Below are positions 1 through 51,857 of a DNA stretch of 51,857 nucleotides, one piece after another. Location: IMG/VR virus record IMGVR_UViG_3300047557_001228, positions 1 to 51,857 of that record. The stretch is one strand, 5' to 3'. Position 1 is the first letter of the stretch, and the number at the start of each line of letters is the position of its first letter. The DNA is from a virus. The notes below the pieces were generated by a model, which was not told the origin of the DNA, did no database searches, and saw nothing but the letters and a program-made list of their open reading frames with translations. A program made the translations under genes and the position numbers.

Positions 1-324
1 AAGTCTCCTGATCTCAGCCCTGCTGATAAAGAGATGGCTCATCAACAATTGAAAGAGTTATATGAATTAGAGGTTCGTGACAGAGAGTCTGCACGTAACC
101 GTGAGGTAGAGGTGGCCAAGACCGGTAAGTTTGATTTTATGTTCAATCTTACGGGGTTCATTGGATTGGGAGTTTTTGTTTTCATTGTTTATGTCATTGT
201 CTATCTCGAAGTACCAAAAGAGAATAAGGAGTTATTTATACATCTGATAGGAATAGCAGAGGGTGTTGTGCTTTCAATCTTTGGATATTATTTCGGTAGT
301 GCAGTGAAGAAAAATGTTCAATAA
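1..324 (+). CDS. Holin-like membrane protein, 5'-truncated by window edge
   Basis: The frame is open from base 1, so the gene probably starts upstream; the first ATG inside the window is at 34. The visible 107 residues begin with a charged, helical, Glu/Arg-rich segment (ELEVRDRESARNREVEVAKT) followed by two hydrophobic spans, one ending in IVYVIVYLEV and one containing GVVLSIFGYYFG. The pattern of a charged ...RDRDSARxRE... linker before the last membrane helices is typical of three-helix phage/GTA-type holins, so a role in pore formation at lysis is likely. No endolysin is in the window; it may lie just outside. The stop overlaps the next start by one base (TAATG), so translation with the fibre gene is coupled. 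Function is inferred from motif style and membrane topology. Confidence 0.55.
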   Translation, partial: KSPDLSPADKEMAHQQLKELYELEVRDRESARNREVEVAKTGKFDFMFNLTGFIGLGVFVFIVYVIVYLEVPKENKELFIHLIGIAEGVVLSIFGYYFGSAVKKNVQ

Positions 325-3300
325 TGGCACGGATAAGTACATACCCCATAATAGTTACTCCTACGCTGAACGATCTATTGATTGGTACAGATGTAGAGAA
401 TCTTAATAATACAAAGAATTTTACCGTTGCTGAGCTTGGCAACTTGATTGGTGAGAGCTATGTGCCTTATGTTGGCGCTACGGGTAATGTAAATCTTGGT
501 GCATTTAGTATTGAAGCGGCAGCATTCATTGTCCCGGGCGGTCTTGCCTCACAATTTGTGAAGGCTGATGGCTCTTTAGACAGTACATCATACGTTCCTT
601 TTGCAAGAACACTTACAATTAACGGGACTACCTACGACCTTTCAGCGAATAGGACGTGGAGTTTGCCCACAATTGACACGTTAACCACTACAGGAACGGG
701 TGGAGCAGCGACTTATTCAGCAGGAACACTCAATATTCCTATCTATCAGTCTCAGGGAAACTACATAACACAGCTTTCGGGTGAGGCAACAGCCTCAGGA
801 CCGGGTAATGCAACTGTTACTCTTGACAATGCGGCTGTAATAGCGAAGGTTTTGAGTGGACTGAACATCACAGGTGGGTCAGTTGTCGCAACTGACAGCA
901 TTTTGACTGCGTTTGGCAAGGTGCAGAACCAAATCAACAGCCTTGTTGGTGGTGTTCAGTACCAAGGAACGTGGAATGCAGCTACCAATACTCCTTTTTT
1001 ACAGAGTTCTGTGGGTACAAAGGGCTACTACTACGTGGTAAGTGTACCGGGTAACACTGATTTGAATGGAGTTACTGATTGGAGACTTGGTGATTGGGCT
1101 ATTTTTGACGGTACTGCATGGAGTAAGGTTGACAATACTGATGCAGTTGTAAGCGTAAACGGATACACAGGTGCTGTTGTGCTTACTTACAGCGATGTGG
1201 GTGCGCCTCCGGCTACAAGAACCCTTACTATCAACGGAACAGGGTACGATCTCAGTACAGATAGGTCTTGGACAGTGGGTGATGTGCGTACAGATCAGTC
1301 TTATGCTGACCCTGTGTGGATTACTTCACTTGATTGGGGTAAAATCATAAACACCCCAACTACGTTGGGGGGATATGGAATCACTGATGCGGTTGAGGAT
1401 AGTACTACCCTTACAATCAATGGTACAGGGTACGATTTAAGTGCAAACCGTACATGGAACGTAGGTACGGTTACGAGTGTTGCAACGAGTGGGCCTCTTA
1501 CCGGTGGCACAATTACCACTTCAGGTACGATTGGCATCACACAAGCAGGGCCAACTTCAGATGGTTACCTCAGTGCTGCTGATTGGAACGAGTTTAATGA
1601 AAAGCTTAACGACCTTAGTGCTACTGCACCTATCACTTATTCAGCAGGTGTTATCGGTATTACACAATCCGGAGTCAGCTCAAATGGATATTTGAGCAGT
1701 ACCGATTGGAATACCTTTAATAACAAGCAAAATGCACTTACTAATCCTGTAACGGGAACAGGCACAGCATATACACTTCCAATGTGGAGTGGACTTACCA
1801 CTCTTATTGATAGTTCATTATCTTATGCTGCAAGTACATTTAGATTTGAGTATAATTCACCTACCGGTGGGGCTGTGACTTTTGTAAATATTGATGGTGT
1901 TGACTATGCCTATACCATTACGATGAACAACTTTGGGTCACCAAGGTCAACTGTTCATAATTATACTGATGGAGTAGTTGTTCAGAGTATTGGTGCTACA
2001 CAGGTTTCAAAAATATTCGCTAATGGCAACACCATTATTGGTGATGGTGTTAACGATACAGGATATAAGCTTACTATAGAGGGTGACCTTTATATTGAGA
2101 CTATAACAAATGCAGCCACTGACACAGATAAATTCTTAGTGTCTGATTCAGGGGTTATTAAGTATAGGACAGGTAGTGAGGTGCTTTCAGATATTGGAGC
2201 TGTTCCTACAACAAGGCAGCTTACAATTAACGGCACCTCCTACGACTTGTCCGCAGACAGATCATGGAGCGTGGGCACAGTCACTTCAGTAGATATGAGT
2301 GTGCCTGCAGGGTTTACTATATCAGGCAACCCTGTTACGGGTAGTGGTACGCTTGCTGTAGCGTTTGCTGCAGGATATTCACTTCCCACAAATGCTACTC
2401 AGGCTACTTGGACTACAGCATACAATGATTCTATTATTTCTGCGAGCGTAACAGGCACTACTACCAAAACGCTTACTCTTAATCAACAAGACGGTGGAAC
2501 AATACAAGTGTCATGGAGCGATTTTGATACTGCTCCTGTAACAAGTGTATTTGGAAGAACGGGTGATGTTATAGCTCAATCGGGAGATTATAGTACAACT
2601 CTTGTAACAGAGGGCACAAATCTTTATTATTTAGATTCAAGAGCAAGAGCTGCAATTAGCTCAACTGCTACAGGTCTTACATATACCACTCTTACAGGTG
2701 TACTTAGTTTAACAGCAGGATATTCGATACCAACAACAGCGAGTCAGCTTACTTGGGACACAGCCTATAACGATTCAATTGTATCTGCTGCAGTTACCGG
2801 TACGACTACAAAGACATTAACATTAAATCAGCAGGACGGTGGCACCGTTACTGCATCATGGACTGATTACGATACCGCCCCGGTGACAAGTGTGTTCGGA
2901 AGGACAGGGGCTGTAGTGGCTCAGTCGGGCGATTATTCAACGACCCTTGTTACCGAGGGCACTAATTTATATTTTACTGACAGCAGAGCTCGCTCTGCTA
3001 TCAGCCTTACTACTTTAGGTAGTAGTGGCCCTGCAACATATAGCAACCTTACAGGTGTGCTTAATATTCCTGACTATGGTTCTGTACTTACGGGATATGT
3101 TCCATATACAGGAGCAACACAAGACGTTGACCTTGGGTCGTATGGCCTTATTACTGACTTTGTTAGATATAATTTATCAAGCAGTAACATTCCTTCTGCC
3201 GCAGGAGTTATGTGGTGGGATAATATTGAGGGAACAATTAGACTTTCTCTAAAAGGAAACACTTATAATCTCCCAATTGGAGAGAGTGTTGTAGCGAGAG

Positions 3301-6300
3301 TACGCAATAGCACGGGAGGTAATTTATCAAGAACAGCTTATCAGGCCGTAAGGGTTGCAGGTGCGCAGGGACAAAGACTTGCTGTTGCCTTAGCTCAGGC
3401 TAATAATGACCCTAACAGTGCGTCTACTCTTGGATTGGTTTGCGAGGATATATCAACCAATCAGGAAGGATTTATTGTTAATATTGGTCAGATTGTAAAC
3501 GTAAATACTACAGGTAATCTTCAGGGAGAGACATGGCTTGATGGTGATGTTCTTTATCTTAGTCCAACTACACCGGGTGCAATCACAAATATTAAACCTG
3601 CTGCTCCTCAGCATACCGTAATAATTGGATATGTAGAGTATTCTCATGCAAATAATGGTAAGATATATGTTAAGGTGGATAACGGTTATGAGCTCGAGGA
3701 GCTCCATGATGTCGCCCCAACTCCTTATATAAACAATGGTGTTCTTTACCGTGACACTGCTACTAATCTTTGGAAGAGTGCAACCATTGCTACCCTTCTT
3801 GGATACACTCCGGCTAATCAGGCTATCACGCTTACCATCAATGGTACTACGTATGACCTGAGCGCAAATAGAACGTGGAACGTAGGAACAGTTACTTCAA
3901 TTACTGCAGGTTCAGGACTTGATGGTGGGACAATTACTACGTCAGGTACTATCAGCCACGCAGATACTTCATCTCAAACAAGTGTTGATAACGCAGGGGG
4001 AACTGTAATCCAAGACGTATCTCTTGATACATTTGGCCACGTTACGGGTCTTGCAAGCGTTGATCTCGACCTTAGATATGTACCTCTTACAAGGACATTA
4101 AACGGTCTTGCACTGTCTTCAAATCAGACATTTGCTACCGGAACTACAGGTACTGATTTCAATATTGTAAGTGCAGGTACTGTTCATACATTTAATATTC
4201 CTGATGCGTCAGCTTCAGCAAGAGGATTTGTGAACGCTACCACTCAAACAATAGGTGGTGCAAAAACATTTACAGCTTCTCCTACAGCTCCTTCATATTA
4301 TTTGACTAATATGGGTGCAGGTAGTGGTGCTTTGTATTATAATACTGCCGAGAGCAGACTTACTCTTGCGAACTATAATGTAGGTGGCAAGGTAATGATT
4401 GAGGTCAATGGTGGTAATTATACGATGTCATTAAATGCTGATTTAAGTATTCAGCTTATTGGATACACTACCAATGGTATTCTTAAAACTTCAGGTTCAA
4501 ACGGTACCTTAATAGTTGACACCACAGCTTATACGCCTCAGTCAAGAACACTTACCATTAACGGTACTGCTTATGACTTGAGTGCAGATAGAAGTTGGTC
4601 TGTTGGTACGGTAACCTCAGTTGGGCTTAGTGTTCCTACCGGATTCTCGATAGGTAGTAGTCCGGTAACAGGAAGCGGAACACTTGCATTGACTTTTGCT
4701 TCAGGATACAGTCTTCCAACAAATGCTGTTCAAGCTGAATGGGATGAGGCGTATGATAATCGAATTACATCTCTGACAACTACAGGTACTTCGGGTGCTG
4801 CTACGTTGGTATCCAACGTGCTGAACATTCCTCAGTACCAAGCTCAGGGTAACTATATTACTTCACTGACGGGTGAAGCCACAGCGAGTGGCCCGGGCGC
4901 AGCAAGTGTCACGCTCAGTAACTCTGCTGTCACAGGTAAAGTCCTTACAGGTCTTACTGTTACCGGCACGACAATTTCTGCTACTGATAGTATACTTACT
5001 GCGTTTGGCAAACTTCAGGGCCAAATCAATTCATTGATCGGTGGACTTCAGTATCAGGGAACTTGGAATGCCAATACCAATTCGCCTACAATTACTTCAG
5101 GGGTAGGCACAGAAGGCTATTTCTACATTGTAAGTGTAGCAGGTAATACGACCATTGATGGTGTTAGTGGATGGCAGGTAGGGGATTGGATTGTGTTTGA
5201 CGGAACTGCTTGGCAGAAAGTGGACAACACTGACTCTGTTACTTCTGTAAACGGATTTACAGGTGCGGTAACCCTTACTACAACCAACATTTCAGAAGGT
5301 ACAAACCTTTATTTTACAGATAGTAGAGCACGCTCTGCTATTAGCTTAACGACCACCGGATCAAGCGGAGCTGCTACTTACAGCAATTTAACAGGTGTTC
5401 TTAATGTACCTCAATATACGCTTGCAGGGCTTGGCGGTGTTCCAACAACTCGTAATATTACAATCAATGGATTGGCGCAAGACTTGAGCACAGATAGGTC
5501 TTGGTCTGTTGGTACAGTGACAAGCGTTGCGACTTCGGGCCCAATCACAGGAGGAACTATTACAAGTACAGGGACTATAGGAATTACGCAGTCAGGCACA
5601 TCTTCAGATGGATACTTGTCGAGCACAGATTGGAACACTTTCAATAATAAGCAGGCTACAATAACGCTGACTACTACAGGCAATAGCGGTTCTTCAACTT
5701 TTGTAAGCAACACGCTGAACATACCTAACTATACGTTGAGTGGGTTAGGCGGTGTTCCGGATACAAGAACGATAACTATAAACGGACTCAGCCAAGACCT
5801 CAGCGTTAACCGGACTTGGTCGGTAGGTACTGTTACTTCAATAACATTTAGCGGCCCGTTAACGGGCGGCACTATCACAGGCTCAGGTACAGTTGGAATC
5901 CTTCAGTCAAGTGGTTCACAGGACGGTTATTTAAGTTCTACGGATTGGACTACATTTAATAACAAGCAGAGCTCTATTTCAGTTACAGCTCCGATTACGC
6001 TTGTTGGAACGACAATTGCTATCACGCAATCAGGTGCAAGTTCAAATGGATATTTGAGTTCTACCGATTGGACAACTTTTAATAATAAGCAGAACGCTAT
6101 TACGTTGACTACTACGGGAACTTCAGGCGCTGCCACTTTAGTGGGAGCTACCTTAAACATTCCTCAGTATCAGAGCGTATTGACCAATCCTGTTACCGGT
6201 ACAGGTACGACAAATTATTTGTCGAAGTTTACCGGAGCAAGTGCGATTGGTGACAGTTTGCTTTATGATGACGGATCAGCAATAGGATTGGGTACAGCAA

Positions 6301-6488
6301 CTATTAATGCTGCAGCGCTATTCCAAATGGATAGTACTACAAGAGGGTTCTTGCCTCCACGTATGACACAGGCTCAGCGTCAGGCAATAGCAACTGTCCC
6401 TGAAGGGTTAATAGTTTATCAGACAAATGGAGTAATTGGTTTGTATATTTACGCTAACGGAACTTGGCGTTCACTCACAATGGTATAA
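324..6488 (+). CDS. Giant repeat-rich tail fibre/adhesin, 2054 aa
   Basis: Very long Gly/Thr/Ser-rich beta-structured protein with no catalytic motif, as expected for a receptor-binding fibre. The N-terminus (to about residue 45, LIGTDVENLNNTKNFTV) recurs in the 78-aa protein at 12466 and may be an attachment segment. The body is built of modules: about eight copies of T(L/I)(T)INGxxxDLS...W(S/N)VGTVTS, five copies of a GYLSSTDWNTFNNKQ-type block, a ~170-aa block present twice (about nt 676-1200 and 4770-5285) and a ~110-aa tandem block (about nt 2371-2695 and 2719-3040). A GTGTTNYLSKFTG module near the end is shared with the next fibre. The C-terminal GFLPPRM...GLIVYQT...W segment is a common fibre terminus. 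It starts at the ATG overlapping the upstream stop. The exact receptor is unknown. Confidence 0.85.
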   Translation: MARISTYPIIVTPTLNDLLIGTDVENLNNTKNFTVAELGNLIGESYVPYVGATGNVNLGAFSIEAAAFIVPGGLASQFVKADGSLDSTSYVPFARTLTINGTTYDLSANRTWSLPTIDTLTTTGTGGAATYSAGTLNIPIYQSQGNYITQLSGEATASGPGNATVTLDNAAVIAKVLSGLNITGGSVVATDSILTAFGKVQNQINSLVGGVQYQGTWNAATNTPFLQSSVGTKGYYYVVSVPGNTDLNGVTDWRLGDWAIFDGTAWSKVDNTDAVVSVNGYTGAVVLTYSDVGAPPATRTLTINGTGYDLSTDRSWTVGDVRTDQSYADPVWITSLDWGKIINTPTTLGGYGITDAVEDSTTLTINGTGYDLSANRTWNVGTVTSVATSGPLTGGTITTSGTIGITQAGPTSDGYLSAADWNEFNEKLNDLSATAPITYSAGVIGITQSGVSSNGYLSSTDWNTFNNKQNALTNPVTGTGTAYTLPMWSGLTTLIDSSLSYAASTFRFEYNSPTGGAVTFVNIDGVDYAYTITMNNFGSPRSTVHNYTDGVVVQSIGATQVSKIFANGNTIIGDGVNDTGYKLTIEGDLYIETITNAATDTDKFLVSDSGVIKYRTGSEVLSDIGAVPTTRQLTINGTSYDLSADRSWSVGTVTSVDMSVPAGFTISGNPVTGSGTLAVAFAAGYSLPTNATQATWTTAYNDSIISASVTGTTTKTLTLNQQDGGTIQVSWSDFDTAPVTSVFGRTGDVIAQSGDYSTTLVTEGTNLYYLDSRARAAISSTATGLTYTTLTGVLSLTAGYSIPTTASQLTWDTAYNDSIVSAAVTGTTTKTLTLNQQDGGTVTASWTDYDTAPVTSVFGRTGAVVAQSGDYSTTLVTEGTNLYFTDSRARSAISLTTLGSSGPATYSNLTGVLNIPDYGSVLTGYVPYTGATQDVDLGSYGLITDFVRYNLSSSNIPSAAGVMWWDNIEGTIRLSLKGNTYNLPIGESVVARVRNSTGGNLSRTAYQAVRVAGAQGQRLAVALAQANNDPNSASTLGLVCEDISTNQEGFIVNIGQIVNVNTTGNLQGETWLDGDVLYLSPTTPGAITNIKPAAPQHTVIIGYVEYSHANNGKIYVKVDNGYELEELHDVAPTPYINNGVLYRDTATNLWKSATIATLLGYTPANQAITLTINGTTYDLSANRTWNVGTVTSITAGSGLDGGTITTSGTISHADTSSQTSVDNAGGTVIQDVSLDTFGHVTGLASVDLDLRYVPLTRTLNGLALSSNQTFATGTTGTDFNIVSAGTVHTFNIPDASASARGFVNATTQTIGGAKTFTASPTAPSYYLTNMGAGSGALYYNTAESRLTLANYNVGGKVMIEVNGGNYTMSLNADLSIQLIGYTTNGILKTSGSNGTLIVDTTAYTPQSRTLTINGTAYDLSADRSWSVGTVTSVGLSVPTGFSIGSSPVTGSGTLALTFASGYSLPTNAVQAEWDEAYDNRITSLTTTGTSGAATLVSNVLNIPQYQAQGNYITSLTGEATASGPGAASVTLSNSAVTGKVLTGLTVTGTTISATDSILTAFGKLQGQINSLIGGLQYQGTWNANTNSPTITSGVGTEGYFYIVSVAGNTTIDGVSGWQVGDWIVFDGTAWQKVDNTDSVTSVNGFTGAVTLTTTNISEGTNLYFTDSRARSAISLTTTGSSGAATYSNLTGVLNVPQYTLAGLGGVPTTRNITINGLAQDLSTDRSWSVGTVTSVATSGPITGGTITSTGTIGITQSGTSSDGYLSSTDWNTFNNKQATITLTTTGNSGSSTFVSNTLNIPNYTLSGLGGVPDTRTITINGLSQDLSVNRTWSVGTVTSITFSGPLTGGTITGSGTVGILQSSGSQDGYLSSTDWTTFNNKQSSISVTAPITLVGTTIAITQSGASSNGYLSSTDWTTFNNKQNAITLTTTGTSGAATLVGATLNIPQYQSVLTNPVTGTGTTNYLSKFTGASAIGDSLLYDDGSAIGLGTATINAAALFQMDSTTRGFLPPRMTQAQRQAIATVPEGLIVYQTNGVIGLYIYANGTWRSLTMV
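676..1200 (+). repeat. Fibre long module, copy 1 (copy 2 at about 4770-5285)
   Basis: About 170 aa with the order LTTTGT, GNYITxLxGEATASGPG, a DSILTAFGK segment, GxxQYQGTWNA, a GDWxxFDGTAWxKVDNTD segment and SVNGxTGAV. The second copy at about nt 4770-5285 has the same order and close protein identity, but the DNA differs at most synonymous positions. Boundaries are approximate and read from the translation. Confidence 0.75.
2371..3040 (+). repeat. Tandem protein module in the fibre (two ~110-aa units)
   Basis: Two adjacent units each read GYS(L/I)P..., a TxAYNDSI(I/V)SA segment, TGTTTKTLTLNQQDGGT, DTAPVTSVFGRTG, QSGDYSTTLVTEGTNLY and DSRAR. The protein is nearly identical between units while codons differ (for example the DNA for LVTEGTNLY). 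A third partial unit (TNLYFTDSRARSAISL) lies at about 5300. Boundaries are approximate. Confidence 0.75.
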
Positions 6489-6491
6489 GAT

Positions 6492-9400
6492 ATGGCAAAT
6501 TTAGCTACGATAAGTAACAACATATTAGCAGATAGTGGTATTGACGACATAAACGTGGTTGTAGGTACGGGAACGACAAACTACTTGCCTAAGTTTACGG
6601 GGAGTACAACGATAGGCAATAGTAGTATTCAAGATGGTGGTTCTTCTGTAACATATACTTTTTCTACTAACCCTGTTTTTAATGTTACTGACGGAACAAA
6701 TACTACAAGATTAGGTGTCGCTACTACCGCAGGTGCTTATGTTAATATAGCAAAAGCAAACGATGGTTTCATTCGTGTTAAAAATGGATTAGCAATCGGA
6801 ACATCAGATGGTTATTATGGAACGTATTTTGATGTAAACGGCAACCTCGGATTGGGTGTTACACCGAGTGCGTGGGTAGATTATAAAGGATTTCAAATTG
6901 GAAATCAAGGTTCTATTGGAGCAACAAGTACAGTAATAAATCTTTCTCAAAACGTTTATTATGGTGCGAGTGGTAATTCCTATATTGAAAATGGTAAAGC
7001 CGCTATGTACCAAATGAACGATGGAGTTCACGGGTGGCGTATAGCAGGAACAGGTACGGCAGGTAATGCCATATCCTTTACTCAGGCTATGACTTTAAAG
7101 GCAACTTCTCAGTTGCAATTAAATCAATACGGATCAGGGACTTTTACAGGAACACGTGCATACGATTTAGCAATAGACGCTTCAGGTAATATTATTGAAG
7201 TTGCAGTTGGTGCAGGTACTGTAACAGGTACGGGCACTACTAACTACTTGCCTAAATGGACAAGTGCAAGTGCAATAGGCGACTCTCAAATAGTTGACAA
7301 TGGAACAAATGTAGGAATCGGAACAAATACTCCGAGGGCAAGACTTTATGTGTATGGAGGTGATATAGCGGCATATAAAAATACAGGTATTAATCCCGGT
7401 GCACAATTATATTTAGGAGATTTGAATTTTGAAAATGCAGGATATTGGAACTCAGCACCCGGACTTGGAGCTGTTTATTCTACAAATGGGACATCGGTTG
7501 CAGGAGATTTAGCATTTTATATTTATGGAAGCCTATCAAACTCTCGTTCAGAAGTAATGAGAATGGTTAGAGTGGGAAGTGACAATCGTGTTGCAATAGG
7601 AACCTCTACAGCTTATGCTAACTTACAAGTTTTAGGCACTATAAAAGTAGCAACAGGAAACGCTCAGGGGATTCTTGGACTTGGAGAAGGAAATGGTACA
7701 ACTGTAAATGTTGGTATTTGGAGAGGTGCTGCCAATGCACCTACTACCGATGGAAATTATCTAAATCTTGGGGGTTATGATGGAATAGTATTTGCTACAG
7801 GTGCTGATGTTATCGGTTCTCAATCACAAAGAATGAGATTAACAGCAGATGGTACTCTTCTCATAAATCAAACTTCTACTTTAGGTAACCCTGTTGGAGC
7901 TATTGAAGTGACAGGTCTTGGAAATAGTGACCCGACTACACAAACAGCAGTTTCGCTATTTGCTAATCACGGTAACAATGCAAATTGGGTTGGTTATTTT
8001 TCATTCTACAAATCAAGGGGTACAACACAGGGTTCAGTAACAGCGGTTGCAGATGGTGATTATTTAGGAATGGTGAGATGGAACGGAGCTGACGGAACAT
8101 CTCAAGTACGTGCCGCTGAAATATTTGCTGTCGTAGATGGAGCTGTTGGAACAGGTGATATGCCAACAAGATTAGTGTTTGCTACTACTCCTGATGGGAC
8201 TTCAAGTCCTACAGAGAAAATGCGAATAACTAATGGAGGTAGTATTTTAATATTAAAAAATAAAAACATTGGTATAAATACGGCTGACGGGTCTGATGAT
8301 GGCTATTTAGAAATAGCAGGAGCGAGTAGCGGTGGTTCGGCAAGAGCAGCTCATATATATTTGTCCGGAAATGAAAGAACTGTTGATGGAGGTAACTTAG
8401 TTTTAGCAGCAGGTGATAACACTGCAGGCACAGGACTTCCGGGTGCAATAGTATTTAGAACAGGTGCGAGCAACAATCGTGCAATGATTACCAATGATGG
8501 ACAGTTCAACATTAATAATACTACAAACACGACATATCGACTTTATGTAGCCGGTACTTCATATTTTACAGATGCAATGGTTGTAAATTCAACATTTGCA
8601 TCAGGTAAAGCAACCATTAATAGTGTTTATGTAGGAGGTACAGGTAGTGGGGCTTGGTCATCTTATCTCGATTCTGTAGTTGGGCAAAACAATTTACACA
8701 TTGGAACAACAAGTGCATCAGGAGCCTTGTATATAAACTATGCAGTTGCAGCTCCAACATATATGCAAGCTCAAGGTGGGAATGTGGGGATTGGCTTAGC
8801 TGCTGCTGACAACCTGCTTCATATAGAAAGAAGCATTGCAGGAACAGGTCTTGGAGATGGAATCCTCTTTAAGATGAAGAACGCTTCTACTACTGCCGAT
8901 ACAAGGTCTGCAATATCTTTTGGTAACATTAGTGGGGTTGGTAGTGCATTAGCAATGCAGTCGGCTATTCTAAAGAATGGCACAACAGGTGAATACGATA
9001 TGACGTGGGATTTGTATGGTGGTGCTGCAGGATGGCAGGAAGGAATACTATATCTTGATTCAAATCCGGGTCGTATAGGAATTGGTACTCAATCACCGGG
9101 GATTAATTCTTTTAGAGTTCAACTGAGTTTGGGTAGTGGACCGTCAAGTAGTCCAAGTTTTGCTTTATATAATACAGCAACGAGTCCAACCGCTTCGGCA
9201 TCTAATGTTATTGCAATGGGATTTGGAAGTGGAACATCAAATTATGTACTTACAAATACTGTTTTAGGTGCTCTTGTATGTTATGGGCAAGCAAATGATG
9301 CTGATTATGGAGCTACTTCTATACAATCTCTTGTAACAACAGGCGGTAATGTAGGAAGGTCAAGTCACGTGGTTGATATGCTTTTTAACACAAAACCAAG

Positions 9401-11312
9401 TGGTAATACAGGTCTTACAGAAAAAATGAGATTGACAGGAGCCGGGAATCTTGGATTAGGTGATACAAACCCTACTTCTTCTAAGCTATCTCTTATTTTT
9501 GATGCTCGTACTATATCGGGAATATCAATGAGGAGTACAGTTGATTTACGTCCTCCATATTATATGCTTGATATTCAGACCAACACAGTGCGTCTTGCTT
9601 CAAATAGTGTAACAGGTGCTTTCTTGTCATTCACCGAGACAACAGCTCTTGCTAACGGTCGTGCTTCAGGTATGATTGTGGAAATGGATGGAAGTGCATC
9701 TGTAAATATAAACGGGGGGCTTGTTGGTATAATAGGAAGAGTTGGTACAAGAACGGCACACACTACAGGATATACTTATGGTGTATACGGTCTTGCAGGA
9801 AGTTCAAGCACACACGCTTTTGGAGTAGTTGCAGGTATAGGGTCTGATGTCAACTATGGCGGTAAAGCAGGTTTACTTGCATACTGCTCAGATACTTCTA
9901 CTGCTATTGCTTTATTCTATAACGGAAATGGAGAGGTAGCAAGATTTGCAGGAGATGGTAATTTAGGAATTAATACAAGCTCTCCTTCAAGTAGGATACA
10001 CGCTGTTTCTTCTACAGCAATAAGTTCTCAGGTATTGCTCAGACTTGATGGAGGTGCTGCAGGATTTAATGGACTAAATGATGCGAACACAGGATTCTCT
10101 ATTATGTTTGATGGGTGCTCTTATACGGGGTCAACGGGTGTTGTACAGAGAAATGGTGCTGAGATTCAAATGTTAAAGAGTGGGTCTTGGAATGAAGATG
10201 CAGGAGGTTCGGGCACAAAAGCAAGTCTTGTTTTCAAAACAAATAACGGGACTATTACTTCTCCTGACTTAGGAGAAAGGATGCGTATTAGCCCAAGTGG
10301 CAATATTTTAATAAACCAAAACTCTGCTTTAACAGGAGTTTCAACATCTGTAGAAATGTCGGGGGTTGGTTCATCCACTTCTACCCTACAAGCATCATAT
10401 AATGTATATGCTAACCACGGAGCAGCTAATACTACTTGGAGAGGGTACTATGTGTTTCATAGGTCAAGAGGTACAACAGCAGGGTCTGTTACATCAGTAG
10501 CTGATGGTGACTATCTCGGCACTCTTAGATGGAATGGTGCTGATGGTACAGGAGAGATTATAGCTGCTGAGATTAATGCTATTGTTGATGGTACTGTTGG
10601 AACAAATGATATGCCTGCAAGACTTGTGTTTTCAACAACAGCCGATGGAGCATCAAGTCCTACAGAAAGGATGATTATTAGGAACAATGGTGTCATAACA
10701 GTTAATACTACATCTACTGTTGTTAATAATAGAATGTGGGTTAATTTAGGACAAACAGAAAGTTTTAGAGCAGGTACGTGGGAGACTTATAGCTATACAG
10801 TTAACAATGCTTGGCTTGGTGAGAATGTCTATTTTGATGGTAATTTTAAGAGAAGAGCAGCAGGTTATGCAATAGCATTGTATTCAGATGCAAGTGCTGG
10901 GTTTCAAATTAGAATGGCAGGGACTTCTTCTGCAGGTTCAACTATAAGTTGGACAAACGCATTAGCTATAAATTCTTCTTATGCTGCTACTTTTTCAAGT
11001 TCAGTTACAGCAACAGGGTTTTTCGAGTCTTCTGATAGAAGAATAAAAGATTTAGTTGACCAAAATTACAAGGTAGATGGGATTGAAATTGTCAAACCAA
11101 AATTGTATAAAAAGAATGGAGTTCTTGAGTATGGATATTACGCTCAAGATTTTCAAGAGATACTACCAAGTGCAGTATATGTTGGTGATAATGGATTCTT
11201 AAATCTTTCTTACACTCAGATTCACTCAGCAAAGATTGCTTACCTCGAAGATTCAATAGAAGAAATTAAAGCAAAAATCATATATTTAGAAAATCAATTA
11301 AAAAACAAATAA
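6492..11312 (+). CDS. Tail fibre/spike with C-terminal S74 intramolecular chaperone, 1606 aa
   Basis: Second giant fibre. The body has several NLGI(G/N)TxxP-type beta repeats as in trimeric adhesin heads, and a ~125-aa domain present twice (about nt 7852-8240 and 10303-10690; shared core GDYLGxxRWNGADGT). From residue about 1510 it carries a Peptidase_S74 domain: SSDRRIKD, then GYYAQDFQEILPSAV, a LNLSYTQIHSAKIAYLE segment and a terminal coiled coil. In this family the chaperone trimerises and folds the fibre, then cuts itself off before the serine of SDxRxK. Here that gives Ser1514 (codon at 11031) and Lys1519 as the predicted dyad, leaving a mature fibre of about 1513 aa. Only 3 nt separate it from the upstream fibre gene. 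The S74 call is strong; the receptor is unknown. Confidence 0.88.
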   Translation: MANLATISNNILADSGIDDINVVVGTGTTNYLPKFTGSTTIGNSSIQDGGSSVTYTFSTNPVFNVTDGTNTTRLGVATTAGAYVNIAKANDGFIRVKNGLAIGTSDGYYGTYFDVNGNLGLGVTPSAWVDYKGFQIGNQGSIGATSTVINLSQNVYYGASGNSYIENGKAAMYQMNDGVHGWRIAGTGTAGNAISFTQAMTLKATSQLQLNQYGSGTFTGTRAYDLAIDASGNIIEVAVGAGTVTGTGTTNYLPKWTSASAIGDSQIVDNGTNVGIGTNTPRARLYVYGGDIAAYKNTGINPGAQLYLGDLNFENAGYWNSAPGLGAVYSTNGTSVAGDLAFYIYGSLSNSRSEVMRMVRVGSDNRVAIGTSTAYANLQVLGTIKVATGNAQGILGLGEGNGTTVNVGIWRGAANAPTTDGNYLNLGGYDGIVFATGADVIGSQSQRMRLTADGTLLINQTSTLGNPVGAIEVTGLGNSDPTTQTAVSLFANHGNNANWVGYFSFYKSRGTTQGSVTAVADGDYLGMVRWNGADGTSQVRAAEIFAVVDGAVGTGDMPTRLVFATTPDGTSSPTEKMRITNGGSILILKNKNIGINTADGSDDGYLEIAGASSGGSARAAHIYLSGNERTVDGGNLVLAAGDNTAGTGLPGAIVFRTGASNNRAMITNDGQFNINNTTNTTYRLYVAGTSYFTDAMVVNSTFASGKATINSVYVGGTGSGAWSSYLDSVVGQNNLHIGTTSASGALYINYAVAAPTYMQAQGGNVGIGLAAADNLLHIERSIAGTGLGDGILFKMKNASTTADTRSAISFGNISGVGSALAMQSAILKNGTTGEYDMTWDLYGGAAGWQEGILYLDSNPGRIGIGTQSPGINSFRVQLSLGSGPSSSPSFALYNTATSPTASASNVIAMGFGSGTSNYVLTNTVLGALVCYGQANDADYGATSIQSLVTTGGNVGRSSHVVDMLFNTKPSGNTGLTEKMRLTGAGNLGLGDTNPTSSKLSLIFDARTISGISMRSTVDLRPPYYMLDIQTNTVRLASNSVTGAFLSFTETTALANGRASGMIVEMDGSASVNINGGLVGIIGRVGTRTAHTTGYTYGVYGLAGSSSTHAFGVVAGIGSDVNYGGKAGLLAYCSDTSTAIALFYNGNGEVARFAGDGNLGINTSSPSSRIHAVSSTAISSQVLLRLDGGAAGFNGLNDANTGFSIMFDGCSYTGSTGVVQRNGAEIQMLKSGSWNEDAGGSGTKASLVFKTNNGTITSPDLGERMRISPSGNILINQNSALTGVSTSVEMSGVGSSTSTLQASYNVYANHGAANTTWRGYYVFHRSRGTTAGSVTSVADGDYLGTLRWNGADGTGEIIAAEINAIVDGTVGTNDMPARLVFSTTADGASSPTERMIIRNNGVITVNTTSTVVNNRMWVNLGQTESFRAGTWETYSYTVNNAWLGENVYFDGNFKRRAAGYAIALYSDASAGFQIRMAGTSSAGSTISWTNALAINSSYAATFSSSVTATGFFESSDRRIKDLVDQNYKVDGIEIVKPKLYKKNGVLEYGYYAQDFQEILPSAVYVGDNGFLNLSYTQIHSAKIAYLEDSIEEIKAKIIYLENQLKNK
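7852..8240 (+). repeat. Duplicated ~125-aa fibre domain, copy 1 (copy 2 at about 10303-10690)
   Basis: Both copies read LLINQ/ILINQ..., ANHG...W.GYY/YF, SRGTT.GSVT.VADGDYLG, RWNGADGT, then VDG.VGT.DMP.RLVF and a SPTE(K/R)M terminus. This indicates an internal duplication within the 1606-aa fibre. Boundaries are approximate. Confidence 0.75.
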
Positions 11313-11313
11313 A

Positions 11314-11679
11314 ATGGAAATCGTTTACAATTGGATTATTACTTCTATGCAAGAGTATCCAACTACTCCCGATGGGTTAGATGATGTTGTATTTATTGTC
11401 AATTGGCGAAGAAATGCAGTAGAAGTCGTTGGTGAAAAAACATATTATGCAGATACATTTGGAACATTAGGTGTTCCGGCTCCTGACCCTGCAGATTTCA
11501 CTCCATACCCTGACCTTACTTTTGACCAAGTATGTGGATGGCTTGAGGCAGGATTAAATGTAGAACAGATAGATGCTTCATTGGTTGCGAATATTCAGCA
11601 ACAAATTAACCCTGCAGTAATATCTCTGCCTTTGCCTTGGGAAGTTGAACCAACACCTGTACCGCCAATTGGAGAATAA
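11314..11679 (+). CDS. Small fibre-associated phage protein, 121 aa
   Basis: Begins M-E-I-V-Y-N-W-I-I with a later DGLDDVVFIVNWRRNA segment. This resembles a family of small phage proteins encoded beside tail fibres (I recall the DUF7936 type), of unknown function. It has a Pro-rich C-terminus and no membrane segment. It starts 1 nt after the fibre stop with an A-rich leader (AAATAAAATGG) and no Shine-Dalgarno. A fibre assembly or attachment role is inferred only from position. Confidence 0.65.
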   Translation: MEIVYNWIITSMQEYPTTPDGLDDVVFIVNWRRNAVEVVGEKTYYADTFGTLGVPAPDPADFTPYPDLTFDQVCGWLEAGLNVEQIDASLVANIQQQINPAVISLPLPWEVEPTPVPPIGE

Positions 11680-11682
11680 TAT

Positions 11683-12459
11683 ATGTCTTGGGCAAGTATA
11701 TCAAATAATCAGACTGTATCTTTCAGTAACTTAGCCAATGCAGTAGCCAATGGTGTGTTTACGCAAAAGGCAGGTATTCCTGACAGCAATGAGCAGATTA
11801 CCAAAGCTGATGCTGATACGTATGTGAATATAAATACGTCATACGGTCCGTATGCAGCTAAGGCTTCTAATCAATTGGTTGTTAAATCTGACTTAGACCC
11901 TGTTATTACTTCATTTGCCCATACGATATACTATTACACTACCTGTTATTATGATGGGTTTTATATTGAGCAAGGAGCGTCAAGTGCTTCTACTGCTTGT
12001 ACATCAAATGCGTATTCAATAACACTATACAGCTCTGACTTCGCTCTTGGTAATGGGTCTATACTTTATACAGATAGTGGACTTACTTCCCCTTGGTATA
12101 GTGATACTGTTTGTGAAGTGACGGCAGGATACTTCAAAGTGGATACTTATTCATTTAGGTATTACTCTCCGGGGGGTGAAGACCCTTGGCAAATACAAGA
12201 CTATACACTTTGTGCCGGACAAACAGCTTACTCGTTTAGTGGATGCGGTGTCGGTAATAGTGTTTCTGCATCTTGCTCAGATGCGACATCAAATCCAAAG
12301 ACGCTGTACTCTGAGTGCTCTACGCTATCAGCAGGATGCTCTTTGTATTACGACTCAGGATTCACAAACCCTGTAACTTCTCCGTATGTATTTGCTCAGG
12401 CGAATTGGGATATGGACCTTTATGGAGTTATCGTAGCTTATTCATCAGTTCAATGTTAA
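11683..12459 (+). CDS. Cys-containing virion-associated protein, 258 aa
   Basis: No enzyme motif is seen. The centre (about residues 80-170) is Tyr/Ser/Cys-rich with YSSDFALGNGSILYTDSGLT, a divergent form of the beta-module found in the proteins at 24089 and 29107. The last ~75 residues (from GCGVGNSV) match the C-terminus of the 29107 protein: both have DATSNPKTLYS.C..L..GC, a QANWDMDL/QNWDLDG segment and end in SS(V/I)QC. It is therefore probably a structural accessory of the fibre or tail tip. The sharing across 17 kb suggests domain duplication and exchange between virion genes. Confidence 0.6.
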   Translation: MSWASISNNQTVSFSNLANAVANGVFTQKAGIPDSNEQITKADADTYVNINTSYGPYAAKASNQLVVKSDLDPVITSFAHTIYYYTTCYYDGFYIEQGASSASTACTSNAYSITLYSSDFALGNGSILYTDSGLTSPWYSDTVCEVTAGYFKVDTYSFRYYSPGGEDPWQIQDYTLCAGQTAYSFSGCGVGNSVSASCSDATSNPKTLYSECSTLSAGCSLYYDSGFTNPVTSPYVFAQANWDMDLYGVIVAYSSVQC

Positions 12460-12465
12460 AATAAA

Positions 12466-12702
12466 ATGGGAACAATCAATTCTTACGCAACAGACAACAA
12501 CGTAACCTATGCCGATAAGCTTATCGGCACAGACGCTGAAGACAGCAACAAAACTAAAAATTTCACCGTAGGTGATATATTGGCTCTCCCATTACCAAGC
12601 GTCCCCGTGTATGCGAATAATGCTGCAGCTCTTGCTGCCGGCCTTGTGGCAGGAAATGTGTATCGCATCACGGGTACGGACTACCTCGGGGTGGTTCACT
12701 AA
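12466..12702 (+). CDS. Mini-fibre-like protein, 78 aa
   Basis: Residues about 15-35 (ADKLIGTDAEDSNKTKNFTV) match the N-terminus of the 2054-aa fibre (NDLLIGTDVENLNNTKNFTV). The C-terminus (YANNAAALAAGLVAGNVYRI...LGVVH) is a widespread phage C-terminal motif often seen in capsid/fibre accessory proteins. So it looks like a fibre head joined directly to a short terminus, with no shaft. It starts after a TAAAATAAAATG leader. It could be an adaptor, a competitor for the fibre docking site, or a remnant; the sequence cannot decide. Confidence 0.6.
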   Translation: MGTINSYATDNNVTYADKLIGTDAEDSNKTKNFTVGDILALPLPSVPVYANNAAALAAGLVAGNVYRITGTDYLGVVH

Positions 12703-12713
12703 TAGTATAAATG

Positions 12714-12732
12714 AAATCTAATCTAATCAAAT
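12714..12732 (+). promoter_or_regulatory. AAATCTAAT-type A/T-rich translation leader
   Basis: AAATCTAATCTAATCAAAT lies directly before the ATG at 12733. Closely related leaders precede the scaffold (18955-18966) and the gene at 21594 (21571-21593). There is no Shine-Dalgarno, as expected for Bacteroidota. Confidence 0.4.
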
Positions 12733-12960
12733 ATGGACATCAGGAAAATATCTATAGGGCCCGACTACAAGGGCAGTGCTATGCACTACATTGTAGGACA
12801 GAAAGTCCTTGGGGAAACAAATGCAATTCACCTTATTAAGTTTGATCCTGAAACGGGAGATGTAAAGATTTACATCATCAACGAAAAAGAGGAGATTATG
12901 CTTTGGAAATCCTTTAATCATAATATGCCTGTGTCCATAGAATTTAATATTGACTATTAA
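12733..12960 (+). CDS. Small protein of unknown function, 75 aa
   Basis: Not recognised. Mixed charged sequence with GPDYKGSAMHYIVGQKV and a KFDPETGDVKIYIIN beta-hairpin-like stretch; no Cys, no membrane segment. The start is set by the AAATCTAAT-type leader, and the stop overlaps the next ATG by one base (TAATG), coupling it to the GroES-like gene. Position suggests it is the first gene of a packaging-associated sub-operon. Confidence 0.65.
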   Translation: MDIRKISIGPDYKGSAMHYIVGQKVLGETNAIHLIKFDPETGDVKIYIINEKEEIMLWKSFNHNMPVSIEFNIDY

Positions 12961-13514
12961 TGCAATCACCATTTGACTTCATTGTTACAGGTAAGCGATA
13001 TAATAATACAAAAGAGGTTGGAGGCATAGAGCTTATCGTTAATACCTCAGAAGAAGACCATAAGTTCTCTAACCGGTATGCCGAGGTGGTAGAGGTGCCT
13101 CGTGGGTACGAGGGCCCGATTCAAAAGGGTGATACCTTACTTGTTCACCACAACGTATTCAAGTTTTATAACGACATGAAGGGCAGGCGCAAGAGTGGTC
13201 GCAGCTTCTTCAAAGACGACATCTTCTTTGTAGAGCCTGATCAGTTCTACTTATACCGCCATGACGGTGTATGGTATACCTACGACCGGTACTGCTTTGT
13301 AAAGCCTATTCCGGCTATTGATAGCTACATCAAGAAGCCATTTACTAATGAGCCGCTTATGGGTACAATGAGATACCCAAATGCCTACCTCGTAACGCAG
13401 GGCGTACGAGAAGGGGATACTGTATGCTTCAAGCCTGACAGCGAATACGAGTTTGATGTGGATGGAGAGAAACTGTACCGAATATTTGATCACCAAATAA
13501 CTATGAAGCTATGA
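12960..13514 (+). CDS. GroES-like co-chaperonin-fold protein, 184 aa
   Basis: The N-terminal half has the layout of a GroES barrel: FDFIVTGKRYN, a VGGIELIVNTSEE segment (mobile-loop position), then YAEVVEVPRGYEGPIQKGDTL followed by LVHHNVF, comparable to the G-x-V-xx-V-G...VKxGDxVlf core of GroES. A second half of about 90 residues (from SFFKDDIFFVEP) is extra relative to bacterial GroES. Phage GroES-like proteins can reprogram host GroEL to fold the capsid, which would suit its place upstream of the head genes. The match is by fold pattern, not strict motif, so another SH3/GroES-like beta-barrel role is possible. Overlaps the next gene by ATGA. Confidence 0.5.
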   Translation: MQSPFDFIVTGKRYNNTKEVGGIELIVNTSEEDHKFSNRYAEVVEVPRGYEGPIQKGDTLLVHHNVFKFYNDMKGRRKSGRSFFKDDIFFVEPDQFYLYRHDGVWYTYDRYCFVKPIPAIDSYIKKPFTNEPLMGTMRYPNAYLVTQGVREGDTVCFKPDSEYEFDVDGEKLYRIFDHQITMKL

Positions 13515-13990
13515 ACGTAATAGTATCTGATGATATAATAGATGATCCTATCAAGTATGTATCTGATATACTTGATGGGGAATTTGTTGACGTGTCAGAT
13601 GGTGTAAACACTTTTCAAAACATTCAGCCAAGACCACATGATGATGAGTTTGCAAGTATTGCATTGCAGTCTGTAGGATTAAATTATAAAGTTGCATTTA
13701 ATTTTATCAGGAAATCACCTCTTGATCAACAAGAACCAAACTTTATTCATACGGATGAGATGATGGGTGATATTACGGCTATACTTTATTTGAGTCGTAG
13801 GCATCCTGATGAGGACGGTACTACAATTTATGATGACTACGGTAAGCCTTCATGTGTGGTTTATTCTAAATTCAACCGGATGCTTATGTTTGACTCTAAG
13901 GTTCCACATAGTAGAAATATATTTGAGAACTTTGGTTCAGGCGATTCAAGCCGCCTGATTCAAGTTATATTCTTAAGAGAGAACAAATGA
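13511..13990 (+). CDS. 2-oxoglutarate/Fe(II) oxygenase-like protein, 159 aa
   Basis: Double-stranded beta-helix signature: FIHTDEMMGDITAILYLS gives the metal-binding H80-x-D82, PHS gives the distal H133, and SSRLIQV places R148 as the probable 2-oxoglutarate-binding arginine. GTT at 103-105 and FNRMLMFDS at 121-129 fit the core strands. The family hydroxylates protein, peptide, nucleic-acid or small-molecule substrates; the substrate here is unknown. It is coupled by 4-nt ATGA overlaps to the GroES-like gene before and the small terminase after. That suggests a virion-assembly or late-stage role, perhaps modifying a structural or host protein. Confidence 0.7.
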   Translation: MNVIVSDDIIDDPIKYVSDILDGEFVDVSDGVNTFQNIQPRPHDDEFASIALQSVGLNYKVAFNFIRKSPLDQQEPNFIHTDEMMGDITAILYLSRRHPDEDGTTIYDDYGKPSCVVYSKFNRMLMFDSKVPHSRNIFENFGSGDSSRLIQVIFLRENK

Positions 13991-14280
13991 GAGACGCAAT
14001 AGAAATAAAGAAAAAGATTATTGATGCAGGCTATAAGGCTGTAGAGCAGCTCATCAAGGTAGCGCAGGAAGATATTATCAAGCCTGATCCGGATGATGAG
14101 CTTGCGGCAGATAGGCTTAAGAACGCTGCAGCAACCAAGAAGCTTGCCATCTTTGATGCCTTTGAGATACTTAGTCGGGTAGAATCAGAGAAAGAAAGTC
14201 TTGAACTTATTGAAAAAGGAGTAGTACGAAATGACACAAAGCAGGGATTTGCAGAACGAAGGTCTGTATCGAATCGTTAA
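13987..14280 (+). CDS. terS: Putative small terminase subunit, 97 aa
   Basis: Small, helical and highly charged (MRDAIEIKKKIIDAGYKAVEQL; LKNAAATKKLAIFDAFEILSRVESEKE), placed directly upstream of the large terminase and overlapping it by 50 nt. Small terminases bind the packaging site and feed DNA to the ATPase/nuclease. No clear helix-turn-helix is visible, so the call rests on position, size and helical content. It overlaps the oxygenase gene by ATGA. Confidence 0.55.
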   Translation: MRDAIEIKKKIIDAGYKAVEQLIKVAQEDIIKPDPDDELAADRLKNAAATKKLAIFDAFEILSRVESEKESLELIEKGVVRNDTKQGFAERRSVSNR

Positions 14281-16486
14281 TGACCATGTTCCGAAGAATG
14301 CTGTATCCAAAAAGAACACGCACAAGGCGTGGCAATATGGGTACAACGAACAGTATGACATGGTGGTTATCTCAAAGACCGGACAGATAGGCGACATTAT
14401 AAATGTGGCCGGCCTGCTTATTGCCCTACCTTTGGCTCCGACAGAGTGCTATAGCAGGAGTGGGACTCCTGCTGAGCAGTATTGGGAGAGACAGGATCTA
14501 CCAAAGGAGCTATCCAAAATACAGTCCATATTCCATTGGAACGAGATGCCTGCCGAGTTTAAGAGCAGGTGGGTAGACTATATCGAGCAAGAGTTTGACC
14601 GAAGAGAAGGGGGCATGTGGTTTATGAACAATGGTAAGCAAACATACGTAACCGGATCTCACTATATGTACTTACAGTGGTCAAGCATTGATATTGGGTA
14701 TCCTGACTTCAGGGAAGCAAACCGGATATTCTTTATATTTTGGGAGGCATGCCGGGCTGATCCGAGATGCTTTGGGATGATCTACCTTAAGATCAGACGT
14801 TCCGGATTCTCATTCATGTCGTCTTCAGAGTGCGTCAACATAGCTACACTTGCCCGGGACTCAAGGGTTGGTATCCTATCTAAGACAGGTGCTGACGCTA
14901 AAAAGATGTTCACAGATAAAGTTGTGCCAATCAACAGTAGGCTGCCATTCTTCTTCCGGCCAATTATGGACGGTATGGATAAGCCAAAGACAGAGCTTGC
15001 CTACCGGGTACCGGCTTCTAAGATCACCAAGAAGAATATGTTTGACTCAGACAGCGAGGGGATTGAGGGCCTTGATACCACAATAGATTGGAAGAATACA
15101 GAGGAGAACTCGTATGACGGTGAAAAGTTACTATTTCTTGCGCATGATGAGAGTGCAAAGTGGCTTAAGCCAAACAATATCCTGAACAATTGGAGGGTAA
15201 CCAAGACCTGTCTTAGGGTAGGTAGCAAGATTATTGGCAAGTGTATGATGGGATCTACCTCAAATGCGCTTAGTAAGGGTGGGGATAACTATAAGAAATT
15301 ATACGAAGATTCTAATATTTTTACACGTAATGCCAACGGGCAAACAAAAAGCGGCCTATATTCCTTGTTTATACCTATGGAATGGAACATGGAAGGATTT
15401 ATTGACAGGTATGGCATGCCGGTATTTCGTAAACCAAAAGAGCCTATAATTGGGGTAGATAGACAGAAGATAACCAATGGTGCTATTGACTATTGGGAGG
15501 CTGAGGTGGATTCATTGAAGGGGGATGCGGATGCTTTGAATGAGTTTTATCGTCAGTTTCCTCGCACAGAGAGTCACGCTTTCCGTGATGAGAGCAAGTC
15601 TTCTATATTTAATTTGACAAAAATTTATCAACAAATAGACTATAATGATTCTCAAATAGATGGACACCTTTATTCACGTGGAACATTTCATTGGAAAGAT
15701 GGGGAGAAAGATACAAAAGTCGTATGGACTCCTGATCAGCGAGGGAGATTCTTAATTAGTTGGTTTCCACCTCCTAACCTTCAAAACAATGTATCTACCC
15801 GAAACGGTCAGAAGTACCCCGGCAATGAGCATCTTGGGACTTTTGGCTGTGACCCTTACGACATCTCAGCAGTAGTTGGAGGAAGGGGGTCAAATGGATC
15901 GCTTCATGGGATGACTAAGTATCACATGGATGATGCTCCGGTCAATCAATTCTTCCTTGAATATATTGCTCGACCTCAGACGGCTGAGATATTTTTTGAG
16001 GATGTTTTAATGGCGTGCGTTTTTTATGGCATGCCAATGCTTGCAGAAAATAACAAGGCTCGTATTCTTTATCACTTTAAGAACAGAGGGTATAGGGCAT
16101 TCTCAATGAATCGTCCGGATCGTGTACTTAATAAATTAAGTAAGACAGAAAGGGAGCTTGGTGGTATACCAAACTCATCGGAGGAGGTTAAACAAGCACA
16201 TGCCTCAGCAATTGAAACATACATAGAAAAGTATATCGGAATGGATATGACCGGAACCTATAGACCATCTGATGAAATAGGTACAATGCCATTTACAAGG
16301 ACGCTTGAAGATTGGGCTAAGTTTGATATTAACGACCGAACTAAGCATGACGCATCAATTAGTTCAGGTTTAGCTATTATGGCAAACCAAAAACACATAT
16401 ATTTACCTGAGAAAAAAGAGTCGAAAATTAGTATTAATTTCGCAAGGTACACTAATAGTGGAACAACAAGTCAACTTATTAGATGA
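14231..16486 (+). CDS. terL: Large terminase subunit (packaging ATPase/nuclease), 751 aa
   Basis: Pumps DNA into the prohead and cuts it. ATPase part: an atypical Walker A-like loop KIRRSGFSF at 187-195, hydrophobic Walker B with catalytic acid LLFLAHDE at 300-307, and coupling motif GSTSN at 341-345. RNase H-like nuclease part: GCDPYD (D541), LAENN (E606) and KHDASISSG (D707) supply the metal-binding acids. The protein is longer than the usual 500-600 aa, mainly through an N-terminal ~130-residue region and the ATPase-nuclease linker. Its start lies inside the small-terminase gene. It ends with an ATGA overlap to the portal gene, the usual TerS-TerL-portal order. Confidence 0.92.
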   Translation: MTQSRDLQNEGLYRIVNDHVPKNAVSKKNTHKAWQYGYNEQYDMVVISKTGQIGDIINVAGLLIALPLAPTECYSRSGTPAEQYWERQDLPKELSKIQSIFHWNEMPAEFKSRWVDYIEQEFDRREGGMWFMNNGKQTYVTGSHYMYLQWSSIDIGYPDFREANRIFFIFWEACRADPRCFGMIYLKIRRSGFSFMSSSECVNIATLARDSRVGILSKTGADAKKMFTDKVVPINSRLPFFFRPIMDGMDKPKTELAYRVPASKITKKNMFDSDSEGIEGLDTTIDWKNTEENSYDGEKLLFLAHDESAKWLKPNNILNNWRVTKTCLRVGSKIIGKCMMGSTSNALSKGGDNYKKLYEDSNIFTRNANGQTKSGLYSLFIPMEWNMEGFIDRYGMPVFRKPKEPIIGVDRQKITNGAIDYWEAEVDSLKGDADALNEFYRQFPRTESHAFRDESKSSIFNLTKIYQQIDYNDSQIDGHLYSRGTFHWKDGEKDTKVVWTPDQRGRFLISWFPPPNLQNNVSTRNGQKYPGNEHLGTFGCDPYDISAVVGGRGSNGSLHGMTKYHMDDAPVNQFFLEYIARPQTAEIFFEDVLMACVFYGMPMLAENNKARILYHFKNRGYRAFSMNRPDRVLNKLSKTERELGGIPNSSEEVKQAHASAIETYIEKYIGMDMTGTYRPSDEIGTMPFTRTLEDWAKFDINDRTKHDASISSGLAIMANQKHIYLPEKKESKISINFARYTNSGTTSQLIR

Positions 16487-18918
16487 AAGATGTCGTAGTA
16501 AACATATCCGCAACAGGTTTTCCCGGTCAGTTTGTATCTGATGCGGAGAAAGCCTCTGATGCTTTTGGTCTTCAAGTTGGCCAAGCAATACAGTATGAAT
16601 GGTTTCGTAAAGATGGAAACCAATGTAGATATTATAATCAATGGCGTGATTTTCATAGATTGCGTCTATACGCTCGTGGTGAGCAATCTGTTCAGAAGTA
16701 TAAAAATGAACTTGCAATAGACGGAGATTTATCATACTTAAATCTTGATTGGACTCCTGTACCTATTCTTCCAAAATTTGTTGATATTGTTGTGAATGGT
16801 ATGAGTGACCGCTTGTTCAAAGTGAAAGCTTATGCGCAGGATGCAATGTCTCAATCAAATCGTAGTAAGTATCAAGATATGATTGAGGGGCAGATGGCTG
16901 CTAAAGATGTGCTTACTACTATTCAAGAAGAAACAGGTGCTAATCCATTTATGATGGATCCTCAAGAATTACCTGAAACAGACGAAGAGCTTTCATTATA
17001 CATGCAGCTTAATTATAAGCCTGCAATTGAGATAGCAGAAGAAGAAGCTATCAATACAATACTTGATGAGAATCATTATCAAGATACTCGTAAACGCATT
17101 GACTATGACCTTACCGTTTTGGGTATTGGTGTGGCCAAGCATGAGTTTCTTCCCGGAGCAGGCGTTCAGATCTCTTACGTTGACCCTGCAAATGTGGTAT
17201 ACAGTTATACTGAAGACCCTTACTTCCAAGATTGTTTCTATTGGGGAGAAATTAAAACTCTTCCAATAACCGAGTTACTTAAGATTGATCCAACACTTAC
17301 TCGTGAGCAATTGCAAGAAATTTCTATGTACTCACAGAGTTGGTATGATTATTACAATGTAGCACGTTTTTATGAGAACAGTTTGTTCTATCGTGATACT
17401 GCAACTCTTTTATATTTCAATTACAAGACCACAAAGAAAATGGTCTACAAGAAAAAAATTCTTGAAGGTGGAGCAACACGTGTAATTGAAAAAGATGAAA
17501 CATTTAATCCTCCTGTAGAGATGATGGAGGAAGGAAGATTTGAAAAGATTGAAAGAACTATTGACGTATGGTACGATGGTGTCATGGTCATGGGTACAAA
17601 TATTTTACTTAAGTGGAAGATGGCTGAGAACATGGTTAGACCAAAGTCTACGTCTCAGCATGCACTTCCAAATTATGTAGCAGTTGCACCAAGAATGTAC
17701 AAAGGTGTTATTGAGTCGCTTGTGCGCAGGATGATACCATTTGCTGACTTAATTCAACTTACTCACTTAAAGCTACAACAGGTTATTGCTCGTACAGTTC
17801 CGGATGGTGTATTTATTGATGCCGATGGTCTCAATGAGGTTGATTTAGGTTCCGGTCAAAACTATAACCCTGAAGATGCTCTACGCCTTTACTTCCAAAC
17901 GGGTAGTGTTATTGGGCGTAGCTATACTCAGGAGGGTGAGTTTAATAACGCAAGAGTTCCTATTCAACAGCTTACCTCTAATTCAGGGGCAAGTAAAACC
18001 CAAATGTTGATAGCAAACTATAATCACTACCTCGATATGATTCGGTCTGTGACCGGTCTTAACGAAGCAAGGGATGGCTCAATGCCTGACCCGAACTCAT
18101 TGGTAGGGGTACAAAAGCTCGCTGCACTTAACTCCAATACGGCTACACGCCACATTCTTGAAGGAGGCCTATTTGTCTACAGGTCGCTTGCTGAGGCCCT
18201 TACCTACCGTGTTGCCGACATTTTAGAATACGCAGACTTTAAAGATGACTTTGCCAATAAGATTGGAAAGTATAATGTATCTATCTTAAACGAAATCAAG
18301 GACTTATATATATACGATTTCGGTATTTTTATTGAGGTATCTCCGGATGAGGAGCAGAAAGCTCAGCTCGAGGCCAACATTCAAATGGCTTTATCTAAGG
18401 GTGACATCAATCTTGAGGATGCTATTGACATCAGAGAAATTAAAAATATCAAGCTTGCTAATCAGCTATTGAAGGTTAAGCGTGTCAAGAAGCAGGACAG
18501 GGAGGAGAAGATGGAAATGCAAAAGCAGGCAATGATGGCTCAGCAACAGCTTCAATCTCAACAGATGGCAGCTCAGACGGCTATGCAAAAGATTCAATTG
18601 GAGACCCAATCGAAAATGCAGCTTAAGCAGGCCGAGGTAGCTTTTGATATAGAGAAGCTAAAAGCTGAGGCTGAAATGAAGCGTATTCTTATGAGCGAGG
18701 AGTTCCAATACCAAATGCAGGTAGCCGGAATCAAGGAGTCTGCTATTATGAGTAGGGAGGATATGAAGGAGATGGCTAAGGATAAGCGTATTAGTATGCA
18801 AAATACACAACAGTCTAAACTTATAAACCAAAGAAAAAACAATCTCCCTCCAATGAACTTTGAGTCAAACGAGGATACTATGGATGGTTTTGATTTGGCA
18901 GAGTTCGAGCCTCGTTAA
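16483..18918 (+). CDS. Portal protein, 811 aa
   Basis: Dodecameric head vertex through which DNA enters and leaves. The N-terminal part has the characteristic LRLYARGEQ...KYKNELAIDGD, then YLNLDWTPVPILPKFVDIVV and NGMSDRLFKV, seen in portals of Bacteroidota podoviruses. The centre includes a VTGLNEARDGSMPDPNSLVG segment. Residues from about 668 form a Gln/Met/Lys-rich coiled coil (QQQLQSQQMAAQTAMQ...), fitting the portal barrel or crown. The length suits large podovirus portals with a long barrel. Coupled to terL by ATGA and followed by a short A/T-rich gap before the scaffold. Confidence 0.88.
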   Translation: MKDVVVNISATGFPGQFVSDAEKASDAFGLQVGQAIQYEWFRKDGNQCRYYNQWRDFHRLRLYARGEQSVQKYKNELAIDGDLSYLNLDWTPVPILPKFVDIVVNGMSDRLFKVKAYAQDAMSQSNRSKYQDMIEGQMAAKDVLTTIQEETGANPFMMDPQELPETDEELSLYMQLNYKPAIEIAEEEAINTILDENHYQDTRKRIDYDLTVLGIGVAKHEFLPGAGVQISYVDPANVVYSYTEDPYFQDCFYWGEIKTLPITELLKIDPTLTREQLQEISMYSQSWYDYYNVARFYENSLFYRDTATLLYFNYKTTKKMVYKKKILEGGATRVIEKDETFNPPVEMMEEGRFEKIERTIDVWYDGVMVMGTNILLKWKMAENMVRPKSTSQHALPNYVAVAPRMYKGVIESLVRRMIPFADLIQLTHLKLQQVIARTVPDGVFIDADGLNEVDLGSGQNYNPEDALRLYFQTGSVIGRSYTQEGEFNNARVPIQQLTSNSGASKTQMLIANYNHYLDMIRSVTGLNEARDGSMPDPNSLVGVQKLAALNSNTATRHILEGGLFVYRSLAEALTYRVADILEYADFKDDFANKIGKYNVSILNEIKDLYIYDFGIFIEVSPDEEQKAQLEANIQMALSKGDINLEDAIDIREIKNIKLANQLLKVKRVKKQDREEKMEMQKQAMMAQQQLQSQQMAAQTAMQKIQLETQSKMQLKQAEVAFDIEKLKAEAEMKRILMSEEFQYQMQVAGIKESAIMSREDMKEMAKDKRISMQNTQQSKLINQRKNNLPPMNFESNEDTMDGFDLAEFEPR

Positions 18919-18938
18919 AATAATATGTATTTTTTGTA

Positions 18939-18966
18939 TAAATTTGTATCAATTAAATCTAATTAA
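18939..18966 (+). promoter_or_regulatory. TAAATTTG box plus AAATCTAAT leader before the scaffold gene
   Basis: TAAATTTG at 18939-18946 fits the Bacteroidota -7 box TAnnTTTG, but no TTTG -33 element sits 19-21 nt upstream. The AAATCTAATTAA leader follows at 18955-18966. Weak evidence for an internal late promoter. Confidence 0.25.
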
Positions 18967-20085
18967 ATGGAAATCAAAGTACGTGCCCTTGATGGTATAG
19001 AAGAAAAAAGTGTTCAGCAAGTAGAAGAAGAACTTCTCAAAAAGCATGAACAGGAGATGAGTGGTGAAGGTGGAGAGCCGGAAATTAAAATTGACACTAC
19101 AGCCATTGATAAAGCTGTAGATGATAATAAAGTAGAGAAGCAAGAAGAAGAGGATTTATCAGAAGAAAAAGTTCTTTCATATATTGGAAAGCGTTATAAT
19201 AAGCAAATTAATTCATTTGATGAGTTGATGGCCGAACGTCAGGATAGTGAGCCACTACCTGAAGATGTGGCTGCTTACATGAAGTATAAAAAAGAAACGG
19301 GTCGAGGATTCGAGGACTTCCTTCAGTTGAAGAAAGACTTTGACGAAATGAACCCCGATCAACTACTTCGTGAATATCTTGCAACAACGCAACAAGGTCT
19401 TGATGATGAGGATATTGATACCCTTATGGAGGATTACTCTTATGATGAGGATATTGACGATGAATCAAAAATCAAGAAAGTAAAGATTGCAAGAAAGAAG
19501 GCTATAGCGGAAGCTAAGACATTCTTCAATTCTCAAAAGGAGAAATATAAAATACCCCTTGAGTCAAGTGGGTTGGGACTCTCCGAGCAAGAGAAAGAAG
19601 AATACGAGGCATACCGTCAATATACGCAACAAGCCAAGACTGCACAGGAGGAAGCAGAACGGAAGCGCAAGTGGTTTGAGCAAAAGTCCGATGAGGTCTT
19701 TAGTAAAGACTTTAAAGGTTTTGATTTCGCCATTGATGACAAGAAGCTTGTGTTTACTCCCGGTGCCGCAGCAGAACTCAAAAAAGCTCAGGCTACTCCG
19801 ATGAACTTTATCAATAAGTTTTTGGATGAGAATGGTCTTATGAAGGATGCAGCAGGATACCACAGGGCTTTGGCCATCGCAATGAATCCCGACAAATTTG
19901 CTAAGTTCTTTTATGAGCAAGGCAAAGCGGATGCAACTGACAGTGAGCTACGCAAAATTAAAAACATTAATATGTCTGAGCGTAGAGCACCTGAAGCTGT
20001 AAACAAGGGTGGAATGCAGGTGAGATCGGTGACACCGGACTCCGGAAAGAGTCTAAAGATCCGAAGCATAAAAAAAATAAATTAA
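18967..20085 (+). CDS. Scaffold-like protein, 372 aa
   Basis: Highly charged, almost Cys-free, predicted helical: acidic N-terminus (EEELLKKHEQEMSGEGGEPE), DEDIDTLMEDYSYDEDIDDE in the centre, a Lys/Glu coil (EQEKEEYEAYRQYTQQAKTA) and a basic C-terminal tail (SLKIRSIKKIN). That composition, and its place between portal and major capsid protein, are those of internal scaffolding proteins that template the prohead and then leave. No protease motif is seen within it. It starts after an AAATCTAATTAA leader. Confidence 0.75.
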   Translation: MEIKVRALDGIEEKSVQQVEEELLKKHEQEMSGEGGEPEIKIDTTAIDKAVDDNKVEKQEEEDLSEEKVLSYIGKRYNKQINSFDELMAERQDSEPLPEDVAAYMKYKKETGRGFEDFLQLKKDFDEMNPDQLLREYLATTQQGLDDEDIDTLMEDYSYDEDIDDESKIKKVKIARKKAIAEAKTFFNSQKEKYKIPLESSGLGLSEQEKEEYEAYRQYTQQAKTAQEEAERKRKWFEQKSDEVFSKDFKGFDFAIDDKKLVFTPGAAAELKKAQATPMNFINKFLDENGLMKDAAGYHRALAIAMNPDKFAKFFYEQGKADATDSELRKIKNINMSERRAPEAVNKGGMQVRSVTPDSGKSLKIRSIKKIN

Positions 20086-20098
20086 AACTTAAAGCAAA

Positions 20099-21520
20099 AT
20101 GGCAATTTTAAACAATCCCGGCTATCAGCTTCAGCCAAGTGCTGAGCAGGTGCCTTTATCGACTAACTATATTACCAACTTCAACTTCTTGAATCAGTAT
20201 CTTCCTGATACCTATGAGAAGGAATTTGAGCGTTATGGTAATCGCACAGTGGCTTCTTTCCTCCGTATGGTAGGTGCTGAGATGCCATCTAACTCTGACA
20301 TGATCAAATGGGCTGAACAAGGACGTTTGCATACTAAGTATGTAGATTGTGCTTCTAACGGAGACGCAGGTGATGACACTGCAACTATCACTGTAAGTGA
20401 TGCTAACGTAAGTGGTATTGCTATCCGTGTAGGTCAGACTGTTTACATCTCTGACAATGCTACCGGTCTTTCTAACAAAGGTATCGTTACTGCGGTTAAC
20501 ACTACAGCAGGTACTTTTGACGTAGCTTACTACGAAGCAGGTGGTCAGACTTTTGCATCAACTGATACATTGTCTGTATGGATTTACGGTTCTGAGTTCA
20601 AAAAAGGTACCAATGGAATGATTGGTTCTTTGGAAGCAGAAGATGAAATCTTCGACAACTCTCCAATCATCATCAAGGACAAATACGCTGTAAGCGGTTC
20701 TGACATGGCTCAGATTGGATGGGTAGAAGTAACAACTGAGAACGGTGCTACCGGATACCTTTGGTATTTGAAGAGTGAGCACGAGACTCGTCTTCGTTTC
20801 GAGGATTACCTTGAGACTGCAATGATCGAGGCTGTTCCTGCTGAGTCAGGTTCAGGTGTTGCTACTCAAACTGCAAACAACCAAGTTGGTAACAAAGGTT
20901 CAGAAGGTATCTTCTACGTTGTTAACAGCCGTGGTAACGTATGGGGTGGTGGTAACCCAACTACTCTTGCTGATTTCGACAGCATCATCTCTCGTCTTGA
21001 CAAGCAAGGTTCTATCGAAGAGAACGTAATCTTCGTTAACCGTGCCTTCAGCTTTGACATTGACGATATGCTCGCTGCTCAAAACAGCTACGGTGCAAAC
21101 GGTACATCTTACGGTTTGTTCGACAACGATAAGGACATGGCGTTGAATCTTGGTTTCACAGGCTTCCGCAGAGGTTACGACTTCTACAAGTCTGATTGGA
21201 AATACTTGAACGACCCAACCATGCGTGGTGGATTGCCTACAGGTTCTCAAGCTGCAGGTACTGTTACAGGTCTTTTGGTTCCTGCCGGTTCAACTACCGT
21301 GTACGACCAAATCCTTGGCAAGAACGCTAAGCGTCCATTCTTGCACGTTCGTTACAGAGCGTCTGAGACTGAAGACCGCAGATACAAAACATGGATTACC
21401 GGTTCTGCCGGAGGTGCTCAAACAAGCGATCTCGATGCAATGGAGGTTAACTTCCTTTCTGAGCGTTGCGTTTGTACTTTGGGTGCTAACAACTTCGTGT
21501 TGTTCCGCTACGGTTCATAA
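20099..21520 (+). CDS. Major capsid protein, 473 aa
   Basis: HK97-fold capsid subunit by context and sequence style. The N-terminus (LPDTYEKEFERYGNRTVASFLR), the core (LWYLKSEHETRLRFEDYLET) and a C-terminal LNLGFTGFRRGYDFYKSDW segment are typical of Bacteroidota podovirus capsids. Residues about 85-165 form a Thr/Val-rich beta insertion (VGQTVYISDNATGLSNKG...). Codon use is richer in C-ending codons (AAC, TTC, ATC, GAC) than in neighbouring genes, as expected for the most highly expressed gene. It is followed at once by a terminator, which would isolate the capsid transcript. Confidence 0.88.
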   Translation: MAILNNPGYQLQPSAEQVPLSTNYITNFNFLNQYLPDTYEKEFERYGNRTVASFLRMVGAEMPSNSDMIKWAEQGRLHTKYVDCASNGDAGDDTATITVSDANVSGIAIRVGQTVYISDNATGLSNKGIVTAVNTTAGTFDVAYYEAGGQTFASTDTLSVWIYGSEFKKGTNGMIGSLEAEDEIFDNSPIIIKDKYAVSGSDMAQIGWVEVTTENGATGYLWYLKSEHETRLRFEDYLETAMIEAVPAESGSGVATQTANNQVGNKGSEGIFYVVNSRGNVWGGGNPTTLADFDSIISRLDKQGSIEENVIFVNRAFSFDIDDMLAAQNSYGANGTSYGLFDNDKDMALNLGFTGFRRGYDFYKSDWKYLNDPTMRGGLPTGSQAAGTVTGLLVPAGSTTVYDQILGKNAKRPFLHVRYRASETEDRRYKTWITGSAGGAQTSDLDAMEVNFLSERCVCTLGANNFVLFRYGS

Positions 21521-21537
21521 GCAAGCAATCAATAAAT

Positions 21538-21570
21538 GGTGGGGTGTCAAAAGACACTCCACCTTATTTT
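21538..21570 (+). terminator. Intrinsic terminator after the major capsid gene
   Basis: An 11-bp stem (GGTGGGGTGTC / GACACTCCACC, one G-T wobble) with an AAAA loop, left arm 21538-21548 and right arm 21553-21563, followed by TTATTTT. It starts 18 nt after the capsid stop. Confidence 0.85.
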
Positions 21571-21593
21571 AAATCTAATCAAATCAAAATCTA
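21571..21593 (+). promoter_or_regulatory. AAATCTAAT-type leader, double copy
   Basis: AAATCTAAT is followed by CAAAT and a second, partial AAATCTA directly before the ATG at 21594. It is the third late gene with this leader. Confidence 0.35.
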
Positions 21594-22340
21594 ATGAAAC
21601 AGAAATTAGTTCCTGCTGACAGGATATATAAGCTTAAAGGGGATGTAGCCCCCCTCTCTTACACTTTACCATCAAGAAATACAAGAAGGTACCCACTGCT
21701 TTGGTTCGATGAGCAAAACAATGTTAATAGACCACTCAGATACGCAATCAACCAAAAGAGTGCTTTTGAGGATGAGCAAGACGGAAATGCAATTGTGGAA
21801 CCCGTTATTTTTGAGAATGGTTTCCTAAGAGTGCCAAAAAACAACCCTGTATTACAGGAGTTTTTGTACTACCATCCATTAAACGGAAGGACATTTATTG
21901 AGGTAGACCATGAGAGAGATGCTGCAAAAGAGGTAGAGAATTTGAGTGCCGAGGTAGATGCTTTAATTCAAGCTCGTCAGCTCAGTATTGAGCAGCTCGA
22001 GACGGTATCAAGGGTGCTGTTTGGTAAAGATCCAAGCAGGTTTGCTACTGCAGAACTAAAGCGAGACGTTCTTATCTATGCCAAAAAAGACCCTAAAGGG
22101 TTTTTAAATATCCTCAACGACCCAATGCTTAGGCTGCAATCTAATGTACACGTGTTTTTTGAGAACAAGTTATTGACTTTCAGGAATGGACAAAAGGAGG
22201 TGTGGTTTAATACTGCATCAAATAAGAAGAAAATGCTAACTGTGCCTTACGGGGAAGACCCGTATTTTTCAGTTGCTAATTTCTTGAAGTCAGATGAGGG
22301 TATTGATGCTCTCAAGATGCTTGAGAACAACATGAATTAG
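21594..22340 (+). CDS. Head-module protein of unknown function, 248 aa
   Basis: Not firmly recognised. The N-terminus is Pro/Arg/Tyr-rich (YTLPSRNTRRYPLLWFDE, NRPLRYAINQKSAFEDEQDG). A short helical Glu-rich segment follows (EVENLSAEVDALIQARQLSIEQLE), and the C-terminal half looks globular (VHVFFENKLLTFRNGQKEVW). Lies alone between two intrinsic terminators, after an AAATCTAAT-rich leader, so it is expressed separately from the capsid and ring genes. A head-decoration, head-completion or packaging accessory role is inferred from position only. Confidence 0.6.
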   Translation: MKQKLVPADRIYKLKGDVAPLSYTLPSRNTRRYPLLWFDEQNNVNRPLRYAINQKSAFEDEQDGNAIVEPVIFENGFLRVPKNNPVLQEFLYYHPLNGRTFIEVDHERDAAKEVENLSAEVDALIQARQLSIEQLETVSRVLFGKDPSRFATAELKRDVLIYAKKDPKGFLNILNDPMLRLQSNVHVFFENKLLTFRNGQKEVWFNTASNKKKMLTVPYGEDPYFSVANFLKSDEGIDALKMLENNMN

Positions 22341-22369
22341 GTTCATAGGTATAATCGTAGGTTTAGGAA

Positions 22370-22396
22370 GGGGGTATTTTTATACCCTCTTTTTTT
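22370..22396 (+). terminator. Intrinsic terminator
   Basis: An 8-bp stem (GGGGGTAT at 22370-22377, ATACCCTC at 22382-22389, one G-T wobble) with a TTTT loop, followed by TTTTTTT. Lies 30 nt after the stop at 22340. Confidence 0.85.
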
Positions 22397-22399
22397 GTT

Positions 22400-22407
22400 T
22401 ATCTTTG
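22400..22407 (+). promoter_or_regulatory. Bacteroidota -7 box-like TATCTTTG
   Basis: Perfect TAnnTTTG 14 nt before the ATG at 22421, immediately after a terminator, where a new promoter is needed. No TTTG at the expected -33 distance; that position lies in the terminator hairpin. Tentative. Confidence 0.35.
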
Positions 22408-22420
22408 TAAAAAGCGTATA

Positions 22421-23161
22421 ATGATAAATTCCGTAAGAAATACCGTATTATCTGTTCTAAATAAGAACAATTACGGATACGTTTCACCGTCAGACTTTAA
22501 CCTGTATGCAAAGCAGGCTCAGTTTGAGGTATTTGAGGAGTACTTCTCGGAGTACAACAAGATTAATAACATGGAGAATGCTCGCATGTCAGGCACTTCA
22601 TATTCAAATCTCAAGAAGCCAATTGAAGAGGCTATGGAGATTTTTGCAACAACCTCAACATTAACACAAGTAGCCCCTGCTACCAATAGATTTTATCTTC
22701 CATCGGTTACAACAACCGGGTTTGACTACTTTATGGTTAATAAGGTGTTATGTTATGATGCTTCTGTTAGCCCAAGAGTTTTTAAGGGTGAAGCAGAAAA
22801 GGTAACACATACACATATTACGATGTTAAATACATCAAATCTCACAGCTCCAACAGAGCAATACCCGGCATACACACAAGAGGGAAGTATACTCACGGTT
22901 TACCCATCAACAATCAACTTACCGAACGAGGTTGAGGCAAATTATTTTAGGTATCCAAAAGATCCGAAATGGACGTATATTACACTTGCAAATGGAGAGC
23001 CTGTGTTTGATCAATCTCAAGCAGACTATCAAGACTTTGAGGTTCCTCTCGAAGACGAGTATAAGCTTGTAGCAAAAATACTTCAGTACGCAGGAATGTC
23101 CATACGTGAAATAGCGGCTGTTCAATTTGGTGGAGCTGAAGAACAAAAACAATCGCAATAA
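22421..23161 (+). CDS. Head-tail connector/ring protein, 246 aa
   Basis: The N-terminal YGYVSPSDFNLYAKQAQFEVFEEYF segment is a recurring opening of connector/ring proteins in crAss-like and related Bacteroidota podoviruses. The rest is a beta-rich core (RFYLPSVTTTGFDYFMVNKV; LTVYPSTINLPNEVEANYFRYP) and a C-terminal helix. Such proteins form dodecameric rings below the portal. It heads a transcript after a terminator and is separated by 2 nt from the next ring protein. Confidence 0.65.
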   Translation: MINSVRNTVLSVLNKNNYGYVSPSDFNLYAKQAQFEVFEEYFSEYNKINNMENARMSGTSYSNLKKPIEEAMEIFATTSTLTQVAPATNRFYLPSVTTTGFDYFMVNKVLCYDASVSPRVFKGEAEKVTHTHITMLNTSNLTAPTEQYPAYTQEGSILTVYPSTINLPNEVEANYFRYPKDPKWTYITLANGEPVFDQSQADYQDFEVPLEDEYKLVAKILQYAGMSIREIAAVQFGGAEEQKQSQ

Positions 23162-23163
23162 CT

Positions 23164-24087
23164 ATGGCATATATCAGTCAATATCAATATTATGAGAATG
23201 GTGGTAATCAACCTATCAATGAGAATTGGGGTTCTTATCAATATATAAGTCTGTTTGATATTGTCAACAATTTTTTGTTGATGTACTCAGGCAATCATTC
23301 TCTTGTAAACAATGAAGAGCGATATAAGGTATTATTTCATGCAAAGCGTGCTGTACAAGAATTAAACTATGATGCTTTTAAAGAAATGAAAGTATTAGAG
23401 TTAACAGTTGATGATGCGCTTCGCTATATTCTTCCTTCTGATTATGTAAATTGGGTAAGAGTAAATCTTTATAAAGATGGTTATCTTAGACCGCTTACTG
23501 AAAATATTCAAATCCTTTCTTCGCTTGCGTACTTACAAGACCAAACGGGAAAGATATTGTTCGACCAAGACGGGAACGCACTCTCACCTGAGTTTTCAGA
23601 AATCGACTTACAGCGTTTGGCAGGCACCAAGAAGAGTATATACCTCAACCCACAAAGTAGATATAACGGTCAAGAAGGATGGAACGTGAATGGTGTTTGG
23701 TATTTTGATTATAGTCTTGGCGAGCGTTATGGCCTTAATACCGAGACAGCAAACTTCAATCCTACTTTTGCCATCGACAAAAAATCAGGAGTGATTAATT
23801 TCAACTCTGATATGTATGGGCAATCAGTTATTCTCGAATATATCTCTGATGGTATGGAGAATGGCGATGATAGTAAGGTTAGCGTGAACAAACTATTTGA
23901 GAAATATATTTACGCTTACATTCAATACGAGATTCTTAATTCAAAGCTTGGTGTGCAAGAGTATATTGTAGCTCGTGCTCGTAAAGAAAAAGCAGCTTTA
24001 CTTAGGAACGCAAAAATAAGAATGAGTAACATTCATCCGGGCAGACTTCTTATGAACCTGCGTGGCATGGACAAGTGGTTAAAATAA
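23164..24087 (+). CDS. Ring/tail-adaptor protein (tail-tubular-protein-A-like), 307 aa
   Basis: YQYISLFDIVNNFLLMYSG, then VLFHAKRAVQELNYDAFKEM and YILPSDYVNWVRVNLYKDG, is a conserved signature of the adaptor protein in Bacteroidota podoviruses, functionally comparable to T7 gp11. The C-terminal part is helical and basic (ARARKEKAALLRNAKIR). It probably sits between connector and nozzle. It ends 1 nt before the nozzle gene, with no separate regulatory site. Confidence 0.7.
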   Translation: MAYISQYQYYENGGNQPINENWGSYQYISLFDIVNNFLLMYSGNHSLVNNEERYKVLFHAKRAVQELNYDAFKEMKVLELTVDDALRYILPSDYVNWVRVNLYKDGYLRPLTENIQILSSLAYLQDQTGKILFDQDGNALSPEFSEIDLQRLAGTKKSIYLNPQSRYNGQEGWNVNGVWYFDYSLGERYGLNTETANFNPTFAIDKKSGVINFNSDMYGQSVILEYISDGMENGDDSKVSVNKLFEKYIYAYIQYEILNSKLGVQEYIVARARKEKAALLRNAKIRMSNIHPGRLLMNLRGMDKWLK

Positions 24088-24088
24088 G

Positions 24089-27000
24089 ATGGCAAATATT
24101 ACACGTAATTTCGTAGCAGGTAGAATGAATAAAGTCGTTGATGAACGACTTATTCCAAATGGAGAGTATATTGATGCGCTCAATATACGTATGGGTTCTA
24201 CGGAGATGTCAGAGATTGGTGTTGTTGAGAATACAAAAGGAAATGTTCGCCTTACCACCCTTAAATATATTGATGGTACTCCACTTAGTTCTTCTGCAAA
24301 ATGTATCGGGGCCATTGATGATAGTGCAAACGAAACAGTTTATTGGTTTGTACATGATTCAAATTTTCCTGTAGGAGCTACAGGTAAGCTTGATATGATT
24401 GTTTCGTTTAATGTTCTTACAAACATATTGACTTATCACCTTGTAAGTATTGATGATGTGGGTGGTGTAAATACTACGCTAAACTTTAATGACCAATATT
24501 TAATTACAGGCGTTGACCTTATTGATAACCTGATATTTTTTACAGATAATCTAAATCCCCCAAGATTTTTTAACGTACAAAAAAACTACGCTGATCCAAT
24601 TGCTAATATAGATCAATTCAGTGCAGAGTCTATTCTTGTTATAAAGAAACCACCTGTGGCTTCTCCCGGTGTTCAAACTATTACCGTAGGTCAGCAAGAG
24701 AATTTTTTGCAGACTCGCTTTATATGTTTTGCGTATCGTTATAGATACGAGGATGGTGAGTATAGTGCAACGTCACAGTGGAGCGCTCCTGCATTTAGGC
24801 CAAATCCATTTGAGTTTAGTATCAATAGCTTTCTTAATGAAGGCATGGTCAACATAAATAATACCGCAATAGTCACCTACAATACAGGTGGCCCACTTGT
24901 TGTTGGTATTGATTTGTTGTTTAAGGAAGCGCAAAGCAACGTAATTAGAGTTATTGAGAAACTCAGCAAAGCTGATCTTGGTCTTGCTGATAATACAGAT
25001 TACACGTATACCTTCAATAACAGTAAAATATTTACAGTCCTTCAGCCATCTGAGTTGCTAAGACTGTACGACAATGTTCCATTGATTGCTCAAGCACAGA
25101 CCATCATGGGCAATAGGCTTATGTATGGAAACTATGTTGAAGGATACAATATGCTTGATGAGAATGGCAATCCTATTAAGCTTGAATATACCACTCAATT
25201 AGTATCAGAGTTGGTAGATTCTACATCTATACCTGATTCAACTGCTTCAGGAATATATCTTTTTGGTGGGTCTCAAACAATAGCTGATTCTGTTTTAAAC
25301 ATTGACCTTACAGGAGTAGACCTTGTTGAAGGCGCTTCAATTACAGCAGAAGTAAGACTAAATCATGCTCAATTCGGAGGGGATACTCCTCCACCTACTG
25401 AGCTTTCTGAGAATATAAACCTTACATTTTCATTTGTATTGCCAACCAATTACGCTTCAGTATATGAGATGGCAACAAGCGTATCATTTCAAAGTGTGGT
25501 TGGTACGGTTGCAAATATTCAAACTGTTGCAAACTCTTGCAATGGAACAACATTTACTGATCAGTTTAACTGCGCACTACCAAATAACTTGGATGCTCTT
25601 ATAAAGTTTCAAAGTGGAATCAGTGCAGCAAGTCAACCTGTTGCAATCATAACATCACCTGCAAGTCAATCAATTGGCCTTCAGTTTCCTGTTATGAGGT
25701 ATGTTAACAATACTACTACTCCTACGTTTAACGTATACGAATACTATGAAATAACATTTTCTGAAGCAACCTATCAAAAAGTAGATTCCCCTCGAAGCTT
25801 ACATAGTAATCGTGGTTATGAGATTGGTATTGTATACATGGATGACTTTGGTCGTTCCTCTACTGCGCTTGTAAGTCCTAACAATACAGTGCAAGTTCCA
25901 TGCTCAGCTTCTGATACCAAGAATAGTATTCAGGTAACTATACCTGCAACACAGAAGGTTCCTTTTTGGGCAACCCGATATAAGTTTGTTATCAAGCCTG
26001 ATGAGGAGAATTATGAAACAATTTACAGTAGCATATTCTTTAATGACCCATTAAGCAATAACGCATACTTTTTACTTGAAGGCGAGAATGCTCGTAAGGT
26101 AGAGCAGGGCGATAGATTGATTGTAAAGGCAGATACAAGTGGTGCAACTAATAGTTGCGTATACGCTACAGTACTTGAGAAAGAATCTAAGCAAGCAGGG
26201 TTCATTGAGATACCAAGCGAACTTGATCCAAGTGTAAATATACCTGTACCATCAGGCGTATACATGAAGATTAATCCAAATAGTTTTGCAGTTGTTCAAG
26301 ATGAACTTGCTGTTATAGCTCCGGGAACTGTTCAGGTAGATCAAGATGATGCAGGAGAATATCCTATTCTAAATTATCAAATGAATAGGTTTGATACGGC
26401 ATCTAATCAATGGGAAGATTACTCTGTCCCTGCAGGTAGTCGTGTAAAAATTAGTTTAAAGTTTCAAAGACTTGGCCCCGGTGGTGGTGGAGGTGCTTGC
26501 GAAAGGCGTATTTATACGTTAGAGAAAACTCTTGTAGCTTCTGCCAACTACGATAATATGAAAGAGTGGTGGGATGGGGACAATGTTGAGCAGATACTTA
26601 ATGATGGAACGCAAGAGGTTAGCGATAATCAGTGTGATATAGAAAATGAATATATAGCAAGTTTGGCATCAGGGCCAAATGACATATCTACAAACCTTTG
26701 TATAAACTACTATAGATTCTATAGATACCCAACAGTATCAGGAGACCCTAACAGCAATAAGCTTATTTTAATTGTAAGTGGTACAGTTAGGTGTAGTGGC
26801 GTATTATCAAAAGAAAAAAGAAGATCGAGCATCACTGCAAATATTGAAGTATTCCGTGCAGAAACTACCCTTATATTTGAAACAGAACCAAGTGATGCTT
26901 TACCTGATGTGTTCTTTGAAAACAATCTATCGTTGCCGATAGTAAATGGATACCATACAGGGAACATTCAAAACCAAACAGCATCACAACCTGCAATTAT

Positions 27001-29095
27001 TGACACAGAGTTTTTTAACTGTTTCTGTTTTGGTAACGGAGCAGAAAGCTACAAGATTCGTGACTCTATTGTTGGTAAGACATTTAACTTGGGCAACAGG
27101 GTAACGTCTGTTTCTGCTCAAGACTATAAGCGTGCTCATAGATTTGCCGACATTACGTATAGTGGTGTATATAACTTTGAGTCTAACGTAAATAAATTAA
27201 ACGAATTTAATCTTGGCTTGCTTAACTATAAGTATTTGGAAGTTTCATTTGGCCCTATCTATAAAATGGATGGCCGTGAGACTGATGTGCTTGTACTCCA
27301 AGAAGATAAGATTTCCTATGTATTAGCCGGTAAAAACTTACTCTCAGACGCAGCAGCCGGAGGAGCCATCACTTCAGTTCCTGAAGTATTAGGTACGCAG
27401 ATTGCTCGTGTCGAGAAGTATGGTATCAGCTTTAACCCTGAGAGCTACGTACAATGGGGATACTTTAGATACTTTACTGATGTAAAACGTGGAGCTGTAT
27501 TACAATTAATAGGTAACTCGTATAGCTCTGATCAGCTTAAGGTTATTTCTGAAAGCGGAATGAGGACATGGTTTAGGGATGAGTTTATTCAAAATTTTGG
27601 GACTCAAAAGCTTGGAGGCTTTGATCCTTATATGAATGAATATGTTCTTAGTGTCAACAACGATGAGCTTCCTAAGCCGCAAACTTGTTTAGCATGCGGT
27701 GTTGGTCAAACATTTTCAATAGCAGCAGGTGATAGTATCAGCTACTGCGTAAACTATGGTAATGCAGTTGGTGAAAGTATTATTACATATTCTGTTGATG
27801 AATCATCTACAGCAGAGTTTGAAGTAGAAGCGACATATAATGGTGTTCCTGTAAGTACAGGTGTTGTTACCGAATCAGGTACCTTATCTGTAGACAAGAA
27901 CTCTAATTCAGAAAACCAAGTAGATATAGTTATTACTGCAACTGATAATGTTGTTATAAGTGTAAATGTAGGCTGTGCATCTGTTGAAGAAATTACCATT
28001 GTAGGTATTACATTATCAAGTAATCCTGATGCAGGTAAGTTTATTCATAATGAATATAGATACACTGATGGAGATTACATATCACCGCTTCAGTCTTCAT
28101 TAATTACGCTTGGAAGTTCTGCACAAAGTCCTGTTGTATCATCTTACACTCAAGTAACAGGTGCTGCAGGTACGGGAGGATTTCCACCTGCAGGAGCAAT
28201 AATGGAGTTAATATCCAACAAGTTTGGATTCGACAACTTTATATTTGATATTACTACTGATAAATTTAGATTTTTAAGATCTAATACTTTATACCCCAAT
28301 ACACAGCAAGGCATTGCTAATTTAATTGCAGCATCTACCATTGTTGCACCAACAGGATCAGGAGGTTATTACTCAGGGACATTTACTGTACCAAGTGTAG
28401 GTGAATACTTGTACTTGATATGGGATTATAGAAATTCCCTTCCTCTCGAGCTTTGTTATTCAGATATAGACTTACAAAACTCTTGTTGTGGGTGCGCTCC
28501 TCCTACTGCAGAGCTTTGTTTTGCAAGTACAAATGCCTCTGATTCATGCTGCGATTGTCCGGCAGAGGGAGTTTATTATTTGAACGGGCCAAGTTTTGCA
28601 TTAGCAACAGGACTATTTACTGACGAAGCATTGACTGTTCCTGCTGTTAATGGATATTATTCACAGAATGGACTTGTTCGTCAGCAGGTGTCAGGAGTAT
28701 TGCAGGCACAGCAGTCTTGTCCCGGGTGTGGATTTGAAGCAGTCTTATGTTATGATGTTGACACAGCTTATGAATCATGCTGCAATTGTAATGCACCTGT
28801 ACAACCATTATGCTATTCAAATGATAGCGCTTTAGGTGCTTGCTGCGAATGTGTGACTCCCGGAAATTTCTACTTGGATGGGCCTACTTTTTCTACCGCA
28901 ACAGCAGTTTACTCAAACTCAACATTGACTACTCTTGCTTCTGATGGATATTACGAAGATAATGGAACTGTGAGACAACAAGTATCAGGTGTTTTACAGG
29001 CACCATCTTCATGTCCGGGATGCGGAATTGAGGTATCTCTTTGTTATTCAAATACAACAGCATTTGATGCTTGTTGCGGATGCTTATTACTTTAA
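24089..29095 (+). CDS. Tail nozzle/muzzle-like protein with Cys-rich C-terminal modules, 1668 aa
   Basis: The opening ITRNFVAGRMNKVVDERLIP followed by NGEYIDALNIRMGS is typical of the large nozzle ('muzzle' or stabilisation) proteins of Bacteroidota podoviruses, comparable in role to T7 gp12 and P22 gp10. A long beta-propeller-like body follows. The last ~220 residues are different: five copies of L-C-(Y/F)-x8-C-C-x-C (about nt 28450, 28512, 28744, 28807, 29038) alternate with two ~55-aa modules (YLxGPxF...LT...GYY...VRQQVSGVLQA..SCPGCG). Those look like an add-on, with a third module copy starting the next gene. The Cys clusters could bind metal or form disulfides. Confidence 0.78.
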   Translation: MANITRNFVAGRMNKVVDERLIPNGEYIDALNIRMGSTEMSEIGVVENTKGNVRLTTLKYIDGTPLSSSAKCIGAIDDSANETVYWFVHDSNFPVGATGKLDMIVSFNVLTNILTYHLVSIDDVGGVNTTLNFNDQYLITGVDLIDNLIFFTDNLNPPRFFNVQKNYADPIANIDQFSAESILVIKKPPVASPGVQTITVGQQENFLQTRFICFAYRYRYEDGEYSATSQWSAPAFRPNPFEFSINSFLNEGMVNINNTAIVTYNTGGPLVVGIDLLFKEAQSNVIRVIEKLSKADLGLADNTDYTYTFNNSKIFTVLQPSELLRLYDNVPLIAQAQTIMGNRLMYGNYVEGYNMLDENGNPIKLEYTTQLVSELVDSTSIPDSTASGIYLFGGSQTIADSVLNIDLTGVDLVEGASITAEVRLNHAQFGGDTPPPTELSENINLTFSFVLPTNYASVYEMATSVSFQSVVGTVANIQTVANSCNGTTFTDQFNCALPNNLDALIKFQSGISAASQPVAIITSPASQSIGLQFPVMRYVNNTTTPTFNVYEYYEITFSEATYQKVDSPRSLHSNRGYEIGIVYMDDFGRSSTALVSPNNTVQVPCSASDTKNSIQVTIPATQKVPFWATRYKFVIKPDEENYETIYSSIFFNDPLSNNAYFLLEGENARKVEQGDRLIVKADTSGATNSCVYATVLEKESKQAGFIEIPSELDPSVNIPVPSGVYMKINPNSFAVVQDELAVIAPGTVQVDQDDAGEYPILNYQMNRFDTASNQWEDYSVPAGSRVKISLKFQRLGPGGGGGACERRIYTLEKTLVASANYDNMKEWWDGDNVEQILNDGTQEVSDNQCDIENEYIASLASGPNDISTNLCINYYRFYRYPTVSGDPNSNKLILIVSGTVRCSGVLSKEKRRSSITANIEVFRAETTLIFETEPSDALPDVFFENNLSLPIVNGYHTGNIQNQTASQPAIIDTEFFNCFCFGNGAESYKIRDSIVGKTFNLGNRVTSVSAQDYKRAHRFADITYSGVYNFESNVNKLNEFNLGLLNYKYLEVSFGPIYKMDGRETDVLVLQEDKISYVLAGKNLLSDAAAGGAITSVPEVLGTQIARVEKYGISFNPESYVQWGYFRYFTDVKRGAVLQLIGNSYSSDQLKVISESGMRTWFRDEFIQNFGTQKLGGFDPYMNEYVLSVNNDELPKPQTCLACGVGQTFSIAAGDSISYCVNYGNAVGESIITYSVDESSTAEFEVEATYNGVPVSTGVVTESGTLSVDKNSNSENQVDIVITATDNVVISVNVGCASVEEITIVGITLSSNPDAGKFIHNEYRYTDGDYISPLQSSLITLGSSAQSPVVSSYTQVTGAAGTGGFPPAGAIMELISNKFGFDNFIFDITTDKFRFLRSNTLYPNTQQGIANLIAASTIVAPTGSGGYYSGTFTVPSVGEYLYLIWDYRNSLPLELCYSDIDLQNSCCGCAPPTAELCFASTNASDSCCDCPAEGVYYLNGPSFALATGLFTDEALTVPAVNGYYSQNGLVRQQVSGVLQAQQSCPGCGFEAVLCYDVDTAYESCCNCNAPVQPLCYSNDSALGACCECVTPGNFYLDGPTFSTATAVYSNSTLTTLASDGYYEDNGTVRQQVSGVLQAPSSCPGCGIEVSLCYSNTTAFDACCGCLLL
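28450..29082 (+). repeat. Cys-cluster repeats and YY-LDGP...SCPGCG modules
   Basis: Five C-(Y/F)-x8-CC-x-C clusters with identical spacing, interleaved with two long modules at about 28569-28735 and 28860-29028. A further copy of the long module is at about 29116-29285 in the next gene. Read directly from the translation. Confidence 0.8.
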
Positions 29096-29106
29096 ACTAA
29101 AATAAA

Positions 29107-29763
29107 ATGGCAACACAAGGAACTTATTATTTAGATGCACCCTCGCTCAGCGCAGCCTCGGTGATATATGACGATGCCAACCTGACAACGGTTGCAGCAG
29201 ATGGATTCTATTCTGATGGAGTTATTTCCCGTGAACAATCTTCAGGGGCATTGCTTCCACAGGTATCTTGTCCATCGTGTAACAACGAGTTTTTGGTTGG
29301 ATTTGGAAACACTGCTGAAGACGCTTGTAACGATGCTTCTGTAGATACTGTAACAGGAGATGATCCTACTTTCTGTAATTGTACAACTTTTACAGGAGCT
29401 ATATTTTCATCTGCTATAACCGGAACAAGATATGTGGCATTCGGGGGGTATAGTCTTCAGGTAAGCGTTACAAATGGCAATCCTATAGCTACTGTTACAG
29501 GAATATGCGTAACTTGTACACCATCTTACTCATATATGGGTTGTGGTGTAAGTGATATTAACGAAGGTGCTGCTTGCGGTGATGCAACCTCTAATCCTAA
29601 AACACTTTATTCTGATTGTGACGTATTAACTACAGGGTGTTTAGTTTGTTGGGATGCAGCTCTTCAGTCTCCTGTACAGGAAATATATCTATTTGCTCCT
29701 TCTCAGAATTGGGATTTGGACGGAAATGGAGTAATAACAGGTACATCATCAATACAGTGTTAA
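29107..29763 (+). CDS. Cys-rich virion-associated satellite of the nozzle protein, 218 aa
   Basis: Two parts. Residues about 4-60 repeat the nozzle C-terminal module (GTYYLDAPSLSAAS...LTTVAADGFYSD...VSCPSC). Residues about 143-218 match the C-terminus of the 258-aa protein at 11683 (DATSNPKTLYSDCDVL, ending SSIQC). The middle holds FCNCTTF and GICVTCTPSYSYMGCG. With about 16 Cys it is one of the most Cys-rich proteins here. It sits 11 nt after the nozzle gene with a TAAAATAAAATGG leader. Probably a nozzle or fibre-attachment accessory; the function itself is not known. Confidence 0.65.
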   Translation: MATQGTYYLDAPSLSAASVIYDDANLTTVAADGFYSDGVISREQSSGALLPQVSCPSCNNEFLVGFGNTAEDACNDASVDTVTGDDPTFCNCTTFTGAIFSSAITGTRYVAFGGYSLQVSVTNGNPIATVTGICVTCTPSYSYMGCGVSDINEGAACGDATSNPKTLYSDCDVLTTGCLVCWDAALQSPVQEIYLFAPSQNWDLDGNGVITGTSSIQC

Positions 29764-29766
29764 AAC

Positions 29767-30573
29767 ATGGCAGCATATACGCTTACATATAGCCCGGCAG
29801 TAGAAGGATGGCCATCCTTCTACTCCTTTCTTCCTGATTGGATGATCGGGATGAACAACTATTTCTATACGTTTAAGGGTGGGAATATCTATCGTCACAA
29901 TGTAAACGAGACGAGAAATAATTTCTATGGAGTTCAGTATGAATCTATCTTGAAAAGTGTATTTAATGAAGCTCCACTTGAAAATAAGTTATTCAAGACT
30001 TTGAACTTAGAGGGTGATGATGCTTGGCGTGCAAACATGATTACTGATATTCAGGATAATGGGATTATTGAAAGGACTTGGTTTGAAAAGAAAGAGGCTT
30101 CATGGTATGCTTTCGTAAGGAACGCAGGTACAATACCTGCCCAACCCGGAGAGTATGCCTTAAGATCTGTAAATGGTATAGGTAGAAGTACAACTATTAC
30201 GGGAACAGGAGCTGCAGTACAAGTCAACTTTGCAATTGGTGCTAATCCGATAGCCATTGGTAGTATCATAAGCATAGGAGATATACTTTACTACAACCTG
30301 CCTCCTACTTTTGGGGCCCCAATTCTTTTTGGTAGGGTTACCAATATACAGGTTAACTACCCAACAGGATTAAACAGGATTACGGTTGATACCACAATAG
30401 CAGGGGCTACCATTCCGGCTATTCAGAACCCGTACATTATGTTCATTAAAAGCTCTGTGGCTGAATCTCATGGGGTACTTGGACACTACTGTGTGTTTAC
30501 TCTTGAGAATACTCAGACCGTTAAGGTTGAGCTATTTGCAGCAGAGTCAGAAGTAATGAAAAGTTATCCTTAA
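29767..30573 (+). CDS. Conserved virion structural protein, 268 aa
   Basis: GWPSFYSFLPDWMIGMNNYF followed by YTFKGGNIYRHNVNETRN is a strongly recurring signature of a structural gene downstream of the nozzle in Bacteroidota podoviruses. The C-terminal half has a beta-barrel-like TTITGTGAAVQVNFAIGANP segment. Aromatic-rich, no signal peptide, no catalytic motif. Position between nozzle and ejection proteins suggests a tail-tip or tail-internal component; the exact role is not established from sequence. Confidence 0.65.
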   Translation: MAAYTLTYSPAVEGWPSFYSFLPDWMIGMNNYFYTFKGGNIYRHNVNETRNNFYGVQYESILKSVFNEAPLENKLFKTLNLEGDDAWRANMITDIQDNGIIERTWFEKKEASWYAFVRNAGTIPAQPGEYALRSVNGIGRSTTITGTGAAVQVNFAIGANPIAIGSIISIGDILYYNLPPTFGAPILFGRVTNIQVNYPTGLNRITVDTTIAGATIPAIQNPYIMFIKSSVAESHGVLGHYCVFTLENTQTVKVELFAAESEVMKSYP

Positions 30574-30584
30574 ATTTGTACAAG

Positions 30585-30995
30585 ATGGCATTAATTGTAC
30601 GACCATTGAACGAAAATGATTATGATACCACACTTGTACAGTGGTGGCGTAATTGGGGATGGGAGCCTGTAGAAAGAGACTTCCTTCCGGATGATGGAAA
30701 AGGTGGTTTGATGGTACTTGATGGTGAAGAGCCTGTATGTGCAGGGTTTGTTTATACCACTAATTCAAAAGTGGCATGGGTAGATTGGATTGTTTCGAGC
30801 GACACATACAGAAAGAAGCCTGAAAGAAAAGATGCTATAAAGCTGTTAGTCGAAACTTTGACTAATATTTGTAGAAATACAGGGCATAAATATAGTTATG
30901 CTTTGATAAAGCACCCGGGACTTATTGAAACTTATGAAGAGTTGGGATATGTTAAGGGTGAAGGTTATATAGGTGAATTTATAAAAGGACTATAA
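30585..30995 (+). CDS. GNAT-like acetyltransferase-fold protein, 136 aa
   Basis: MALIVRPLNENDYDTTLVQW is the typical beta1/alpha1 start of a GNAT protein. It continues with GLMVLDGEEPVCAGFVY (beta strands), VDWIVSSDTYRKKPERKDAI (acetyl-CoA pyrophosphate loop position) and a C-terminal GLIETYEELGYVKGEG. The canonical R/Q-x-x-G-x-G/A loop is degenerate (YRKKPERKDA), so activity is uncertain. T7 also has a GNAT-related protein (gp13) among its internal virion genes, so a structural or assembly role is possible. An in-frame TTG at 30576 would add 3 residues; the ATG at 30585 is preferred. Confidence 0.65.
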   Translation: MALIVRPLNENDYDTTLVQWWRNWGWEPVERDFLPDDGKGGLMVLDGEEPVCAGFVYTTNSKVAWVDWIVSSDTYRKKPERKDAIKLLVETLTNICRNTGHKYSYALIKHPGLIETYEELGYVKGEGYIGEFIKGL

Positions 30996-30996
30996 T

Positions 30997-31860
30997 ATGG
31001 CAGTAACAACAGCAGCAGTAGTAGGGATAGCAGCCACCGTAGGTACTACGGCTGCTTCTTTTGCTCAAGCAGGCAAACAACGTAGACTTCAAAGAGAAGC
31101 AAAGTCAGAAGCGGAAAAAGCTATGGCTGAGGCCCGTAAGAAACTTGACGTAAACTTTTACGAGCAACTTGGTATCCAAAAGGAACCATACGAGCTTGAG
31201 CGTGAAGCATTGCTATCGGCAGGTGCGCAGGCTATTGAGGCCGGTCAGGAAAGCGAGCGTGGTGCTGCAGCTACAGCAGGTCGTGTTCAGTTGGCACAGC
31301 AACAAGGTCAGCGTCAAATTGCTGCAGCAATGGGGCAAGAGATGCTTGGTCTTGAAAAGTTATCTGCACAAGAAGAAAGTAGATTACGTGATGTTGGTAT
31401 GGGACTTGATCTTGGTGAAGTTCAAGGCGCTCAGCTTGCTCAGCGTGACGCACAACAAGCTGCTGCTGCAGCTACTACTCAAGCCATGCAGGGTATACAA
31501 AGCTTTGGGCAACAAGTTATGCAAGCTGCTCCTTTATTTGGAAAGACTGCAAGTTCAAGAATGGCTGCTCAGATTGATGCAACGGCAATGGGCAACAAGT
31601 ATAATTTGAATCAAGCCGATTTGCAAAAAAGTATTGCAGGAATGGGTACGGTTAACAATGTAGATCTTAGTAGGGTTTCATCAATGAGCCCAATGCAATA
31701 CCAAGATTTTATGGGGAAGCTTGATGTAAATACACTTAAAGCTATTCAGCAACAATTGCCTACGAGTCTACAGTCTTTTAGACCTGCGGAATACGCTTTA
31801 CCTACACAAAGTTTTACATCTCCATATAACTTTAATATTCCGAGTCTTGGAGGACAATAA
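30997..31860 (+). CDS. Ejection/internal virion protein, 287 aa
   Basis: A short hydrophobic N-terminus (AAVVGIAATVGTTAASFA) is followed by a long Ala/Gln/Glu coiled region (RRLQREAKSEAEKAMAEARK; RVQLAQQQGQRQIAAAMGQE), then a Ser/Pro-rich tail ending PYNFNIPSLGGQ. This matches small internal proteins of the T7 gp14/P22 gp7 type that leave the head first and line the envelope channel. It is packed 1 nt after the GNAT-like gene and 13 nt before the next ejection-type gene. Confidence 0.7.
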   Translation: MAVTTAAVVGIAATVGTTAASFAQAGKQRRLQREAKSEAEKAMAEARKKLDVNFYEQLGIQKEPYELEREALLSAGAQAIEAGQESERGAAATAGRVQLAQQQGQRQIAAAMGQEMLGLEKLSAQEESRLRDVGMGLDLGEVQGAQLAQRDAQQAAAAATTQAMQGIQSFGQQVMQAAPLFGKTASSRMAAQIDATAMGNKYNLNQADLQKSIAGMGTVNNVDLSRVSSMSPMQYQDFMGKLDVNTLKAIQQQLPTSLQSFRPAEYALPTQSFTSPYNFNIPSLGGQ

Positions 31861-31873
31861 AATAAATTAAGAA

Positions 31874-33688
31874 ATGGCCACATATTATAAATACGCTGAA
31901 CGGGAAGCTGACAGTTTTGTCAATTGGGGCGAGATAGGCAAGAACCTATCCGACATGTTAGCTGAGCAGCAGAAGATTCGTGAACAAAAAAGAGATGCCA
32001 TTGATAAAGCTTCTCGTGAATTTGGCGAAACTCTTTCCAATGCTCCTCAAGGTGAACAGAAACAACTCAATCAGTGGGCTTTAGAATATGCGTCCGATGC
32101 ACAAGAGGCAAGACTTCTTCAAGATAGACTTTTAAAATCAGGTAGATTAAGTGTTAAGGATTATACTGTAATGCGTCAGAATATTAATGACGGTACAAAG
32201 CAGGCTTTCAACCTTGTTAAAGAGTATCAAGAAGAATACAAGGTAAAGATGGAGCGAATCAAGCAGGACAAGTCTCAGGACTTAGAGGGATGGCTTATGG
32301 AGCAAGCTGAAGGATTTGGCAATTTTACTAAGAGTAAACTGTATATAAATCCAACAAACTTCCAAGTAAGTGTTGCAGGAACAAAGAAGCAGGTAGTCGA
32401 TGGTAAAGAAGTTTATGTGATGGAGACCGATCCAAATAAATTTACTACTGTCAATGCGCTTAGAAACAGGATGAAGGGAACATACGACAAGTATGATCTG
32501 CCTAATAACGTAAAGGCAATGGTTGACAATCTTGGTATAGAGATTAACTCTGTAGAAAGATTAGGAACTCTTTATCAAACGGGTAGTATTAGTGAAACTC
32601 TTGATATAACCAAGAGAAAGAATTTGCCGGCAGATGCACAAGGAGTTATTATGAAGTTTGAGGAAGCTGAGACAAAGATGCTTCAGGCTCAACTTCAGAA
32701 CCCATATAATACTTCTTCTATCCTTACCAATACTATTGGTATGGCTCCTAATGGTAAGCAATATACGTTTACATTCAGCGAGGAAGAGCGTAACAAGAAT
32801 CCAAATTTAATTCTTCTGAAGGATTCAGAGACAGGTAATCCTGTTCCTGAGTTTACTCCTGAGCAAGAGAAGGCTGCACTTGATCGCCTTCGTCTTGAAG
32901 CTCGTATGCAATACGATAAGAAGGCAGAGATTAAAGCTACACCTCAAGCACAACTACAGGAAAGTAGACCAAAGACCCCGGGAGAAATGACTCGTGATGA
33001 TCTTGTTGCAGAAGCAGAAAACTTTGGTAGGAACCTTGCCAATTTGATAACAGGTGATGGAGGTCAAAAAGATAGTTCATCAAGATACTTCTTTGGGCAG
33101 CAGGGTATTACTGCAATACAGCCAATGAAAAATGCTCTTAGGGTATTTGAGGGAACTAAGTATACAGACTATCCTTTAACTGCAGCAGGCAAGCTTAAAA
33201 ATCCTGAAGATTTAGGAAGAGCAATGGTGGGCCTACTTAATAAGTCTAAGTTGCCCGAAGATGTTATCATCCGTGCAATGAAAAAGAACCTTGGTGGTAG
33301 AGGCATCAGTGCAATTGAACTTGCTAAGATAAGTAAGGGAGCTGTGGACTTCTCTGCAGAATTTGGAGAGTATGCGAATACCAATGTTCCCAAACTTGTA
33401 ACTGAAGACAAGCCGACTACAACAGCAAAGAGTCTTACTAATACATTTGGCAAATTAGGGTTTGTATTTACTCCAATAGAAGGTACTATTGGTAATGGGT
33501 ATACTGATAAGATTAAGATTAAAGCCCCTAATGGTAAACTTCAGGAGTTTGTTATTGATAATAAAGATAATGATATAAATATAGCTAACTTTATATCAGA
33601 GAATAGGGATGATGCAAAGATTGAGGCAGCCGGATTATTCACACCACCACCCCCTCCTTCTGATGCCGGAGGCGGTGCGCCAAGATAA
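31874..33688 (+). CDS. Ejection/internal virion protein, 604 aa
   Basis: Opens with EREADSFVNWGEIGKNLSDM then a coiled segment (QQKIREQKRDAIDKASREF), a recurring N-terminus of the middle-sized cargo proteins in Bacteroidota podoviruses. The rest is mostly helical and charged. It ends in a Pro/Gly-rich tail (TPPPPPSDAGGGAP) that looks like a flexible terminus. No enzyme motif is visible. Gene order (287 aa, 604 aa, 2544 aa) parallels T7 gp14-gp15-gp16 and P22 gp7-gp20-gp16. Confidence 0.7.
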   Translation: MATYYKYAEREADSFVNWGEIGKNLSDMLAEQQKIREQKRDAIDKASREFGETLSNAPQGEQKQLNQWALEYASDAQEARLLQDRLLKSGRLSVKDYTVMRQNINDGTKQAFNLVKEYQEEYKVKMERIKQDKSQDLEGWLMEQAEGFGNFTKSKLYINPTNFQVSVAGTKKQVVDGKEVYVMETDPNKFTTVNALRNRMKGTYDKYDLPNNVKAMVDNLGIEINSVERLGTLYQTGSISETLDITKRKNLPADAQGVIMKFEEAETKMLQAQLQNPYNTSSILTNTIGMAPNGKQYTFTFSEEERNKNPNLILLKDSETGNPVPEFTPEQEKAALDRLRLEARMQYDKKAEIKATPQAQLQESRPKTPGEMTRDDLVAEAENFGRNLANLITGDGGQKDSSSRYFFGQQGITAIQPMKNALRVFEGTKYTDYPLTAAGKLKNPEDLGRAMVGLLNKSKLPEDVIIRAMKKNLGGRGISAIELAKISKGAVDFSAEFGEYANTNVPKLVTEDKPTTTAKSLTNTFGKLGFVFTPIEGTIGNGYTDKIKIKAPNGKLQEFVIDNKDNDINIANFISENRDDAKIEAAGLFTPPPPPSDAGGGAPR

Positions 33689-33700
33689 ACTAAGTAGACA

Positions 33701-36700
33701 ATGGACGAGAAATATTTAGAACAGTTATATGGTTGGATAATATCAAAAGATCCTACGTATAAAAACGATATACCACTTCCTACTTTCAAGCAGAAGATGG
33801 CAGATCCTGCTTATGTTGGTAAGATGCACGGTTGGATTTCAAGTCTTGACCCTACTTTCAAGGATGATATGTCCATTCAGAAATTCAATGAGCGTATCGG
33901 ATTTGGTAAAAAAAAAGTCGATACGGGATCGTTTGGGGGAGATGGTTTATTGGAGCAACCAAAGACTGCAGTTGCTGAATCAACGGCTATTAAGCCACGC
34001 ATGATAGCTCCTCTTACGGAGGAAGATAAGAAGGAAGAGGAAGGACAAAGTTGGTTATCTAATACAGTATCTGCTATTGACAGAGGATTTTATAAAAATC
34101 TTATTGGTAGTCCTATAAAAGGATTGGGTACTCTTATTGAAAAGGGTACTGAGTACATGACTTTTGGGAAGGTAAAGAAAGGCCCTATCAGTGATGCCTT
34201 AATTAAGTTTGGTGACTACTTCAATAATACCATAGATGAACTTGCTCCTCAAGATGAGGATTTCAAAAACAGTTTAACAGATCAGTTTGCTCAAGCATTT
34301 GGGCAGGTAGCATCATTGGCTTTGACAGCAGGTGGTACTGCTGCTGTTGGTAAAGGTGCTTCAGTTTTAGGCGCAGCCGGTAAAGGAGCAGCAGCAACTA
34401 AGGCAGCTACAACCGCTATAGCAGCACAAGCTGCACCAAAAGCTGTTACAGTTGGTACTGCGGCAAAAGGACTTGTATCAGAATTGGCAAGCCCGGTTGC
34501 GGTTAGCGCAGGTCTTACTATGGGACAAGCTGAATTTGATAGAGCAAGGCAGATGGGAGCAACAGATGATGAAGCCTTTGAAGCTTTTTGGAAGAACGCT
34601 GCCGTTGGATCTATCTTAGAGAAGATACCTGTCATGCAATTTATGAAGCGATTTAACAAAGCTTCTGCAGGGGGATTAACAAACTATATTAAAACTAAAG
34701 GAGTAGCAGGCGTAACGGGTGGATTAGAGGAAATGACTACTGAAGTATTACAGCAAATTTATGCGAATAAAACTGCTCAAGATATTTACAATACGAACCA
34801 AGATATATTTGAAGGAGTAGGCTCTTCAGGTGGTATTGGATTTGGCGTAGGTTTCTTGCTGAATGCAATGGGTGCTAATGCTAAGTTGTTAAGAAAGCAA
34901 GGCAGAAATGAAGAAGCTAAGGTTGTAGAAGACCAAATAAAAGAACTTGAGACGCAGGCAGAAAGAGGAGGCCCTTCTTCTTATAGTTTCAATGGCATAA
35001 AGATACAGCCAATACAAACTGAGACAGGTATTGAAGAGCCTCGTGTGGTAATCAGTAATATGATTGACAACATGAGTGCGGCTGATTTATCAAAGGCTAA
35101 TATTGAAATCGTCAACGATCCTGAACTTAAGATAAAACTTCAAGATAAGATTGTAACCTCTGCTATTAAAGAACAGGTTAGAGAATCTAATCCTAATCTT
35201 ACAGAGGAGCAGTTGGATGAGATTACAAATCTTGAAAAGGAACTTAGAAAGTTTGAGGGTAATACAACACAGTCCGGTAAAGACAGGGCTGCTCAGATTC
35301 GTTCACAAATTAAAACCATACAAGAAAATGCCGTTCAAAAGCAAGCAGCAGGTGAAGTACCTGTACAGCCAACACCCGGAGTTAGCGGAGAAGTGGCGCA
35401 AGGAAAACCCCAACCAAAACCTGAAGTCGTTACCGCAGAAGGTGTCAAAGAAGAAGTCACTCCTGAAGTCAAGAAAGAAAAAGTAAATGTACTTTTAAAC
35501 TTTGAAGGAAGCCCGATTGAGAACAAAGAACAAGTAGACGCTATCAATGCAGTTATTGAGGAGCGTATTCCTAAGTTAGAAAAAGTAGAGGATTCTCAAA
35601 AGATGCTGCAGGATTTAGGTATCAAGGTATCTGATAATGCTCAAGAGTCATTCAATAAATTTGTACAAGATAAGATTGAAGGAAAGACGCAGGAGACATT
35701 CGCTGAGTGGGTTCAGAAGTCGGAAGCTCCTGTAGAAATACCAAAGGTTACACAAGTTAAAGTAGCTCCATTCTTTAATACAACTATTGCTAATAAAGAA
35801 GAAGCCGCAACACTTAGGAAGTCACCTGAATATCAGAACTACGTTCAGTCTTTGCTTGGTATTGCCAAGCAGATTGGTGTTCCTGCTAAAGTTGTTGAGA
35901 CTATTGGTGGTTACGAGAATCAAAAAGGTGAGAGGATTGTAGAAATATCAAACTCAGTAGACCTTGAAAATGCTACAATGGAACAGGCTGAGGAGTTTGC
36001 TGCACTTGCTGCAACACTTGCTCCTGAAGTACAAGAGGCAAGTATAGCTGCTCAGTATACAGATCAAGGCGCAAAGAACCACAACGCTAACGAATACTCT
36101 GTAAAGGTATCAGATGTTGATGGAGCAATTGAAGCACTCAAGAAAGTTGGTATAACTGATTTCAGTATTGATGAGAACACAGGGGAGGTTTCATTCATAG
36201 ATGTATTAGACTTTACTGATCCTGAACTACAACAGAACATAGGTAATTTTTTATTTGAATTAAATGAAAAAGGAATAAAATATGAACAACAAGTCTACAA
36301 ACCCCTCGACTCGAGAAGAATTGGCAAGGGAACTCGGAAGAAAGTTCTTGGAAGAATTAAAAGCGCAAGGCCCCGACCTGTCGAAGGTGGGCAAGACATT
36401 CTATCGACCCTCGAAGAAGCCATCAAAAGAGATGCAGAGTTTCAAGGAGTCGAAGTCGAAAAGTACTTTGAGCCAAGCGCAGGAAACAGACTCTTCAATG
36501 AGCCCATACCGGAAGTTTCAGAAATTGCGGATCGATATTTCCAACGAATTCTCAAATCTCAAAGACCAAAATACTTCGGGTCAAGAAGCATAGACGAGGC
36601 AAGAGCAAAGCGTATATCAGATGCGTTTGATGCTATGGAGAACGCTCCAACCAATCCTGAAGTTAAAGAGGCGTACGAAGCTCTCGCAAAAGAAACGCTT

Positions 36701-39700
36701 GAGCAATATAAGGATATGCTTGATGCAGGATATAAAGTTGAAATAAATAATAATGAGCCTTATAATAATTCTCAGGAGATGATAGATGACCTGAGAAAGA
36801 ATAAGCGCATGAAGATATTTTCTACTGAGTCAGGATTCGGGGATACTAAAATTACTGATGAGCAGAGAGAACAGAATCCACTGTTGCGTGACTCAGGGTT
36901 TAAAGACATTAACGGGAAGCCATTGCTCGTCAATGATGTATTCCGTGCTATCCACGACTTCTTTGGTCACGCTGAACTTGGTAACTCATTTGGCCCTAAA
37001 GGAGAAGAGAACGCATGGAATGTGCATGCAAGGATGTTCTCACCTACTGCCCGTAAGGCTATGACCACAGAGACCCGTGGTCAGAACTCATTTGTAAATT
37101 TCTCAGGTGTTAATGATAAGGTTAATGAACTTAGAGAGCAAGCTCGTGCTCTTCGTGAAGAAGGATTATATTCTCAAGCAAGAAGAATAGTAGAAAAAAT
37201 TTACGAACAAATATCATTTGCTGATCAGAAGGTTGGTCTTTTGCCTGAAGAGTTTTATCAGATTGATGAAACAGACATTGGCGATGTAGAGCGTCAGCCA
37301 AGTGTTGAAACAATGAAGGAGATCAGTCAGGAATTAACCGAAGAAGATCTACCGGGCTACGACAGGATGATGGGTGAGATTGATGGCATCATCGAGAAAT
37401 CACAGAACAGAGGTGTTCCGTTCAATAAGATATTGGACAATGCTATGGAGTACATGAAGCAGTCCAAAGCTTATGAGAATGCAACAGACGTACAGCGTGA
37501 AGCTCTTGTTCGTGACCTGAGAAGCAGGTTCAAAAAAGCAGAAAGACGTGCACCATCAGCCAAGAAAGTATTAGGCCAAAAGAAAACTGAGGTTACAGTT
37601 GACGAAATGGCCGCACTCAAAGATCAGATTAAACTCGAAGCTCGTGCAGCTCGTGAGGCTAAGGCTGACCTGAATACAAAACGCAAGCGTCTTGCTGATG
37701 TGATTCGCAAGATGGCAACAGAAGGTAAGATCAGCGTTAACAGAGTAGCAGCACTTGTCAATAAGATAGGTAAGCTCAATCTCGATAGTCAAACTGCAGT
37801 CGATAAATTTATTGACTATGCAGGTAAACTGTTTGCTGATGCTGAGTATGCGAACAAATTAAGTGTAGCAAACTCTACAAGAAAGCAACTACGCTCCCTT
37901 TCAAAGAATAAAGATAAGGCCGCTAATCTCCGTGACCTATCTAAGCAATTCGTTGAGATAGATCCATCAATGGTTGAAGATATTGATGAGTACAACAGAA
38001 TCGCTTCTCTTATAAAAGAATCTATCAAGGGTTCTACTACCCGTGGTACTGATGTCAAGTTTGCCAACATGGTGAAAGAGGCTGATGCCATGGAGTATAT
38101 CAACGCTACCATGGAAGAGCAGAGAAAGAAAATGTTCGACATGAAGGTGGCTGAGGTTCAAGAACTACTTGGTGTTGACGCTTCAGACTTGACATACGAT
38201 CAGCTTATTGAAATGCTTGAGACTGACAAGCCAATGACAAAGGACAACGAGAAGCTCGTTCGTTCTGCCATCAATAAAGCTTTCGGTATCTACTCATCAT
38301 TGATAAATGAATCAATGAAGACAGGTAAGGATCCATTCACCGGAGAAGATGTTGAGTATACTTCTAATCAGAAACGTGTGATAAAGGAATTTATGAACAT
38401 GGATTTGAATTTGCTCAAACCAAAGCAGGCACTCGAGGCGGTTGATGCACTGATGAACTTCTTTCAAAATCAATCTGTTGCAAAAATGGAATCTGTATTT
38501 GCTAAGTATAAAGGTGAATACGAGATGAACAGAATGAATAATAAAGGAGTTAGGGGTAGAGATATTAGAAAATATTGGTCTAAGTCTTTGGGAAGATTAC
38601 TTGTTGAACAAACAAATAACTTGGCTATTGTATTTGAGCGTGAGTTTGGAGGATTCAATGCAGGTGGTAATATGATGGATGCAATGGGTGTTACTGATGC
38701 TATTAATGGTAAATCGTCAGCGCAAACTGAATCTAATGATGTAGTTGATCAATATGTTGATAAGCTTTATAAAACAAAACCAAACGAACAGGCTTTTAAC
38801 ACGGCAGAAAATGACATTGAACGTGGGCTGCTTGCTTTTATGCAAAGAAATGTTATAGGCACCGAAGCAGAGATGAAAGAAGAGTTTGAGAGAAGAAAGA
38901 ATCTTATTCTTAAAGTAGAACCTGATGGTACTCGTACAGGATCTATACCTGAACTTGAAAAAGGTAATGAACGAGAAAGAGAGAAGGCTGAAATATACCA
39001 AAAAGTATATGATAAAATTTTAAAAGACTCTAATAACATTGATGATGTTAAGTCTAAAGCTGCTAAAGAAAATGTAGAAGCCGTACAGTTTTGGAAAGAG
39101 AAGTGGGATAGTAAATACGATCAACTATCGGATGTAGCACTTGGAGTTTATAATAAGGTTTTAGGTAAAGATATTAACTATACTCCTGATTTTTATAAAA
39201 AGCTAAGCTCTGATACCGGAAAGGTAGAACTTGCTAATGAGGACATGGCGTTCTTATTCAACAGTGGTAACGCTCCTTTGTATAAAAAAGAAACAGGCGT
39301 ATTGATGACAGCTACTCGCCCTGAATCTTTACCGACAGATGACAATGGAAACGTAAATAGATACATAGATCTTTCTTTCGATAGCAATAATGCTAACGCA
39401 TATTACGATGCTCTTGTTGATATATATACTGCTGCTCCTATTAGACAAATGGATGCTGCTCTTAATTCTGATGCGTTTAAAAAGATTGTATCAAATGTAG
39501 ATGACAGAAGATTAATTGAGAATAGGATCAAATTGTTTGTGAATAATACTCGCAAGAAGAATCCATTCTCAAATGACGAGTTCTCAAAATCTGTTAAGAA
39601 TCTTAATCGCTTAACTAATATTGCTGTTGGTCAGGCGTTAGGCGGTCTTACTCAACCAATTAAGCAAACTATTCCAATTGCACTCAATACTCTTGTAAAT

Positions 39701-41335
39701 GCAGGTGATTTAGATCTTGCTTCTCTTACAGATGAAGCGAAACAAAGCTTTATAAATAAATCAGGGTATGCAATTGCAAATAGAGGTGCTGAATCACAAG
39801 CTCAGATTCAATCATTAAATAAATTGCTTGATGAAGTTGCTAAATCAAAAGGAGAAAAAGCTTTAAAGGGTATAGAAAATCTAAACAAGAAATGGCTTAA
39901 GTACACATTGGTTAAATTTGATTTGGCTATTGCTCGTGCATCTTGGATGACGTACTATCAACAAAATCTTAAGAAGCAAGGAATTGATCCAAGTAGTATT
40001 GATTGGAATACGCACGAGTTAAATAAAGAAGCTGCTAATTATGCGCAGCGTCAGGTTGACCGTCAACAGAACGTGTCTGATACTGATCTTGCAGGTGCAT
40101 TGCTATCAAGTAAAGATGCTAAGACGCAGTTGTTGGTAAAAGTAATATTGCCTTTTGCATCGTTCAGGATGAGCCAATCTGCAAGAATAGGATCTGACAT
40201 TGCAACGCTTAGCAATAAGACAGCCACTGTAGAAGATAAAAAAATAGCTGCGAGATCTCTTGCAGGAGCTTCAGTAGAGACGCTTGCGTTTAGATTATTA
40301 TCTACAGGAGTATTATTAGCTACAGCTCAGGTAGTTAAAGGAGTTATGGGCAGGGAAGATGATGAGGAAAAGGATCAGAAGAAAAAAGATGCCATCATAA
40401 AAGGTCAGCTCACAAGTACTGTAGCTGATGTATTTTCTCCAACTCCTATACTTGATAAGATCGTTCAGCTTGGTGTATCAAACATATTAGAAACAACTCA
40501 GGAAGCGCTTGATATACCAAAAGAAGATAGGCTTTCTATATACTCAGGCAATAAGCAAGACATGTTCCAAAGCTTAGGTTTACTTGGTATCACAGGCGCT
40601 CGTGCATACCAACTTTATGAGATGGCCAAGCTTTCTTCAGGTGGTAATTTTGAAGATGACTACGGCCGAAAGAAGTATCTATCTGAACAGGATCGTGAAG
40701 CTCTTGGCGCTTTAATTCCTGTAGCCATACTTTCAAACATTGGACTTGCTCCTACTGAGGTGAATAGCGTAGTTCGTGGTGCGCTTTCAGATGCAAAAAG
40801 ATCAGCTTCTACAAAAGAAGGTGGCAAGACTCGTGAGGATATTGAAGCAGAACAGCAGAAAGAAGAAGGGGCTGCGGAAAGAAAAGAGAAAACGCAAGAG
40901 TCAAGAGAACAAAAGGTTGAAGCTCTTAAAGAAATGAAAGACCTTGAGATTGATCCTGAAAAGAAACGAATCATCCAAGATCTGATTGACGAGAACAGAA
41001 TGACTGACGAGGAACGCAAGGCAACAAGAGAAGAGCGATCAAAAAGAAATGCTGAAAGAAAGGCGTTCGAGGAAGAACTACTCGGAGGCTACGACAATAA
41101 GAGCGAACTGAAGCGATACAACCCAAGCCTATACGAAGAAAACTTTGGCAGGAACAGTGAGTACTATGAAAAGTATGGAGCAGAAGATGAAGTAGAAAGA
41201 GAACTAAGTAAGACTATCAGAAGAAACGAAGATATAGAGATGGGATATACGCCAAATAAAAGAGGAGGCAAGTATAGTGGACGTACAAAGATCAGGTCTA
41301 CGTACAGTAGAAGATACAGTGGCGATAGGTACTAA
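33701..41335 (+). CDS. Giant polyvalent-like ejection protein, 2544 aa
   Basis: Starts with two copies of an (L/M)(Y/H)GW(I)xSxDPT(Y/F)KxD motif (residues about 7-55). A Gly/Ala-rich, membrane-active-looking stretch follows (about 205-260, then GGLEEMTTEVLQQIY). A conserved block at about 960-1135 includes RAKRISDAFDAMENAP, VFRAIHDFFGHAELGNSFGP (F1081, H1085, H1090) and a TETRGQNSFVNF segment (E1124), known to me from very large phage proteins of unnamed activity. Long coiled coils follow, then a C-terminal QALGGLTQPIKQTIPIAL to FASFRMSQSARIG region and a basic Arg/Tyr tail. It is probably injected with the DNA, like T7 gp16. No RNA-polymerase DxDGD motif is seen. Confidence 0.7.
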   Translation: MDEKYLEQLYGWIISKDPTYKNDIPLPTFKQKMADPAYVGKMHGWISSLDPTFKDDMSIQKFNERIGFGKKKVDTGSFGGDGLLEQPKTAVAESTAIKPRMIAPLTEEDKKEEEGQSWLSNTVSAIDRGFYKNLIGSPIKGLGTLIEKGTEYMTFGKVKKGPISDALIKFGDYFNNTIDELAPQDEDFKNSLTDQFAQAFGQVASLALTAGGTAAVGKGASVLGAAGKGAAATKAATTAIAAQAAPKAVTVGTAAKGLVSELASPVAVSAGLTMGQAEFDRARQMGATDDEAFEAFWKNAAVGSILEKIPVMQFMKRFNKASAGGLTNYIKTKGVAGVTGGLEEMTTEVLQQIYANKTAQDIYNTNQDIFEGVGSSGGIGFGVGFLLNAMGANAKLLRKQGRNEEAKVVEDQIKELETQAERGGPSSYSFNGIKIQPIQTETGIEEPRVVISNMIDNMSAADLSKANIEIVNDPELKIKLQDKIVTSAIKEQVRESNPNLTEEQLDEITNLEKELRKFEGNTTQSGKDRAAQIRSQIKTIQENAVQKQAAGEVPVQPTPGVSGEVAQGKPQPKPEVVTAEGVKEEVTPEVKKEKVNVLLNFEGSPIENKEQVDAINAVIEERIPKLEKVEDSQKMLQDLGIKVSDNAQESFNKFVQDKIEGKTQETFAEWVQKSEAPVEIPKVTQVKVAPFFNTTIANKEEAATLRKSPEYQNYVQSLLGIAKQIGVPAKVVETIGGYENQKGERIVEISNSVDLENATMEQAEEFAALAATLAPEVQEASIAAQYTDQGAKNHNANEYSVKVSDVDGAIEALKKVGITDFSIDENTGEVSFIDVLDFTDPELQQNIGNFLFELNEKGIKYEQQVYKPLDSRRIGKGTRKKVLGRIKSARPRPVEGGQDILSTLEEAIKRDAEFQGVEVEKYFEPSAGNRLFNEPIPEVSEIADRYFQRILKSQRPKYFGSRSIDEARAKRISDAFDAMENAPTNPEVKEAYEALAKETLEQYKDMLDAGYKVEINNNEPYNNSQEMIDDLRKNKRMKIFSTESGFGDTKITDEQREQNPLLRDSGFKDINGKPLLVNDVFRAIHDFFGHAELGNSFGPKGEENAWNVHARMFSPTARKAMTTETRGQNSFVNFSGVNDKVNELREQARALREEGLYSQARRIVEKIYEQISFADQKVGLLPEEFYQIDETDIGDVERQPSVETMKEISQELTEEDLPGYDRMMGEIDGIIEKSQNRGVPFNKILDNAMEYMKQSKAYENATDVQREALVRDLRSRFKKAERRAPSAKKVLGQKKTEVTVDEMAALKDQIKLEARAAREAKADLNTKRKRLADVIRKMATEGKISVNRVAALVNKIGKLNLDSQTAVDKFIDYAGKLFADAEYANKLSVANSTRKQLRSLSKNKDKAANLRDLSKQFVEIDPSMVEDIDEYNRIASLIKESIKGSTTRGTDVKFANMVKEADAMEYINATMEEQRKKMFDMKVAEVQELLGVDASDLTYDQLIEMLETDKPMTKDNEKLVRSAINKAFGIYSSLINESMKTGKDPFTGEDVEYTSNQKRVIKEFMNMDLNLLKPKQALEAVDALMNFFQNQSVAKMESVFAKYKGEYEMNRMNNKGVRGRDIRKYWSKSLGRLLVEQTNNLAIVFEREFGGFNAGGNMMDAMGVTDAINGKSSAQTESNDVVDQYVDKLYKTKPNEQAFNTAENDIERGLLAFMQRNVIGTEAEMKEEFERRKNLILKVEPDGTRTGSIPELEKGNEREREKAEIYQKVYDKILKDSNNIDDVKSKAAKENVEAVQFWKEKWDSKYDQLSDVALGVYNKVLGKDINYTPDFYKKLSSDTGKVELANEDMAFLFNSGNAPLYKKETGVLMTATRPESLPTDDNGNVNRYIDLSFDSNNANAYYDALVDIYTAAPIRQMDAALNSDAFKKIVSNVDDRRLIENRIKLFVNNTRKKNPFSNDEFSKSVKNLNRLTNIAVGQALGGLTQPIKQTIPIALNTLVNAGDLDLASLTDEAKQSFINKSGYAIANRGAESQAQIQSLNKLLDEVAKSKGEKALKGIENLNKKWLKYTLVKFDLAIARASWMTYYQQNLKKQGIDPSSIDWNTHELNKEAANYAQRQVDRQQNVSDTDLAGALLSSKDAKTQLLVKVILPFASFRMSQSARIGSDIATLSNKTATVEDKKIAARSLAGASVETLAFRLLSTGVLLATAQVVKGVMGREDDEEKDQKKKDAIIKGQLTSTVADVFSPTPILDKIVQLGVSNILETTQEALDIPKEDRLSIYSGNKQDMFQSLGLLGITGARAYQLYEMAKLSSGGNFEDDYGRKKYLSEQDREALGALIPVAILSNIGLAPTEVNSVVRGALSDAKRSASTKEGGKTREDIEAEQQKEEGAAERKEKTQESREQKVEALKEMKDLEIDPEKKRIIQDLIDENRMTDEERKATREERSKRNAERKAFEEELLGGYDNKSELKRYNPSLYEENFGRNSEYYEKYGAEDEVERELSKTIRRNEDIEMGYTPNKRGGKYSGRTKIRSTYSRRYSGDRY
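36282..36593 (+). other. Candidate overprinted ORF inside the giant gene, 103 aa
   Basis: An ATG-started frame, shifted relative to the giant gene, encodes a basic, helical, Ser/Lys-rich protein (STREELARELGRKFLEELKA; RPSKKPSKEMQSFKESKSKS). Its ATG follows AAGGAATAAAAT, the same kind of leader used by real genes here. Between about 36290 and 36590 both frames use codons rare in the rest of the giant gene (TCG, CCC, CGA, CTC). The giant frame also looks conserved at the 3' end of this stretch. This could be a genuine overlapping gene or an inserted segment with foreign composition. Confidence 0.3.
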
Positions 41336-41754
41336 GTAAATCTTACGTACTTCAAAGCTTTCTGAGTATCGAAGTATACCATCATCTCAACGTCTGTGTT
41401 AGCACCCTCTCTTGGAGGGCGGCCACCCATTCTTACTTCACCGACAAGACTGAACACCTTGCCATAGATGATACCATCATCGCAAGCCCATATCAATACG
41501 GGGTTCAGTCTCTTTTCAATAAGCTTACTTAACTTACTCAATGCAACCGGCAAAGGATATGCCGTCTTCATGGTCTTTAATCTGCCCTTCACTTCAGCGT
41601 AAGCAATCAGGTTGTTGTCCTTATCGAATACTTTAAAGTCAATGTCTTGTGGCCCAAGCTTTTTGAATGAACCCTTGAACATGTTTACGAATGTGGTAAT
41701 TGCTTTCTTCTCTCTAATTAAATCTTGTTCGGTTTCAAAAATCGTCATCTTCAA
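41332..41754 (-). CDS. PD-(D/E)xK-type nuclease-like protein, 140 aa
   Basis: The arrangement DIDFKVFD...AYAEVKGRL gives D39, then E54-x-K56, the core of PD-(D/E)xK nucleases; an upstream helix carries E9/E16. A C-terminal IWACDDGIIYGKVFSLVGEV segment completes a small alpha/beta fold. The substrate is unknown; a structure-specific DNA nuclease is likely given the neighbouring helicase and VRR-type nuclease. It is the last gene of the leftward block, and its TAG overlaps the TAA of the giant rightward gene by 3-4 nt. Confidence 0.6.
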   Translation of the reverse strand: MKMTIFETEQDLIREKKAITTFVNMFKGSFKKLGPQDIDFKVFDKDNNLIAYAEVKGRLKTMKTAYPLPVALSKLSKLIEKRLNPVLIWACDDGIIYGKVFSLVGEVRMGGRPPREGANTDVEMMVYFDTQKALKYVRFT

Positions 41755-41923
41755 TAAGTTTTATTGTTGCTCTGAGATCTCTCATCAGAGACTTGATATG
41801 TTCGGTAGCGGAGTCGTATTCCCTGTCCACCAATTTTTCGTAGATGGATGTAACGTTTAAGTGAAAGCCTTCTGTCATAAATGATATGCGAAAGGCCCGG
41901 TCTTTTTCTTCCTGCTCAGTCAT
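41735..41923 (-). CDS. Small acidic protein of unknown function, 62 aa
   Basis: Not recognised. Helical and acidic (TSIYEKLVDREYDSATEHIK; ending KLIEDDDF). It overlaps the DnaA-like gene upstream by 8 nt and the nuclease gene downstream by 20 nt, so it is translationally coupled to both. Could be a partner or regulator of either; nothing more can be said. Confidence 0.6.
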   Translation of the reverse strand: MTEQEEKDRAFRISFMTEGFHLNVTSIYEKLVDREYDSATEHIKSLMRDLRATIKLIEDDDF

Positions 41924-42419
41924 CGAACATCTTTCTTATTTTTCTTTCTATAATAAGCTCATGCCCTGATGGAGTACAGTCTTCTATCAACTTAAATATC
42001 TTTGCAAACCTTGCCATGTCGGATACCTTGATGGTATCCAATTCATCCTTCAGTAAAAGGTTCTCGGCTTTCAATGTTTCAAGTTGACTGCGAAGCTTTA
42101 ATACTTCATGCTTTGGGTTAGATAAATTTACGGGTTGTTTCTGAGAATCAATAAGTTCCTTGCAACGAAGATATGTTTTGAGTACATTAACATCTGTGTC
42201 TATAAGGTTCCTCATGGTACGCTCATAGTGAATGACAGTAGTATGGTCTTTCTTTAAGTACTCTCCAATCTGTTTAAGTGAGTGGCTAAGCTCACGCATG
42301 AGCAAGCCGCAAAGCATACGGGCCTCAACAACCCTACGCTTTCTATTTTTTGTGAAGATGTCTACACCCATAACCATCTCCACAGATTTCCTTACAAGTT
42401 CAAAGTCATTCATCTCCAT
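41916..42419 (-). CDS. DnaA domain IV-like DNA-binding protein (with coiled coil), 167 aa
   Basis: Residues about 25-75 match the DnaA DNA-binding domain: basic loop KNRKRRVVEARML, RELSHSLKQIGEYL as the second helix, and KKDHTTVIHYERTM, equivalent to the DnaA signature (R-D-H-S/T-T-V-x-x-A/Y). The AAA+ ATPase part of bacterial DnaA is absent. Residues about 100-130 form a coiled coil (VLKLRSQLETLKAENLLLKD), probably for dimerisation. It may bind DnaA-box-like sites in phage or host DNA to start replication or regulate transcription. A second, shorter DnaA-like protein is encoded at 48580-48882. Confidence 0.7.
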   Translation of the reverse strand: MEMNDFELVRKSVEMVMGVDIFTKNRKRRVVEARMLCGLLMRELSHSLKQIGEYLKKDHTTVIHYERTMRNLIDTDVNVLKTYLRCKELIDSQKQPVNLSNPKHEVLKLRSQLETLKAENLLLKDELDTIKVSDMARFAKIFKLIEDCTPSGHELIIERKIRKMFDD

Positions 42420-42681
42420 AGTATATAATCGCTTTTACTCCGTGTTTAGTTAGCTCTCTTATCCTGTACTCCTGAAGCTTGGATAGCTTACCATCCTTAC
42501 GCTTCACCTCAATGAACTCAACGTCAGAGTTTTTTGGTATGGCTATCAGATCCGGGATGCCATTCTTGTTGGTCTTTACCAACTTAATAACGTAGTATCC
42601 TTTATCCTCAAGCTCTTTAATTAATTTGGTTTGTATCTGTTGTTCAGTCACTTTGTAAAGTATTGTTTGATTGCCCACCAA
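42406..42681 (-). CDS. VRR-NUC domain nuclease, 91 aa
   Basis: TEQQIQTKLIKELEDKGYYV opens the fold. Then GIPDLIAI (D44), FIEVK (E58-x-K60), LSKLQEYRI (Q70) and the final GVKAIIYYGDE give a complete, single-domain VRR-NUC of the usual stand-alone phage length (80-100 aa). The family includes Holliday-junction-type endonucleases. A GTG at 42651 overlaps the upstream stop as GTGA and may be the true start (81 aa), since 4-nt overlaps are the rule here; the ATG at 42681 is the conventional choice. Confidence 0.8.
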   Translation of the reverse strand: MVGNQTILYKVTEQQIQTKLIKELEDKGYYVIKLVKTNKNGIPDLIAIPKNSDVEFIEVKRKDGKLSKLQEYRIRELTKHGVKAIIYYGDE

Positions 42682-42836
42682 ATAAGTATACGTAAAACTT
42701 TACGCTGCTTCTTCTTATTCTTTTTAAAGAATGCTGCATGAACAGTTACAACTTCTTCAACAGTATCCTCTGATATAGTTTTCTTAGTTAAGAACTCACC
42801 GCCATTGGTAATCTTACTCCATGTTTGTAGTTTCAT
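42648..42836 (-). CDS. Small basic protein of unknown function, 62 aa
   Basis: Not recognised. Lys-rich centre (FFKKNKKKQRKVLRILIWWA) next to an aromatic/hydrophobic end (WWAIKQYF), possibly a membrane-associated or nucleic-acid-binding peptide. It overlaps the helicase gene by 4 nt (ATGA) and the VRR-NUC gene downstream. Confidence 0.55.
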   Translation of the reverse strand: MKLQTWSKITNGGEFLTKKTISEDTVEEVVTVHAAFFKKNKKKQRKVLRILIWWAIKQYFTK

Positions 42837-44323
42837 AAGTAATCCTTTTCAAAATGTTTTAATGTATAGTCCTTCTTCTTGGTAACCGCTTTGTAGATGT
42901 CATGCTCAATACCACCTTTGCTGAATACCCAATACACGTGATTGAACGCACGCTCTTTGGTAGTCATCCTATCCTTACTCTGCCAATAACTCGTAGCACT
43001 GAAGTCAATATTATAATACACCAAGTAGTCTGCCTTCTTAAGGCTAATACCTTCCCTTCCGGAAACAATTTGCAAAGCTATGTGCTTATCCCCATTTTCA
43101 AAAGTGGCGAGGTCAGTGCAAAGCTCATCCTTAAACACTGACTGCAATGCACTCAACTCCTCCTTGAACTTATAGAAGATACCGATCTTACATCCGGCAA
43201 AGTATTCTTTAATAAACTCAGCCTTACTCGTATCAAGCACCATGCTGTTGCCACTCTCAAACTTGATGGTACCACTGCATAGCTGATGCACTTTCATCAT
43301 TAACTTAACCGGAGTGTCGGCAAGGATAACTTCGTTCTTTCCTTCCACCACCAAGTCCCTCTTGAGTTTCTTAATCAATTCCAAAGTACTTGGCTTCATC
43401 TCCACCTCAAGAATCTCCTCAGTAACTTGGGTTACAAACCCTGCATCCTGCTGAGAATAGTTGATGGTATATGGCTTCATGGCTTCGACAATACTGTCGA
43501 GCCCTTTACTGTAATCATTTACATACAGACCATTGATCTTCTTCTTAGTTATCTTCACGTAGTCGTCAGCAAACCGATAGAAGTTTTTGTACGCTTGAAA
43601 TGGATTGCCGAGTATTCCATACACCTGATGGTACATCTGCGAATAACTCTCAGGGGTTGGCGTTCCACTCAGTAGAATTACGGATGGCCTACACTTATCA
43701 ATCAGATCCTTAACCATGATTGCTCTCTCGCTTGGCTTGGCAAAAGCCCCCAAGCTATGAGCTTCATCAAGGATGATCAAGTCCCACATCTCATCATCCA
43801 TCACCGTGTGCAGACTCTCGTAGTTAATGACTGTCATCTTATAGCTTGGGTTAAGCATAGCATAATCTTCTTCAATACTTCCGATGGCTTTCTTCTTGGT
43901 TACAAACAATACATGTTCAAACATCAAAGCCTCAGCTATCCCCAAACTCGTAAGCGTCTTTCCTGTTCTCACCTCCATTGCGAGGTACAGGAACTCATGT
44001 TCCTTTAGGATCTTTGACCCTAAAGAGATTATCTCTTTTTGGTATGGCCTAAATTCCACTTGACATCCTCCTTTTTCATGTAGTTCTTTGTAATAGTCCC
44101 GGCTGCGCTGCAGTCGTGGAAGAATCTCCGGAGCATCCTTATACTTGTACACGTAGGTTACCTCAATCTTTGCGCCTCTGCCTGTCTTTATCTCTTTCAT
44201 CTGTCCCATCACCCGGCAAAGAAGATCGCAATACCTCCACATACTGTAGTCAGAATATCCCGGAGTCCTCTCAACTATCCGCATCCTTTTCTTTTTTACG
44301 GTGAATGATGATCCATCTACCAT
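42833..44323 (-). CDS. SNF2-type superfamily 2 helicase, 496 aa
   Basis: Full set of SF2/SNF2 motifs: RPYQKEII (Q-motif-like, 92-99), Walker A MEVRTGKT (116-123), DEAH box LIILDEAH (182-189), motif III LLSGTPT (217-223), motif V SGREGISL (421-428) and motif VI QSKDRM (448-453). The ~85-residue N-terminal region is not recognised. Such phage SNF2 proteins are ATP-driven dsDNA translocases used in replication, recombination or remodelling; the adjacent VRR-NUC gene strengthens that. The ATG at 44323 overlaps the primase-helicase gene by 53 nt; a second ATG at 44284 would overlap by 14 nt and is a credible alternative. Confidence 0.85.
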   Translation of the reverse strand: MVDGSSFTVKKKRMRIVERTPGYSDYSMWRYCDLLCRVMGQMKEIKTGRGAKIEVTYVYKYKDAPEILPRLQRSRDYYKELHEKGGCQVEFRPYQKEIISLGSKILKEHEFLYLAMEVRTGKTLTSLGIAEALMFEHVLFVTKKKAIGSIEEDYAMLNPSYKMTVINYESLHTVMDDEMWDLIILDEAHSLGAFAKPSERAIMVKDLIDKCRPSVILLSGTPTPESYSQMYHQVYGILGNPFQAYKNFYRFADDYVKITKKKINGLYVNDYSKGLDSIVEAMKPYTINYSQQDAGFVTQVTEEILEVEMKPSTLELIKKLKRDLVVEGKNEVILADTPVKLMMKVHQLCSGTIKFESGNSMVLDTSKAEFIKEYFAGCKIGIFYKFKEELSALQSVFKDELCTDLATFENGDKHIALQIVSGREGISLKKADYLVYYNIDFSATSYWQSKDRMTTKERAFNHVYWVFSKGGIEHDIYKAVTKKKDYTLKHFEKDYL

Positions 44324-46679
44324 TCAGATCACGCCCCTCCTCCGGTATTACTCCTTCCTTGAATAGTCCGTATGCAACGAGCCACTTATAGAACTTGGTT
44401 CGGCTGATGGTCATCTTTGCCTTCGGCCCGTAGTCAGGGTACTCACTGATGAAGTCATGGTATAGGTCGTTCTTATACAGCCTTACCCCTACCTCAAGTG
44501 CTGTATTCTTTGGCTGTCCCTCCACAAGACCGCACCATTCAATGAAGTCGTGAGCAGTTTCTGCAGATAGCTGACGGATCTTAAGGTTCACAAACTTACT
44601 CTTGACAAGTCCTGTTTTTAAGTAAGACTTAAGACAACCGATCATGTAGTTGTCAAACTCACACCAATCATCATCGTTCCAATCCCCGAACATCAGCTTA
44701 CCAAACTCATCCAAAGGCGTGTACGCTTTTGAATAATATTGGTGCAACTCAAGCTCCCATTTTCTGCGAGCAAATGAATTACCTGATCCTTTGATAGCGT
44801 AGTTGGTAGTGATGGCGATCTTAGGACTCTTGCTGAAAGGTATCTTGATAGCGTCCTTGTTTTTCTTCTCAAGTGTCAGACCTTCAGTGACTACACTGAA
44901 GAGTCGCTCGAAATCAAAGTGCTTCTTAACGTCATCGAACACAAGGATCTGTGTATCTGCTGACACCAACTGATAAGCGAAGCTTCTCTCAAAGGTGAAG
45001 CTCTTACCGTCAATGGTTACTACCTTCTTCATCTTGGATAAGGCATTCATAAAGAGTCCTTTCCCCGTTCCACCCTCCGGATTATCACTGATGACCTCGT
45101 CATTCAGGATCACGGCCGGGCAGAAACTTAAGTTCTTATACCCATGTAGCATAAAACCAATAGTACTTTCCATTGCATCGATCCGGCCCTGATCATCACC
45201 GCAAATGTTCCGTATGAACTTTTTATAATCGCATCTGTCGGTAACCTTACACATAACAAAGTTCCTGTCGATCACATGATCCTTCCATACATACCCACCA
45301 AGATCAATGTAGTCGATTGGCTTTATCTCATCCTTTGTAATCTGAACCGCACAGTTTTTGTAGTACAGATAGGATGCGTCCTTTGTATCCTCAATGAAGT
45401 AGATGTCAATCGTAGATAGCATGGATAGAAACTCCTCCTTGAAGAACCGGGTATTGTCAGCGAAGTAATTGTATACCCCTATATCGTCCAACTCAAGCAG
45501 GTGGTTTAGGACGTAATCCTTTATCTCCTTCTCTGAGGTATGGTCGATCAGGTTATTGGTAACCTTCACGAACACGTAGTTCTTCCCACCCTCCGGGCAG
45601 TACTTATAGAACCCACTATCCTCGAGGAACTGTTTAAACTGAATGTGTATTATCCTGATGACTCCCTTGTCGTTCTTTGTCCAAAAGGTCTGCTTGGCAT
45701 TCTCCTCCTCGACCTTTGCAAGAACCGCTTCGATCGTGTCTGTATCCAAGTTGGAGTCCTGCAGTTGGATACGTACCTCCTTTTTTGGCACACCACGTCT
45801 TAGCTTTGCTTTGATCTGATTCACCCTCTCCTCATCCTCGTAGTACTTGGTACCAAAGTTGGCCGTATTCTGATAGGCTGAGTCGATTGTTCTCTGTATC
45901 TCCTTTAAGGGGAAATCATTAGTAGCGAATTGGTTGAGGACGTAAGAGGCAAGGCTCTTGTTAATACCAAAGTCGTTGAATGCCATAGCAAGGATGAAGC
46001 AGTTCTGATTCCTCTGACCTTCGGTCATTGGGTACTTCTTCTGCCACCACTTGACAAGGATCTCTACTATCTTATTCTCATCCGTGATAGGGATGGTAGC
46101 CGTATCCCTAAGCTTACTTACCTCCTTGTACTCCGGCTCCTCGATGGTATCCCATACCGATGAGTTCTCGTTAACGTAGATTAGAGGGTCATAGGACTCG
46201 TAACACACCCGGCTAAGGTTCTTACTCGTCTTATCGAAATAAAGGGAATTAAAGTGCTTCTCAAGGCTATTAAAATAGTTCTGATGGTTCTCTGCATCTG
46301 CCGGTATCTTGACGAGTACCTTCAGGCCATTCCCTGAAGGGGAAATGAACACAGAATACACATACTTGTCCTTGCTTAAATTCTCCTTATCCTGCAGCAG
46401 TTCTTTTTGTTTGACGTAACCATCAAAGTCGAGGCAGATAAGTCCGCTATGCTCAACTATGGCCGTGTCAGCACGCTTGGTGAAGGTACCACTGAAGCAT
46501 ACGGCCGGGAGGTTCTTCTTAAGTTCGTTCCTCTCAGGCTTACGCTTCTCCTGTCTGATCTTTTTGACAAGCTCTTTGGTGGCACCTTGCCTAATCCTAT
46601 CAAGGATGACGGCCACGTCCCTGTAGAAGGGAGTGCTTGTTTCCTTGATGTTTTGGAAGATAGTTATTTGGTATGCCAT
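44271..46679 (-). CDS. Primase-helicase (BT4734/VirE-type N-terminus, SF3-like helicase), 802 aa
   Basis: Three parts. Residues about 50-180 have LICLDFDGY (D84, D86) and ISPSGNGLKVLVKIP, the BT4734-like/AEP-type primase core. Residues about 205-270 (LVKWWQKKYPMTEGQRN ... IQRTIDSAYQ) resemble a primase C-terminal helical domain. Residues about 495-650 are a viral SF3/D5-like helicase: Walker A NPEGGTGKG (533-541), Walker B ILVFDDV (578-584), sensor-type IAITTNYA (621-628) and R638/R639 as candidate arginine finger. It opens the duplex and makes primers. No phage DNA polymerase is in the window, so the host replisome is probably recruited. It starts downstream of the candidate origin at 46680-46850. 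Confidence 0.85.
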   Translation of the reverse strand: MAYQITIFQNIKETSTPFYRDVAVILDRIRQGATKELVKKIRQEKRKPERNELKKNLPAVCFSGTFTKRADTAIVEHSGLICLDFDGYVKQKELLQDKENLSKDKYVYSVFISPSGNGLKVLVKIPADAENHQNYFNSLEKHFNSLYFDKTSKNLSRVCYESYDPLIYVNENSSVWDTIEEPEYKEVSKLRDTATIPITDENKIVEILVKWWQKKYPMTEGQRNQNCFILAMAFNDFGINKSLASYVLNQFATNDFPLKEIQRTIDSAYQNTANFGTKYYEDEERVNQIKAKLRRGVPKKEVRIQLQDSNLDTDTIEAVLAKVEEENAKQTFWTKNDKGVIRIIHIQFKQFLEDSGFYKYCPEGGKNYVFVKVTNNLIDHTSEKEIKDYVLNHLLELDDIGVYNYFADNTRFFKEEFLSMLSTIDIYFIEDTKDASYLYYKNCAVQITKDEIKPIDYIDLGGYVWKDHVIDRNFVMCKVTDRCDYKKFIRNICGDDQGRIDAMESTIGFMLHGYKNLSFCPAVILNDEVISDNPEGGTGKGLFMNALSKMKKVVTIDGKSFTFERSFAYQLVSADTQILVFDDVKKHFDFERLFSVVTEGLTLEKKNKDAIKIPFSKSPKIAITTNYAIKGSGNSFARRKWELELHQYYSKAYTPLDEFGKLMFGDWNDDDWCEFDNYMIGCLKSYLKTGLVKSKFVNLKIRQLSAETAHDFIEWCGLVEGQPKNTALEVGVRLYKNDLYHDFISEYPDYGPKAKMTISRTKFYKWLVAYGLFKEGVIPEEGRDLNGRWIIIHRKKEKDADS

Positions 46680-46848
46680 AAATGTCAGCGTTATGTCGTT
46701 TTTGTGTCGTGTAACTTATTGATAATTAAAGCGATGTCAATTATGTCAATTTTTATTTTCACTTGTATTCTATAGAATAATAATAATATATAGAATATAT
46801 ATAGAGAGAAGGGAAAGGATAAAAACGACATACCGACATGAAAAAGAA
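46680..46848. promoter_or_regulatory. Candidate replication origin / operator region
   Basis: Non-coding. TGTC cores (mostly ATGTC[GA]) occur in direct orientation at 46683, 46694, 46705, 46735 and 46744. The first three are exactly 11 bp apart. Two inverted copies are at 46827-46830 and 46835-46838. TATGTCGTTTTT at 46692-46703 is the perfect inverse of 46821-46832. ATGTCAATT is repeated in tandem at 46734-46742 and 46743-46751. Between the arms lies a strongly AT-rich stretch (about 46748-46804) with the 14-bp palindrome TATTCTATAGAATA at 46766-46779. The layout of repeats, AT-rich unwinding element and palindrome between SSB and primase-helicase genes is that of an iteron-type origin. Promoter or operator use is also possible. 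Confidence 0.5.
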
Positions 46849-46849
46849 A

Positions 46850-46866
46850 GGGGGTAGAAACCCCCC
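46850..46866 (-). terminator. Intrinsic terminator of the SSB/recombination operon
   Basis: On the minus strand, GGGGGT-TTCT-ACCCCC (6-bp stem, tetraloop) followed by TTTCTTTTTC. About 25 nt after the SSB stop. It separates the recombination operon from the primase-helicase transcript. Confidence 0.75.
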
Positions 46867-46890
46867 ATTCGTATATGCTATGGGCTTCAA

Positions 46891-47181
46891 TTAGAATGGC
46901 AGGTCGCCATCCTCCTCCGGCTCTGCCTGTGGTGGAGGAGCAGCCTTCGCTGCCTTCTCCTCACCTTTTGGCTTCGCCTCGAAGGTGTCGAGTTCAATGT
47001 AAGGGTTTCCACTACGTCCCTTCTTGATGTTTAGGTTGACCCATCCCTTCTTCTCATTGTTCTTGAGGAAGGCAATGGCTTCGTCAACTTTGATGCTAAG
47101 GTTTCCGATCACCCACTCAGGGGCGTTCTCTCTGCGTTTGATGATAAATCCATCGGCAAAGATTCTTTCTTGATTGTCCAT
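46891..47181 (-). CDS. ssb: Single-stranded DNA-binding protein, 96 aa
   Basis: A short beta-barrel core (ADGFIIKRRENAPEWVIGNL; KGWVNLNIKKGRSGNPYIEL) is followed by a low-complexity Lys/Ala/Pro linker and the acidic tip EEDGDLPF, equivalent to the DDDIPF tail with which SSBs dock partner proteins. It is shorter than bacterial SSB (about 110-180 aa), as common in phages. Encoded last in an operon with the annealing protein and exonuclease (2-nt gap), followed by an intrinsic terminator. Protects ssDNA at forks and supports annealing. Confidence 0.75.
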   Translation of the reverse strand: MDNQERIFADGFIIKRRENAPEWVIGNLSIKVDEAIAFLKNNEKKGWVNLNIKKGRSGNPYIELDTFEAKPKGEEKAAKAAPPPQAEPEEDGDLPF

Positions 47182-47183
47182 GA

Positions 47184-47915
47184 TTAATCTAAGGTTTCGT
47201 TAATAAAATGATTGTCTATATCTTCCGTAGCTTGAGGCCCGAAATACTTGTTATATACCTCCATTGCCCGTTCAACTTTGGCTTCGCCATTCTTGACGAA
47301 CTGTTCGCTCGGTCTAAATACCCCAAGCTGAGCCGTTTCCTTGTCAATGACATAGAAGTACAACGGCTTACCGAACAGTTGCTCATAGATGTAGCATTGA
47401 CTGTCGTAGTTGTAGGCTTTGGCCGACCACTTGAACTTGTTAATGTCGGAGGTAGTTTTTAAATCTATGATGTAGTCGTGGGTGATGATGTCCGCTTTAC
47501 CCTTCCACTCCATACCTTTGATCTTTCCAATGGCAGGTTCCTCGTATACGTTGCCTTCCCGGTAGATGTCATCGTAGAAAACTATATTGGCTTTTATTAC
47601 ACCAACAAGTTTATGGATTTCGTCCACCTCCTTAGTTAGTAAAGCGAACTCAAGTCCGTTATCAGCACAGAAGGTTTTATACTCTTTGGTATTACGGGAG
47701 CTTACGTCCACGCTTACCACCTTGTCAACCTTGTCCGGCTCAAGCAAAAGCTGATGAAATAATCTGCCTTCGGCAAAGCTTTTGTTGTCCTCACGTTCTT
47801 CTCTGAAGGACTTAGGGTTTGTAAGTAGGGGGCCAATGTCGGAGTTAGATAGGTAGTTTTTACCCACGCCTTTGTAGTACTCAAAGTCGTCCCGAAGTTT
47901 GTTGATTACTGACAT
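47184..47915 (-). CDS. RecE/Cas4-like PD-(D/E)xK exonuclease, 243 aa
   Basis: Motifs in order: GRLFHQLLLEP (H54), EEP (E125/E126), KGKADIITHDYIIDLKTT (D142, D151-x-K153) and YDSQCYIY (Q173, Y177). This is the layout of the phage RecE-like/DUF3799 nucleases, which resect double-strand ends to give ssDNA for annealing. The length is normal for the family's catalytic domain. It overlaps the DUF1071 annealing protein gene by 10 nt, forming an exonuclease-annealase pair. Confidence 0.82.
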   Translation of the reverse strand: MSVINKLRDDFEYYKGVGKNYLSNSDIGPLLTNPKSFREEREDNKSFAEGRLFHQLLLEPDKVDKVVSVDVSSRNTKEYKTFCADNGLEFALLTKEVDEIHKLVGVIKANIVFYDDIYREGNVYEEPAIGKIKGMEWKGKADIITHDYIIDLKTTSDINKFKWSAKAYNYDSQCYIYEQLFGKPLYFYVIDKETAQLGVFRPSEQFVKNGEAKVERAMEVYNKYFGPQATEDIDNHFINETLD

Positions 47916-48559
47916 AGTGCTGCTATTTCTTTTTTAAGGGCCGGAGAAATTTTGTACTTACGGGTAAGTTGCTTACCAAGTACCTCAATTCCTTGAGCCT
48001 TGTTATCAGTTACATACTTTACAACCGCATCCCAATTTGGGGTACCCTTCTTGAGTTCAATCAGATCACCGTCAGCTTTCTTTGGTTGAGCAGCAGCAGG
48101 TGGGGCAGCAGGTTTTGCTTTTTCTTGTGCTTCACCTTCGGGCAGATCTTCTCCGGCATAGATGTAAATGCCTAACCCAAACATCGCTAAGTTCTTAACC
48201 AAGCATCTCATCATGGTCTTGTTAATATCAAAGGTAGTGGCCGCATCTACCTGCTTATCACCGTACTTTGTACTGTACGTATAAGCCTTTTTCTTCATGC
48301 TCTTGTTCTTCCCGTCCATCACCGGCAACCACATCTCAAGGGTTTGGCCTTCGATAGTTACGGAAGTGTGGCACATGAATCCAAGATCCTCATCGTAATC
48401 CGTAGGTAGGATATTGTAGGAAGCATCCGGGCATTCCTTCTTGGTTACTGACCATGCCCATGCCCAAGACAAGTAGGTTAAGTTGTCCTTCTTTTCGACA
48501 TGGTCATTGACGTTGATACTTGACAGTCGTTCAAAGACCGTCAGCTTTTTTTCTGACAT
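47906..48559 (-). CDS. DUF1071/Sak-type ssDNA annealing protein, 217 aa
   Basis: LTYLSWAWAWSVTKKECPDA, then a TSVTIEG...LPVMDGKNKSM core, DINK (111-114) and RCLVKNLAMFGLGIYIYAG followed by EDLPEG: the DUF1071 signature, a Rad52-like single-strand annealing family. A Pro/Ala linker (about 148-165) leads to a ~50-aa C-terminal domain that may contact SSB. Works with the exonuclease and SSB encoded downstream to repair and recombine phage genomes. Confidence 0.85.
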   Translation of the reverse strand: MSEKKLTVFERLSSINVNDHVEKKDNLTYLSWAWAWSVTKKECPDASYNILPTDYDEDLGFMCHTSVTIEGQTLEMWLPVMDGKNKSMKKKAYTYSTKYGDKQVDAATTFDINKTMMRCLVKNLAMFGLGIYIYAGEDLPEGEAQEKAKPAAPPAAAQPKKADGDLIELKKGTPNWDAVVKYVTDNKAQGIEVLGKQLTRKYKISPALKKEIAALCQ

Positions 48560-48579
48560 AATTGTAGGTTTATAAGTGA

Positions 48580-48882
48580 TTAAATAAATACTGCCTTCTG
48601 AATATCCTTGACCACTTGAAGGTAGTCAGCATCCTCTTTGATTCTTTTCTCAACGGTGCTGATCCCATAAATAATGGTGGTATGTTGGGTGGTGTAACCA
48701 CTATCCAATATATATTTTTGGATATAACTGATCGTCATCGGACGCTTGAAGCATAGATAGTAAAGCAAGTAACGGGCATCAACGAGTTGCCTCTGCTTTG
48801 ACTTTGAGAAAAGGGATTCTTTGGTTATCCCAAAAAGATCACAAACCCTTTCCACATACTGATTAAAGATGTCAACTTTCAT
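48580..48882 (-). CDS. Short DnaA domain IV-like DNA-binding protein, 100 aa
   Basis: Residues about 20-80 follow the DnaA DNA-binding domain: LFSKSKQRQLVDARYLLYYL (basic loop and first helix), then MTISYIQKYILDSGYTTQHTTIIYGI, where QHTTIIYG replaces the DnaA DHTTVxxA signature. No ATPase domain. It is the first gene of the recombination operon, directly below a candidate Bacteroidota promoter flanked by DnaA-box-like sites, so it may regulate itself. It is paralogous in domain type to the protein at 41916-42419 but clearly diverged. Confidence 0.68.
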   Translation of the reverse strand: MKVDIFNQYVERVCDLFGITKESLFSKSKQRQLVDARYLLYYLCFKRPMTISYIQKYILDSGYTTQHTTIIYGISTVEKRIKEDADYLQVVKDIQKAVFI

Positions 48883-48904
48883 TTAATTTAATTTAATTGG
48901 ACTG

Positions 48905-48937
48905 CTAAGATAGTGAATTTGTATAATAATTGTCAAA
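48905..48937 (-). promoter_or_regulatory. Bacteroidota-type promoter of the recombination operon
   Basis: On the minus strand, TTTG (plus 48934-48937), a 21-nt spacer, then TATCTTAG (plus 48905-48912), against the consensus TTTG-N19-21-TAnnTTTG (one mismatch in the second box). Transcription would start about 15 nt before the ATG at 48882, behind an AATTAAATTAAATTAA leader. Confidence 0.6.
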
Positions 48938-49015
48938 TTTATTTTTCCACAATAGTACTTTCTTCCCTATGTTAATAGGGTATTTTGTGCGAAAGCACTA
49001 TGTGAATATGTTTAA
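48938..49015. promoter_or_regulatory. Regulatory spacer with DnaA-box-like sites and two hairpins
   Basis: TTTTCCACA at 48943-48951 fits the DnaA-box consensus TTWTNCACA. TGTGAATAT at 49001-49009 is an 8/9 match on the other strand. CCCTAT-GTTA-ATAGGG (48965-48980) and GTGC-GAAA-GCAC (48987-48998) are perfect small hairpins without a proper T-run, so they look like operators or RNA elements rather than terminators. Confidence 0.4.
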
Positions 49016-49312
49016 TTAAAGTTTAATGTCGGAGTACCGGACATAAACGTACCCGTTGTGGGTTATCTTATCCGCATCTGACCATTTATCCTTGTCGCAC
49101 TGACAAGCATGGCCTACCTCAATGCAGATATATTTCCCGTACTGAATAGCAATGTTGATGTCCTCCTTGTCATGGATCGGGATCTTGTACGTCTTGTCCT
49201 CCTTCTGCCATACGGCAAACAGATCAAACAGTTTTTCGTCAAAGATTCTGTATGCTTTTGACGTTACGTCCATGCAAAGCATACCGTCTAATGTTTTGAA
49301 AATTTTTTCCAT
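49016..49312 (-). CDS. Small protein of unknown function, 98 aa
   Basis: Not recognised. Contains HACQCDKDKWSDADK and an aromatic C-terminus (HNGYVYVRYSDIKL). Starts MEKIFKTLDGMLCMDVTSKA. No membrane segment. It is the last of the small early-gene chain, overlapping the membrane-protein gene upstream and followed by a spacer with hairpins. Confidence 0.6.
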   Translation of the reverse strand: MEKIFKTLDGMLCMDVTSKAYRIFDEKLFDLFAVWQKEDKTYKIPIHDKEDINIAIQYGKYICIEVGHACQCDKDKWSDADKITHNGYVYVRYSDIKL

Positions 49313-49446
49313 ATCTTTTTAATTAGTTTATACGCATCCAACATAAAGAAGCCTACATACACGGCAGTTATCGTAAGAAGGAATACCGGTGTGGCAATAA
49401 AGATGAAGTAAAGAAACTCCCCAAGTAGGTGTAATCTTTGTTTCAT
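49288..49446 (-). CDS. Small membrane protein, 52 aa
   Basis: One long or two short membrane helices (LLGEFLYFIFIATPVFLLTI / TAVYVGFFMLDAY) with a basic C-terminus (KLIKKIWKKFSKH), so N-out or hairpin topology with a positive inside end is likely. The ATG at 49446 makes an ATGA overlap with the upstream stop and is preferred over an in-frame ATG at 49470. Possible inner-membrane takeover, superinfection-exclusion or lysis-related role; inference only. Confidence 0.55.
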   Translation of the reverse strand: MKQRLHLLGEFLYFIFIATPVFLLTITAVYVGFFMLDAYKLIKKIWKKFSKH

Positions 49447-49655
49447 AGTCCGGCTTTTTTTATGTCCCACCCACGTTCATCCATAGGGTTCCCGTAGATT
49501 TGGATCTGATCTGAATAATAATGTTTGACCTCACCCCCATGTAATCTCACTACCCATACTGAATTTACATTCAACCCGTAGTCAATAAATAAGAAAGCAT
49601 CACCGTCCCCGTGTGGGGTTTTTACTGCTATTGTGGTTCTGAACTCGTGTATCAT
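49443..49655 (-). CDS. Small protein of unknown function, 70 aa
   Basis: Not recognised. TIAVKTPHGDGDAFLFIDYG and VWVVRLHGGEVKHYYSDQIQ suggest a compact beta-barrel. Its 5' end overlaps the zinc-ribbon gene by 56 nt and its stop overlaps the membrane-protein start. Confidence 0.6.
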   Translation of the reverse strand: MIHEFRTTIAVKTPHGDGDAFLFIDYGLNVNSVWVVRLHGGEVKHYYSDQIQIYGNPMDERGWDIKKAGL

Positions 49656-49764
49656 TGTTTACTTTTTTACAATGAGGACAGATTGGATAACTCCTCTTAC
49701 CATTGTAAACGGTTTGAGTAAATAGCCTCCTACAAGCCTCACATTTTATCCACTTCTCCCCCAT
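49600..49764 (-). CDS. Zinc-ribbon mini-protein, 54 aa
   Basis: Translated by hand: MGEKWIKCEACRRLFTQTVY, a short loop, then SYPICPHCKKV. C8-x2-C11 and C29-x2-C32 form a classic four-Cys zinc ribbon. The ATG overlaps the stop of the upstream gene by one base (TAATG), the coupling used throughout the cluster. It probably binds nucleic acid or a host protein (for example RNA polymerase). It overlaps the next gene by 56 nt in another frame, so the last ~18 residues are encoded in doubly used DNA. Confidence 0.6.
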   Translation of the reverse strand: MGEKWIKCEACRRLFTQTVYNGKRSYPICPHCKKVNNDTRVQNHNSSKNPTRGR

Positions 49765-49955
49765 TAATTTAGATTTATATTTTTTAATGGATTATTCTTC
49801 TGCTCTGCAATGGCGGCAATAGCAGTAAGCACAAGCAAACCAAAGTTCTCATCCGTTATAATAGCATTTGCTATCATATCAATCAACTCATCTGTTTTTC
49901 CATTGATCTCACACTTTGTACGATCACCGTCTGAATGTAGGTTTATATATGTCAT
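49764..49955 (-). CDS. Small protein of unknown function, 63 aa
   Basis: Not recognised. N-terminal strand-rich part (MTYINLHSDGDRTKCEINGK) and a helical, hydrophobic C-terminal half (ELIDMIANAIITDENFGLLV). Coupled upstream by ATGA and downstream by TAATG. Confidence 0.6.
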   Translation of the reverse strand: MTYINLHSDGDRTKCEINGKTDELIDMIANAIITDENFGLLVLTAIAAIAEQKNNPLKNINLN

Positions 49956-50113
49956 CGTGTTGCTTTTGCTTTGAATAAACTCCTTACTAAGTTAGGAAAC
50001 TCCGGGTATAATCTACTGTATACTTTCTCTATTGCCTCCCACTTTGTGTGGGCCACGACTGTCTTTACAAGTACATTGTCGTAGTAAACTTGGTATAAAT
50101 ACTCACGTTCCAT
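49952..50113 (-). CDS. Small protein of unknown function, 53 aa
   Basis: Translated by hand: MEREYLYQVYYDNVLVKTVV, then AHTKWEAIEKVYSRLYPEFP and a basic tail. The beta-beta-helix pattern with W-E-A-I resembles small phage early proteins, but no function is known. It ends with an ATGA overlap to the next gene, and its start lies 11 nt inside the preceding one, supporting its reality. Confidence 0.6.
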   Translation of the reverse strand: MEREYLYQVYYDNVLVKTVVAHTKWEAIEKVYSRLYPEFPNLVRSLFKAKATR

Positions 50114-50288
50114 GTTCATTGGTTTTATCGTTCATAATCGCATCCTTCCCGTACAATATCTTTCTCGGGATCGGGTACACTTCGTACAGAATGTCAAGGT
50201 ATTCCAAGAATGCTTTTCTGTTGTCGTCCTTTAGGTACAAGAGCCGGTCTACCAACCCTTGTACGATCATAAGTTGTTCGTCTGTCAT
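50103..50288 (-). CDS. Small helical protein of unknown function, 61 aa
   Basis: Not recognised. Opens MTDEQLMIVQGLVDRLLYLK and continues as charged helices (RKAFLEYLDILYEVYPIPRK). 4-nt overlap with the upstream gene. Confidence 0.6.
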   Translation of the reverse strand: MTDEQLMIVQGLVDRLLYLKDDNRKAFLEYLDILYEVYPIPRKILYGKDAIMNDKTNEHGT

Positions 50289-50470
50289 GTTGTTATGATT
50301 TTAATTATCCATTGGTCTGAAACTTCATCGTTATTGAACGCCTTTTCAAAACCCTCAAGCGTCCATACCTTGCCTTGCCTCTCGGCAATATCTACAAACT
50401 CATCGTCTGTAAGATCGTAAACTGATCCGTCAATCTCGTACAGATCAATGGCGTATACTCTTGTTTTCAT
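50285..50470 (-). CDS. Small acidic protein of unknown function, 61 aa
   Basis: Not recognised. MKTRVYAIDLYEIDGSVYDL followed by TDDEFVDIAERQGKVWTLEG is a common style of phage early protein (strand, acidic helix, strand). Overlaps both neighbours. Confidence 0.6.
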   Translation of the reverse strand: MKTRVYAIDLYEIDGSVYDLTDDEFVDIAERQGKVWTLEGFEKAFNNDEVSDQWIIKIITT

Positions 50471-50642
50471 TTAAAATAAATTGTTGGTGATGTAATGGTA
50501 GTTCCTCAAACAGTACTACTTCTTCCGGGTATCCCGTCCAATTTTCTTCCGCTTCTTCGTAGGTATCAAACAATACTGTCTTGTATTCATGGTCGCAGAC
50601 GACACTATCATCCATGCTATTGTATAGTACATACTTTTTCAT
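50445..50642 (-). CDS. Small acidic protein of unknown function, 65 aa
   Basis: Not recognised. MKKYVLYNSMDDSVVCDHEY and LFDTYEEAEENWTGYPEEVV suggest strand-helix-strand. Overlaps the next gene by 26 nt and the previous one by 4 nt. Confidence 0.6.
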   Translation of the reverse strand: MKKYVLYNSMDDSVVCDHEYKTVLFDTYEEAEENWTGYPEEVVLFEELPLHHQQFILNENKSIRH

Positions 50643-51085
50643 ATCCCTAAAATTTTATCGTTATACAATTCTTTTAACCCTTCGTCCGTATAATTATTGA
50701 ATCCACCGCCACTGAAAAAATCTGTCAGATCATTAACCAAAGCCGGGTATCCAATCATATACTCCAACTCAAACTTAGTTAATTCTTTTACCATTTCTTC
50801 CCGGCTCTTGACTTCCAACGATTTTGCATACTCCAATAGTTCTTCCTCTCCCATGTACCAAACCCTTTCGCATTCATTGAACGTCTTGAAATAATACACT
50901 TCATCCAATCTCGCACACATGAATATCGGTTGTTCAACTCCATGATACTCCATGTAGGATAACTCAATTCCTTCCATGATAATCCAACATTGGTTTTCTG
51001 ATTCAGCCGTGTACTCAATTTTTCTGTCCGGACATTGTTTATAGTACACATTGAATAATGTCCGCATCTTTTGTTCGTTTGTCAT
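50639..51085 (-). CDS. Protein of unknown function, 148 aa
   Basis: Not recognised. Acidic, aromatic N-terminal domain (SENQCWIIMEGIELSYMEYH; LDEVYYFKTFNECERVWYMG), a helical middle and a Gly/Asn-rich segment (FSGGGFNNYTDEG). One of the larger early proteins; joined to its neighbours by 4-nt overlaps. Confidence 0.6.
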   Translation of the reverse strand: MTNEQKMRTLFNVYYKQCPDRKIEYTAESENQCWIIMEGIELSYMEYHGVEQPIFMCARLDEVYYFKTFNECERVWYMGEEELLEYAKSLEVKSREEMVKELTKFELEYMIGYPALVNDLTDFFSGGGFNNYTDEGLKELYNDKILGI

Positions 51086-51348
51086 TTGATTAAAATTTGA
51101 ATGTTATGAATTTTGTTTTGTGGTATGTTGCGAATGTCAAACCAACGAAGCAATCCTTCTCTGTATCCAAACGTAACTTCCTTGCCCGTAGCAATCTCAA
51201 AAACCATGTACTTTTTTTGCATTGAGTATACATCGTATCCGGGTATTTCACGGACATCGTAGGTGCATGATTCATAGTGCAAAGATTCCTTTAGTTCCTT
51301 AAGTAGTTTCGTTTGCTTTTCAGATAACTCAATTAGTTTGTCTATCAT
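51082..51348 (-). CDS. Small protein of unknown function, 88 aa
   Basis: Not recognised. N-terminal leucine-rich helix (MIDKLIELSEKQTKLLKELK) and a beta-rich basic C-terminal part (KYMVFEIATGKEVTFGYREG). Coupled to the following gene by ATGA; 12 nt from the preceding gene. Confidence 0.6.
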   Translation of the reverse strand: MIDKLIELSEKQTKLLKELKESLHYESCTYDVREIPGYDVYSMQKKYMVFEIATGKEVTFGYREGLLRWFDIRNIPQNKIHNIQILIK

Positions 51349-51360
51349 GGCATAAAATTT

Positions 51361-51786
51361 TTATGGTTCAAGATATGTATCATCGTCCTCGTCCGTATCA
51401 TCTTCTTCCTCCTCCTCAAAATCATCCTCGTCAAGATCGAAAATATGATCGTACTTATGGTAGTTGTCGGCCACATGATCGGCAATAGTATCTACACTTT
51501 CGCATAGATCATCTTCGCCTACATTTTCCATCGTTACAAGGTTACCATACCCGTTGTACTTTACGTAGTTGTGGGTATAATTGTAGTCCCCGTAGGATAC
51601 GGCTCGGACGGCCTCCATGATATTGCCGTCAAAGTTGTTCTCAAAAAATTCTTCTCCGTTGTCATAGATCCGGTCGTCATTGTACCCGTTCTCGTCCGCA
51701 TAGGTATTATTCAATTCGACCATCTGTTCGTTATCGAAGCAATTAATTTCTTCGACAATAGCTTTGATAAATTTTTCTCTGTTCAT
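51361..51786 (-). CDS. Very acidic early protein, possible DNA mimic, 141 aa
   Basis: MNREKFIKAIVEEINCFDNE, an aromatic/Asn-rich centre (SYGDYNYTHNYVKYNGYGNL) and a C-terminus that is almost pure Asp/Glu (DEDDFEEEEEDDTDEDDDTY). The charge distribution recalls small acidic phage proteins that mimic DNA and block restriction or nucleoid proteins, but no specific family is recognised. Its start overlaps the upstream stop as ATGA. Confidence 0.6.
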   Translation of the reverse strand: MNREKFIKAIVEEINCFDNEQMVELNNTYADENGYNDDRIYDNGEEFFENNFDGNIMEAVRAVSYGDYNYTHNYVKYNGYGNLVTMENVGEDDLCESVDTIADHVADNYHKYDHIFDLDEDDFEEEEEDDTDEDDDTYLEP

Positions 51787-51857
51787 AGTTGTGCTAATTT
51801 TAAAAGTTGTTTAGGATCGGTATAAAATAATTGAACTGCTTTAGCCATAACAAGGGC
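51783..51857 (-). CDS. C-terminal fragment of an early gene, cut by window edge
   Basis: The minus-strand frame is open to the last base and ends TGA at 51783-51785, making an ATGA overlap with the next gene. The visible end reads MAKAVQLFYTDPKQLLKLAQ-L. An internal ATG at 51848 would leave only 21 residues, so the gene most likely begins outside the window. Confidence 0.5.
   Translation of the reverse strand, partial: ALVMAKAVQLFYTDPKQLLKLAQL

Follow-up and report, generated by a model that had tools for sequence, protein, structure and literature searches.

Candidate paired iteron origins in a group of probable Bacteroidota phages, apparently recognised by the C-terminal tail of the phage primase-helicase

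The spacer between the SSB-like gene and the primase-helicase gene of an IMG/VR viral contig (51,857 bp, analysed in full and called the window below) carries a module of ca 160 bp that we regard, with good confidence, as one of a pair of iteron origins. These origins would be opened and primed by an iteron-binding primase-helicase resembling P4 alpha, and their layout would resemble that of SPP1 oriL and oriR. Anatomy, conservation, duplication and the covariation of boxes with primase residues are observed; binding, bending, melting, priming, self-damping and the part played by copy II are inferred. An earlier note on this DNA had proposed an iteron-type origin at this place. This candidate is well supported by the conserved boxes, their phasing, the unwinding element and the IHF-like site, as well as by the position among replication genes and by a second full copy in the genome. 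The elements of the spacer are the following.

46680..46840, minus strand: whole module, candidate origin copy I, oriented toward the primase gene (profile match, conservation)
46683..46686, minus strand: box R5, GACA core, 4 bp before the primase start codon (sequence)
46694..46697, minus strand: box R4, GACA core, 11 bp from R5 (sequence)
46705..46708, minus strand: box R3, GACA core, 11 bp from R4 (sequence)
46712..46724, minus strand: TATCAATAAGTTA, a perfect match to the IHF consensus WATCAANNNNTTR (sequence)
46735..46738, minus strand: box R2, GACA core, tandem pair (sequence)
46744..46747, minus strand: box R1, GACA core, 9 bp from R2 (sequence)
46752..46820, no strand: AT-rich candidate unwinding element (duplex stability)
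46827..46830, plus strand: inverted box L1, GACA on the plus strand, TGTC in the primase reading direction (sequence)
46835..46838, plus strand: inverted box L2, 8 bp from L1 (sequence)
46844..46872, minus strand: GC-rich hairpin with a T-run after the SSB-like gene, likely terminator (sequence, position conserved in relatives)

Read toward the primase, the SSB-like gene is followed by the hairpin with its T-run, boxes L2 and L1, the AT-rich element, boxes R1 and R2, the 13-bp IHF-consensus element, boxes R3 to R5 and the primase-helicase start codon. All repeat coordinates given in the earlier note proved exact on re-check. The five direct TGTC start at 46683, 46694 and 46705 (exactly 11 bp apart), 46735 and 46744, and the two inverted GACA start at 46827 and 46835. 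The tandem ATGTCAATT occupies 46734-46742 and 46743-46751, the 12-bp arms at 46692-46703 and 46821-46832 are perfect reverse complements, and the 14-bp palindrome TATTCTATAGAATA lies at 46766-46779, inside the AT-rich element. The module sequence contains no TTATNCACA DnaA boxes. An RNA element was also considered and set aside: Rfam gave no match above gathering score, the top one being sraA with 21.7 bits against a cutoff of 56.

Over 50, 80 and 120 bp alike, no duplex in the 51.9 kb is less stable than the AT-rich stretch. The helix stability check suggested in the earlier note thus places the weakest duplex of the window between the two groups of boxes. The IHF consensus was taken from PMC10380432. 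The corresponding element is present in 45 of 97 relative modules in its strict form and in 73 of 97 in a near-strict form, where A or G is allowed at one place; a reversed control gave 0/97. It is also found at 15 of 21 second module copies.

The module profile matches the window at 46855-46678 with an E value of 2.7e-30. As the earlier note had expected, the repeats are conserved: nearly all relatives have the module upstream of the primase, with the same order of elements and with phased boxes. The commonest box spacings are 11 and 9 bp, and the left boxes are usually 8-9 bp apart. Two relatives, L257 and L291, have a primase without a recognisable module directly upstream; relocation of the module may be the reason. 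No such module precedes the more distant primases of Flavobacterium phage elemoF and Maribacter phage Panino. The 14-bp palindrome, which had been counted as an origin part, is common only to the nearest relatives (L002-L007), and we no longer consider it a functional element. The expected inflection of cumulative GC skew is absent at the module in the window. In relatives, a cumulative skew minimum is found 1-2 kb from the second copy, where it coincides with operon divergence. Skew was therefore discarded as an origin mark.

A pattern search of relative contigs, together with the module profile, revealed a second full module copy per genome, in the same orientation. Exactly two module matches were obtained in each of G001, G007, G010, G015 and G019 (60 kb scanned each). 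The complete circular genome MW202828.1 also has exactly two, at 42.6-42.8 and 53.5-53.7 kb, and in G004 the second copy was found in a separate end piece of the genome. The copies are 8.4-13.6 kb apart (24 of the 27 tabulated relatives with both tandem-box sites matching), and the tandem box pair is present at both. The second copy is located near the head of the late operon, beside groEL in some genomes. To its right, L248 (G030) has a tRNA-like sequence with an anticodon that, by eye, appears to be TCT. Complete or near-complete relatives are ca 60 kb in size. Hence, about 10 kb are probably missing from our contig, including the stretch where the second module copy would sit. In this phage, copy II would adjoin the late operon, past the end of the contig.

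The module stands in opposite relation to the neighbouring gene at its two sites, with the same internal elements, so that the shared sequence is not readily explained as a promoter. This also bears on the idea that the tandem boxes serve as a -33/operator element of the primase-helicase gene, which did not hold up in the relatives. There, the first tandem box is often CGACA, not TTGACA. Of 97 primase genes, only 8 are preceded by a Bacteroidota -7 box (TAnnTTTG) in the sense direction, and one by a full -33/-7 arrangement. At the second copy, the leftward neighbour genes are provided with a TAnnTTTG box of their own that lies outside the module (20/21 loci).

The genes around the module form a replication and recombination set (Pfam, PHROG), the recombination part comprising a Sak protein, an exonuclease and a VRR/Hjc-like nuclease. 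The genes and codons used below are listed here.

44271..46679, minus strand: primase-helicase (BT4734-like_N, PriCT_1, DUF5906), proposed initiator (Pfam, PHROG)
44274..44492, minus strand: codons 730-802, C-terminal winged helix, proposed iteron-reading domain (association, AlphaFold model)
44472-44474, minus strand: K736 codon
44316-44318, minus strand: R788 codon
46891..47181, minus strand: SSB-like gene, acidic tail DGDLPF (sequence)
47187-47915, minus strand: exonuclease gene
48580-48882, minus strand: DnaA-like protein A, domain IV only, Bac_DnaA_C (Pfam)
41916-42419, minus strand: DnaA-like protein B, domain IV only, Bac_DnaA_C (Pfam)

The gene upstream of the module matched no Pfam or PHROG family and is called SSB-like, tentatively, solely for its acidic tail. 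The host is probably a member of the Bacteroidota, as judged from the promoter type and the gene families, and from one relative in a Cytophagales bin. Two relatives, L256 and L257 (JAAGZR01 contigs), were found in a metagenome bin labelled Aliivibrio; they are probably mis-binned phage contigs. The late region of the window also contains four giant plus-strand ORFs, at 324-6488, 6492-11312, 24089-29095 and 33701-41335 (2054, 1606, 1668 and 2544 aa). The last one has a weak PHROG match of unknown function.

In several lineages, AACA replaces GACA in all or nearly all boxes, left ones included, and in both genome copies. Such a concerted change implies a single sequence-specific protein. Both copies are of the AACA type in the M736 relatives G031, G032, G033, G037 and G048. 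Copies do not switch together without exception: in MW202828.1 and L076 they are mixed or discordant, although K736 is retained in both and the tandem boxes of the second copy are GACA there. In L391, L395 and L396, GACA/AACA seems to give way to a third box type (AAGCA/AAACAC-like), and the primase C-terminus of this lineage is devoid of part of the usual loop.

A first scan of the neighbouring proteins identified seven otherwise conserved columns that consistently differ in the main AACA clade. Five of them correspond to primase residues 736, 746, 761, 764 and 788. Residues 736 and 788 are changed as well in a separate AACA lineage, L244. Three further collection scans enlarged the data to 191 distinct upstream regions, 170 of which had at least three scorable boxes. 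Box type, scored as GACA versus AACA only, was then compared with protein residues by generalised least-squares regression (1428 tests). The covariance was derived from a tree of primase residues 1-690, that is, from the same protein minus the tested domain.

K736 ranks first of the 1428 tests, with t = -8.79 (170 relatives, tree-corrected). It is followed by R788, Y764 and Y735, and all four residues belong to the C-terminal winged helix. The family-wise maximum |t| was 5.78 in 2000 null simulations and 5.70 with permuted residuals. Loci with K736 are 102 of the GACA type versus 5 of the AACA type. Those without it are 46 of the AACA type versus 5 of the GACA type, all five with T736. K736 changes at least seven times on the tree. 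The left boxes follow the box type (TGTT fraction 0.24 versus 0.75). For other proteins, the best |t| values were 5.02 (exonuclease), 4.05 (SSB-like), 3.67 (helicase), 3.63 (Sak) and 3.41 (DnaA-like protein A). Exonuclease residues 148, 98 and 103 are also associated with box type, with |t| up to 5.0.

Because the loss of one lysine in its C-terminal tail accompanies the change of the genome repeats, the phage's own primase-helicase appears to recognise the module boxes through this tail. A lysine lost together with a change from guanine to adenine is the pattern that a direct base contact would be expected to leave. In the AlphaFold model, residues 680-802 have a beta-helix-helix-beta-beta, or winged-helix, topology, with a mean pLDDT of 79 and values above 84 in most blocks of 730-790. 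The first helix begins with K736 and the last strand of the wing with R788, and T761 and Y764 are at the start of the second long helix. Pfam recognises a BT4734-like primase, PriCT_1 and DUF5906 in the rest of the protein. Primase, helicase and C-terminal winged helix are thus united in one polypeptide (Pfam, AlphaFold model). Profile and fold searches with the winged helix gave no significant match to a solved structure. Its fold match with the P4 origin-binding domain (1KA8) is weak and non-significant (E 1.4, TM 0.39/0.47).

The DnaA-like proteins had been put forward in the earlier note as candidates for binding the repeats, perhaps, as one might add, with host DnaA. Two separate domain-IV-only proteins, A and B, are conserved among these phages, both carry Bac_DnaA_C, and the model of protein A folds like DnaA domain IV (TM ca 0.78 to 3PVP and 1J1V). 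Moreover, the first four bases of TTATGTCG are like those of a DnaA box. However, box type tracks the primase-helicase C-terminus (|t| 8.8) and not protein A (3.4). An early correlation with protein A in eight AACA loci faded with more loci and tree correction, so that protein A was rejected as the reader. Protein B was included in the first, smaller scan only and was not prominent there. The lack of TTATNCACA boxes points in the same direction, and reading of the boxes by either protein is quite improbable. It is unlikely, though to a lesser degree, that the boxes are an operator or activator array instead of an origin. There, bound primase-helicase would control its own gene and the late operon and would couple late expression to replication. 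Such an array would agree with boxes that abut the primase start codon and with a second copy lying just upstream of the leftward promoter box described above. It would not account for an unwinding element, an IHF site and two-sided boxes that are kept at both copies despite the opposite gene relation, and dedicated regulation of transcription is an unlikely role for a primase-helicase.

Two direct copies per genome and a recombination gene set in the phage might also evoke a partition, packaging or recombination site. We judge this very improbable: the apparent box reader is the primase-helicase, not a terminase or a partition protein, and an unwinding element with an IHF-like site fits an origin. 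Finally, the boxes might be short repeats that happen to cluster in this AT-rich spacer. Indeed, seven TGTC/GACA in 160 bp are matched by 48 of 200 dinucleotide shuffles of the window, and the clustering of the bare 4-mer is not beyond chance. TGTC is under-represented across the window. The extended 6-bp box ([AT]TGTC[GA] or its complement) clusters to the observed extent in one of 200 shuffles. Chance is refuted by the conservation in relatives, as well as by the second copy and the concerted box switching, and keeps virtually no probability.

We therefore return to a pair of iteron origins, of which the spacer would be copy I. The primase-helicase, encoded directly downstream, would bind the CGACATAAA-like iterons via its C-terminal winged helix, and a host protein of the IHF/HU type may bend the DNA at the WATCAANNNNTTR site between R1/R2 and R3-R5. 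With the inverted L boxes on the far side, the protein would occupy boxes on both sides of the AT-rich element, and the complex would melt it. The SF3-like helicase part would then load and unwind, and the primase part would lay the first primer. Since the boxes sit just upstream of the initiator's start codon, their binding would probably also damp its synthesis. Copy II, which the primase-helicase would bind too, may serve as a further initiation site or as a fork barrier provoking the switch to concatemer synthesis, as has been proposed for SPP1 oriR.

By analogy, the closest system in mechanism would be P4 alpha and the closest in layout SPP1 oriL/oriR. The P4 replicon has two iteron regions, ori1 and crr, in one genome. 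The C-terminal winged helix of P4 alpha binds origin repeats, and the same polypeptide then unwinds and primes (PMC4234260). P4 gp-alpha likewise combines primase, helicase and C-terminal winged helix in a single polypeptide. Its repeats differ in sequence, and its primase is of the bacterial Toprim type, in contrast to BT4734-like_N plus PriCT_1, of the archaeo-eukaryotic type, here. This other type of primase part places the present protein outside the P4 alpha family. In SPP1, oriL and oriR consist of direct repeats with an AT-rich unwinding element and are 12-13 kb apart, one by the replication genes and the other in a late-region spacer (PMC6316719, PMC3485210); oriR was proposed as a fork barrier switching replication to concatemer synthesis. 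Two origin-like copies ca 12 kb apart, one in the late region, are also found here (as deduced from relatives), with a similar recombination gene set. However, initiation in SPP1 relies on G38P as a separate initiator, on a helicase loader and on a helicase of the DnaB type, whereas the reader here seems to be the primase-helicase itself. In the pRN1 and BIP-1 proteins, an archaeo-eukaryotic primase (AEP) is joined to an SF3-type helicase and a C-terminal winged helix, and a stem-loop target without iterons was suggested for this group (PMC4234260). Our primase-helicase has the same combination in one polypeptide, but its target would be an iteron array. As in E. coli oriC and iteron plasmid origins, boxes, an IHF consensus and an AT-rich element occupy one short stretch; unlike in oriC, the module has no DnaA boxes of the TTATNCACA type and, by covariation, its reader is not DnaA-like protein A. 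In the open-access literature searched, no description of the module as an origin was found.

On balance, we favor the view that these probable Bacteroidota phages, a widespread group, carry an undescribed paired-origin replicon whose AEP-type primase-helicase is its own iteron-reading initiator. K736 would largely set the G or A of the boxes, and this choice would have been retuned several times, in both origins at once. A large, mostly uncultivated phage group thereby gains a defined candidate origin, with a likely initiator and a likely specificity residue named from sequence alone. The data suggest that AEP/SF3/winged-helix replication proteins can read iterons, and not stem-loops as proposed for their relatives. 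With their matched origins and initiators, the phages would also form a natural series in which to study how an initiator acquires a new target site, and a case on which ideas about the retention of two origins in some phages could be tested. If the proposal is true, origin choice in these phages follows a natural code of protein-DNA recognition that can be read.
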